A DNA stretch of 42,397 nt from the IMG/VR virus record IMGVR_UViG_3300020056_000060, positions 1 to 42,397 of that record; one strand, written 5' to 3'. The stretch is from a virus. Below are positions 1 through 42,397 of this stretch, piece after piece; positions within the stretch are counted from its first letter, which is position 1; each line of letters starts with the position of its first letter. A model generated the notes under the pieces. The model had not been told where the DNA came from, ran no database searches, and was given only the letters and a program-made list of their open reading frames with translations. The position numbers were made by a program, and so were the translations under genes.

Positions 1-903
1 CCAGAGCGCAGAGTATTCTACGTTGATGTGGGCAACATGCCTTCACACCTTGCTATGCAGTTTGTGGAGCGTGTTAAAACGGAAATACACCAAAGACGTA
101 TCCCATCGAAAACAGGTGGAGGAACGAATGTCATAGACTCGTCATATAATCCACTGTCAATCAATGAAGACTACTTCTTTCCACAAACTGCAGAAGGTCG
201 TGGATCAAAGGTTGAAACTCTACCAGGCGGCACAAACTTAGGAGAGATTGATGATCTTAGATACTTCACCAACAAATTGGTTAGGGGTTTGCGTATTCCT
301 TCAAGCTACCTTCCTACTGGGGCTGATGATGGTGCATCACAATACAATGACGGGCGAGTGGGTACAGCATACATTCAAGAATTAAGATTCAACAATTATT
401 GTCAAAGACTACAAGCAAACGTTGAAGAAGTTTTCAATAGAGAATTCAAATTGTATTTGCGTTCCAAAGGTGCAAACATTGATTATTCAATGTTTGACTT
501 AAAACTTACACCACCGCAAAACTTCGCAGCATACAGACAAGCAGAACTTGATAATAACAGAATAGGAACGTTTACACAAATGGCTGCTATACCTTATATT
601 TCAAATAGATTTGCTATGCAACGTTTCTTAGGACTTAGTGAAGAGGAGATTGCTGACAACGAACGTCTATGGAGAGAAGAAAATGATGAGAACCTCACAG
701 ATCTAGTCACAGATGACTTAGGTGGTGAGATGCGTATGGCAGGACTCAGCGGCGCTGACCTAGCTGGAGACGCAGGTGGATTAGAAACTGGTTTAGATGC
801 TGGCGCAGGCGCTATTGATGGCGGAACTGGGGAAGCACCAGCAACAAATACAGAAAATGATATTGGAGGCGTTGGCGCTGACAATCCGGCACAAACTATA
901 TAA
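1..903 (+). CDS. 20: Portal vertex protein gp20, C-terminal part (5' end outside window)
   Basis: The reading frame is open from base 1, and the first codons (RRVFYVDVGN) match the conserved core of T4 gp20, so this is the C-terminal ~300 residues of the portal rather than a gene starting at the GTG at 28. The portal dodecamer forms the DNA-packaging vertex and initiates prohead assembly. The visible part holds the conserved segment IDDLRYFTNKL followed by a helical region (YCQRLQANVEEVFNREF) typical of the family's stem and wing. The last ~75 residues are a Gly/Ala/Asp-rich low-complexity tail. A perfect late promoter box overlaps the stop codon. Identity is based on family recognition; the low-complexity tail is probably clade-specific. 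Confidence 0.93.
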   Translation, partial: PERRVFYVDVGNMPSHLAMQFVERVKTEIHQRRIPSKTGGGTNVIDSSYNPLSINEDYFFPQTAEGRGSKVETLPGGTNLGEIDDLRYFTNKLVRGLRIPSSYLPTGADDGASQYNDGRVGTAYIQELRFNNYCQRLQANVEEVFNREFKLYLRSKGANIDYSMFDLKLTPPQNFAAYRQAELDNNRIGTFTQMAAIPYISNRFAMQRFLGLSEEEIADNERLWREENDENLTDLVTDDLGGEMRMAGLSGADLAGDAGGLETGLDAGAGAIDGGTGEAPATNTENDIGGVGADNPAQTI

Positions 904-906
904 ATA
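899..906 (+). promoter_or_regulatory. T4-type late promoter TATAAATA
   Basis: Exact match to the T4 late consensus TATAAATA, overlapping the portal gene stop codon (901-903). Five bases separate it from the ATG at 912, so a transcript starting at the usual distance would begin at or next to that ATG. Confidence 0.6.
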
Positions 907-911
907 ATAAT

Positions 912-1160
912 ATGATACTACGTGAACTATACTACTTCGATGACAAAACAATGGAACCTGTTGAGGATCATACCTACGATGCAGTAGACGATAAGAGTGT
1001 GATCAAGGTAGATGATGAGCGTAAGAGTAGATTAACACTCAAAGATATAAACAAAGCACGTAAAGCAAGTGACAACCACAAGGTTGAAAGCGAAAAAGAA
1101 TTAAACTTCATTAGACAGATGTACGGATTAGCAGCACAGGCAGCAGCCGGCGGAATTTAA
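912..1160 (+). CDS. Small conserved-type protein of the prohead operon, unknown function
   Basis: An 82-aa charged, soluble protein with no signal peptide or membrane segment. The N-terminal half is acidic (YYFDDKTMEPVEDHTYDAVDD). The middle is basic (KSRLTLKDINKARKASDNHK). The C-terminus is Ala/Gly-rich. It lies between the portal gene and the prohead core and protease genes, where T4 has genes 67 and 68, so a role in prohead assembly is plausible, but I see no sequence similarity that proves it. There is no clear ribosome binding site; the start is 8 nt after the portal stop and 5 nt after a late box. The stop overlaps the next ATG (TAATG), indicating translational coupling. An internal ATG at 951 is a less likely start. 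Confidence 0.75.
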   Translation: MILRELYYFDDKTMEPVEDHTYDAVDDKSVIKVDDERKSRLTLKDINKARKASDNHKVESEKELNFIRQMYGLAAQAAAGGI

Positions 1161-1765
1161 TGAATAACATAGCCTTTGTTTTAGGTAACGGCATAAGTCG
1201 AAAACACATACCCTTAGAACCTTTAAGAGCCCACGGTAAAATATACGGATGCAATGCTCTATATAGAGATTTTGCACCAGATCATTTGATTGCAGTTGAC
1301 ACAAAGATGATCATTGAGATATCCGATAAGCGTTATCAAATGCACTATAATGTATGGAGTAATCCTAATAAACTTACACAAAAAACGGCAGGAATTAAAA
1401 TAATGGAACCTAATAAAGGTTGGAGTAGCGGGCCTACTGCAATGCTGTTAGCAAGCCAACATGGATATAGAACAATATACATTTTAGGGTTTGATTATGT
1501 AGGGTTAGGTGATAAAAACGAAAAGGTTAACAATTTGTATGCAGGTAGTAAAAACTACAAGCAAACCAACGACAGAGCAACATATCACGGAAACTGGACA
1601 AGGCAAACTATGCTTTGCGCAAATATGTTTCCAAAGACTAAATACGTTCGAGTAATACCAAAAGAAGATTTTTTTATTCCTGATTATCTCAAAGGATTAA
1701 GTAATTTCGAACATATTACTAGTGAAGTTTTTAGAAAAACCTTCACACAAAACCAGCATATTTGA
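1160..1765 (+). CDS. Rossmann-like protein resembling MptE/DUF115 or GT42 sialyltransferase families
   Basis: A 201-aa protein. It opens with a beta strand and glycine loop, FVLGNGISRK (residues ~6-15), then YGCNALYRDFAPDHLIAVD (residues ~29-47). This arrangement (GNG-S loop, then a CN motif, then an acidic strand end) is seen in MptE-like DUF115 proteins and in CMP-sialic-acid-using GT42 enzymes. A second segment, GWSSGPTAMLLASQHGYRTIYILGFDY (residues ~87-113), looks like the helix-strand pair of the nucleotide-binding half. No substrate can be assigned. It is unexpected inside the prohead operon, where T4 has only capsid genes; it could modify a virion protein or be a passenger gene. Start overlaps the preceding stop (TAATG). 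Confidence 0.6.
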   Translation: MNNIAFVLGNGISRKHIPLEPLRAHGKIYGCNALYRDFAPDHLIAVDTKMIIEISDKRYQMHYNVWSNPNKLTQKTAGIKIMEPNKGWSSGPTAMLLASQHGYRTIYILGFDYVGLGDKNEKVNNLYAGSKNYKQTNDRATYHGNWTRQTMLCANMFPKTKYVRVIPKEDFFIPDYLKGLSNFEHITSEVFRKTFTQNQHI

Positions 1766-1766
1766 T

Positions 1767-1792
1767 AAAATGGGCCGTTTTGACCCCATTTT
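1767..1792 (+). terminator. Stem-loop after the Rossmann gene, possible weak terminator
   Basis: Eight-base perfect stem AAAATGGG/CCCATTTT around a 10-nt loop, directly after the stop at 1765. The U-rich stretch is inside the stem and no U-tract follows, so termination is uncertain; it may instead separate or stabilise transcripts. Confidence 0.4.
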
Positions 1793-1814
1793 ACACGTAT
1801 ATTTTCAATAAAGT

Positions 1815-1823
1815 GTAAATATA
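1815..1823 (+). promoter_or_regulatory. Possible variant late promoter box GTAAATATA
   Basis: GTAAATATA lies 31 nt upstream of the ATG at 1855, just after a stem-loop. The identical nine bases recur at 5808-5816, also after a terminator and upstream of a gene. It deviates from ATAAATA, so this is an inference from position and recurrence. Confidence 0.35.
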
Positions 1824-1854
1824 ATTGACAGCCTTGACAATGAAGGAGAATGAC

Positions 1855-2826
1855 ATGACTGATCGCAACAAGTTTGAAGAAATGCTTGAGCGCCTTGTCA
1901 ATGAAGACAGAGCAGGTGCGGAAGAGCTTTTCCACGAAATCGTGGTAGAAAAATCACGTGAAATTTATGAAGGTCTATTAGAAGACGAAGAAGTAGAAGA
2001 AACAACTGATGAAGAAGTTGATGAAGCTACAGATGAAGAAGTAGATGAATCAGAAGAAGACCTAGACGAAGCAACTGATGAAGAAGTTGACGAGTCAGAA
2101 GAAGACCTAGACGAAGCAACAGACGAAGAAGTTGAAGAAGGAATCTTTGACGAAGCTGATCCAACTGATGACATGATGGGTGACATCGAAATGCCAGACG
2201 CAGGCGACGACATGGACATGGGCGGAGACGACGACATGGGCATGGACGACGAAGGTGATGTAGAAGATCGTGTTGCAGACCTAGAAGACGAACTAGAAGC
2301 ACTGAAAGCAGAATTCGAAGCACTAATGGGCGACGAAGAGCCAGGTGACGAAGAAGGCGACATGGACATGGATATGCCAATGGACATGGATTCAGAAGAA
2401 GGTGACGACGACGAAGAAGAAATGGAAGCGTTTGAAGCAACTGATGAAGAAGTAGACGAAGCAACTGATGAAGAAGTTGAAGAGTCAACAATGCCAAAAT
2501 CAGAAACAGAAATTATGCGTGAATACGTAACAAAAATGTCAGACGAGCCAAAGAAAGGTGACAACGGCGCAAACGCAAAATCACCAGTAGCTGGCAAAAA
2601 CGACATGGGCGGCACAGCAGCAAATATCGCTAAAGGTGGAACAGCTGAAGAAAAAGGCACAGCAGGCGGCCTAGCTAAACCAGCAACTAGCGAAGACAAC
2701 GCAGGGAATGTTAACACTCCAGGCGGTAACGGCGCTACTAACATGAGCGCACAACCTGGCCACGGCGCTGAGAAAAAGGGCAAGCCAGAAGACGCAGCTA
2801 ATAAAAAATCAACTATTGGCAGCTAA
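1855..2826 (+). CDS. 67: Highly acidic prohead core protein, gp67-like and greatly expanded
   Basis: A 323-aa protein. The ATG at 1855 is chosen over upstream in-frame TTG 1825 and ATG 1840 because AAGGAG lies at 1843-1848. Residues ~8-45 (VNEDRAGAEELFHEI then EIYEGLLEDEE) resemble the N-terminus of T4 gp67, which also has an amphipathic helix followed by a Glu/Asp-rich tail; T4 gp67 is only 80 aa. Residues ~45-212 are extremely acidic, with tandem ATDEEVDE and SEEDLDE repeats and Met/Asp-rich runs, plus a short coiled-coil-like stretch at ~136-158. Residues ~230-323 are a Gly/Ala/Asn/Lys-rich disordered tail. It sits directly before gp21, as expected for a prohead core component removed or processed by the protease. 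The gp67 identity is an inference from position, composition and the N-terminal pattern. Confidence 0.6.
   Translation: MTDRNKFEEMLERLVNEDRAGAEELFHEIVVEKSREIYEGLLEDEEVEETTDEEVDEATDEEVDESEEDLDEATDEEVDESEEDLDEATDEEVEEGIFDEADPTDDMMGDIEMPDAGDDMDMGGDDDMGMDDEGDVEDRVADLEDELEALKAEFEALMGDEEPGDEEGDMDMDMPMDMDSEEGDDDEEEMEAFEATDEEVDEATDEEVEESTMPKSETEIMREYVTKMSDEPKKGDNGANAKSPVAGKNDMGGTAANIAKGGTAEEKGTAGGLAKPATSEDNAGNVNTPGGNGATNMSAQPGHGAEKKGKPEDAANKKSTIGS
2041..2130 (+). repeat. Tandem 45-bp repeat in the acidic core gene
   Basis: Two consecutive 45-bp units (2041-2085 and 2086-2130) encode the same 15 residues, VDESEEDLDEATDEE. They differ by a few mostly third-position changes, so the duplication is not brand new. 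Shorter ATDEEVDE units recur before them and again near 2440-2480. Confidence 0.85.
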
Positions 2827-2841
2827 GACGAGGACTGACGT

Positions 2842-3465
2842 ATGAAACTACTTAATGAACACTTGAGTTTCGACCAGGCTAAAATTGTTGTTGAGTCTGC
2901 CAACGAAGGTAAAGATCTTTTTATGAAAGGTATTTGCATTCAAGGCGGAGTACGCAACGCAAACCAGCGTGTTTATCCCGTTAACGAGATTGGCAGGGCT
3001 GTCACCACACTCAATGAACAAATTAGTGGTGGCTACTCAGTGTTAGGCGAAGTAGATCATCCTGAAGGACTTAATATTAACTTAGACCGTGTAAGCCATA
3101 TGATCACAGAAATGTGGATGGATGGACCAAACGGTTATGGTAAGTTAAAGATTTTACCAACTCCGATGGGACAACTAGTAAAAACAATGCTTGAAAGCAG
3201 CGTTAAACTAGGCGTCTCATCGAGAGGTTCCGGCAACGTAATGGAAGACGGATCAGGTGAAGTAAGCGATTTTGAGATAATCACCGTTGATGTTGTTGCT
3301 CAACCGAGCGCACCTGGTGCTTATCCTACACCGATATACGAACATCTTATGAATACCCGAGGTGGTTATAGGGCGTTCCAGACATCAAGGGAAGTACAAG
3401 GCGACAAAAAGGCACAAAAATACTTAAAAGAGAGCTTATTAGATATAATAAGCAGGCTCCGATAA
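2842..3465 (+). CDS. 21: Prohead core protease gp21
   Basis: A 207-aa serine protease of the T4 gp21 type, which cleaves scaffold, capsid and internal proteins during head maturation, usually after (L/I)-x-E. The diagnostic motifs are visible: GEVDHPEG with the candidate catalytic His73, and GVSSRGSG with the candidate catalytic Ser at 126 or 127. The upstream NQRVYPVNEI segment is also typical. Length is close to the T4 protein (212 aa). It has a GAGG-type ribosome binding site before the ATG and follows the acidic core gene by 15 nt. Candidate self-cleavage sites are not obvious at the N-terminus. Confidence 0.93.
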   Translation: MKLLNEHLSFDQAKIVVESANEGKDLFMKGICIQGGVRNANQRVYPVNEIGRAVTTLNEQISGGYSVLGEVDHPEGLNINLDRVSHMITEMWMDGPNGYGKLKILPTPMGQLVKTMLESSVKLGVSSRGSGNVMEDGSGEVSDFEIITVDVVAQPSAPGAYPTPIYEHLMNTRGGYRAFQTSREVQGDKKAQKYLKESLLDIISRLR

Positions 3466-3478
3466 CGAGGAGAAAATT

Positions 3479-4573
3479 ATGTTGGAAGCATTAAAATCAC
3501 TCTTCGAAAATGAAGCACTATCTGAAGAAGTTCGTACAGAACTTGAAGAAGCATGGAATGCAAAAGTTAAAGAGAACCGTTTACAGGTTACAGCTGAACT
3601 ACGTGAAGAATTTGCTAAAAAATACGAGCATGACAAAACTACAATGGTAGAAGCCATTGATAGTCTAGTTACTGAACGTTTAGCAGAAGAAATTACAGAA
3701 TTCCAAGACGATCGCAAGCAACTAGCAGAAGCAAAAGCAAAATTTGCTGTTGCACAACGTCAAAATGCTAACCTTCTAAAAAGTTTTGTAAGTGAACAAC
3801 TAGCTAAAGAAGTTAAAGAACTACATAGCGATCAAAAAGCAATGGCTGATAAGTTTGTTGCTCTAGAAGAATTTGTAGTAGAATCTTTAGCAAAAGAACT
3901 TGCAGAGTTTTACGAAGATAAAAAAGACTTAGCCGAAACCAAAGTGCGCCTAGTGCGTGAAGGCAAAGCTCACGTTGATAGAGTCAAAAAAGACTTTATT
4001 AGCAAATCTGCTGCCCTAGTATCAGAAACAGTGTCAAAAGGACTTACAAAAGAAATTTCAGCACTGAAAGAAGATATTGAAGCAGCACGTAAAAATGATT
4101 TTGGTCGCAAGTTATTCGAAGCATTTGCTAACGAATATCAACATTCTTATCTAAATGAAAAGAGTGAAACTGCTAAAATGCTGAAAGTAGTTGATGCAAA
4201 AGACAAGCAACTAAGTGAAGCAAAACTAGCAGCGGCTAAAGCAATTAAACTTGCAGAAGCAAAGGCAAACGAGGTTAAAACAATCAACGAGTCAATTGCT
4301 CGCAATGATAAAATAAGCAAGTTGATCGCGCCATTGAGCAAAGATCAGCAAAGCATTATGACAGACTTACTGGAATCAGTTCAAACAACAAAACTGCAAG
4401 CAGCGTTTGACAAGTATCTACCAGCGGTTATCGATGGTAAAGGTCCAGCAAAGCAGAAGGCGGTATTATCAGAGGCAAAAGAAATTACAGGCAACAGAGA
4501 AAACAATGACGTTAAACAAGCAGGCGATGACAGTAATGTCGTAGATCTAAAGCGCCTTGCTGGATTGAGTTAA
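3479..4573 (+). CDS. 22: Prohead scaffolding core protein gp22
   Basis: A 364-aa, almost wholly helical protein (Glu/Lys/Ala/Leu-rich with long coiled-coil heptads through residues ~10-290), starting MLEALKSLFENEALSEE. This matches the style and position of T4 gp22, the major scaffold of the prohead core that is degraded by gp21. The C-terminal ~50 residues are less structured, with a potential gp21 site (LSE followed by Ala, around residue 330), and end in a short conserved-looking VVDLKRLAGLS tail. It is longer than T4 gp22 (269 aa). The start has a strong GAGGAG site 7-12 nt upstream. It lies 10 nt before the capsid gene, with tight co-translation implied. Confidence 0.9.
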   Translation: MLEALKSLFENEALSEEVRTELEEAWNAKVKENRLQVTAELREEFAKKYEHDKTTMVEAIDSLVTERLAEEITEFQDDRKQLAEAKAKFAVAQRQNANLLKSFVSEQLAKEVKELHSDQKAMADKFVALEEFVVESLAKELAEFYEDKKDLAETKVRLVREGKAHVDRVKKDFISKSAALVSETVSKGLTKEISALKEDIEAARKNDFGRKLFEAFANEYQHSYLNEKSETAKMLKVVDAKDKQLSEAKLAAAKAIKLAEAKANEVKTINESIARNDKISKLIAPLSKDQQSIMTDLLESVQTTKLQAAFDKYLPAVIDGKGPAKQKAVLSEAKEITGNRENNDVKQAGDDSNVVDLKRLAGLS

Positions 4574-4583
4574 GGAGAAACCA

Positions 4584-5756
4584 ATGTCAGAACTATTAGA
4601 AAGCCGTTGGAATGATACCAAAGCAGCACTTCTTGAAGGCCTAGGTGGCACAAAGAAAGCAGTGATGGCTACAACTCTTGAAAATACTCGCAAGTATCTT
4701 TCAGAGACAGCTACAGCAGGTGCTACTTCTGCAGGTAACATCGCAACACTAAACCGTGTGATCCTACCAGTGATCAGACGTGTAATGCCAACAGTTATTG
4801 CAAACGAACTAGTTGGTGTACAACCAATGACTGGACCAGTTGGCCAGATTCACACACTACGTGTTCGCTACAGCGACACAGCAGGCACAGGTGCATCAGG
4901 TGCAACAGCAGGTGAAGAAGCACTTTCACCATTCAAAATTGCTGAAGCATATTCAGGTAATGCTACAACAGCAAAAGCTGACGCAACTGCGGCACTAGAA
5001 GGACAAGCTGGTAACCAACTAAGCATCCAGATCTTAAAGCAGACTGTTGAAGCTAAAACACGTAAGCTATCAGCACGTTGGACTTTTGAGGCAGCACAGG
5101 ATGCTCAGTCACAACACGGTATCGACGTAGAAGCAGAAATCATGGCAGCACTTGCACAAGAAATTACTGCTGAAATCGACCAAGAAGTATTAGGCTCACT
5201 TGCTACATTAGCAGGCACAGGCACTGATACATATGACCAAGCAGCAGTATCTGGAACAGCTACTTTTGTTGGTGACGAACATGCAGCATTAGCAGTTCTT
5301 GTCAACAGAGCAGCAAACAGAATTGCACAGAGAACACGTAGAGGCGCAGGTAACTGGGCTGTTGTATCTCCAGGCATCTTAACTGTGCTACAGTCAGCAA
5401 CAACTTCAGCATTCGCAAGAACAACTGAAGGAACTTTTGAAGCACCAACAAACACCAAAATGGTTGGAACATTAAACGGCGCAATGAAAGTATATGTAAA
5501 CACATATGCAGCAGACGACGATGTTCTTGTTGGCTACAAAGGAACTAGCGAATCAGACGCAGCAGCGTTCTATTGCCCATACATTCCATTGATGAGCTCA
5601 GGCGTTGTTCTAGATCCAACAACATTCGAACCAACAGTGTCGTTCATGACTCGTTACGGATATGTTGAGCTATCTAACACAGCTTCGTCGCTAGGTAACG
5701 CAGCTGACTACCTAGAGAAGGTAGAAGTAACAAGCGGAAACCTAAGCTTCAGCTAA
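4584..5756 (+). CDS. 23: Major capsid protein gp23
   Basis: A 390-aa gp23-family protein with the HK97 fold expected for the family. Conserved stretches include LPVIRRVMPTVIANELVGVQPM (split around residues ~55-76), QIHTLRVRY, TRKLSARWTFEAAQD and the C-terminal FMTRYGYVEL. A gp21-type site is visible in the N-terminal segment: L-S-E at residues 39-41 followed by Thr, so the mature protein would start near residue 42. It is short compared with T4 gp23 (521 aa). A factor-independent terminator follows the gene immediately. There is no separate gp24-like vertex protein in the window, so vertices may be built from gp23 itself or from a gene elsewhere. Confidence 0.95.
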   Translation: MSELLESRWNDTKAALLEGLGGTKKAVMATTLENTRKYLSETATAGATSAGNIATLNRVILPVIRRVMPTVIANELVGVQPMTGPVGQIHTLRVRYSDTAGTGASGATAGEEALSPFKIAEAYSGNATTAKADATAALEGQAGNQLSIQILKQTVEAKTRKLSARWTFEAAQDAQSQHGIDVEAEIMAALAQEITAEIDQEVLGSLATLAGTGTDTYDQAAVSGTATFVGDEHAALAVLVNRAANRIAQRTRRGAGNWAVVSPGILTVLQSATTSAFARTTEGTFEAPTNTKMVGTLNGAMKVYVNTYAADDDVLVGYKGTSESDAAAFYCPYIPLMSSGVVLDPTTFEPTVSFMTRYGYVELSNTASSLGNAADYLEKVEVTSGNLSFS

Positions 5757-5777
5757 TATTAGTTGTATACAAATTCT

Positions 5778-5805
5778 AAATAGGCCCTACGGGGCCTATT
5801 TTTTT
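5778..5805 (+). terminator. Strong Rho-independent terminator after gp23
   Basis: Ten-base perfect stem AAATAGGCCC/GGGCCTATTT closed by a stable TACG tetraloop and followed by an unbroken T-run to 5805. This ends the head operon. Confidence 0.92.
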
Positions 5806-5807
5806 GA

Positions 5808-5816
5808 GTAAATATA
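5808..5816 (+). promoter_or_regulatory. Possible variant late promoter box GTAAATATA
   Basis: GTAAATATA directly after the gp23 terminator and 15 nt before the ATG at 5832. Same nine bases as at 1815-1823. Confidence 0.4.
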
Positions 5817-5831
5817 GTAAGGAGAAATACT

Positions 5832-6029
5832 ATGGAAGAACTAGGACAAGTTTACAAATTTACTGGAATTTATGGACATATACGTCCTGACAATTTTGGT
5901 GCAACCAGAAGAGATATCCTTTTCAAAAAAAATGAACACAAGCTAAAACTAGGTGATAGGGTTAGATTTGACCATGAAGAAAAGAATGGAAGAAGGTTTG
6001 CAAAGAACTTACAAATTCAAAGCACATAA
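5832..6029 (+). CDS. Cold-shock-domain-like mini-protein
   Basis: A 65-aa protein whose layout matches a single OB-fold cold-shock domain. Strand 1 plus an RNP1-like segment is GQVYKFTGIYGHIRPDN (residues 5-21; classical proteins have KGFGFI). An RNP2-like segment is DILFKKNE (residues 28-35; classically DVFVH). Next comes LKLGDRVRFDHEEKNGRRFAKNL (residues 38-60), the usual G-x-x-V-x-F ... A-x-N-V ending. The family binds single-stranded nucleic acid and unwinds RNA structure. Here the aromatic RNP1 core is reduced to a single Tyr. A strong ribosome site (AAGGAG) precedes the ATG. It stands as its own unit between a terminator and the next late promoter, directly after the capsid gene. Fold assignment is by motif pattern only. 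Confidence 0.7.
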   Translation: MEELGQVYKFTGIYGHIRPDNFGATRRDILFKKNEHKLKLGDRVRFDHEEKNGRRFAKNLQIQST

Positions 6030-6050
6030 TAACCCATTTTTTGAAAAAGG

Positions 6051-6057
6051 ATAAATA
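6051..6057 (+). promoter_or_regulatory. Late promoter box ATAAATA (GGATAAATACTT)
   Basis: ATAAATA preceded by GG, 81 nt before the ATG at 6139. It starts an unusually long, structured leader for the next gene. Confidence 0.6.
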
Positions 6058-6138
6058 CTTATGTCAAGAGGAGAGCCTCTTAGAGGACTTATGCGGTTAC
6101 CCACCGCGTAGACCTAGAACGTCAAAAAGGAGAAAACA
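6058..6138 (+). other. Structured 5' leader with two hairpins
   Basis: The ~80-nt leader between the late box and the ATG at 6139 holds hairpin AAGAGG-AGAG-CCTCTT (6066-6081) and hairpin GCGGT-TACCC-ACCGC (6093-6107). TAGACCTAGAACGT (6109-6122) follows, then the ribosome binding site AAGGAG. A related TAGACCTGACCCGT element lies in the leader of the giant fibre gene (15662-15675). A 16-codon mini-ORF (6061-6111) also starts just after the box, but I have no support for its translation. Confidence 0.5.
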
Positions 6139-6570
6139 ATGGGACGTCCAATTAATAAAGATAAGATCGGATACGGATCAGGTCGTATCGCAGTAACACG
6201 CCACTTCTTTACAGGTGGTGCAGAAGCAACAACAGCAGCTCACATCGTAAGACAAGCAGGCAACGGCAAGTATGTTGTGCGATTAGATTCAAATGCCGGT
6301 GATCCATCATCTGATGAAGTACTAACACTTGCTAACAAAGTAGGCACAGGCGGTGGCGAAGCACTAGTAGCAGGAGAATTCACAATCGACGCTATCGGTA
6401 GTGATTCAACAACATACCAAGTTACAAAACTACGTAACAGAACTGTGCAAGTTGAAGGCGGCGGAACAGAAATAAACTGCATTTACAACATCGGTTATGA
6501 TGCAAGTGCCAGAGAAATTTCAGGTCACCCTAATGCAAACTTGAGTGTAGCACTACCGGGTCAAGCATAA
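6139..6570 (+). CDS. Small virion structural protein (MGRPINK type), function unknown
   Basis: A 143-aa protein with a basic start (MGRPINKDKIGYG) followed by a beta-rich, Gly/Thr/Ala-rich body with no charged helices, signal peptide or membrane segment. The composition and the position right after the capsid gene suggest a virion component. Proteins beginning MGRP-N-K are, as I recall, found among structural proteins of marine T4-like phages. A capsid decoration role is possible but unproven. It has its own late promoter and a structured leader, and a clear AAGGAG site sets the start. The next gene begins 13 nt downstream, so it probably heads the transcript of the fibre-type genes. Confidence 0.65.
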   Translation: MGRPINKDKIGYGSGRIAVTRHFFTGGAEATTAAHIVRQAGNGKYVVRLDSNAGDPSSDEVLTLANKVGTGGGEALVAGEFTIDAIGSDSTTYQVTKLRNRTVQVEGGGTEINCIYNIGYDASAREISGHPNANLSVALPGQA

Positions 6571-6583
6571 GCTGGAGTAGTAA

Positions 6584-7651
6584 ATGGCAATTCAAGTCAA
6601 TAGAATAGGTGTAGACGAATATACTCTACAAATAGATGACGGAGGAACAATTAACCTCCTAACTGGCTTGTCTGGTAAAGTCAACATTAATGGTAATGTT
6701 GACATTGCTGGTAGTATGACAGCTGGATCTAGCACATCTATTGAATCTGAAGACTTGTTGATCTATGATAATACTATTACAATAAACAAAGGCGAAACAG
6801 GAGCTGGTATAAGTTTAGGTGTAGGCGGTATTATTATTGAAAGAGGAACAAGAGATGATGTAAGACTATTCTTAGATGAATCAAAGAACGGTATCAGAAG
6901 CGGAGGCACAACACTAGGTGCATTTATTTTCCAAGATGCAACAGCTAGTCCATCAACTGACTCTTTAATGAGTATATATACCAGTGCTGTTCTTACAGGT
7001 GGTGAAGATTTATATCTTGTTGGTTCCGGCGACGGAACAGTCAAAGTTACCTATACTACTGATTATGAAGCTAAAATTTGGGCTTATGATGGCGATGGCG
7101 CTGTAATACCCGAAGATCCAGGCTTACCGGATAGACTAAGACGCAATCCAACTACATTTGATGATGATATTTTAGTTAATGTTAGAGGTATGATTGACTA
7201 TGTTAATAGTTGGAACTTGTATAACTTTTCTGACACTATCTCTGCATCTACATCTATAGATCCTACAACATTTGTAAGAGCTGAACATACAGGTGCTGGA
7301 GATTTACAAAACAGAGTATTGGTTAGTGTAAACGATGGTGAAATAGCTCAGTTTTTTCAAAACAAGTTAGTAGTTGCTAATCTTAATTTTGTAGGTGATA
7401 CTATTTCGTCAGAAGATACTGACGGCTTTGTTAAGTTGCAAGGCACAGGAGACGGTGTTGTCCAGTCTAATGATTTCTTTAATCTTACAGTTCAAGACGA
7501 TACTTCTTTAGGAGTTCCAGCAGATGGTATTTATTTGTATTCTAAACCAGAAGCAGACGGCGGTACTGGACTGTTTTTTAAGAATGCAAACGAAACACAA
7601 GATGAAATAATAAGCAGAAATAAAGCACTGCTTTACAGTATAATATTTTGA
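6584..7651 (+). CDS. Fibre-type structural protein, 355 aa
   Basis: The protein is beta-rich and Gly/Asp/Thr-rich. Residues ~30-110 contain the tandem strand pattern of phage fibres (GKVNINGNVDIAGSMTAG), then LLIYDNTITINKGETG and GGIIIERGTRDDVRLFLDES. The same module recurs near residue 2540 of the giant 3165-aa fibre (LTVEGNLTINGTT, then NIELGD), so these genes share building blocks. The remainder (residues ~130-355) shows no recognisable enzyme motif. It lies in a run of structural genes between the capsid gene and the giant fibres. Exact location in the particle (tail fibre, baseplate appendage or head fibre) cannot be told from sequence. Confidence 0.65.
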   Translation: MAIQVNRIGVDEYTLQIDDGGTINLLTGLSGKVNINGNVDIAGSMTAGSSTSIESEDLLIYDNTITINKGETGAGISLGVGGIIIERGTRDDVRLFLDESKNGIRSGGTTLGAFIFQDATASPSTDSLMSIYTSAVLTGGEDLYLVGSGDGTVKVTYTTDYEAKIWAYDGDGAVIPEDPGLPDRLRRNPTTFDDDILVNVRGMIDYVNSWNLYNFSDTISASTSIDPTTFVRAEHTGAGDLQNRVLVSVNDGEIAQFFQNKLVVANLNFVGDTISSEDTDGFVKLQGTGDGVVQSNDFFNLTVQDDTSLGVPADGIYLYSKPEADGGTGLFFKNANETQDEIISRNKALLYSIIF

Positions 7652-7661
7652 GGAAGAAAAA

Positions 7662-7994
7662 ATGGCAATAGAAAATGCGCAAGTGCTGACTACAGATACA
7701 ACCATACTAACGGTTCCGGCAAGCAAAAAATATGCCATTACTACTCTATTGGTCTGTAACACAGGAACAGACGACGGCACAGGTGTAAATGATTCATCAT
7801 TTGATATGCACGTGATTCCAGATGGTCAAGTAAAAGGTGACGGAAATTTGGTTTTAAATTCTTTACCTGTGTCTGCATCAGAAACATTTACATTTAATGT
7901 TGAAAGATTAATTTTAGAAGAAAACGATAAAGTAGTATTGGTAGGACAAAGTCCAACAAACCTTACCGCCACAATAAGTTATTTGGAAGTATAA
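7662..7994 (+). CDS. Small beta-rich structural protein, unknown
   Basis: A 110-aa protein made almost wholly of short beta strands (TILTVPASKKYAITTLLVCN, then SETFTFNVERLILEENDKVVLV and TATISYLEV). It has no Cys pairs beyond one Cys, no signal peptide and no membrane segment. The compact beta-sandwich pattern and its place directly before the giant fibre gene suggest a fibre accessory or capping protein; this is inference from context. GAGGAAG precedes the ATG. The next gene begins 4 nt after the stop. Confidence 0.6.
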   Translation: MAIENAQVLTTDTTILTVPASKKYAITTLLVCNTGTDDGTGVNDSSFDMHVIPDGQVKGDGNLVLNSLPVSASETFTFNVERLILEENDKVVLVGQSPTNLTATISYLEV

Positions 7995-7997
7995 AAC

Positions 7998-10900
7998 ATG
8001 AAATTTATGAAGCGACAGTCATTACACGAAAGGAAGATAGCTGATAAGTCTTTGATACTTACTGCTGACGGAAACGTTGAGATTAATCTCGGCGAAGGTA
8101 AAACAGTAGATATAAACGCTGATTTACGAGTTACAGGACAAGCATCAGGACCTCAAGCTACTAACGTGTATTACGTCACCAAAGACGGTAGTGACTTGAA
8201 TGATGGTAAGTCACAAGACGCTGCTGGTGCATTCGCTTCGATTAAAAAAGCAACAGAAATTGCTCCTGAAGGTTCAACAATCATTGTTGCGCCTGGAGAT
8301 TACTATGAAGAAAATCCAATTACACTAAGAGACTTTGTAACTATAAGTGGTCAAGGTGAATTACGTAACACAAGAGTTTTTCCTAAGAACAACACAGACG
8401 ACTTGTTCTTTATGGGCAACGGATGCTACCTATTCCAAATGACATTTAGAGGACTACGTTATCCAGGTTGGTGTGCAAGAATACGTCCAGGCGCACTTGT
8501 TACAACTTCACCATATGTTCAAAACTGCACAAATATGAACGGTCCTTGGTTGAATGACGGAACAGAATTTATTCCTTTTGAAACTGTGCAAATAGAAGGC
8601 ATCGAACCTGGTGCTAGACCTTTAACAGTAGAAGATCAACCGTCATTACCAGTTGAAAAACAAATCAACCCAACTGGCGGAGGAGGCGGTCTGCTTGTTG
8701 ACGGTGATGAATATGATCCTGCATCTCTTGTTTTCAGTTTCGTTGCAGACGCATTTACTCAAATCTCACAAGGTGGTATTGGTTTCCATGTTACCAACTT
8801 TGGTTATACACAGATCGTTAGTTGCTTCTCAGTTTTCTGTAGCGTAGGCTTCCTAACAACAAAAGGCGGTTACCTATCTATTTCTAACTCAGTTAGTGAC
8901 TTTGGAACCGAGGGTGTTGTTGCTGATGGATTTTATCCAATACCTTATACAAATGCTGTTCCACTTACTGATTATTTTTCAAGTGTTGGTAGTGTAACTA
9001 TAAACAATCCTGGTGCAGGATATACTGGTGTGCCAGTGGTAACGTTTGATCCTCCGACAGGCGCTGGTGGTGTAACAGCAACAGGCACAGCACAAGTTGA
9101 CTTGACAACAGGACAATTGGCTGCTATATCTATAGCTACAAGCGGAAGCGGATACGAAAGTGTTCCAGGAATCACAATCACAGGTGGTGGTGCCTCTATT
9201 ACAGCCGAAGCTACTGCAAACCTTCAGACAAACAGCACTATATCATTAGGAAGTTTACGTGATAAACCGCAAACTGGTTCTATTATACAATTTGAAGGCG
9301 ATTCAACATACTACTATATTACAGCAACAGAAATTACAAAAGCACCTTTTGTATATGACGAAACTGTATGTCGCAGAGACATAAGACGTATTGTTGATGC
9401 TGTAACAGGTGATATTGTTTTTGGAACCGATTATCAATCATATTCTGCAGGACAAAGTTATTTAAGAAGCACCAGCACTAAAGTTTTACTTGACCAATTA
9501 GAACCAACTGTATATGGTATTGAAAGTGCTAGAGACGAAATGAAGGCACTTACAACTAATCTTGCTATGAAAGAAGAAATAGATGCAAGATTTAATATTA
9601 TTACTAATATTATCGAAGCAGGAGACAGTAGCAGCACACCTGGTATAGGTAGTGAATTAAATGAATCTCTAAATGATTTAACTAGCATAGACGATGGAAT
9701 CATAGCAGCAAAAAATAACATACTTGCAAATAGAGACTTTATTATTGAAGAATTAAGTGCATACATTAACGATCAATTTACGGAATTAAGTTACGATCAA
9801 ACACAGTTTAACACTGATATGGATAACTTACTTTACTCAACAGCATTGTATGTTGTATTTGGTAGTGATCAAGGTGTAATTAGACAAGCACAAGAAATTG
9901 AATATAGAGACAGATTCCAAGACTTGTATCTTACTTCATTAGAATACTTGCGTGACAGATGCCTAGCGTTAACCGAAGTTGCAGCAGATAGCACATCGCA
10001 AGATAGAGTTAACGAAGCATTTAATCAATTCATTAATATTTTAGACGATGGCGATAGTTCAGGAATCACAATAGAATTTCCTAACCATGCAGGCGCAATA
10101 CAAAACAGAATTGATACAAAAGACCAATTACTTGCAAATAAAGAATTTATCAAAGCAGAATTTACAGCATTTATCGATGATGATAATTCGGCATTTACAT
10201 ATGGCGGTCAAGATGCTGCTACATATCAAACATACATGGGTTACATAGTTGATGCATTAATATTTGACATGTTATATACAGGCACAGCGGCCACAACACA
10301 AGAAGCAATATACTTCTTTAATAATATAAATTATAGCTCATTCATACAAGCCGAAATTACAACTCTTACTGATGCATTTGCACGTATAAGATTTATATTA
10401 CAGAGAATTATAAGAGACTTGCCTGTTACTCCTACAACTGGTAATTTAGAAACACAAGATTTTGCTAGTGGTGCAGCAACGCAAGTTGAAGCAACTGTAA
10501 TTGACGGTGTGTTACAAATAATTGAAAATGTAGTTATAGCCGGAAACTTAACAAGTTTGCCTGCTAAAACATACCCAAGTTTTGAAACAGAACTTACTGC
10601 ACTACAAGATTCAGCAGGTGTGATATTAAGTCAAAGAACAGTATTCATTACAGATGTTATTGCACAAAACTTGGCAAATTATCCTACATTAACATACAAT
10701 ATAGAAAAATGTAAACGTGATGTTGGTTATATCATAGATGCAATATATAGAGATGCGCAGCTTGGCACTAACCATAACAGTATTACAGCAGGTCTAGCAT
10801 ACAGTAGAGCAAACACAGCATACTTAGATTCTGAACAAAAGCCTGCAACAATTATTGCACTAAGAGAAGCAAAACGTTTACTTGTATTAGCTGCTAATAG

Positions 10901-13900
10901 AGATTCAAATTTCCAAACTTCGGTTGGTAACTTATTTGATGATATTTTAAACATAATTGAGTTTGATCAACTGCCAAGCGAAGGAACAGTTTATCCAGAA
11001 CCGGGTCCTGCAAGCACTGATTTGATCAATGCCACCGAACAACTTATTGCAAACAGAACATTCTTACAAGAAGAAGTTATTGCATATATTAATGACAATA
11101 ACTTTGTATACGATCAAGCCAAGTGCGAAAGAGATACTGGATTGATTATTGATGCAGCATATTTTGATGCAGCATTAGGAACAAACTATAATGCAGTAAC
11201 AAGTGGACTTGCATATCAAAGAGCTAATAGTGCATATGTTATCAGTGGACAGCAAACTGAAACAGTAGGTGCTATAAACTATGCAAAAGGTCAAGCAAGC
11301 GCAGCAGTTTCAAGTGATGCTACTGCACAAACTAGAGTAGAAGCGGCATTTGACGAGATTGTAGATATTATACAAAACGGTGTAGTAAGCACTGATACAT
11401 CTGCAGATGCACTAGTCTTTGCTAATCCAACTACTGCAACAGCAGCACAGATTGCTGCAAAAGACCAATTACAAGCTAACAGGGATTTCCTAGCAGCAGA
11501 AGCAGTATCTTATGTTGAAAACAATTATCAAAACTTTGTATACGATCAAGCAAAGTGTGAGCGTGATGTAGGATTAATAATGGATGCTGTGGCACTTGAC
11601 ATAGCATTAGGAACAAACTATAACAGTGTAACAGCAGGTCTATCTTATCAAAGAGCAAGTAGTGCTGATTTACAAGATAACCAGAAAATACAAACACTTG
11701 CTGCAATTAGAGAATTAAAAGAACAGCTAAGATTATTAGGATTAAGTGATGCTGCTGAGCCTAAAATGGAAGCTGCAATTGATGAAGTAATTGACATACT
11801 TGATAATGGGGTGTTAAGCACAGATACAGCAGCAGATGCTCTCGTATTCCCAACACCAGGTGTGCTACCAACTACAGATGCAGTGGCAGCGAAAGATCAA
11901 TTAATTGCTAACAAGGAATATATTAAAGACGAAATTATTGCTTGGATTGCTGTAAACTTTCCATCATTAACATATGATGCAACAAAATGCGAACGTGATG
12001 TAGGATATATTGTAGATGCAATATGCCATGATATTTTGTATGGTGGTAACAGTGCAACTATTACAGCAGCAAGAAGTTATTTTGTTGATGGTGTAAGCCA
12101 ACTAGGAGATCCAGCAGAAGAAGCAGCAACAGCTGATGCGTATAATAGACTAGGTGACATACTTGGAGATATTGTTATAGAAGCGCCTGTGACAACTTCT
12201 GTAGGAAACTCTTTAACACAAGATACAGCAGGAACACCTGCAAGCTCAACTGAAGCTGACGATGTCGAAGGCTTAGTCAAAATTATTGAAGATGTAATTA
12301 GAGCAGGCGACTTAACTGGTTTACCTGCAACTGTATTACCAAGCATTACATGGGCTGATGACGATTTAGAGCAAGCATACAGCGTAATCAAAGGCAACAA
12401 AGAAACTGTTCAAACTGAAATTATTATCTTTATCGCGAACAACTTCCAAACATTTGCTTATGACGAAGCAAAATGCCGTAGAGATGTTGGAATACTTGTT
12501 GAAGCAGCAGCATACGATGCAGCATTTGGAACAAACTACAATGCAGTAACAAGTGGACTTGCATATCAAAGAGCTAATAGTGCATATGTTATAAGTGATC
12601 AAAACTTACAAACTATTGAATCAATCAAATATTTAAGAGATCAAATGTCAACTGCTACAGGTATTAGCAGTCAATTCTCAGCAAGGATAATTACAGCTCT
12701 AAACGAAGTAATTGACATAATTGAGAATGGTGTAGTCAGCACTGATACATCTGCAGATACATTAGTATATCCTGTGCCAAGTATCTTACCAACCAGTGCA
12801 TCAGACGATGCTAACGCACAACTAGTAGCTAACAGAATATTCTTAAGCAAAGAAGTTGTTGCATATGTAAACACAACTTATCCATTATTAACATATGATC
12901 AAACCAAATGTGAAAGAGATACAAAATATATTGTTGACGCACTAGCATATGATGTTCAATATGGAGGTAACTTAGCAACTAAAGCAGCAGCTGAAGCATA
13001 TTTTGTCGGAACAGCAAGTCAATTAGGCGCAGGACAACAAGCAGCTACAATAGATGCTTATACACAACTGAAAACATGGTTGTCAGATGTTGTGCAAAAT
13101 AATTTAATTGCATCTCCTCAACAAGTGGTTGTAACACAAGATACAAGCGGTGCAGGAGCAACAGCAGTTGAAGCAGGAACTGTTCAAAACTTGATTCAAA
13201 TCATTATTGATGTCATTTCAGCAGGTAACACTGATAGTATGCCTGCAGATATAGCACCAAGTATTGCTTGGACATCTGATAGCGATCAAGGTAGTTTTAC
13301 ACATATTACAGACAGAACAACTGATTATCAAAATGCTGTAATCACATTTATCAACAATACATTTACACGCAACTTTACATTTAATTCTACAAAATGTGAA
13401 CGTGATACAAAGTATATCGTAGATGCATTAACATATGACATTTTGTATGGTGGTAACAGTGCAACTAGAGCTGCTGCTGACAGTTACTATGTAGGAACAA
13501 GCAATCAAGTTACTGGACAACAACAAGAAACATCGGATGCATTAGGATGGGTAAACACACTACTAGGTAGTGTTTTACTTGATACTGCATACAGTGATCC
13601 TGAACAAACAGTCGAAACACAAGTTACAGGCAGTGGAGCAGCAAGTGCAACAGAAGTTAACAGAGTAGGTGACTTACTTGACATTATACAAGATGTAATT
13701 ATTAATGGCACTGATAATCTACCAACTGAAACAAATCCAGATATTACATGGGCAGCAGCTGGTATACAGTCAGCAGTAGCAACTTTATCAGCATCAAAAG
13801 AAACTATTATAAGCGATACTATTTCGTTTATAGGAACAACATACAACGGTTTTAATTACAATCAAGATGTGTGTAAGAGAGATACAGGTTACTTAATTGA

Positions 13901-15593
13901 TGCTGTAGCACATGACTTGTTATATACTGGTAATATTGCTACATTGATAGCTGCTAGAGCTTATTTCTTAGGATCAATACAGTATATTCCAGCATACCAA
14001 GTTGCAAACACAGTAGCAGCATATGCACACTTAGCTGATATAGCGCAGAAATGTATTGAAGGCATTGGAGTGGCACCTACTACAGGAAACCCTGAATCAC
14101 AAATCCTAAGCGGAAATTACGGCACTAGTGTTCAAAGTTCTACATCTACAAGTTTGATAAACATAGTCAAAGATGCAATTAACAACCAAACACTTGTAGG
14201 AACTCCGGGAGAAGTTGAGCCAGATGTAAGTTGGTTACCTGAAGTTACTAGAACAGCAGCGTCAGTAATGCTTTCAGAAAAGGCAAATATTCAAAACTCA
14301 GTAATAACTTACATTACTGATAATTTAATTAATTTCACTTACAACATAGATAAATGTAAGAGAGATACTGGATATTTAATTGATGCAGCAATTTATGATA
14401 CAATGTATCAAGGTAACAAGCAAACGAGACGTGCAGCAGATGCATATTATGCAGGTGCTATCCTTGGTGCAGCAAAAGTAGGTAATGCAGATCAAACACT
14501 TGTAACCGCTTATAGTTACTATAAACTAGGAGATTTGTTAAAACAGGTTGTTTTAAACGATCCTGTCACTACAAGCTACGGTAATGTATTAACACAAGAT
14601 GTTACTATACCAGACGGCTCACAAGCAGCAGCAGACAACTTTGAATTACTTATTGATAGAATAGCAATATCTCTAATAGAAGGTTATACTACTGGTTGGC
14701 AAGAACAGAATCACAACTACGAATTAGGCAGTGCAGTATATAATACCGAAAGAAACAAAATACTCGGCAATATACAAACAGTTGAAGACAATGCTATTGC
14801 TGATCTAAACCAAGTATACGGTGGAACAGCAAATGTTAGATTGTTCCCTGGAATTATCACAGTTAACACTACACAACAAGGTAACCTATACAATGTGTCA
14901 ACAATTTCAACATCAGGACATGCATTTGAATATGTAGGTGCTGGCGTTACTTATAACGCACTTCCGTTCTTTGGCGGTAGTGCTATAGCAGAACAAGAAA
15001 TTATTGAACGCAATCAAGGTAAAGTATTTGCAGGCGGCACAGTTGACCAAATTGGTAACTTTAGAGTTGGTAACTTCTTTGGTGTAAACGCTCTTACAGG
15101 TGCTATTACACTTAACGCTAATGAAATTGATTTACAAGGTTTAACCAGTGTAGGACCGTTTATTAGAGAAGGTATTCCAGTTGGTGTAGAACTTAAAGAA
15201 GTTAGTGACAATGCTAACCTAATTTCAAGTCTAGGAACGCAAGACTTCAATACTGCGCCAACTCAAAGAGCTGTAAGTGTATATGTCGAAAACAGATACT
15301 TAAACAAACTCAACGGCGGCACAGTTAACAATGATGTAACTTTTGACACAAATATCACTGTTGACGGCGAACTTATATTAACAAACAACGATCTTGCTGT
15401 TATATATGGCGGAACAGGACGTAGTAATTTTGTTCCAGATGGTGTTGTATATGGTGACGGCACAGCAGCATTGAAAGTAACAGAAGCAGCAGGTAGTGCT
15501 GATGCAAGTATAAGTTATCAATTACTTACAGTTACAGGTGATGGAGATTCAAATCCAATCTGGACTGACACATTAGATGGCGGCGAGTTCTAA
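7998..15593 (+). CDS. Giant fibre-type protein A with about twelve KCxRD modules (2531 aa)
   Basis: Residues ~15-50 resemble a fibre N-terminus (LILTADGNVEINLGEGKTV). Residues ~55-300 look like a pectate-lyase-type beta helix (NVYYVTKDGSDLNDGK, APGDYYEENPITL). Residues ~330-410 contain GAGY/GSGY strand repeats. From ~450 to ~2275 come about twelve modules of 135-166 residues, each starting with an aromatic-Y/N...K-C-x-R-D pattern, then (I/V)DA...D and an LGTNYN or YGGN segment. Ten copies keep the Cys; those near 597 and 732 have lost it. Residues ~2280-2440 (FEYVGAGVTYNALP, GGTVDQIGNFRVGNFF) match a segment of giant protein B. There is no chaperone at the C-terminus and no clear ribosome site; coupling to the upstream gene (4 nt away) is likely. 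Probably a very long tail fibre or appendage. Confidence 0.8.
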   Translation: MKFMKRQSLHERKIADKSLILTADGNVEINLGEGKTVDINADLRVTGQASGPQATNVYYVTKDGSDLNDGKSQDAAGAFASIKKATEIAPEGSTIIVAPGDYYEENPITLRDFVTISGQGELRNTRVFPKNNTDDLFFMGNGCYLFQMTFRGLRYPGWCARIRPGALVTTSPYVQNCTNMNGPWLNDGTEFIPFETVQIEGIEPGARPLTVEDQPSLPVEKQINPTGGGGGLLVDGDEYDPASLVFSFVADAFTQISQGGIGFHVTNFGYTQIVSCFSVFCSVGFLTTKGGYLSISNSVSDFGTEGVVADGFYPIPYTNAVPLTDYFSSVGSVTINNPGAGYTGVPVVTFDPPTGAGGVTATGTAQVDLTTGQLAAISIATSGSGYESVPGITITGGGASITAEATANLQTNSTISLGSLRDKPQTGSIIQFEGDSTYYYITATEITKAPFVYDETVCRRDIRRIVDAVTGDIVFGTDYQSYSAGQSYLRSTSTKVLLDQLEPTVYGIESARDEMKALTTNLAMKEEIDARFNIITNIIEAGDSSSTPGIGSELNESLNDLTSIDDGIIAAKNNILANRDFIIEELSAYINDQFTELSYDQTQFNTDMDNLLYSTALYVVFGSDQGVIRQAQEIEYRDRFQDLYLTSLEYLRDRCLALTEVAADSTSQDRVNEAFNQFINILDDGDSSGITIEFPNHAGAIQNRIDTKDQLLANKEFIKAEFTAFIDDDNSAFTYGGQDAATYQTYMGYIVDALIFDMLYTGTAATTQEAIYFFNNINYSSFIQAEITTLTDAFARIRFILQRIIRDLPVTPTTGNLETQDFASGAATQVEATVIDGVLQIIENVVIAGNLTSLPAKTYPSFETELTALQDSAGVILSQRTVFITDVIAQNLANYPTLTYNIEKCKRDVGYIIDAIYRDAQLGTNHNSITAGLAYSRANTAYLDSEQKPATIIALREAKRLLVLAANRDSNFQTSVGNLFDDILNIIEFDQLPSEGTVYPEPGPASTDLINATEQLIANRTFLQEEVIAYINDNNFVYDQAKCERDTGLIIDAAYFDAALGTNYNAVTSGLAYQRANSAYVISGQQTETVGAINYAKGQASAAVSSDATAQTRVEAAFDEIVDIIQNGVVSTDTSADALVFANPTTATAAQIAAKDQLQANRDFLAAEAVSYVENNYQNFVYDQAKCERDVGLIMDAVALDIALGTNYNSVTAGLSYQRASSADLQDNQKIQTLAAIRELKEQLRLLGLSDAAEPKMEAAIDEVIDILDNGVLSTDTAADALVFPTPGVLPTTDAVAAKDQLIANKEYIKDEIIAWIAVNFPSLTYDATKCERDVGYIVDAICHDILYGGNSATITAARSYFVDGVSQLGDPAEEAATADAYNRLGDILGDIVIEAPVTTSVGNSLTQDTAGTPASSTEADDVEGLVKIIEDVIRAGDLTGLPATVLPSITWADDDLEQAYSVIKGNKETVQTEIIIFIANNFQTFAYDEAKCRRDVGILVEAAAYDAAFGTNYNAVTSGLAYQRANSAYVISDQNLQTIESIKYLRDQMSTATGISSQFSARIITALNEVIDIIENGVVSTDTSADTLVYPVPSILPTSASDDANAQLVANRIFLSKEVVAYVNTTYPLLTYDQTKCERDTKYIVDALAYDVQYGGNLATKAAAEAYFVGTASQLGAGQQAATIDAYTQLKTWLSDVVQNNLIASPQQVVVTQDTSGAGATAVEAGTVQNLIQIIIDVISAGNTDSMPADIAPSIAWTSDSDQGSFTHITDRTTDYQNAVITFINNTFTRNFTFNSTKCERDTKYIVDALTYDILYGGNSATRAAADSYYVGTSNQVTGQQQETSDALGWVNTLLGSVLLDTAYSDPEQTVETQVTGSGAASATEVNRVGDLLDIIQDVIINGTDNLPTETNPDITWAAAGIQSAVATLSASKETIISDTISFIGTTYNGFNYNQDVCKRDTGYLIDAVAHDLLYTGNIATLIAARAYFLGSIQYIPAYQVANTVAAYAHLADIAQKCIEGIGVAPTTGNPESQILSGNYGTSVQSSTSTSLINIVKDAINNQTLVGTPGEVEPDVSWLPEVTRTAASVMLSEKANIQNSVITYITDNLINFTYNIDKCKRDTGYLIDAAIYDTMYQGNKQTRRAADAYYAGAILGAAKVGNADQTLVTAYSYYKLGDLLKQVVLNDPVTTSYGNVLTQDVTIPDGSQAAADNFELLIDRIAISLIEGYTTGWQEQNHNYELGSAVYNTERNKILGNIQTVEDNAIADLNQVYGGTANVRLFPGIITVNTTQQGNLYNVSTISTSGHAFEYVGAGVTYNALPFFGGSAIAEQEIIERNQGKVFAGGTVDQIGNFRVGNFFGVNALTGAITLNANEIDLQGLTSVGPFIREGIPVGVELKEVSDNANLISSLGTQDFNTAPTQRAVSVYVENRYLNKLNGGTVNNDVTFDTNITVDGELILTNNDLAVIYGGTGRSNFVPDGVVYGDGTAALKVTEAAGSADASISYQLLTVTGDGDSNPIWTDTLDGGEF
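11191..11242 (+). repeat. 52-bp exact direct repeat, copy 1 (giant protein A)
   Basis: Identical to 12541-12592, 1350 bp downstream, inside two KCxRD modules. With mismatches the similarity extends further on both sides. Confidence 0.85.
12541..12592 (+). repeat. 52-bp exact direct repeat, copy 2 (giant protein A)
   Basis: Identical to 11191-11242. A shorter 28-bp exact repeat (12033-12060 and 13440-13467) marks the other module subtype. Confidence 0.85.
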
Positions 15594-15604
15594 GCCGCCA
15601 TTTT
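15577..15604 (+). terminator. Terminator overlapping the end of giant protein A gene
   Basis: Stem ATGGCGGC/GCCGCCAT (8 bp, GC-rich) with a 9-nt loop that contains the stop codon, followed by TTT. It separates the two giant genes. Confidence 0.75.
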
Positions 15605-15613
15605 ACTCCTATG

Positions 15614-15620
15614 ATAAATA
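15614..15620 (+). promoter_or_regulatory. Late promoter box ATAAATA before giant fibre B
   Basis: GATAAATA box 10 nt after the terminator and 77 nt before the ATG at 15698. Confidence 0.6.
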
Positions 15621-15697
15621 ACATTACAGCGATTTCTATCGTGTAGTTTTGGGCGTCTATATAGACCTGACCCGTACCTAAATAGGAGGCATGCCGA
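15621..15697 (+). other. Structured 5' leader of giant fibre B
   Basis: Contains hairpin CGAT-TTCT-ATCG (15630-15641) and the 12-bp palindrome GTCTATATAGAC (15655-15666), enclosed by GGG (15651-15653) and CCC (15671-15673). The sequence TAGACCTGACCCGT (15662-15675) resembles 6109-6122 of the other structured leader. A strong TAGGAGG sits 8 nt before the ATG at 15698 and rules out the ATG at 15691. Confidence 0.5.
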
Positions 15698-18600
15698 ATG
15701 GCAACAACAATTAGACATAAGCGATCTGCAGTCGCGAATAAAAAACCTATAGTTTCTCAATTAGAATCCGGTGAATTAGCAATCAACACAGCCGACGGTA
15801 AAGTATTCTTGTTACGTGATGATAACACAGTACAGGACATTACTAGACGCATTTTTGATAAAGATACTGAAATTGCAATCACAGACCAAGGTGATAGCGC
15901 AAGTGCAGAAATTAGTATCAAAGTAAACGAATTTGAAACTGCTCAGTTTACACAAGCAGGAATGAACATGTTCAATGACTTTGATCTTGAAAATGCTAAA
16001 ACCCTAACATTCAAAGAACTTACAGCGTCAGGTGATGACGGTGTAGGAATCAAAGCACCGGATACATTAGACTCAGGATACACAATGACACTGCCTCCGT
16101 CACGTGGTACTGTAGGTCAGCTCTTGAAAACAGATGGCTTTGGTAACTTATCTTTTACCGATGCTGACGTATTTGGTGGTAATGTTATCTACGTTTCTGC
16201 TGAACAAGGCGATGACGCTAATGATGGACAGAGCGCTCCAGTTAAAACTGTTAAGAGAGCCTGTCAAATTGCTTCTGGACTAGTTTACAATGCTGACGGC
16301 ACAATCAACTTCCGTCGTGTAAACATCAAAGTTGCTGTTGGTGACTACACAGAAGACAACCCTATTATTGTTCCGGATAACACAGTTATTAAAGGTGACG
16401 GTTTGCGTGGTTGTATTATCCGTCCTGCAAATGCTAACTTAGATATCCTACGTGTTAGAAACGCTTGTTACTTTGGTGAATTTACATTCCGTGACGGTGT
16501 TGATGATAACTATGTTCCAACTATTACTGCTGACTATGCTGTGGCGTTTGATGATCCTTTTGATCCTGTAATTACAGATAGAGATCAATATACAAACTTA
16601 CCTGACACAAGACCAACTATTGTTACTTCACCATATATCCAGAACGCCTCGATTATTTCGTTCTTAGGTATGAACGGTGCTAAGATTGACGGTTCAAAAG
16701 TTGAATCACCCAACGTTCCGACATACGGTATTGAGGCTGAGAATCCGGTTATTGGTGCTATACCTGAACAAGGTAAGTCAATGGTTGCTAACGCCTTTAC
16801 TATTCTATCATTTGGCGGAACAGCGTGGCGATTAACCAATGATGCTTATGCACAGATCGTGTCTTGTTTTGAAATCTTCCTGCTCAACGGTGTTTACTGT
16901 CAGTCAGGCGGATATTGTTCAATTACTAACTCTGCTACCAACTTTGGTTTGTATGCTCTGCGAAGTTCAGGTTTCTCTCCTAAAGCGTTTGCGTTTGACA
17001 GAAGTTTTGTAACTGCTACAGGTGCTAGTGAAGGAAAGCAAACTGTTAGTATTGTAGGTATCAATCGTGATGCACCTGTTGAAGAATTTGTTTTACGCTT
17101 TAGAGAACCAGATTACAAAACTGCACATGACTTGTTGATACTAAACAGAGATTTAATTGCAGATGATGTTGTAACATGGATTAACGCACAAATTGCAGCA
17201 GCAACTCCAAGTATATGGGCTGGCTTTACTTACAATGAGGACAAGTGTAAGCGTGACGTTCAGCTTCTAGTTGATGCAGTAAGATTTGATATTCTGTTTA
17301 ACAGTAATCATAGATCAGTAAGTGCAGCACTTAGATATTTCAGCGCAAGTTTTGATTCGGATACATTTGCTGCACAGAAAGATCAACACATTGCAGCATT
17401 TGGACAAGCAAAAACGTTTACTGGTAATTTGTTAAATGATGCTACAGCAATTTCAAGATCAAATGCCCTATGGGATGAGATTATTGACATTATTACCAAC
17501 GGCGATGAAAATACCGTGCCAGGTGACAGTGTTGCAGCAGCATATTCAAGACCAACACCAACTGGCGGTAGTGACAATGCAAGCGATAGCGGATACGCAA
17601 ATGCTGTAACACAACTTATCAACAACAAAGATTTTATTGCAGCAGAAATTAACGCATGGATCAACACACAAATTGCAGCAGGCACTGCTCCATTCTCTAC
17701 AGGCTTTGTTTACAATGAAGCAAAATGTTTAAGAGATTCAAAATTAATTATTGATGGATTGCTGTATGATTTAACATACGGCGGTAATTTACAATCTAAA
17801 CTAGCAGCAGCAGCATACTTCATTGACGGGACTGCACAATATGGCACAGGACAGCAAGAAGAAACTGTTGCTGCATATGGCAGACTGCAAACTGTTATAA
17901 GCGAAGTTATATTAGAAACAACTGTAACAGTAAGTGCAGGCAATGCTGAAACACAAGATACTAGTGCAGCCGCAGGTAGTGCAGCAGCAGCCACAGCAGC
18001 TTCTGATAGATTACAAGAAATTATTGATTTTATTGACGGCACAGGCGCTACACCAATTACAACTATTGAGCCAGATGTTTCATGGGTAACAGGAAACGAA
18101 TCTGAAGCATACGGATTGCTTGATACTATTGGTGCTATAAACATTGCGCAGAACGTAACAGAATATATCAACACACAAATACAAGCAAACATTTGGTATG
18201 GATTCACATACGACGAATCAAAATGTAACAGAGATACTCAGCTTATTGTCGAAGCAGCAGCAAAAGACACTTGGGACACAGGTAACAGGTATTCACGTAG
18301 TGCTGGTCTAGCATATTACACACAAAACTTGCAAGACAGTTCACGTATCAGTATCAGTGGACAAGAGTTACAAACTATTGCAGCTATTGAACAAGCAAAA
18401 ACAGAAGCTCTAACATATATCACTAGTGTATCAGCAGCAGTGCAAAATTTTGTTGGCAGCAGATTTGATATTGTAAACACAATTATTAACGACCCACAAG
18501 ACTTGCCAGATCCAACTGAAGTTAGTTCAGAAGGTGACATTACAAACAATTATAAACTTACACCTACAGAAACAACTTTCGATGGTGCAACAGATGTAAA

Positions 18601-21600
18601 TGATGAAACAAATATCTTTACAATCGTTGGACACGGTTTTGTAAATGGACAAAAAGTTATCTATGATCCAAACGGTAACAACGTTATTAGAGGACTGGAT
18701 GATGAACAACAGTATTATGTAAAACTTCTAAGTGAAGATGAGTTTACACTTGCGTTTGACGATAGTTTGGATTTTGATGTTAACATTATCGAAGCAAGCA
18801 CAGGAACACACAAGTTCTTCTCTGATGTTATTGAATTTTATGTAGAAGAAATATTAAGTTCACACCAAACATATCAAACACTGATACTTGAATCTGGATC
18901 AGAAGGATTTGAATTTGTTCCTGGTAGAGCAATAACAGGTGTTACAGGAGCACAAAACAACAGTGCTATTGTTCACAGTTGGGAACCTAGAGAGCGTAGA
19001 CTAGTTGTAAGTATTGAAGAAGTTGCAGTTGGACAAGCACTACTTAGAATACAGTTTGACGAAACCAGCACTATTGATGAAGATCATACCAGTGGCACAC
19101 CAAACACAACTATTGGTGTAAACGAAACCAGTGCAAAACTAGGACTAGGCACAGCAACGTTTAGCATTACTGCCACAGACGGTAGTTCAAGTTTAACAAA
19201 CTTGACAGCACTGCCAGAAAAGCAGTGTTGGTTCCACAGACCATCAGTTGTTAACTCATCTGCACACACTTGGGAATATGCAGGTTCTGGAACAGACTAT
19301 AACGCTCTACCACAGAACGGTGGTAACACAAGAGCAGAATATGAACAGTTTGAAGAATTACCAGGACGAGTTTATTCATCGGGAACAAACGAACTTGGTG
19401 ACTTTAAAGTTGGTGACTTTATTACAGCGTTCAACAGAACTGGTAACATTACATTTAGAAACAAAGTTCAGGTGGACGAACTTGATGCTTTGAGACTGAG
19501 CTTGTCAGATGTTGCTATTGAAGAAATCTCAACTAGTGTTAACTTAGGTGACGATGAGATTGGTGGACCAAGTGATGGAAGATTGTCAACACAGTTGGCA
19601 GTAAGAAGTTTTATTTCAAACAGACTAGGTGGCTTTGTTGACAAAACTGTGTCTACTGCGGCTGTTCCGGGTGCTATTGTTCAGTTGAACGTTAATGGTC
19701 AGCTAAACCCTGATTTGATTCCTGCTACACGTCAGTTTACAAACACAAACACAGATGGTTATCAATCAAGACTAGAACAAGTAGATGATATTCCTGCTAT
19801 TGACTTGAAAGCTGGTGATATTGCTACTGAAAACTATGAGCAGGTAGAACTTACACTAAGTGGTAATATTAGTGCTAACGACGGTGATGAAATTACTCAA
19901 CCAGGTATCGCCGATGCTGTTGCATACGCAAAAGGTAATTACAGTTTAAGCGGTAACATACTTGTTGTGACACAAGGCGGCGCATGGGATGAAAACGAAG
20001 ACTCAACAGGCGATCCATGGGATGTAAGCGGCACTGCACCTAACTTGTTTGTTAACGGTGTTGACTCTGGTGTGCGTCCAACATCAAAAGGACCAAGCAC
20101 TGAGATTGTTGACAACTGGTTCCTACGTAGTTCAAATTCAAGCCAATACTTGGTTATGGATCCAACTGTCACATACACATTTACTACTGATGAAACATGT
20201 AGTCTTACATTTGCAGAACGTAATAGTAACGTAGCAACTGTTACAACCAGTGCAGCACACAACTTACAAGTAGGTAACACTGTTCAAATTTTGAACACTA
20301 CAGACGAAACATACAATGAAAATGGACTTGTTCTTAGTGTTCCAACGTCAACAACATTCACCTACACAAACACTGATAGTGCTGATCCAACCAAAGCAAG
20401 TGCAGCCGCAACAGGAACGGTAAGAACTATTGTTACATCTGCAGACGGTGGCGCTCAAGGTGCGGTAACTGAATTCAAGAGTGGTATTGCTGCTAACTTA
20501 GACAACGCAAACATTGTTGGTGGTAGTGGATACACTCCTACATTAGGAAACAAAGTTTATGAGTCAGTGCCACTACAAGCCAAGACAGGTTCAGGAACTG
20601 GAGCAAAAGCCAACATAACAGTCACAGCTGGACAAATCACCGACGTTGACATCAACAGAGGCGGCACAGGATATGCATCAGGAGACTTGTTAGAAGTGAA
20701 TGCAAGCGATGTAGGCGGAACTGGTAGTGGCTTTGAAATTGAAGTTACAGCTATAGAAAAACGTATCTATGTAAACATTATTGGCGGCGAGCTATTTGTT
20801 GCAAGTGCTTCATCACTAGACTATGTTGAAGACAACACTGCGGTTGCAACTTCAAAAGATATCAACTTAGACGATGTTATTACACACAACTTCCTAGCTG
20901 GTTCAACTGGCGGCGGCGGTGCTGTTGACTATAGCACATACAGAATTACAATTACCAATCACGGACTATCAAACGGTGATCCAGTAACATATGATACACT
21001 TGGCAACGTTCCAATCGGTGGTTTGTTGAACGAACAAGTTTATTATGTAAAACGTATAGATGCAGATACAATTGAATTGTATGAAGGCTTTGCACTACTT
21101 AACCAAGTTGAGTTTACAAGCACACCGGCAAATGCTAACCACAATATTACTCGTAGCACTGTGAACACTACAGACAATAGTATTGTTGTAGAAGGTCACG
21201 GACTAACAACAGGTGATGCAATACGTATAGAAACACTAAGCGACGGTTCAAGTGCAAACGAATTATTCAGCACAGTTGGTGCAGGCGGACCAGTTGACAG
21301 TGGTTCAAGATTCTTTGTAGGATCTGTAACAACTAACTCGTTTACTATACACGCACTGCGCTCAGATGCTTTGAGCAGCATTAATGACTTGGTTACAAAC
21401 GCACAAGACATTACTGCGGTTGGTGTTGGTAGTGCAGAAGTTATTACAAACAATGTGCAAATTGAAAGTGTTATTAACACATCAAGTAGATTGATTGCAA
21501 ACTGGAACACACTTGCTGTTACAAACATTGACGCAGAAAATATTATTTCTGGAACAATATCTCCAAGTAGACTTGGAGCGTCAGGTGTTCCAAACAGTGA

Positions 21601-24600
21601 TACAGCATTATTTGGTGACAGCAGTTATAAAACTGTTGTGCAAAGTTTGAAAAAATCAACTACAACCGATAACCCAATAACACTCACAGGTTCGAGTTTA
21701 AGTGGAGAGTTCTATGGTGATCCAGTTAACATTGGTATTGCTAACGTTGATTATGATCCGCTAGGAACATTCTCAGGACTTGGTGTTAGTAGATTCTTAC
21801 AATCACAATTTGACGTTGATGCAGGTGGAACTGGACAAGTATTCATCAAAGATGGCGTAATTGATGCAGGAACATTAGACAGTTTGGATAGTGCATACTT
21901 CTTGAATCCTGCAAACTTAACCAGCTTAGTGCCGGTAACTAGAGGCGGAACTGGCATAGGAACCTACGCTATAGGTGATATATTATATGCTCAATCAGCA
22001 TCAACTCTAAATACATTGAATATAGGTAGAGCAAACAACTTCTTAAAGTCAAACGGAACAACTCCTGAATGGGGAACAGCACTTGATCTTGCAGAAGGTT
22101 TGGATGTTGGTTCTGCTGCACTTACATCATCAAGCACCGGAGCTGGTAGAATTTACAACACAAATGTTACCAGCCTTGAAATAGGTGGAGAAGCAACAAA
22201 TATCGTTGTTGGTTCGGAAACAGCAGAAAGAAATTTATTTCCATTCATAGCAAGCTATGAAGCAACTGCTGCTAGAGATGTTGCAGTAAACTTAGAATCA
22301 GTAACTCAGTCTACAGCAGAAGTTACAGATAACGCAATCAAAGAAGTTATTATGTCTGATACAACTGGCATCTTAGCGGGTATGATTGTCACAGGTAGTT
22401 CTAGTATTCCAAGTAACACGACAGTAAGTGGTGTTACAGATGATGCTATTTACTTGAGTGCTGCTACAACTTCAACTATACTCTCAGGTGTTACACTATC
22501 GTTTACATATACTCCTTACACACTTGGTATTAACGAAGGCGATACAATCAACATTGCAAGTAGCACAGTGACTAACTTAGATGGCACATGGCCAGTAAGT
22601 GGTGCAACAGATACAGCAACATCGTTTACAATCAGAGTTGACGATCTTGTTACAGCTGACCCACTTGATGTGCCAGCAGGCACAGCAACCATTAACGGCA
22701 ATCTTGTATTAAGAAATGCAAGTATTGTTATAGGGCAAGCAGAAACCGATACCGCTCCGAACAATGCTACAATTAAAGGAACTAACGCTAGAGGCACTGA
22801 TGTAGCAGGCGGCGACTTGACAATACAAGCAGGTTTAGGAACAGGCGCAGCTACAGGCGGTGACGTAATAATTAGCACAGGCGATGTAGGATCTACAGGA
22901 CAAGTACAAAACGATGCGCAAGTGAGAATACGTGTCAACGCTGGAGGCACAACAGAAGTAACAGGATACACCAACTTCTCAGATGATGGTGCAATCAAGT
23001 TACCAGTTGGTAATACAGCAGCAAGACCTACAGTGCCTGCTCAAGGTGACGCACGTTTCAACAGTCAGCTAATACAGTTTGAAGGTTATGATGGAACAGC
23101 ATGGGCACCATTAGGCGGTGTAAGAGACGGCGATCAAGACACGTATATTATTGCAGAAACAGGTCCAAGTGCTGACAATGATGATTTAGATTTCTACACA
23201 GCAAATGTTCAAAGATTACAAATTGATCAAGACGGTGACTTGAGATTTGGCGATAGCATTAACAAGGTTGTAATGGATTGGGCAACTGGTAATACAGATA
23301 TTGCAGGTGATCTTACTGTTGAAGGAAATCTAACAATCAATGGAACTACAACTACAATTAACACAACAACACTAAGTGTTGATGATAAAAACATAGAACT
23401 TGGTGATGTAGCAACTCCTACCGATGCAACAGCAAACGGAGGTGGTATTACATTAAAAGGTAATACAAATCATACAATAACATGGAGTAACGCAAATGAC
23501 AGTTGGGACTTTAGTGAACATGTTAATGTAATCAGCACCAAAGAATATCGTATTGCTAACACATCTGTGTTGAATGCAACTACATTAGGTGCAAATGTTG
23601 TAACCAGTAGCCTTACAACAGTAGGAGCATTAGCTGCTGGTAGTATTACTTCAAGTTTTGGTAACATTGATATTGGCACAAGCACATTTACTGGTAACGG
23701 TAGTGGACTAGGTTCACTCAATGCTGACAATATTACAACAGGAACTGTAGCCGGTGCTAGACTAGGCGGCAACCAGTCAATGGCTGGAGTTAAAACATTT
23801 AGCGATACTACCGCAGCAGTTGATACTGCAACAGGTGCTGTTAGGCTACTAGGTGGTATGGGTGTAGCAGGTGCTATCTATGCAGGCAGCTTGAATACAG
23901 CAAACGGTGCTGGTATACAACAACTTGCGGCAGGTAACCTAGCAAGTGGCACAGTTCCTAATGCACGTATTGATGGAACATACAGCAACTTAACAGGAAC
24001 AGGCGCATTAAATGCCGGTAGTATTACAAGCGGCTTTGGTAATATTAACATTGGCACAAGCACATTTACTGGTAACGGTAGTGGACTAACAAGTGTTGAT
24101 GCAGAAACACTAGATAGTTTAGATAGCACAAGTTTCCTACGCAGTGATGCAGATGATACTGCTACAGGATTGATTACAACAAGCCGTAGCGGTGAACAAA
24201 TGCGTTTTGGCGATACCAGTTCAACTGGTAATCCATATATAAGTTGGTATCAAGGTGCTACACGTAGAGCTTATATGCAGTATGTTGACTCTGGCGATGT
24301 TATCCATATTGCAAACGAAGGTGGCAATACTAGATTAAACATAGATGGCGGAACAAGTGGACTTCAATTCTATGATGGCACAAACACATATACTGTATGG
24401 CATTCAGGTAACGATGGCTCAGGTAGTGGACTAAGTGCTGATAATCTAGATGGACTTGACAGCGGATCATTCCTACGTAGCGATGCTAATGATAGCTTCT
24501 CAGGAACATTAAGTGGTTCAGGAAGTATCAACATTACTGGTAACGTTACTGCTAACAGTTTCTCAGGTGATGGTAGTGGACTTACAGGTATTGGTGCTGA

Positions 24601-25195
24601 TGATGCTGATACACTTGACGGCATAGACAGCTCTCAATTCTTACGTAGTGACGTAAACGATACAATGAGTGCTATCTTATCGTTTGGTAGTTCTACACGT
24701 CAGATGATCAACTTGTGGAGCACAAGCTACGGTATTGGTGTACAAGGCAGTACAACATACTTGCGTAGTGCTAGTAGATTTAGTTTCCATAGAGGCGGTT
24801 CGCACAGCGATACTGAAAACAACCCAGGTTCAGGCGGTACAGTAGCAATGACATTGGATAGTAGCAGTAACCTAACTGTCACAGGCGAAGTTACAGCATA
24901 TTCAGATGCTAGAATCAAAGACAACATTGAAGTTATTGCAGATCCTTTAACTAAGATCCTAAGCATACGTGGTGTAACATTTACACGCACAGACCAAGAA
25001 GATACAAAACGTAAACATATGGGTGTAATTGCTCAAGAAGTTGAACAATACTTCCCAGAAGTTGTTCATGTAGAAGACAACGGTATGAAAACTGTTAATT
25101 ACGGAGCAATGGCAGGTGCGTTTATCGAAGCGTTTAAGGAACAGCAAAAACAGATTGATGAATTAAAAGAAATGGTTGCTAATTTAGTTAAATAA
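15698..25195 (+). CDS. Giant fibre protein B with S74 self-cleaving chaperone (3165 aa)
   Basis: Residues ~20-50 are a common fibre N-terminus (GELAINTADGKVFLL). Residues ~160-430 form a beta-helix-like domain (NVIYVSAEQGDDANDG, GDYTEDNPIIVPDN) related to protein A. Three KCxRD modules start near 509, 670 and 836. A segment at ~1190-1290 (WEYAGSGTDYNALP, GTNELGDFKVGDF) matches protein A. Four HGL/HNL-x-x-G strand modules lie near 975, 1513, 1751 and 1831. GGTG and G-NLTI-G fibre repeats follow. The C-terminus (~3060-3165) is a Peptidase_S74 intramolecular chaperone: YSDARIKDNI supplies Ser3069 and Lys3074, matching the Ser/Lys spacing of the endosialidase chaperone, then GVIAQEVEQYFPEVV. Cleavage before Ser3069 would release ~97 residues after trimerisation. 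Probably the main host-binding long fibre. Confidence 0.88.
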   Translation: MATTIRHKRSAVANKKPIVSQLESGELAINTADGKVFLLRDDNTVQDITRRIFDKDTEIAITDQGDSASAEISIKVNEFETAQFTQAGMNMFNDFDLENAKTLTFKELTASGDDGVGIKAPDTLDSGYTMTLPPSRGTVGQLLKTDGFGNLSFTDADVFGGNVIYVSAEQGDDANDGQSAPVKTVKRACQIASGLVYNADGTINFRRVNIKVAVGDYTEDNPIIVPDNTVIKGDGLRGCIIRPANANLDILRVRNACYFGEFTFRDGVDDNYVPTITADYAVAFDDPFDPVITDRDQYTNLPDTRPTIVTSPYIQNASIISFLGMNGAKIDGSKVESPNVPTYGIEAENPVIGAIPEQGKSMVANAFTILSFGGTAWRLTNDAYAQIVSCFEIFLLNGVYCQSGGYCSITNSATNFGLYALRSSGFSPKAFAFDRSFVTATGASEGKQTVSIVGINRDAPVEEFVLRFREPDYKTAHDLLILNRDLIADDVVTWINAQIAAATPSIWAGFTYNEDKCKRDVQLLVDAVRFDILFNSNHRSVSAALRYFSASFDSDTFAAQKDQHIAAFGQAKTFTGNLLNDATAISRSNALWDEIIDIITNGDENTVPGDSVAAAYSRPTPTGGSDNASDSGYANAVTQLINNKDFIAAEINAWINTQIAAGTAPFSTGFVYNEAKCLRDSKLIIDGLLYDLTYGGNLQSKLAAAAYFIDGTAQYGTGQQEETVAAYGRLQTVISEVILETTVTVSAGNAETQDTSAAAGSAAAATAASDRLQEIIDFIDGTGATPITTIEPDVSWVTGNESEAYGLLDTIGAINIAQNVTEYINTQIQANIWYGFTYDESKCNRDTQLIVEAAAKDTWDTGNRYSRSAGLAYYTQNLQDSSRISISGQELQTIAAIEQAKTEALTYITSVSAAVQNFVGSRFDIVNTIINDPQDLPDPTEVSSEGDITNNYKLTPTETTFDGATDVNDETNIFTIVGHGFVNGQKVIYDPNGNNVIRGLDDEQQYYVKLLSEDEFTLAFDDSLDFDVNIIEASTGTHKFFSDVIEFYVEEILSSHQTYQTLILESGSEGFEFVPGRAITGVTGAQNNSAIVHSWEPRERRLVVSIEEVAVGQALLRIQFDETSTIDEDHTSGTPNTTIGVNETSAKLGLGTATFSITATDGSSSLTNLTALPEKQCWFHRPSVVNSSAHTWEYAGSGTDYNALPQNGGNTRAEYEQFEELPGRVYSSGTNELGDFKVGDFITAFNRTGNITFRNKVQVDELDALRLSLSDVAIEEISTSVNLGDDEIGGPSDGRLSTQLAVRSFISNRLGGFVDKTVSTAAVPGAIVQLNVNGQLNPDLIPATRQFTNTNTDGYQSRLEQVDDIPAIDLKAGDIATENYEQVELTLSGNISANDGDEITQPGIADAVAYAKGNYSLSGNILVVTQGGAWDENEDSTGDPWDVSGTAPNLFVNGVDSGVRPTSKGPSTEIVDNWFLRSSNSSQYLVMDPTVTYTFTTDETCSLTFAERNSNVATVTTSAAHNLQVGNTVQILNTTDETYNENGLVLSVPTSTTFTYTNTDSADPTKASAAATGTVRTIVTSADGGAQGAVTEFKSGIAANLDNANIVGGSGYTPTLGNKVYESVPLQAKTGSGTGAKANITVTAGQITDVDINRGGTGYASGDLLEVNASDVGGTGSGFEIEVTAIEKRIYVNIIGGELFVASASSLDYVEDNTAVATSKDINLDDVITHNFLAGSTGGGGAVDYSTYRITITNHGLSNGDPVTYDTLGNVPIGGLLNEQVYYVKRIDADTIELYEGFALLNQVEFTSTPANANHNITRSTVNTTDNSIVVEGHGLTTGDAIRIETLSDGSSANELFSTVGAGGPVDSGSRFFVGSVTTNSFTIHALRSDALSSINDLVTNAQDITAVGVGSAEVITNNVQIESVINTSSRLIANWNTLAVTNIDAENIISGTISPSRLGASGVPNSDTALFGDSSYKTVVQSLKKSTTTDNPITLTGSSLSGEFYGDPVNIGIANVDYDPLGTFSGLGVSRFLQSQFDVDAGGTGQVFIKDGVIDAGTLDSLDSAYFLNPANLTSLVPVTRGGTGIGTYAIGDILYAQSASTLNTLNIGRANNFLKSNGTTPEWGTALDLAEGLDVGSAALTSSSTGAGRIYNTNVTSLEIGGEATNIVVGSETAERNLFPFIASYEATAARDVAVNLESVTQSTAEVTDNAIKEVIMSDTTGILAGMIVTGSSSIPSNTTVSGVTDDAIYLSAATTSTILSGVTLSFTYTPYTLGINEGDTINIASSTVTNLDGTWPVSGATDTATSFTIRVDDLVTADPLDVPAGTATINGNLVLRNASIVIGQAETDTAPNNATIKGTNARGTDVAGGDLTIQAGLGTGAATGGDVIISTGDVGSTGQVQNDAQVRIRVNAGGTTEVTGYTNFSDDGAIKLPVGNTAARPTVPAQGDARFNSQLIQFEGYDGTAWAPLGGVRDGDQDTYIIAETGPSADNDDLDFYTANVQRLQIDQDGDLRFGDSINKVVMDWATGNTDIAGDLTVEGNLTINGTTTTINTTTLSVDDKNIELGDVATPTDATANGGGITLKGNTNHTITWSNANDSWDFSEHVNVISTKEYRIANTSVLNATTLGANVVTSSLTTVGALAAGSITSSFGNIDIGTSTFTGNGSGLGSLNADNITTGTVAGARLGGNQSMAGVKTFSDTTAAVDTATGAVRLLGGMGVAGAIYAGSLNTANGAGIQQLAAGNLASGTVPNARIDGTYSNLTGTGALNAGSITSGFGNINIGTSTFTGNGSGLTSVDAETLDSLDSTSFLRSDADDTATGLITTSRSGEQMRFGDTSSTGNPYISWYQGATRRAYMQYVDSGDVIHIANEGGNTRLNIDGGTSGLQFYDGTNTYTVWHSGNDGSGSGLSADNLDGLDSGSFLRSDANDSFSGTLSGSGSINITGNVTANSFSGDGSGLTGIGADDADTLDGIDSSQFLRSDVNDTMSAILSFGSSTRQMINLWSTSYGIGVQGSTTYLRSASRFSFHRGGSHSDTENNPGSGGTVAMTLDSSSNLTVTGEVTAYSDARIKDNIEVIADPLTKILSIRGVTFTRTDQEDTKRKHMGVIAQEVEQYFPEVVHVEDNGMKTVNYGAMAGAFIEAFKEQQKQIDELKEMVANLVK
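23672..23710 (+). repeat. 39-bp exact repeat, copy 1 (fibre B distal part)
   Basis: Identical to 24050-24088; encodes the fibre strand motif IGTSTFTGNGSGL. Confidence 0.85.
24050..24088 (+). repeat. 39-bp exact repeat, copy 2 (fibre B distal part)
   Basis: Identical to 23672-23710, 378 bp downstream, shortly before the S74 domain. Confidence 0.85.
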
Positions 25196-25198
25196 GCA

Positions 25199-25207
25199 TA
25201 TAATAGT
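25199..25207 (+). promoter_or_regulatory. Possible late promoter variant TATAATAGT
   Basis: TATAATAGTGTAAACAGGA here resembles AATAATAGTATAAACAGGA after the firm late box at 40785, suggesting a diverged late start for the 60-aa gene. Confidence 0.3.
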
Positions 25208-25224
25208 GTAAACAGGAGAAATTA

Positions 25225-25407
25225 ATGGCATTACCCCCAACAGGCGATCCGATTACAATGTCTGAAATCCGTAATTATTTTTATAACGGTGGTTTTGCCA
25301 GCAGCTACACAATCAGTGTGCTCGGCACTTATATTGGTATAAGTGCCGGCACAACTATTACAATGAGTTCTACTTTTGGTGGATATTACTTCCCAACTCT
25401 GCCTTAA
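25225..25407 (+). CDS. Small fibre-associated structural protein (MALPPTG type)
   Basis: A 60-aa protein starting MALPPTGDPITMSEIRNYF, followed by Gly/Ser/Thr-rich strands and ending TFGGYYFPTLP. Small proteins with a MALP-x-G-x-I-x-(M/F)-S-x-I opening are common next to fibre and tail genes of many phages, where they are minor virion components. A strong CAGGAG site precedes the ATG. It directly follows the giant fibre and precedes a sigma70-like promoter, so it closes the fibre module. Precise role unknown. Confidence 0.7.
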   Translation: MALPPTGDPITMSEIRNYFYNGGFASSYTISVLGTYIGISAGTTITMSSTFGGYYFPTLP

Positions 25408-25410
25408 CAC

Positions 25411-25439
25411 TTGACAATCAACGCATAATATAATATAGT
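25411..25439 (+). promoter_or_regulatory. Sigma70-type promoter TTGACA-N17-TATAGT
   Basis: Consensus -35 TTGACA (25411-25416), 17-bp spacer and -10 TATAGT (25434-25439). Expected start near 25446, just before GAAGGAG and the ATG at 25459. Drives the unknown/glycosyltransferase operon. Confidence 0.7.
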
Positions 25440-25458
25440 AAAGTATGAAGGAGCATAC

Positions 25459-25839
25459 ATGAAAAAAACACTCTACGAAGTCTTAAATGTTGACTTAGCA
25501 CAAGCATACACAAAACAACGTAAAATAGATATTTTACAAACATTAGATATTGATGCACAAACGCAAATAGCTGTTAAAGAAGAAATAGAAGCAATGCCAA
25601 TTCCAGATGACGACGACCGAATCCATTGGATTATGACATTTGGAAAAGCAGCAGGCGCAGATCTGTTAACCATAGGCAAAGTCCAGCCGGAAAATATGAT
25701 AAAAATGGCAAGTTTGTCACCTGAAGATTTCCAAGAATGTGTAAAGATAGCTACACAATCTGCACGTGATTGGAATCAATTAACTATAGCTGCTGAAAAA
25801 GATCTTAATCAGGAAACCGTTCCAAGCACAATGTTGTAA
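25459..25839 (+). CDS. Unknown protein at head of the glycosyltransferase operon
   Basis: A 126-aa, mostly helical, charged cytosolic-type protein that I do not recognise. Visible features are a basic N-terminal helix (YTKQRKIDILQTL), an acidic Pro-containing break (MPIPDDDDRIHWIMTFGKAAG, around residues 47-67) and a C-terminal helix pair (SPEDFQECVKIATQSARDWNQ). There is no signal peptide, membrane span or known catalytic motif. It is transcribed from a good sigma70-type promoter and translationally coupled to the next gene (TAATG overlap at 25839). Context suggests a partner of the glycosyltransferases or a structural or assembly factor for the fibres; neither is shown by sequence. Confidence 0.7.
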   Translation: MKKTLYEVLNVDLAQAYTKQRKIDILQTLDIDAQTQIAVKEEIEAMPIPDDDDRIHWIMTFGKAAGADLLTIGKVQPENMIKMASLSPEDFQECVKIATQSARDWNQLTIAAEKDLNQETVPSTML

Positions 25840-26423
25840 TGAAACTTAGCATTTGTATTCCTGCTAGAGATACTGTTCACACCCTATTTGCTAAACAGCT
25901 TAGTTTGCTAACAAGCAGACTTACAAGTAAATCTATTGATTTTGATTTACATATAGTTGTAGGTAGTGTGATTGTTGATTCACGGACTGCCCTTGTGAAA
26001 GAAGCTCTTAACACAAACCCTAGTCATATATTATGGTTAGACAGTGACATACATTTTCCTCACAATGTATTTGAAAAACTTGTGCTACACGATAAAGACA
26101 TAGTGGCAGCAAACTATAGCACAAGATATTCTCCATATCGAAGTGTAGCATTTGTTGATCCTGAAAATACAGAAAAAAGATTTGAAATGAAACACGGCTT
26201 ACACAAAATTTGGGGAGTTGGCATGGGGTGTATGCTTACAAAAGCTTCTGTATACAAAACTTTACCAAAGCCTTGGTTTAAACACGAATACAATACAGAT
26301 ACTGATTCGTTTAGTGGAGAAGATATGTATTTTTGTAATCAAGCAATGCATCATGGAATAGATGTTTATTTAGATGCTGACATTATTTTAGCACACATAG
26401 GAACGAAAGCACATTTATTATGA
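25839..26423 (+). CDS. GT-A fold glycosyltransferase (GT2-like)
   Basis: A 194-aa compact glycosyltransferase. The N-terminal strand LSICIPARD (residues 3-11) is typical of GT2 and related families. ILWLDSDIHFP contains the metal- and nucleotide-sugar-binding D-x-D (Asp68-Ser69-Asp70). GVGMGCMLTKASVY is the acceptor-side strand, and SGEDMYFCNQA (Glu161-Asp162) is the usual E-D catalytic region, with His186 (ILAHIG) as a likely metal ligand. Such phage enzymes transfer sugars to virion proteins, DNA or host surface glycans; the acceptor here is unknown. Both ends overlap neighbouring genes (TAATG and ATGA), so it is co-translated with the unknown upstream gene and the 872-aa repeat protein. 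Confidence 0.85.
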   Translation: MKLSICIPARDTVHTLFAKQLSLLTSRLTSKSIDFDLHIVVGSVIVDSRTALVKEALNTNPSHILWLDSDIHFPHNVFEKLVLHDKDIVAANYSTRYSPYRSVAFVDPENTEKRFEMKHGLHKIWGVGMGCMLTKASVYKTLPKPWFKHEYNTDTDSFSGEDMYFCNQAMHHGIDVYLDADIILAHIGTKAHLL

Positions 26424-29038
26424 GAGCTATTGATAAATTTGAAAGATTTAAAACACCTGTTCATAACGGACAAGATTATTTAAAAAAACATATATTCGAT
26501 CAATATCCTGTAATATACGATGAAATAGAAATCGAAGATTGGCAAGGTCATGCAGAATACGTTTGGTTAGTAAATCCAGACATAAAAATCTATGACAGCT
26601 TTCCGTGGTATTTTCGTCCTCAACATAATCAACCATCGATTCATGCTTTTCCTTATGTTTATAGGAAAAGTAGAGAAGTAATGAGTTGGGATGAAGTTAG
26701 ACTAGTTCCAACTAAACCAGGAACGTATGAAACAAAAAAATATAGTTATATCTGTGGTGAATACGATCCTTATTTTGGTAAAGAAAAGTTTGATATATTT
26801 TACATAGGTGATGATAGGACTAGCCACAAAGAATTAATCAAACGTGTGCCACAATTACAAGTTGTAGAAACATTTGAACAAGCACAACAACGCAGTAATA
26901 CAGACATGTTTTGGTTAGTATATGATGATATCATGATTCGTGACACATTTAAGTTTAGCTACACGCCAGATGAATGGAGTTACAATTTTGTTCATGTATT
27001 TGGAAATGGTGATATTGATCAACTCGATGGAGTAGCTCTTGTTCCAAAAAACTATTCAGCCACAGAAAAAGAAATACAACATAGATTTTTTGCTAATAAA
27101 AAAGAAATTAGAATAATGGCAAGCACGCCACGACAATACGATAAATTTGAAATAAACAATCACGAACAATACCTTGAGGCAGTGCAAAAATCTACAACAG
27201 AACTATTTTGGGGTGTGCCTAGTGATATTGAAATATTAGACGAAAGTGTTTTTGATTTTTACATAAGTCACCAAGATACAAAACGAAAAAGCAACCATGC
27301 ATGGCTTAATGGAAACAAGTATGATGGTGTTGTTTTGTATAGCAAACATGCACCAGTAACTGAAAAAGAAATAGAATATAGATTTCTTGCAAATAGAATT
27401 GAGCACGATAAAAAAGTTAGTTGTAGTAAACAGTTTGAGCAATTTACTATTGACACACACGATGATTACCTAGAAGCACTAAAGCATACAACGACAAATA
27501 TGTTTTGGGGTATACCCAGTGATGTCATACCAAATGAACAGTTTGAATGGGACGATTATTTCAATGAATATAATGTGTTAGATAGAAATATTACCCATGT
27601 TTTTAAAAACGGAGAGCACTATGATGGTATTGTATTATACAGCACTAGTGTTGAAGTAAGCAAAAAAGAAATTGAACATAGATTTTATATTGATAAAAAA
27701 GAACATGACAAAATTGCAAGCACACCTAAAAAATATGACATTTTTACTATAGATAATTACGAAGATTATACAGAAGCATTATATAATACAACCAGTGAAA
27801 TGTTCTGGGGTGTGCCAAGTGATGTAGAAATTGCAAGCGATTGGGAGTTTGATTTTTATTTTAGTCACCATAATAGATACGATAGAGAAATAAATCATAT
27901 TTTTAAGAACGGAGCGCACACCGATGGTGTTGTTCTTTTTAGTAGACACTTGTTAGTAAGTGAAAAAGAGGTAGAACATAGATTTTATATTAAAAAGAAA
28001 GAATGGGATATTGTTGTAAGTAATCCAAAAACATATCCTGTTTACACAGTAAATACATTTGAAGATTATGAAAACGCATTAGCAGATACCGATAATGAAA
28101 TGTTTTTTATAGTTAATGATGATATTGATGTAAGCACTGATTTTAATTGGAATTTCTATATAAGCTATCATAACCAATACGAAAGAAAAATTAATCACGT
28201 TTGGAAGAACAAAGATTTTTACGACGGAGTTATGTTAACCAACATACATAAACCGTTGACAAAGCGAGAAATTGATTATAGATTCCTAGCAGTAAAAAAA
28301 GAATATGATGAAATAGCAAGTGTGCCTAAACCATATGATATTGTGTTTATTAGCTACAATGAGCCCAACGCAGATGAAAATTTTGAAAAATTAAGACAGC
28401 AATTTCCTGACAGAGTTGTGCATAGGGTGCATGGTGTAGAAGGTATTCACCAAGCACATATTATTGCAGCAGAAACTGCTGAGACAGAAATGTTTTATGT
28501 AGTTGATGGAGATGCACAAATAATTGATACATTTAATTTTGATTATCAAATAGCAAGATATGACATTGACGGACGTAGCACAGTTTACGTTTGGCGCAGT
28601 TATAATCCTATCAACAGTCTTGTATACGGATACGGTGGTGTAAAATTATTACCAAGACAACTAACAATTGATATGGATATTAATACTGCTGACATGACAA
28701 CTAGCATTAGCAAAAACTTCAAAGCAATACCTGAAATGAGCAATACAACTGCATTCAACACTGATGCATTCAGTGCATGGCGTAGTGGCTTCCGTGAGTG
28801 TGTGAAACTAGCAAGCCGCAGTATTGATAGACAGAAAGACGAAGAGACACAGTTCAGACTAGATGCTTGGTGCACAAAAGGTGCAGACAAGCCGTTTGGT
28901 AATGCGGCGATCAGCGGTGCTATTCACGGCAAAAAATACGGTGAATATGCGGCAAATAATCCTGATGCACTGAAAAAGATAAATGATTTTGAATGGCTAG
29001 AAGAACAGTTTAAGCAATCATATCAACAAGCTGAATAA
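26420..29038 (+). CDS. Tandem glycosyltransferase-like repeat protein (872 aa)
   Basis: An 872-aa cytosolic-type protein built of about seven GT-A-like modules. Modules start near residues 1, 120, 214, 313, 413, 513 and 613; the central ones have an exact period of 99-100 residues. Each carries (E/D)MFW-V-x-x-D-(I/V) with a D-x-D-like acidic pair, then F-x-F-Y, a DR/ER-x-(I/N)-H segment, and YDGV-L, followed by (T/S)-E-K-E-I-x-x-RF. Acidic variants are NPD, YDD, PSD, NDD and, in the last module, VDGDAQI. The last module (residues ~620-750, IVFISYNEPNADENF to GYGGVKLLPR) looks most intact. Residues ~750-872 form a separate helical domain (AFSAWRSGFRECVKLASR). Start overlaps the previous gene (ATGA). 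Its 3' end overlaps the convergent Nudix gene by 29 bp. Activity is an inference. Confidence 0.7.
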   Translation: MRAIDKFERFKTPVHNGQDYLKKHIFDQYPVIYDEIEIEDWQGHAEYVWLVNPDIKIYDSFPWYFRPQHNQPSIHAFPYVYRKSREVMSWDEVRLVPTKPGTYETKKYSYICGEYDPYFGKEKFDIFYIGDDRTSHKELIKRVPQLQVVETFEQAQQRSNTDMFWLVYDDIMIRDTFKFSYTPDEWSYNFVHVFGNGDIDQLDGVALVPKNYSATEKEIQHRFFANKKEIRIMASTPRQYDKFEINNHEQYLEAVQKSTTELFWGVPSDIEILDESVFDFYISHQDTKRKSNHAWLNGNKYDGVVLYSKHAPVTEKEIEYRFLANRIEHDKKVSCSKQFEQFTIDTHDDYLEALKHTTTNMFWGIPSDVIPNEQFEWDDYFNEYNVLDRNITHVFKNGEHYDGIVLYSTSVEVSKKEIEHRFYIDKKEHDKIASTPKKYDIFTIDNYEDYTEALYNTTSEMFWGVPSDVEIASDWEFDFYFSHHNRYDREINHIFKNGAHTDGVVLFSRHLLVSEKEVEHRFYIKKKEWDIVVSNPKTYPVYTVNTFEDYENALADTDNEMFFIVNDDIDVSTDFNWNFYISYHNQYERKINHVWKNKDFYDGVMLTNIHKPLTKREIDYRFLAVKKEYDEIASVPKPYDIVFISYNEPNADENFEKLRQQFPDRVVHRVHGVEGIHQAHIIAAETAETEMFYVVDGDAQIIDTFNFDYQIARYDIDGRSTVYVWRSYNPINSLVYGYGGVKLLPRQLTIDMDINTADMTTSISKNFKAIPEMSNTTAFNTDAFSAWRSGFRECVKLASRSIDRQKDEETQFRLDAWCTKGADKPFGNAAISGAIHGKKYGEYAANNPDALKKINDFEWLEEQFKQSYQQAE
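27059..28258 (+). repeat. Four tandem ~300-bp repeats encoding 99-100-aa modules
   Basis: Unit boundaries at the (A/T/S)-x-K-E-(I/V) motif fall at 27059, 27359, 27659 and 27959, with the next module at 28259. Units have diverged in DNA but keep length almost perfectly. Confidence 0.85.
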
Positions 29039-29441
29039 CTGTTTCTAATTTTTGTGTGTTAGTTTTACTTTTTAGTGTATTATGCAAACCAAAATGCAAA
29101 GGTTTTGGCCACATACCAAAACTTACCCATGCATATCCATCATGCTCGTCGTTTAATTTAGGCAAAAATTCTTTTTCAATAACACACAAATAAGTATGAA
29201 AATGAAACTTGTCATCGTTGCTAATAAAAGTTTCTAATGGAATAGTTTTCTTAATATCAACACTGCCAATTTCTTCTTTTATTTCTCTTTGTAAACCTTC
29301 CCAAGGTGTTTCTACACCTTCGTTTGTGCCTCCAACTAATCCCCACAAATTATTTTTGCGTCCGTTAGCTCTGTGTAATAAAAGAAAATGTTTAGTATCT
29401 AGTGCATAAAATAACGCACCACTACAAATAATTGCGTTCAT
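29010..29441 (-). CDS. Nudix hydrolase
   Basis: A 143-aa protein with a complete Nudix box at residues 38-60: G38, E44, R52-E53, E56-E57 and G59 fit G-x5-E-x7-RE-U-x-EE-x-G-U, with Ser60 at the final position that is normally hydrophobic. The family hydrolyses nucleoside diphosphates linked to another group (damaged dNTPs, NADH, ADP-ribose, diadenosine polyphosphates or RNA caps). The upstream ALDTKHFLLLHRANGRKNNLWGL pattern is the usual strand before the box. Minus strand, 12 nt after the gp15 stop, so probably the last gene of the gp14-gp15 transcript. No strong ribosome site. Substrate cannot be read from sequence. Confidence 0.92.
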   Translation of the reverse strand: MNAIICSGALFYALDTKHFLLLHRANGRKNNLWGLVGGTNEGVETPWEGLQREIKEEIGSVDIKKTIPLETFISNDDKFHFHTYLCVIEKEFLPKLNDEHDGYAWVSFGMWPKPLHFGLHNTLKSKTNTQKLETVIQLVDMIA

Positions 29442-29453
29442 AAAATATATATG

Positions 29454-31124
29454 TTAGATTACTAGTTCCCAAGTGCCTCTTGGATAATAACCATCTACAC
29501 TCGCTTGCCAATAATAATTATTCCAATACACTTGCTGTCCTGTATTTAGATTAGTCATATATGTTAGTGTGCTTGTATCTGATGCATCAAATATAATATT
29601 CCATTTGCTTCCGTCCCACTCAACAATATCATTTGTATCAGCAATGAAATCATCTCCACCGTTGCTTTTCCATGCATCAGCACCGTCTTCGTTTAGTTCT
29701 AATTCATATCTTACAGTATCACTAATATCTGGAAGTGTAACAAAATCAATAACATAATTTCCGTCTATAGTTCTATTTGTTGTGCTAACTTCTAATCCAT
29801 TTACAAAAACAGTGTGTCTATAAACAATATCAGCATCAACTTCAGTATCAATACGACTAGATTTTTCAGAGATAGTAAATTTACGTTCTATACTACCTCC
29901 AACAGGTCCAGTAAACAAATAACGGAGTCCTGGACCTTTATTTGATTTATCTGCACTCGGATTGTATTTTATTGGATTTATTATTCCGTCCACACTGCCT
30001 CTTGTTGTAGTGCTGGTGCTTATAAGAGTATCGCTAGGTAATGTATCTGGATCATAATCTATAGATATGCTAAACTTGTCATTGGCATTTGCATATGCAA
30101 TTGTTCCAACAATTGGATTTAGAAGCTCTGCTCTATACAAACGTATCTGACTAATACCTGGCTGAAACTTTGCAGGTGCTTCTGCTTCAAAGACGTTTTG
30201 CCAACTTATTTCACCAACACGCAATTTACCGCTTAATACAAGTTGTGCTATAGCATCACTTACTGTAATATCAAAATTTCTATAACTAGCAACAATAGGA
30301 TTTGATAAATCAAGTCTACCAGAGCCGCTTGAAACTGTTAATGTAGCACCGCTTGAATCAACAACTGTTCCGTCAGGTAAAACTGTTGTGCCACTTGCAG
30401 CATATGCTTTTCCATCAGTAGGAGGATTAAATCCTTCTAAGCTGATAGTGCCTGCTTCGCTGTTGAATACACTTGTAATAATGTCTGTAATTACACCTAG
30501 TTTTTTTACTTTAGCAGGCGGTGAAATATATATCGGTGCAATAAAACTTAGTGTTGCAACATCAATTTCACTGTCTGTTCCTACAGGAATTGTTCGTGAA
30601 CTAAATGTAATATTTTCTAATTGTAATACACTTAGACTCGTCCAGTCAATGTAGTTGTCTGTAGTTTGAAATTCTAAATCAGGATTAAATAAAAAGAATA
30701 TTTGTTCAAGTATTTGTAACTTTTGATCTGTGTTTGTGCTCCAAACATCTACGTTCACTGTTAGTGTGTAAGGTGTAGGATGTATACGTTCAACAGTATA
30801 TCCTTTTGCTTGTTCGTTTAAGTATTCACCTGTTTCTGTGTCAACAGCACGTTCACGTAAATTAATTTTACTAACAAAACTACTGTCGCTCAATCTTGCT
30901 CTATCCATTTGCAAGTTTGTGATGTATACACCCATGCGTGGTGCGCTTGGCATTTTGTTTTCACTGTTATCTCTTATAATACTTGCAACTTGTCTTGTAA
31001 TATCGCCATACATTACCGGAACTTGCCTAATGTCACCGTCACCGTCTTGATAATTGAAATGACTAAATGCCCTTACAATTTGTGTAACATATCTACGTAT
31101 TTGGCCATCGTAAAAAAATAACAT
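29454..31124 (-). CDS. 15: Tail sheath stabiliser/completion protein gp15, C-terminally extended
   Basis: A 556-aa protein. Residues ~1-220 match the plan of T4 gp15, which caps the tail and joins it to the neck. The start has FFYDGQIRRYV (T4 FYNSSFRRYA), followed by RQVPVMYGD, then PRMGVYITNLQMDRARL. The stretch HPTPYTLTVNVDVWSTNTDQKLQILEQIFFLFNP (residues ~115-150) corresponds to the T4 NPSP...QIVEQILPYF segment. T4 gp15 is 272 aa; here ~330 further residues follow, beta-rich and Gly/Ser/Asp-rich with an EWDGSKWNIIF-type ending. The extension may add neck or collar decoration; this is inference. The ATG overlaps the gp14 stop (TAATG). Encoded on the minus strand, unlike the sheath and tube genes it works with. 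Confidence 0.85.
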   Translation of the reverse strand: MLFFYDGQIRRYVTQIVRAFSHFNYQDGDGDIRQVPVMYGDITRQVASIIRDNSENKMPSAPRMGVYITNLQMDRARLSDSSFVSKINLRERAVDTETGEYLNEQAKGYTVERIHPTPYTLTVNVDVWSTNTDQKLQILEQIFFLFNPDLEFQTTDNYIDWTSLSVLQLENITFSSRTIPVGTDSEIDVATLSFIAPIYISPPAKVKKLGVITDIITSVFNSEAGTISLEGFNPPTDGKAYAASGTTVLPDGTVVDSSGATLTVSSGSGRLDLSNPIVASYRNFDITVSDAIAQLVLSGKLRVGEISWQNVFEAEAPAKFQPGISQIRLYRAELLNPIVGTIAYANANDKFSISIDYDPDTLPSDTLISTSTTTRGSVDGIINPIKYNPSADKSNKGPGLRYLFTGPVGGSIERKFTISEKSSRIDTEVDADIVYRHTVFVNGLEVSTTNRTIDGNYVIDFVTLPDISDTVRYELELNEDGADAWKSNGGDDFIADTNDIVEWDGSKWNIIFDASDTSTLTYMTNLNTGQQVYWNNYYWQASVDGYYPRGTWELVI

Positions 31125-32278
31125 TAGGTGTCTGCCTTAACTTTCAATGCTTTGCTTAATGCTTGTCTTTCTACTACATTTTCGCCAGCAATGTTATTTA
31201 CTGTTTCATTATTTACAAACGTTCCTTTTAAGGTTTGTCTTGTAATGTCAGGTGTTAGTGTTTGTCTCACAGCATCTTCTACCTTCTGCCAGCTTGTGCC
31301 GCTGTATCTAAATAATCTATTTGGATATAAATCAACACGCAAGAAATAATCTCCTATATTAGCTTCACTTGGAAATCCTGTTCCTGAACCATACAAAGCA
31401 CCATTTGGCGGAAATCCATCTCCTACAAGATATCCTTTGTATCCAGTATCTCCTGGATTCAAAAAAACTGTATCAGCAGTGATTGTTCCGTCTGCTAACA
31501 ATGTATCATAATCAGTAGACACAATAGCAACCTCACCATTTTCTAAAACACTCACAGTATACAAGTGAGCAGTTTCATAACCACTGGCTTTTGCATATTC
31601 TTCTGCTTGTGCAATGACAGCATTATTGATTTGCATTTCACGTTCGTATGTGCTTAACACATCACGTAGTGTGCTACCAGCATCATCTTCAGCAGGCAAG
31701 TCTAATATGTCTTTGTATTCTTGTCCATCGTAGATTTGTTTCAATCTAAGGCGATATAAATGTGGATACCAAGTTTGCGAATAACCTTCTGCTGCTCGTG
31801 TAATTTCATCAATGACATAAAATCTCTTCATAGCTACACTAAAATCATTTGCAGCGTATTCTTCTTTCATGTGAGGCAATTCAATAACATCACCTGCTAT
31901 TAATTTTCTACCAATGGTTTTGACACTGCTATTAATATGCACAGTCATGAAAATTGTATCGTTTTGTAAAAACAAACCAAACTGTGATAGGTTAAAATCT
32001 GTATCTTGTAAATTGTAATGCCCACGTATTGTGTATATTTCTTCATCGTATTTTCTATCGCGGTTTTCTAAAAACAATAGGTCTTGGATGTTTGTTTCTT
32101 TGACTGCATCATATGTAGGTTGTTCAGCAGTAGCATTTTCGCTACTGGTAATTTTAGGTCCTAAATATTTGTGTATATGCAAGTCTGTGCCGCCAACAGT
32201 GAATTGTTCAAAGATAATCTTATCCATGAATTCATAGTCTCGGCTTTTCTCTGGTCTATATAAACTGATACGTGGCAT
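31124..32278 (-). CDS. 14: Neck protein gp14
   Basis: A 384-aa protein with the gp14-type core: FLENRDRKYDEEIYTIRGHY (residues ~69-88), then DFNLSQFGLFLQNDTIFMTVHI, then IGRKLIAGDVIELPHMKEE (residues ~132-150), followed by YVIDEITRAAEGYSQTWYPHLYRLRLK. In T4, gp13 and gp14 complete the head-tail neck after DNA packaging. Residues ~200-384 are less conserved, including a segment rich in Gly/Asp/Thr. The start codon lies 5 nt downstream of the minus-strand late box in the shared palindrome and has no ribosome binding site, so the mRNA may be leaderless. It is followed directly by gp15. Divergent from gp13, its functional partner. Confidence 0.75.
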   Translation of the reverse strand: MPRISLYRPEKSRDYEFMDKIIFEQFTVGGTDLHIHKYLGPKITSSENATAEQPTYDAVKETNIQDLLFLENRDRKYDEEIYTIRGHYNLQDTDFNLSQFGLFLQNDTIFMTVHINSSVKTIGRKLIAGDVIELPHMKEEYAANDFSVAMKRFYVIDEITRAAEGYSQTWYPHLYRLRLKQIYDGQEYKDILDLPAEDDAGSTLRDVLSTYEREMQINNAVIAQAEEYAKASGYETAHLYTVSVLENGEVAIVSTDYDTLLADGTITADTVFLNPGDTGYKGYLVGDGFPPNGALYGSGTGFPSEANIGDYFLRVDLYPNRLFRYSGTSWQKVEDAVRQTLTPDITRQTLKGTFVNNETVNNIAGENVVERQALSKALKVKADT

Positions 32279-32283
32279 AGTTA

Positions 32284-32299
32284 TATTTATCGATAAATA
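32284..32299. promoter_or_regulatory. Palindromic bidirectional late promoter TATTTATCGATAAATA
   Basis: A perfect 16-bp palindrome made of two opposed ATAAATA late boxes. Rightward box 32293-32299 serves gp13 (ATG 32315 with ribosome site). Leftward box 32290-32284 serves gp14 (ATG at 32278, 5 nt away). Confidence 0.75.
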
Positions 32300-32314
32300 C
32301 TATTGGAGAACAAT

Positions 32315-33082
32315 ATGGCTGATGCAAATTTAACTACACAAAAACAACAAGTATTTGATTATGTAAACGCATTTTTAGGCGGCGGAATGGTGGATGTAGA
32401 ATTAGATCCAATCCATTATGAAACTGCTTTGACCAAAGCATTAACAAAATATAGACAGCGTAGCGAAAACAGTGTTGAAGAAAGCTATGTCACAATCAAG
32501 TTAGAAGAAGATCAAAATGTTTATACATTGCCACACGAAATCATTGAAGTGAGAAAAATACACAGACGTAGTATTGGTAGTAGATTAGGCGGCAGTGCCG
32601 ACGGTGGTAGTTTATTTGAACCATTTAATTTAGCATATACAAATACATATTTGTTAGCAGGTTCTGGTATTGGAGGACTTGCAACTTATGATTTCTTTGC
32701 ACAACAACAAGAACTAGTGGGACGTATGTTTGGTAGTTTTATGGAGTTTAAATGGAACACAACAACTAAAAAATTAACCATATTGCAGCGTCCAAGAGCA
32801 GAAGAAGAAGTCTTAATGTTCTGTTACAACTATCGTCCAGATATGCAACTACTTGATGATTACAAGGCACAGCAGTGGATAAAAGATTACACACTTGCTA
32901 GTTGTAAATATATGTTGGGAGAAGCTCGTAGTAAGTTTAGCACCATTGTTGGTCCAGGTGGCGGCACAACACTAAACGGTGACACACTAAAAGCCGAAGC
33001 ACAAACCGAAATGGAAAAACTAGAAAATGATCTTGCAATGGCTGTTGCTGGCGGCACTGGCTATGGGTTTTTAATTGGATAA
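32315..33082 (+). CDS. 13: Neck protein gp13
   Basis: A 255-aa protein with the marine T4-like gp13 pattern: FLGGGMVDVELDPIHYETAL (residues ~20-40), ALTKYRQRSENSVEESY, then VYTLPHEIIEVRKIHRRSIGS (residues ~70-90). Later come FKWNTTTKKLTILQRPR and WIKDYTLASCKYMLGEARSKF. gp13 assembles with gp14 onto the filled head to form the tail-attachment neck. The ATG at 32315 is chosen because TTGGAGAA lies 5-12 nt upstream; an in-frame TTG at 32303 falls inside that site. It is followed immediately by the methyltransferase, whose first possible start lies within the gp13 end. Confidence 0.9.
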   Translation: MADANLTTQKQQVFDYVNAFLGGGMVDVELDPIHYETALTKALTKYRQRSENSVEESYVTIKLEEDQNVYTLPHEIIEVRKIHRRSIGSRLGGSADGGSLFEPFNLAYTNTYLLAGSGIGGLATYDFFAQQQELVGRMFGSFMEFKWNTTTKKLTILQRPRAEEEVLMFCYNYRPDMQLLDDYKAQQWIKDYTLASCKYMLGEARSKFSTIVGPGGGTTLNGDTLKAEAQTEMEKLENDLAMAVAGGTGYGFLIG

Positions 33083-33689
33083 TTTATGGACTTCAACTAT
33101 AACCTCTCTTTCCGATGTTCCAGGCTTAACACATATAGAACAACATAAACATTACAAAAGTTTAGTTGACTTATTGCCAAAAAACCCTAAAGTTTTAGAA
33201 ATTGGTTGCGGTTGGGGGAAAAGCACGTGGGCTTGGTTAGATGTTTTACCTAGTGATTGCTCTTATTACATCTTAGATAGATTTTTATTATCTGAAAAAG
33301 ATTTGAAACGTGCAAATCGTAGCTTTGCAAAATTTTTAAAACAAAACAAACTTAAAATAAGACAAAAAACAATTTTTTTCAGCATTATACAAAATCATCC
33401 TAATTATAATGTTATAAAAGAAGTTTGGGAAATGTTTGATTATGAATGGCAACAAAGTGATTTTTATACAACAAACTGGGATTTAGTTTATATAGATGGT
33501 AATCATCAATATTCAGTAGTTAAAGATTGGCTTAAAAGATTTCAAAATGTTCCTATAGTATGTGGCGATGACTATAGCCCTGAGACTTGGCCGGAATTAG
33601 TTTATGCAGTTGACGAATATTCTGAAAAAACAAAATGTAAAAAAATTATAATGCAGAAGGAAGATTTCTGGATAATAAAAAATCATTGA
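33075..33689 (+). CDS. Class I SAM-dependent methyltransferase
   Basis: A 204-aa Rossmann methyltransferase. Motif I is VLEIGCGWGKST (residues 40-51) for S-adenosylmethionine binding. YYILDRF (residues ~64-70) is the motif II region. WDLVYIDGNHQYSVVKDWLKRF (residues ~135-156), followed by VCGDDY, is typical of Methyltransf_24-type enzymes. The target is unknown; proteins, sugars or small molecules are all possible. A TTG start at 33075 is the first start after an in-frame stop (33072-33074) and overlaps the gp13 stop; no ATG fits before motif I. The coding sequence is noticeably richer in A/T and in AAA-type codons than the structural genes beside it, suggesting a later acquisition. Confidence 0.85.
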   Translation: MDNLWTSTITSLSDVPGLTHIEQHKHYKSLVDLLPKNPKVLEIGCGWGKSTWAWLDVLPSDCSYYILDRFLLSEKDLKRANRSFAKFLKQNKLKIRQKTIFFSIIQNHPNYNVIKEVWEMFDYEWQQSDFYTTNWDLVYIDGNHQYSVVKDWLKRFQNVPIVCGDDYSPETWPELVYAVDEYSEKTKCKKIIMQKEDFWIIKNH

Positions 33690-33714
33690 CAAACTGTCCA
33701 AATCCTATTATTAT
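33686..33714 (+). promoter_or_regulatory. Sigma70-type promoter TTGACA-N17-TATTAT
   Basis: Exact -35 TTGACA (33686-33691, overlapping the methyltransferase stop), 17-bp spacer, -10 TATTAT (33709-33714). The predicted start falls at or next to the kinase ATG (33722), implying a leaderless early transcript. Confidence 0.7.
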
Positions 33715-33721
33715 ATAACTT

Positions 33722-34228
33722 ATGCATAAAAAGAAACTGTTGGTAATCGGTCATGGCAGGCACGGTAAAGATACTGTCTGCGAAATACTTAGAGACAAAT
33801 ATGAATATAGTTTTGAAAGCAGCAGTGCGTTCTGCTCTAAATTATTCATATATGATTTATTAAAGAAAAAATACAATTACGATAGCGAAGAAGAATGTTA
33901 CGCTGATAGACATAACCACAGAACTGAATGGTATAATGCTATTAGTGAGATGAATGCAAAAGATGCAGCAACATTAGGCAGAGCTATTTTTGACGAGCAT
34001 GATATTTACTGTGGACTTAGAAACAAACGTGAATATTTTGCAATGCGTAACACAAATGTTTTTGATTATGCTATTTGGGTTGACCGTAGTGATTATTTGC
34101 CCAAAGAATCTACAGACAGTATGACACTAGAACCTTGGATGGCAGACTTCTACATTGACAATAATGGCACAAAAGCTGACTTAGAGTTTTGGGTTGATGA
34201 ACTGTATAAAGGGCAATTAAACACGTAG
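33722..34228 (+). CDS. P-loop (deoxy)nucleoside monophosphate kinase-like protein
   Basis: A 168-aa P-loop kinase. Walker A is GHGRHGKDT (residues 10-18), followed by CEILRDKY and SFESSSAFCSKLF, the layout seen in phage proteins annotated as deoxynucleotide monophosphate kinase (T4 gp1-like and relatives), which phosphorylate dNMPs for phage DNA synthesis. The lid and substrate region has YADRHNHRTEWYNAI. FDYAIWVDRSDYLP (residues ~118-131) resembles the base-recognition segment, and DFYIDNNGTKADLEFWVDEL ends the protein. It sits alone between neck and sheath genes with its own sigma70-type promoter, so it is probably expressed earlier than its neighbours. No ribosome binding site is visible. 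Substrate specificity cannot be read from sequence. Confidence 0.8.
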   Translation: MHKKKLLVIGHGRHGKDTVCEILRDKYEYSFESSSAFCSKLFIYDLLKKKYNYDSEEECYADRHNHRTEWYNAISEMNAKDAATLGRAIFDEHDIYCGLRNKREYFAMRNTNVFDYAIWVDRSDYLPKESTDSMTLEPWMADFYIDNNGTKADLEFWVDELYKGQLNT

Positions 34229-34264
34229 ATAACCCCTCAAAATGCTATTTTTTCCGCAGATCAG

Positions 34265-34271
34265 CTAAATA
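34265..34271 (+). promoter_or_regulatory. Possible late promoter box CTAAATA before gp18
   Basis: GCTAAATAATACTATAACAG resembles GATAAATAATAGTATAAACAG at 40784. It lies 35 nt before the sheath ATG, with AGGAG just before the start. Confidence 0.45.
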
Positions 34272-34306
34272 ATACTATAACAGATGATCCATAGGAGAAA
34301 ATTAAA

Positions 34307-37300
34307 ATGGCATTAGTATCACCAGGCGTCCAGGTTTCGGTAATTGACGAGAGTTTTTACACTCCGGCTGAACCAGGCACAACACCAATTATATTTGTCG
34401 CAACAGCGGAAAATAAAACTAACGGTGCAGGAACAGGCATTGCACCAGGCACACTAGCAGCAAATGCTGGTAAAGTATACTTGCTCACATCGCAGCGTGA
34501 TCTTGTTGAAACATTTGGCGATCCAGTATTTAAGACTGACGCTAACAACAATCCGATCAACGGAGGAGAGCAAAACGAATATGGATTACAAGCGGCATAT
34601 TCATATTTAGGTGTTAGCAATAGAGCATTTGTTGTAAGAGCAGATGTTGATCTAGATGCTTTAAATGCAAGTGCAACAGCTACAGCAGACAATCCTGCTA
34701 ACGGAACTTCTTGGCTTGATACACAAAGCACAAGTTGGGGATTGTTTAGCTGGAACAGCGCAGCAATTAGCACAACAGGTGGACAAACATTCTCAAGCAT
34801 ATCTCCTATCGTAATCACCGATTCAACTCAAACTTCAGGTGCAATGCCATATACACCTAAAGGCAGTGTTGGATCAATTGGTGAATACGCAATCACAGCA
34901 GTGAGCAATGTTATTAGATTCTGGTATAAATCAGGCGGCAACAGCTCAGCAGGTGTTACATCTGGCACTTGGGTAGAAGTAGGCAGTGAAAACTGGAAAC
35001 TCAGCTGGCCAATGGTAACAGGCTCAGGCAACGGAACCGGCCTTGCACAAAACCAACAGTTTGAAATACAGTTATCAGACAGCGCAAACATTACAGTTAC
35101 TTTAACTGGCAGCGATGATAGTTTGGCAGACATGGTAGCAGATATTAACACTGCGGCAAATTCAAGCGGAATTTACGCTGTATTAGAAGCAGGTGTAGTA
35201 AGTTTGTATTCAAACGGTCTACACGATGAATTTACTCTTGTTGACGGAACAGGAACACCACTACAGTGGGCAGGTATTGCAGTTGGAAAATATCTAGCAC
35301 CAGACTTGACTATTGCAAAACACACTCAAGTTCCTACGTTCAAGAGATCAGATGCAGGTGCAGGTGTTAATGGTAGACCTACTGGTAGTATTTGGGTTAA
35401 AACAACTGAACCAAACGGTGGAGCACGTTGGAGAGTAAAAGTATGGAACTCAACAACAGCAACTTGGGATTCTTATGACGCACCTTTAGCACCAGATGCA
35501 CAAACAGCATTAAGTGAATTAGATGCATCAGGCGGCGGAGCAAACCTTGCATTAGGATCAATTTATGTTGAAACTAATCTAGATGATATAGAAGATTATC
35601 CAAAAGCAGACTTCCAAATCTATAGCAGAGCAGCAACCGGTGCGTCTGAAGTTACAAGTGCAAAGGTTGATGCTGGTAGTGTTGCAGCAGGAACATATAC
35701 ATTATTCCTACAAGAAACACTGAAAGGTAATGCTAATCTTACAGCAGCAGTTACAGTAAGTGTAACAGCAACTGGTCTAGCAACAGATGCAGACGTGATT
35801 GCTAATGCAATTAACGCAGCAGGACTTACTAACACTGTTGCAAGTGTAGATAGTGGAAACAGAGTAAAAATATCACACAGATTAGGTGGTGATATTGTTG
35901 TTGTAGATGCAGGTGGCTTACTAAATTCAATTGGTATTACATCATCAGGAAATACGCCAACTGCAAACTACTATGCAGAAGGTGGAAATCAGTGGAGAAT
36001 TTCAAACTGGAAACCATTGGTTTATACAGCAAATGACGATGCTCCAACAGCAATTGCAGCAGATGGCGCATTGTGGTATAGCAGTTTGATCGATGAAGTA
36101 GACATTATGATTCATAACGGCACTACATGGGTAGGCTATCACGATGCTGACGCTGGTTATGCAGATTCAGATCCAGCAGGACCTATTGTTAGTGCAAGTC
36201 AACCAACTGTGCAAAGTGATAACTCAGAGCTTGTAACAGGCGATATTTGGATTAGCACAGCCGATTTAGAAAACTATCCTCGTGTTTATGTGTATAATCA
36301 AATACTAGCAGATGCAAATTCTAATCCGTGGGTAGAAGTTGACACAACTGATCAAACTACAGAAAACGGTATGCTATTTGCAGATGCACGTTATAATACA
36401 AGCGGTGCTAACAGCGACGAAGCTGGCGACATTAGTGACTTATTAACAAGCAATTACTTAGATCCAGATGCACCAGATCCAGCATTATATCCAAAAGGCA
36501 TGTTGCTATGGAACCTACGTAGAAGTGGATTCAACGTAAAACGTTTTGAGCGTAACTACATTGATGTTAATGGTGATAACCCACGCATGGGTGATGCAAG
36601 TATGTCTGATTACTATCCACATCGTTGGGTAACTGAATCAGCTAATGAAGCAGATGGCAGCGGCGCATTTGGACGTAAAGCACAACGCAAAGTAGTTGTC
36701 CAAGCATTACAAGCAATGCTAAACAGCAACGAAGATATTCGTGACAACGAAACAAGGCTTTACAATTTGATTGCAACACCGGGTTATCCAGAGCTAATTG
36801 GTGAAATGGTAAGTCTAAACTATGACAGAGGATTAACAGCATTTGTTGTAGGCGATACACCATTCAGACTACCAAGTGATGCAACATCGTTGTTGAACTA
36901 CACAACTAACCAAGAACTTGCAGTTGAAGATAATGATAACGGATTAGTTACAAGTGATGAGTATCTAGGTGTTTATTATCCAAGTGGTTTCACAAGTGAT
37001 AACGCAGGAAACAACATTATTGTTCCTCCATCACATATGGTATTGCGCACTATTGCGCTTAGTGACCAAGTTGCATATCCATGGTTTGCACCAGCAGGAA
37101 CAAGACGTGGCGGCGTTACCAATGCAACAGCAACAGGTTATATTAATGCAGAAGGCGAATTTACAAGTATTGCACTAAACGAAGGACAGCGTGATACACT
37201 GTATGCAAATAATGTTAACCCAATTACATTCTTAACAGGTGCAGGTATTACAGTGTTTGGACAGAAAACTCGTGCAGCTAATGCAAGTGCATTGGATAGA

Positions 37301-37612
37301 GTAAACGTTGCAAGACTAGTTGTTTACTTACGTAGTCAGCTAAACAGTCTAGCAAAACCATACTTGTTTGAACCAAACGATAAGATTACACGTGATGAGA
37401 TCAAACAGCAGGTTGAGAGCTTGTTAGTTGAACTAGTAGGACTTAGAGCACTTTATGACTTCTTAGTAGTATGTGACGAAACAAACAATACACCGGCTAG
37501 AATAGATAGAAACGAACTATATGTTGATATCGCAATCGAACCAGTAAAAGCAGTAGAGTTTATTTACATCCCACTACGCTTGAAAAATACAGGAGAGATA
37601 TCAGGTCTTTAA
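34307..37612 (+). CDS. 18: Tail sheath protein gp18, large
   Basis: A 1101-aa contractile sheath protein. The N-terminus (MALVSPGVQVSVIDES) and residues ~50-120 (YLLTSQRDLVETFGDP, LQAAYSYLGVSNRAFVVRADVDL) are the family's typical opening. The C-terminal ~300 residues are also diagnostic: YPWFAPAGTRRGG, LYANNVNPITFLTGAGITVFGQKTR, RVNVARLVVYLRS, and the closing VKAVEFIYIPLRLKNTGEI. These C-terminal parts form the inner contractile core. T4 gp18 is 659 aa; the extra ~440 residues lie centrally (about 130-780), beta-rich and Gly/Ser/Thr-rich. They would sit on the outer surface as protruding domains. Strong ribosome site. A stem-loop and the tail tube gene follow, as expected for sheath-tube order. 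Confidence 0.93.
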   Translation: MALVSPGVQVSVIDESFYTPAEPGTTPIIFVATAENKTNGAGTGIAPGTLAANAGKVYLLTSQRDLVETFGDPVFKTDANNNPINGGEQNEYGLQAAYSYLGVSNRAFVVRADVDLDALNASATATADNPANGTSWLDTQSTSWGLFSWNSAAISTTGGQTFSSISPIVITDSTQTSGAMPYTPKGSVGSIGEYAITAVSNVIRFWYKSGGNSSAGVTSGTWVEVGSENWKLSWPMVTGSGNGTGLAQNQQFEIQLSDSANITVTLTGSDDSLADMVADINTAANSSGIYAVLEAGVVSLYSNGLHDEFTLVDGTGTPLQWAGIAVGKYLAPDLTIAKHTQVPTFKRSDAGAGVNGRPTGSIWVKTTEPNGGARWRVKVWNSTTATWDSYDAPLAPDAQTALSELDASGGGANLALGSIYVETNLDDIEDYPKADFQIYSRAATGASEVTSAKVDAGSVAAGTYTLFLQETLKGNANLTAAVTVSVTATGLATDADVIANAINAAGLTNTVASVDSGNRVKISHRLGGDIVVVDAGGLLNSIGITSSGNTPTANYYAEGGNQWRISNWKPLVYTANDDAPTAIAADGALWYSSLIDEVDIMIHNGTTWVGYHDADAGYADSDPAGPIVSASQPTVQSDNSELVTGDIWISTADLENYPRVYVYNQILADANSNPWVEVDTTDQTTENGMLFADARYNTSGANSDEAGDISDLLTSNYLDPDAPDPALYPKGMLLWNLRRSGFNVKRFERNYIDVNGDNPRMGDASMSDYYPHRWVTESANEADGSGAFGRKAQRKVVVQALQAMLNSNEDIRDNETRLYNLIATPGYPELIGEMVSLNYDRGLTAFVVGDTPFRLPSDATSLLNYTTNQELAVEDNDNGLVTSDEYLGVYYPSGFTSDNAGNNIIVPPSHMVLRTIALSDQVAYPWFAPAGTRRGGVTNATATGYINAEGEFTSIALNEGQRDTLYANNVNPITFLTGAGITVFGQKTRAANASALDRVNVARLVVYLRSQLNSLAKPYLFEPNDKITRDEIKQQVESLLVELVGLRALYDFLVVCDETNNTPARIDRNELYVDIAIEPVKAVEFIYIPLRLKNTGEISGL

Positions 37613-37622
37613 TATCGTTAAA

Positions 37623-37648
37623 GTAGGGGGGAAATAAAAACCCCCTAC
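37623..37648 (+). terminator. G-rich stem-loop between sheath and tube genes
   Basis: Perfect 8-bp stem GTAGGGGG/CCCCCTAC with an A-rich 10-nt loop. No U-tract follows, so it may attenuate or stabilise rather than terminate. A late box follows 5 nt later. Confidence 0.5.
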
Positions 37649-37653
37649 AAATG

Positions 37654-37660
37654 ATAAATA
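37654..37660 (+). promoter_or_regulatory. Late promoter box ATAAATA before gp19
   Basis: GATAAATACTT box 25 nt before the ATG at 37686, with AAGGAG (37671-37676) in the short leader. Confidence 0.65.
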
Positions 37661-37685
37661 CTTGTGTATTAAGGAGAAACAATAG

Positions 37686-38315
37686 ATGGCAATCTCAACT
37701 CTATTAAATTTAACAGTTCCATTAGCAAACGATAGTAGCTCTAGCAGCCAAGGTTTGCTAATGCCAAAACTACAATATCGTTTCCGTGTTACACTAGAAA
37801 ATTTTGGTGTCTCAAAAGAAACTCAAGAATTAACAAAACAAGTTATTGATGCAGCTAGACCAACAGTATCTTTTGATCCTATTGAATTACCAGTTTACAA
37901 TTCAAAGGTATATCTAGCAGGTAAGCATACTTGGAACACAGTCAGCTTGACACTACGTGACGATGTAAACGGCAGTGTGCAGAAAATGGTTGGCGAACAG
38001 CTACAGAAGCAATTTGACTTCTTTGAGCAAGCAAGTGCTGCATCTGGTATTGATTACAAATTTGTAGAACGTATTGAAATACTAGACGGTGGTAACGGAA
38101 CAAACACACCGGGTGTATTAGAAACTTGGGAACTATACGGTTGTATGCTAACAAACGTAGAATACGGCGCACTAGCATATGCTAACAACGATGCGGCAAC
38201 AGTTACACTAACTATGCAATACGATAACGCAGTGCAGTTAGGAGTTGGAGTTGGTATAAACGGCGTGAAACAAAAACGTTCAACCAGTAACGCAGGAACA
38301 ACAGCAACTGGTTAA
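37686..38315 (+). CDS. 19: Tail tube protein gp19
   Basis: A 209-aa protein with the tube-family plan: YRFRVTLENFG (residues ~31-41), then ARPTVSFDPIELPVYNSKVYLAGKHTW, then VSLTLRDDVNGSVQKMVGEQLQKQFDFFEQ, ending with ETWELYGCMLTNVEYG and VTLTMQYDNA. This beta-barrel family stacks in hexameric rings inside the sheath. T4 gp19 is 163 aa; the extra length is at the N-terminus (Ser-rich) and C-terminus (GTTATG tail). It directly follows gp18, has its own late promoter and AAGGAG site, and ends at a strong terminator, so the major tube subunit is set up as a single-gene transcript for high expression. Confidence 0.88.
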   Translation: MAISTLLNLTVPLANDSSSSSQGLLMPKLQYRFRVTLENFGVSKETQELTKQVIDAARPTVSFDPIELPVYNSKVYLAGKHTWNTVSLTLRDDVNGSVQKMVGEQLQKQFDFFEQASAASGIDYKFVERIEILDGGNGTNTPGVLETWELYGCMLTNVEYGALAYANNDAATVTLTMQYDNAVQLGVGVGINGVKQKRSTSNAGTTATG

Positions 38316-38340
38316 TAATAACTAAGATTGCCATTAACAT

Positions 38341-38366
38341 AAAGGAGCCGTTGGCTCCTTTTTTGT
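38341..38366 (+). terminator. Rho-independent terminator after gp19
   Basis: Stem AAAGGAGCC/GGCTCCTTT with a 3-5 nt loop, running into TTTTTTG. Strong and complete. Confidence 0.9.
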
Positions 38367-38391
38367 TTATATACGCACTTAATATATAGAG

Positions 38392-38398
38392 ATAAATA
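38392..38398 (+). promoter_or_regulatory. Late promoter box ATAAATA, 4 nt before an ATG
   Basis: GATAAATACTGT then ATG at 38403. No space for a ribosome binding site on a transcript starting from this box. Confidence 0.6.
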
Positions 38399-38402
38399 CT
38401 GT

Positions 38403-39470
38403 ATGTCAAAGTTTAGTGGATTTTTCGATAATTTAACAAAGCAAGGGACCGTTGCGGATTTTGCACATGCTGATGCATTGTATGTGCGCAACAACATGCG
38501 ACTTGCACCGAAAACAAAATTCTTATATCATATTGTTTTTGATGTCAACCAAGAAGCATTAGCATCACTTGGAAAAACTGTGCAAAACTTGTTAAACAAG
38601 CGTGAATTCAATTTACTTGTTGACAGTGTAGATATGCCAAGATTTAATGTTGAAGTTGATGAAAAAAATCAATACAACAGAAAAAAATTAGTTCAAACTA
38701 GAATAAGATACGAACCTATACAATTTAGCTTCCACGATGATATGGCAGGATTAACAACATTACTATGGGAAGCATATTTTAGATATTATTCACAAGATCC
38801 AAACTATGCACAAAAGAATACCAGCGGGCAACCAGACACAACTGTTCCTCAAAGTTACAACACATTTAGGAACAATATGTATGGACCAGAAGAAGCTAAT
38901 ATGTATCGATATGGTTTAGACAATAATATTAAAAAGAACATACCGTTCTTTAACAGTATAACAGTTAACCATCTGTATTCAAACAATGCTACTCCTGAAT
39001 TTACAAGTTTTACCCTGGTAAATCCTATTATTACAAACTGGAACCACGATAGCTTGAATCAAGCGGAAAATTCTTTTACAAAAAACCAAATGAGGATAAT
39101 GTATGAAAATGTATTATATGGAAGAGGCAGAACAGGCATAGATGAACCTGCAGGTTTTGCAGATCCATCACATTACGATTTATCAGTTGGTGTGCTTAAC
39201 ACAAACGGTGTAATAGGCGACTTATTTAGAATAGGCGGATTGGTAAATGGTGTAAGCACAGTATTCAATGATATAAGAAACAACGAAGTTGACTTGAATA
39301 CAATACTTACAGGAATAATTACACTACAAAATTTCCAAAATCTTACAGAAACAGAACCTGCACCAAATTTAAATCAAATTAACACAGTGCAACAACAATC
39401 AGGTTTTGTTTTGCCAAGAACAGAAGATAGCAATGCTACTATAACAACAACAGCAGTGAGAACACAATGA
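38403..39470 (+). CDS. Second tail-tube-fold protein, candidate tube initiator (gp54-like)
   Basis: A 355-aa protein. Residues ~35-130 follow the gp19 tube pattern: FLYHIVFDVNQEA, then LLVDSVDMPRFNVEVDEKNQYNRKKLVQTRIRYEPIQFSFHDD, then LLWEAYFRYYSQD. Residues ~185-235 add FNSITVNHLYSNNATPEFTSFTLVNPIITNW, a tube-family strand hairpin. The last ~100 residues are Asn/Gln/Thr-rich. In T4, gp54 and gp48 have the tube fold and start tube assembly on the baseplate, so this paralogue may be a tube initiator or baseplate-proximal ring, but I cannot choose between gp54, gp48 and a clade-specific tube protein. There is no ribosome site; the late box is 4 nt upstream. The stop overlaps the next ATG (ATGA). 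Confidence 0.7.
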   Translation: MSKFSGFFDNLTKQGTVADFAHADALYVRNNMRLAPKTKFLYHIVFDVNQEALASLGKTVQNLLNKREFNLLVDSVDMPRFNVEVDEKNQYNRKKLVQTRIRYEPIQFSFHDDMAGLTTLLWEAYFRYYSQDPNYAQKNTSGQPDTTVPQSYNTFRNNMYGPEEANMYRYGLDNNIKKNIPFFNSITVNHLYSNNATPEFTSFTLVNPIITNWNHDSLNQAENSFTKNQMRIMYENVLYGRGRTGIDEPAGFADPSHYDLSVGVLNTNGVIGDLFRIGGLVNGVSTVFNDIRNNEVDLNTILTGIITLQNFQNLTETEPAPNLNQINTVQQQSGFVLPRTEDSNATITTTAVRTQ

Positions 39471-39841
39471 GCAGTATAACAGATCCTAGCATTAAACAAC
39501 CTACTGATAGTGCAGGCGAAGTAAAAGAATTTTTTGACAAATATTTTAGTAAAAAAATTGCAGTTACCAGTAATCAAGTCGATAGTGTTGTAGGTTTCTT
39601 TCAAAAAAGAGGCTTTGACAAAAACAGTGCAACAGCAGTAGCAAGTGTTTTGTTACAACAAGCAAAAATAGACAACGTAAATGTCTTTAAATTACTAGAC
39701 ACACTTAGCGGATTAAATGCAGTTTCAATAAGCAAACTGGTTGCTACAATCTTAAACACCAACAGAAGCAAAATGAGTGCAATAGGTTTTAGCGTAGAGT
39801 CTACACAAGAGACAAGTGAAAAAAGAAATATTGTATACTAA
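39467..39841 (+). CDS. Helical protein of the tail/head-completion operon, unknown
   Basis: A 124-aa, helix-rich protein: EVKEFFDKYFSKKI, then SVVGFFQKRGFDKNSATAVASVLLQQAKIDNVNVFKLLDTL (residues ~41-82, typed here in part) and SISKLVATILNTNRSKMSAIG. No catalytic motif, signal or membrane segment. The pattern looks like a protein I recall beside tail and head-completion genes of marine T4-like phages, but I know no function. It is overlapped by the tube paralogue upstream (ATGA) and by gp4 downstream (TAATG), so all three are co-translated and probably act in the same assembly step. Confidence 0.7.
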   Translation: MSSITDPSIKQPTDSAGEVKEFFDKYFSKKIAVTSNQVDSVVGFFQKRGFDKNSATAVASVLLQQAKIDNVNVFKLLDTLSGLNAVSISKLVATILNTNRSKMSAIGFSVESTQETSEKRNIVY

Positions 39842-40278
39842 TGGCACGTTTTGCACAAGGAAAATACACTTGCAGGCACCCTGAGAAATATATAGGAGGA
39901 CGCACTCCTACATACAGATCCAGCTGGGAGTTTGCTTTTATGCGCTTTTGTGATCTTAACGAAAACGTTAGCAAGTGGGCAAGCGAAGCAATAAAAATTC
40001 CATACAGAAATCCATTAAGTGGTAAAATGACAATATATGTTCCAGATTTCTTTGTAGCTTATACTGACAAAGATGGAAAGGAAAAGGTTGAACTAGTTGA
40101 AGTAAAACCTTTTAATCAAACTGATATTAATAAACTAGGAAATAGCAATACTAATAAATTACACTATGTTGTTAATCAAGCAAAATGGTCAGCAGCAAGA
40201 AGTTGGTGTAAACAAAACGGTATTGTATTCCGTGTTGTAAATGAACAAGATATTTTTCACAACGGTAAACGTAGATAA
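39841..40278 (+). CDS. 4: Head completion protein gp4
   Basis: A 145-aa protein of the gp4 (gp50/65 class) head-completion family: HPEKYIGGRTPTYRSSWEF (residues ~13-31), WASEAIKIPYRNPLSGKM, then the nuclease-like core YVPDFFV (Asp69) and VELVEVKP (Glu87, Lys89). This is a PD...E-x-K arrangement shared with TnsA-type endonucleases. In T4 gp4 is needed to finish filled heads before tail joining. Whether it cuts DNA is not settled by sequence, but the acidic and Lys residues are intact here. Length equals T4 gp4 (~150 aa). Start overlaps the previous stop. A late box for the terminase gene overlaps its own stop codon. Confidence 0.88.
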   Translation: MARFAQGKYTCRHPEKYIGGRTPTYRSSWEFAFMRFCDLNENVSKWASEAIKIPYRNPLSGKMTIYVPDFFVAYTDKDGKEKVELVEVKPFNQTDINKLGNSNTNKLHYVVNQAKWSAARSWCKQNGIVFRVVNEQDIFHNGKRR

Positions 40279-40281
40279 ATA
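40275..40281 (+). promoter_or_regulatory. Late promoter box ATAAATA overlapping gp4 stop
   Basis: GATAAATATAG; the stop TAA (40276-40278... within the box) is part of the element. 25 nt before the small-terminase ATG at 40307. Confidence 0.6.
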
Positions 40282-40306
40282 TAGTAGCATATAATGGAAC
40301 ACTACT

Positions 40307-40792
40307 ATGACTAAAAAACTAGAAGAAATGTTGAACCTACCAGACAACAAAGATATTGTGAAAGAATCAAAGCCTAAAAAATCACAAGTTGTTGAAACTG
40401 AAGATACATTTAGAGATATAAGTGAATTAGACAAAATATCTAGTGCATTACCTGCTGTGAAAGGCTTAGGTGAAATGGCAGATAACGAGCTAAACGAAGT
40501 AGCAGACAAAGCAATGGAAGCCTATGACGATTTAATGGACTTGGGTATGAATGTTGAAAGCCGTTACTCCGGTAGAGTTTTTGAAGTTGCAGGAACCATG
40601 TTAAAAACCAGCTTAGATGCAAAGGTTGCAAAGATAGACAAAAAATTAAAAATGATTGACTTGCAGTTGAAGAAAGAAAAATTAGATAAAGATAGCGGAG
40701 CGCCTGCTGGTATGGTTGACGGAGAAGGTTATGTAGTGACGGACAGAAACAGCCTGTTAGAGCGCTTAAAAGGGCTGGATAAAGATAAATAA
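40307..40792 (+). CDS. 16: Terminase small subunit gp16
   Basis: A 161-aa protein, close to T4 gp16 (164 aa). The conserved core is helical: AYDDLMDLGMNVESRYSGRVFEVAGTMLKTSLDAKVAKIDKKLKMIDLQLKKEKL (residues ~68-122, quoted in pieces: RVFEVAGTMLKTSLDAKV is the diagnostic helix), forming the coiled-coil oligomerisation unit. gp16 rings recognise viral DNA and stimulate the large terminase gp17 during packaging. gp17 is not in this window; in T4, 16 and 17 are adjacent. The N-terminal ~40 residues are charged and variable. Has its own late promoter with a weak ribosome site (GGAAC). Confidence 0.82.
   Translation: MTKKLEEMLNLPDNKDIVKESKPKKSQVVETEDTFRDISELDKISSALPAVKGLGEMADNELNEVADKAMEAYDDLMDLGMNVESRYSGRVFEVAGTMLKTSLDAKVAKIDKKLKMIDLQLKKEKLDKDSGAPAGMVDGEGYVVTDRNSLLERLKGLDKDK
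40785..40791 (+). promoter_or_regulatory. Late promoter box ATAAATA overlapping gp16 stop
   Basis: GATAAATAATAGTATAAACAGG; the box covers the last codons and stop of gp16 (stop 40790-40792) and lies 25 nt before the ATG at 40817. Confidence 0.6.
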
Positions 40793-40816
40793 TAGTATAA
40801 ACAGGATCCTATAGCT

Positions 40817-41377
40817 ATGAAAACATTTGCAGAATATTTAACAGAGTCAAAAAAGACTTATGAATTTAAGGTTGGAGTCGCTGGCGAATTACCAGAAGGC
40901 TTTGCTGATCACATGGAAACAGCATTACAAAAATATGGTGTAATGAAAATGAGTGCAGGTAAAAGCACTCCTATTCAAGAACGTCCATTAGACTTCCCAC
41001 AGTTAAGTAACATGAACGTTACATATTACGAAGTTGAATTGCAGTATCCAACAACTGTGCAAGTATTACAAGAATATATAGGTCAATGCTGCGATGTTTC
41101 TCAAAGCAATATTATAGTTAGAAATCCAAACGAACCACAAGAACAATATCAGCAAGAAAAAGATGATGCAGAATATGTAGCTAAATTAACACAAGAAGAT
41201 ATGGGACAAGCAGAAGGCGATGCACAATCAAGTGTAGCCGGTGGTAGAGTAATGGACCTGTTGAAAGAATTAGAAACAGCTCGTAAAGAACGTGAAACTG
41301 ATTATGTAGGTGAAGCACCTGCAGGTGAAAGCAAAGACATTGGCGATGCTGAAAACAGTAAGGCAGTGTTATCATGA
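40817..41377 (+). CDS. Candidate internal head protein with capsid-targeting leader
   Basis: A 186-aa protein. Its first ten residues, MKTFAEYLTE followed by Ser, closely resemble the T4 capsid-targeting sequence MKTYQEFIAE (followed by Ala) that directs internal proteins IPI-IPIII and Alt into the prohead and is cut off by gp21 after (L/I)-x-E. Here the cut would follow L-T-E (residues 8-10). The body (residues ~15-100) is a mixed alpha/beta domain (YEFKVGVAGELPEGFADHME, VTYYEVELQYPTTVQVLQEYI), followed by an acidic helical tail (KDDAEYVAKLTQEDMG, MDLLKELETARKERE). It is probably packaged with DNA and injected. Function unknown. Late promoter upstream; stop overlaps the next ATG (ATGA). Confidence 0.7.
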   Translation: MKTFAEYLTESKKTYEFKVGVAGELPEGFADHMETALQKYGVMKMSAGKSTPIQERPLDFPQLSNMNVTYYEVELQYPTTVQVLQEYIGQCCDVSQSNIIVRNPNEPQEQYQQEKDDAEYVAKLTQEDMGQAEGDAQSSVAGGRVMDLLKELETARKERETDYVGEAPAGESKDIGDAENSKAVLS

Positions 41378-42397
41378 AAATCAATGAAATAAAAAGGATA
41401 TACGAAGCAGCACCAAAAACATTTACGCCAACACATTATGGCGGTGCATTTGGCGCAAATCCTTTGATGCTCCACTCAGATGGTAAACTGTATTTTAGAG
41501 CACAAGGACAAATACAGCCGTGGCAAGGTAATCCAACAGGAACTGGACTGCTAGGTAAATTTAATCCAGCAACTGTAAAAGGCAGAATTGTCAACGGCCA
41601 ACGTGTTCCATACAGACCAGGTGAAAATTTTTCAAACGATCCAACAGCAAGACCAGGTGGTGGCACACAAGCATCAACATGGCAAGATCCTGATGCACAA
41701 CCTACACAGGCAGCAAGACCAGTTACTGGCGCAAGCTACGATCAAGGTTTACTACGTAGAGGTAGCAGAGGTGCTGGAGTAAAAGAACTACAAGCAAAAC
41801 TAGGTATGCCTAAAAGCGAACAAGATGGTATCTTTGGTCCTAAGACAGAAGCAGCAGTTAAAAAACTACAGCAATCACAAGGTATTAAAGTTGACGGTAT
41901 TGTAGGCCCAGAAACACGCGGTGCTATTGCAAAACTACAAGCACCTGAAGATCCTAGCGCACCTGAGCAAACACCGCCAACAAGAACCGAACCAGAAACA
42001 AAAGAACCTGAAACAAAAGAACCTGAAACAAAAGAACCAGAAACAAAAGAACCAGAAACAACAACAGATACGTCTACAGATACAACAACAGATACATCTA
42101 CAGATACATCAGCAAACGATAATCAAAGTGCTGCTGATGATGCGCAAAATCAAAATGATGCAGATTTTAGTGATCCAGAGGAAACACCTACAACACAACG
42201 CAGTGCAAGAGATATATGGAATATAATAAAAAGTAAACGTGATGCTCTACCGCAAGGCCCTGAAAGAGTTAGATTATCTAATCTAATGAATCAGATCAAT
42301 GTAAGCACTACAACTCCAGAAGCAGCAGAAGAAATTCTTGCTCAAGCAGAAGAAATTAGTCCAACCGAACCAGGTGATGAAACACCAACTGAACCAG
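41374..42397 (+). CDS. Peptidoglycan-binding-domain protein, possible second internal protein (3' end outside window)
   Basis: Open frame of 341 codons reaching the window end, starting at an ATGA overlap. Residues 1-11 (MKINEIKRIYE, then Ala-Ala) again look like a short prohead-targeting peptide with an I-x-E cut site. Residues ~125-190 are a PG_binding_1 domain: LLRRGSRGAGVKELQAKLG, then DGIFGPKTEAAVKKLQQSQG and VDGIVGPETRGAIAKL, with the usual paired D-G-x-x-G-P-x-T motifs. Residues ~205-230 are five EPETK repeats, then a Thr/Asp/Ser-rich linker. From ~270 a helical part begins (RSARDIWNIIKSKRDALPQGPERVRL). The catalytic domain, if any, lies beyond the window. It could be a virion lysin or a host-envelope-binding protein. 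Confidence 0.75.
   Translation, partial: MKINEIKRIYEAAPKTFTPTHYGGAFGANPLMLHSDGKLYFRAQGQIQPWQGNPTGTGLLGKFNPATVKGRIVNGQRVPYRPGENFSNDPTARPGGGTQASTWQDPDAQPTQAARPVTGASYDQGLLRRGSRGAGVKELQAKLGMPKSEQDGIFGPKTEAAVKKLQQSQGIKVDGIVGPETRGAIAKLQAPEDPSAPEQTPPTRTEPETKEPETKEPETKEPETKEPETTTDTSTDTTTDTSTDTSANDNQSAADDAQNQNDADFSDPEETPTTQRSARDIWNIIKSKRDALPQGPERVRLSNLMNQINVSTTTPEAAEEILAQAEEISPTEPGDETPTEP
41989..42063 (+). repeat. 15-bp tandem repeats encoding EPETK
   Basis: Five units of 15 bp (GAACC(A/T)GAAACAAAA) in the linker of the peptidoglycan-binding protein, the last ending in Thr instead of Lys. Confidence 0.85.

Follow-up and report, generated by a model that had tools for sequence, protein, structure and literature searches.

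The window analysed here is a stretch of viral DNA of 42,397 nucleotides, the IMG/VR record IMGVR_UViG_3300020056_000060 from its first to its last position. It belongs to a T4-like phage, and its tail sheath is nearest to those of Sinorhizobium phage Phosso, Agrobacterium phage Atu_ph07 and PA5oct-like phages. The sheath (34307–37612) is unusually long with 1101 residues and carries the usual sheath C-terminal domain at its end. Two giant fibre proteins are encoded side by side (7998–15593, 2531 aa, and 15698–25195, 3165 aa) and have several tail-fibre PHROGs in common. The gene studied here, which we refer to as the array gene, lies downstream of the second. The features of the locus are:

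15698–25195, plus strand: giant tail fibre protein, 3165 aa, candidate acceptor (phrog_5342, 9e-182; synteny)
25459–25839, plus strand: 126-aa protein, phrog_1409, syntenic
25839–26423, plus strand: Anp1-like glycosyltransferase, 194 aa, DSD at residues 68–70 (PF03452, 6.3e-10; phrog_1574, 2.6e-24)
26420–29038, plus strand: array protein, 872 aa, with N-terminal segment, partial unit, four probable pseudo-GT-A units of 99–100 aa and C-terminal GT-A-type module
26474–26785, plus strand: N-terminal segment, residues 19–122, at most a highly diverged module (4.3 bits; uneven model confidence)
26786–27091, plus strand: unit u1, residues 123–224, YDD at the DxD site (44 bits; secondary structure; unit tree)
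27092–27388, plus strand: unit u2, residues 225–323, PSD (160 bits)
27389–27688, plus strand: unit u3, residues 324–423, PSD (165 bits)
27689–27988, plus strand: unit u4, residues 424–523, PSD (171 bits)
27989–28288, plus strand: unit u5, residues 524–623, NDD (164 bits; modelled together with the C-terminal module, pLDDT 91)
28325–29035, plus strand: C-terminal GT-A-type module, residues 636–872, probably catalytic as judged from motifs, AlphaFold2 model and PDB fold matches
28505–28513, plus strand: DGD, residues 696–698, canonical DxD of the C-terminal module
29010–29441, minus strand: NUDIX hydrolase, convergent, overlapping the array end by 29 nt at 29010–29038 (PF00293, 4e-15; synteny)

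The convergent overlap of array and NUDIX genes has a similar counterpart in related loci. At its other end, the array gene starts within the upstream ORF, which ends at 26423, giving an overlap of 4 nt. Co-translation of the two genes, as proposed in the initial annotation, is plausible on this basis. The upstream protein matches the Anp1 family (PF03452) with 39.4 bits against a curated cut-off of 28.8, but is a short phage version; its relatives include proteins of cyanophages and of other phages. The DSD noticed previously in this enzyme is borne out by conservation, as D68 and D70 are invariant in 10 homologues. Profile comparison of the Anp1-like enzyme with the C-terminal module of the array protein revealed no detectable homology.

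Wherever the contig reaches far enough, loci of the window clade have the order fibre gene, gene for a 60-aa protein, gene for a 126-aa protein, Anp1-like glycosyltransferase, array, NUDIX hydrolase and sheath stabiliser, and only a few carry extra genes in between. This conserved order supports that part of the earlier proposal which saw the array protein and the upstream enzyme as a joint system; the virion proteins or host glycans on which that system was said to act are putative targets.

The array protein had been described as about seven modules with a strict period. The strict period holds for the four central units, for which HMM bounds and DNA spacing agree: u2–u5 (residues 225–623) are 99, 100, 100 and 100 residues long, and the repeat spacing in the DNA is 297, 300, 300 and 300 nt. 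A unit HMM built from these four copies gave 160–171 bits for the copies themselves, 44 bits for the partial unit (148–224), 22.5 bits (E 5.7e-9) for the C-terminal module (679–731) and a trace of 4.3 bits at 42–69 in the N-terminal segment. Pairwise identity among the central units is approximately 34–55%. Shuffle z values were 26–48 for central units against each other, 10–19 for u1 against the central units and 5–12 for the C-terminal module against u1–u5. The N-terminal segment reached 5.8 against u1 and between −0.2 and 4.3 against the other modules, which makes the proposed seventh module marginal. By these comparisons six of the modules are secure and one is doubtful. Unit u1 keeps a strand-helix start (125–142) that is without counterpart in the internal units.

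Structure prediction by AlphaFold2 gave a mean pLDDT of 83.2 for the full protein from 19 alignment rows, with mostly 80–95 in the units and less than 50 in the first 23 residues. For residues 524–872 (u5 and the C-terminal module, 34 alignment rows) the values were pLDDT 91.2 and pTM 0.85. The modelled unit runs strand, helix, strand (with the DxD site), three further strands, helix and long strand. The C-terminal module has the same order, preceded by a leading strand-helix pair and followed by C-terminal helices. Thus, according to the confident model, each unit is a truncated GT-A fold, in which the first strand-helix pair (β1-αA) and the C-terminal helices of the complete core are lacking, and the C-terminal module is a complete GT-A-type fold. 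In GT-A enzymes the first strand and helix are part of the nucleotide-binding Rossmann half.

A Foldseek search with the 349-residue model returned only GT-A-type proteins among the best 50 PDB matches listed (E 1.5e-5 to 2e-4, probability 0.98–1.00), including PcManGT, BcsA, ppGalNAc-T, ArnC, WrtF, SunS, TarS and RmlT. With the full-length model the same kinds of GT-A matches were obtained, chondroitin polymerase K4CP included. Model confidence and matches fit a Rossmann-like β/α core followed by a mixed sheet for the C-terminal module. With low TM-scores (TMt not above 0.40 for long alignments, rmsd 7–20 Å), these matches permit a statement at fold level and no family assignment. The GT-A-like half-fold per unit that had been proposed is backed by the confident model. 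Two proteins in BFVD cover nearly the whole array (A0A6J5LK21, E 4e-39; A0A6J5L5L5, E 5e-35); both are annotated as ‘Uncharacterized protein’ of uncultured Caudovirales phages and share only 15–16% identity with the array protein.

A D-x-D-like acidic pair at the same place in every unit, as stated in the initial annotation, was not confirmed. In the window protein the canonical DxD is found only in the last module, and PSD holds a single acid. Among window-clade orthologues the site reads PSD, PND, PQD, PDC or SEQ in u2 and NDD, NED, NDN, NND, PDD, NDS or YHD in u5; in the C-terminal module it is always D-G/A-D. Among 144 distinct internal units, P occupies the first position in 58%, N in 18%, S in 16% and W in 3% (95% in sum), and D is the third residue in 62%. 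An array of 11 units has SSRNI, SRNC or TCSHL at this site in several units and DAD in its C-terminal module. The internal units thus do not have the DxD of GT-A enzymes. The first strand-helix pair and the helix holding the candidate base are missing as well. These units are thus very unlikely to be catalytic, and by sequence and model they are probably pseudo-glycosyltransferases.

Other positions of the same 144 units are near-invariant (unit numbering): S11, Y27, H70 and G80 in 99%, L83 and E94 in 100%. Further conserved positions are N69 and N74 (88% each), R66 (86%) and R98 (85%). The polar ones S11, R66, N69, H70, N74, D79 and E94 range from 82 to 100%.

In the C-terminal module, D696 and D698, a YG-GG-K loop and an FRE helix are invariant across the viral rows, and most of these features are kept in bacterial rows, where the columns of both aspartates hold. 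The YG-GG-K loop, which follows the DxD, is invariant or nearly so in the sequence alignment and is a candidate for the G-loop with its glycine. There is no ED; the invariant FRE (E793), in a helix after the long strand, is a candidate for the xED base, which is a guess. No conserved C-terminal His was found in the viral and bacterial rows of the alignments, a residue that has been lost independently in several GT-A clades (PMC7185993). DxD, candidate glycine-rich loop and conserved acid in the following helix make the module similar to metal-dependent GT-A enzymes, except for the His. Fold and motifs predict that the module is probably active as a glycosyltransferase.

Neither the array protein nor its C-terminal module matched a named family in Pfam, NCBIfam, PHROGs or the PDB sequences. 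Matches to Peptidase_M99_C (E 0.24) and to a replication initiation protein (E 1.1) were taken as chance. A single bacterial relative reaches Glycos_transf_2 at E 0.001, under the cut-off. As far as sequence profiles go, the family, including its DxD-bearing lone relatives, is without a name in Pfam, NCBIfam and PHROGs.

To survey relatives, IMG/VR was scanned with the array protein, yielding 105 relatives in one scan, and with two internal units, yielding 56 loci on contigs partly shared with the first scan. By tblastn, neither the whole protein nor its C-terminal module nor a lone relative had a match in 50,697 phage records, which for the module and the lone relative held up to E 10; the sheath control worked in this search. 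The number of units per C-terminal module varies widely among complete distinct ORFs. When the partial first unit is counted, so that the window protein has five, there are 34 ORFs with no unit, 14 with one, four with two, two with four and 29 with five; 7, 8, 9 and 11 units occur in one ORF each. A further locus (L127) has five units with the C-terminal module out of frame just downstream, which was left uncorrected. Another five-unit array (L016:7610–8297) carries a C-terminal extension of approximately 230 residues beyond the GT-A module.

In a tree of the units, first units form one clade (100/99) and internal units another. Positions 2–5 of the five-unit proteins group by position, and the extra units of eight- and nine-unit proteins fall between these groups; two neighbouring units of one array, L020_3 and L020_4, are sisters (100/90). 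The placement of the extra units and the sister pair argue that arrays grow by tandem duplication from within. Two arrays from other phages (L021 and L023) have internal units that group largely with one another, in a tree of 100 columns with many unresolved forks. This grouping points to a separate expansion of the array in those phages.

The repeats are kept under strong purifying selection as judged from codon comparison. Against three close relatives, dN/dS was 0.02–0.11 per segment where computable, rough values as dS is near saturation, and was as low in the units as in the C-terminal module. Decaying pseudo-modules are rejected on these values. Since conservation of the units is similar in strength to that of the enzyme, they presumably have some function.

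Elsewhere, on phage contigs of up to 383 kb, the C-terminal module with 0–5 units is located in a different cluster. There, a gene for a fibre-like protein, part of which is Peptidase_G2-like, precedes a number of unnamed genes; these are followed by a paralogue of 300 aa, which has a DxD-like site itself (DADN or DGDN), and then by radical-SAM/SPASM genes; some clusters add UDP-glucose dehydrogenase, nucleotide-sugar epimerase or GDSL hydrolase. The unnamed genes between fibre-like gene and C-module paralogues are conserved (L070:1414–4442, L030:449–4423) and comprise two of approximately 310 aa, one of 115 aa, two of approximately 280 aa and one of approximately 190 aa, for which Pfam and PHROGs gave no match worth naming. 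Loci such as L070, L023 and L041 have between 4 and 13 twitch/SPASM radical-SAM matches beside lone or array-bearing C-terminal modules and nucleotide-sugar genes, which looks like an island for glycan or protein modification. Up to 13 twitch radical-SAM matches occur in one such contig, and 12 radical-SAM genes have been reported earlier in a T4-like virus from the ocean (PMC5332604). No twitch radical-SAM gene was found in seven window-clade contigs of 27–82 kb; as far as the fragments show, such genes are confined to the other huge phages.

Lone homologues of the C-terminal module with 39–60% identity are present in bacterial assemblies, Photorhabdus and Bdellovibrionia among them. The Photorhabdus homologue (L091, L092, L093) has 234 residues and sits, in L092, in a cluster of GT1, two GT2, ABC and HlyD genes. 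The Bdellovibrionia homologue adjoins a paralogue and three radical-SAM genes. The module thus occurs with glycan genes in three settings, namely fibre and Anp1-like glycosyltransferase, UDP-sugar and radical-SAM genes in huge phages, and GT1 with two GT2 in Photorhabdus, which makes a glycosyltransferase role likely.

Comparison with known systems shows both likeness and difference. The common core of GT-A enzymes has been described (Taujale et al. 2020, PMC7185993). With its nearest structural neighbours PcManGT, WrtF, ppGalNAc-T and SunS, the C-terminal module shares the order of strands and helices, the DxD and, as a candidate, the glycine-rich loop at fold level, but it has no profile match, lacks the C-terminal His and is preceded by truncated copies of itself. 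Like the array protein, K4CP (2z86/2z87) has more than one GT-A module per chain. K4CP consists of two complete modules, whereas the array protein has one complete module and four to five truncated units without DxD (0–11 in relatives). An analogy may be seen in the ppGalNAc-transferases (GT27), which have a lectin domain of three repeats (PMC10901373), and so combine a catalytic GT-A domain with a repeat domain binding sugar on the substrate. Unlike these lectin repeats, the array units come from the GT-A fold itself, are placed ahead of the enzyme and differ in copy number. In the literature searched on tandem GT-A arrays and fibre glycosylation no such array is described, nor is the GT-A fold as a repeat of variable copy number; the architecture is unusual.

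The explanation that we favour, with about evenly balanced confidence, is a GT-A enzyme with one probably active C-terminal module behind a selected tandem array of dead GT-A repeats, which would serve as a multivalent binding scaffold. On this view an internal unit was duplicated in tandem to give the repeats, which selection has kept. The array would most likely hold a repetitive acceptor, either the giant tail fibre encoded upstream, which is a candidate from its gene position, or a glycan built on this fibre, and sugars would be added by the C-terminal module jointly with the co-translated Anp1-like enzyme. Binding of sugar or acceptor by the repeats is putative, and the near-invariant S, Y, R, N, H, D, G and E of the units could be structural. 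A multivalent scaffold for acceptor or glycan accounts for both the retained polar residues and the variable copy number. A scaffold of inactive modules had been one of the two options in the initial annotation and fits much better than the other, a multi-site enzyme, but there it was to serve the enzyme encoded upstream; the array protein has an intact GT-A-type module at its own C-terminus. With an invariant DxD and an FRE helix in its own chain, the scaffold need not serve the upstream enzyme only.

Alternatively, the repeats could be a passive spacer or structural solenoid without sugar binding, which places the C-terminal enzyme or makes a virion component. The strict unit length, the freedom of copy number from 0 to 11, the conserved hydrophobic and loop positions, which suit a structural repeat, and the neighbouring virion genes would all agree with this. 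A plain spacer accounts less well for the many conserved polar positions, which go beyond its needs, and we regard it as rather unlikely. It is improbable that the target is a host surface glycan (for superinfection exclusion) or the phage DNA instead of the virion: phage glycosyltransferases with such roles are known (PMC12619734) and the Photorhabdus relative lies in a GT/ABC/HlyD cluster, but wherever a window-clade locus extends far enough, the array is linked to the tail fibre by gene order, and none of the neighbouring genes in the window was recognised as base-hydroxymethylating. Despite the GT-A-like fold of each unit and the appearance of the two-module K4CP in the fold search with the full model, the processive or multi-site glycosyltransferase proposed initially, with sugar transfer by each unit, is rejected as highly improbable, as internal units are without β1-αA, the C-terminal helices and the helix with the FRE glutamate, and of their DxD the first Asp is absent in approximately 95% or more and the last in 38%.

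On the favoured explanation of an enzyme behind a binding scaffold, we tentatively suggest that an enzyme fold was truncated, silenced and multiplied, up to 11 copies, to hold or read a repetitive acceptor, with its length tuned by duplication in separate lineages. It is unusual for a silenced enzyme fold to serve as the unit of a repeat protein. Should the array bind the acceptor, it would be an evolvable way to set the reach or valency of a glycosyltransferase, and may offer a handle on fibre modification by uncultured giant phages.
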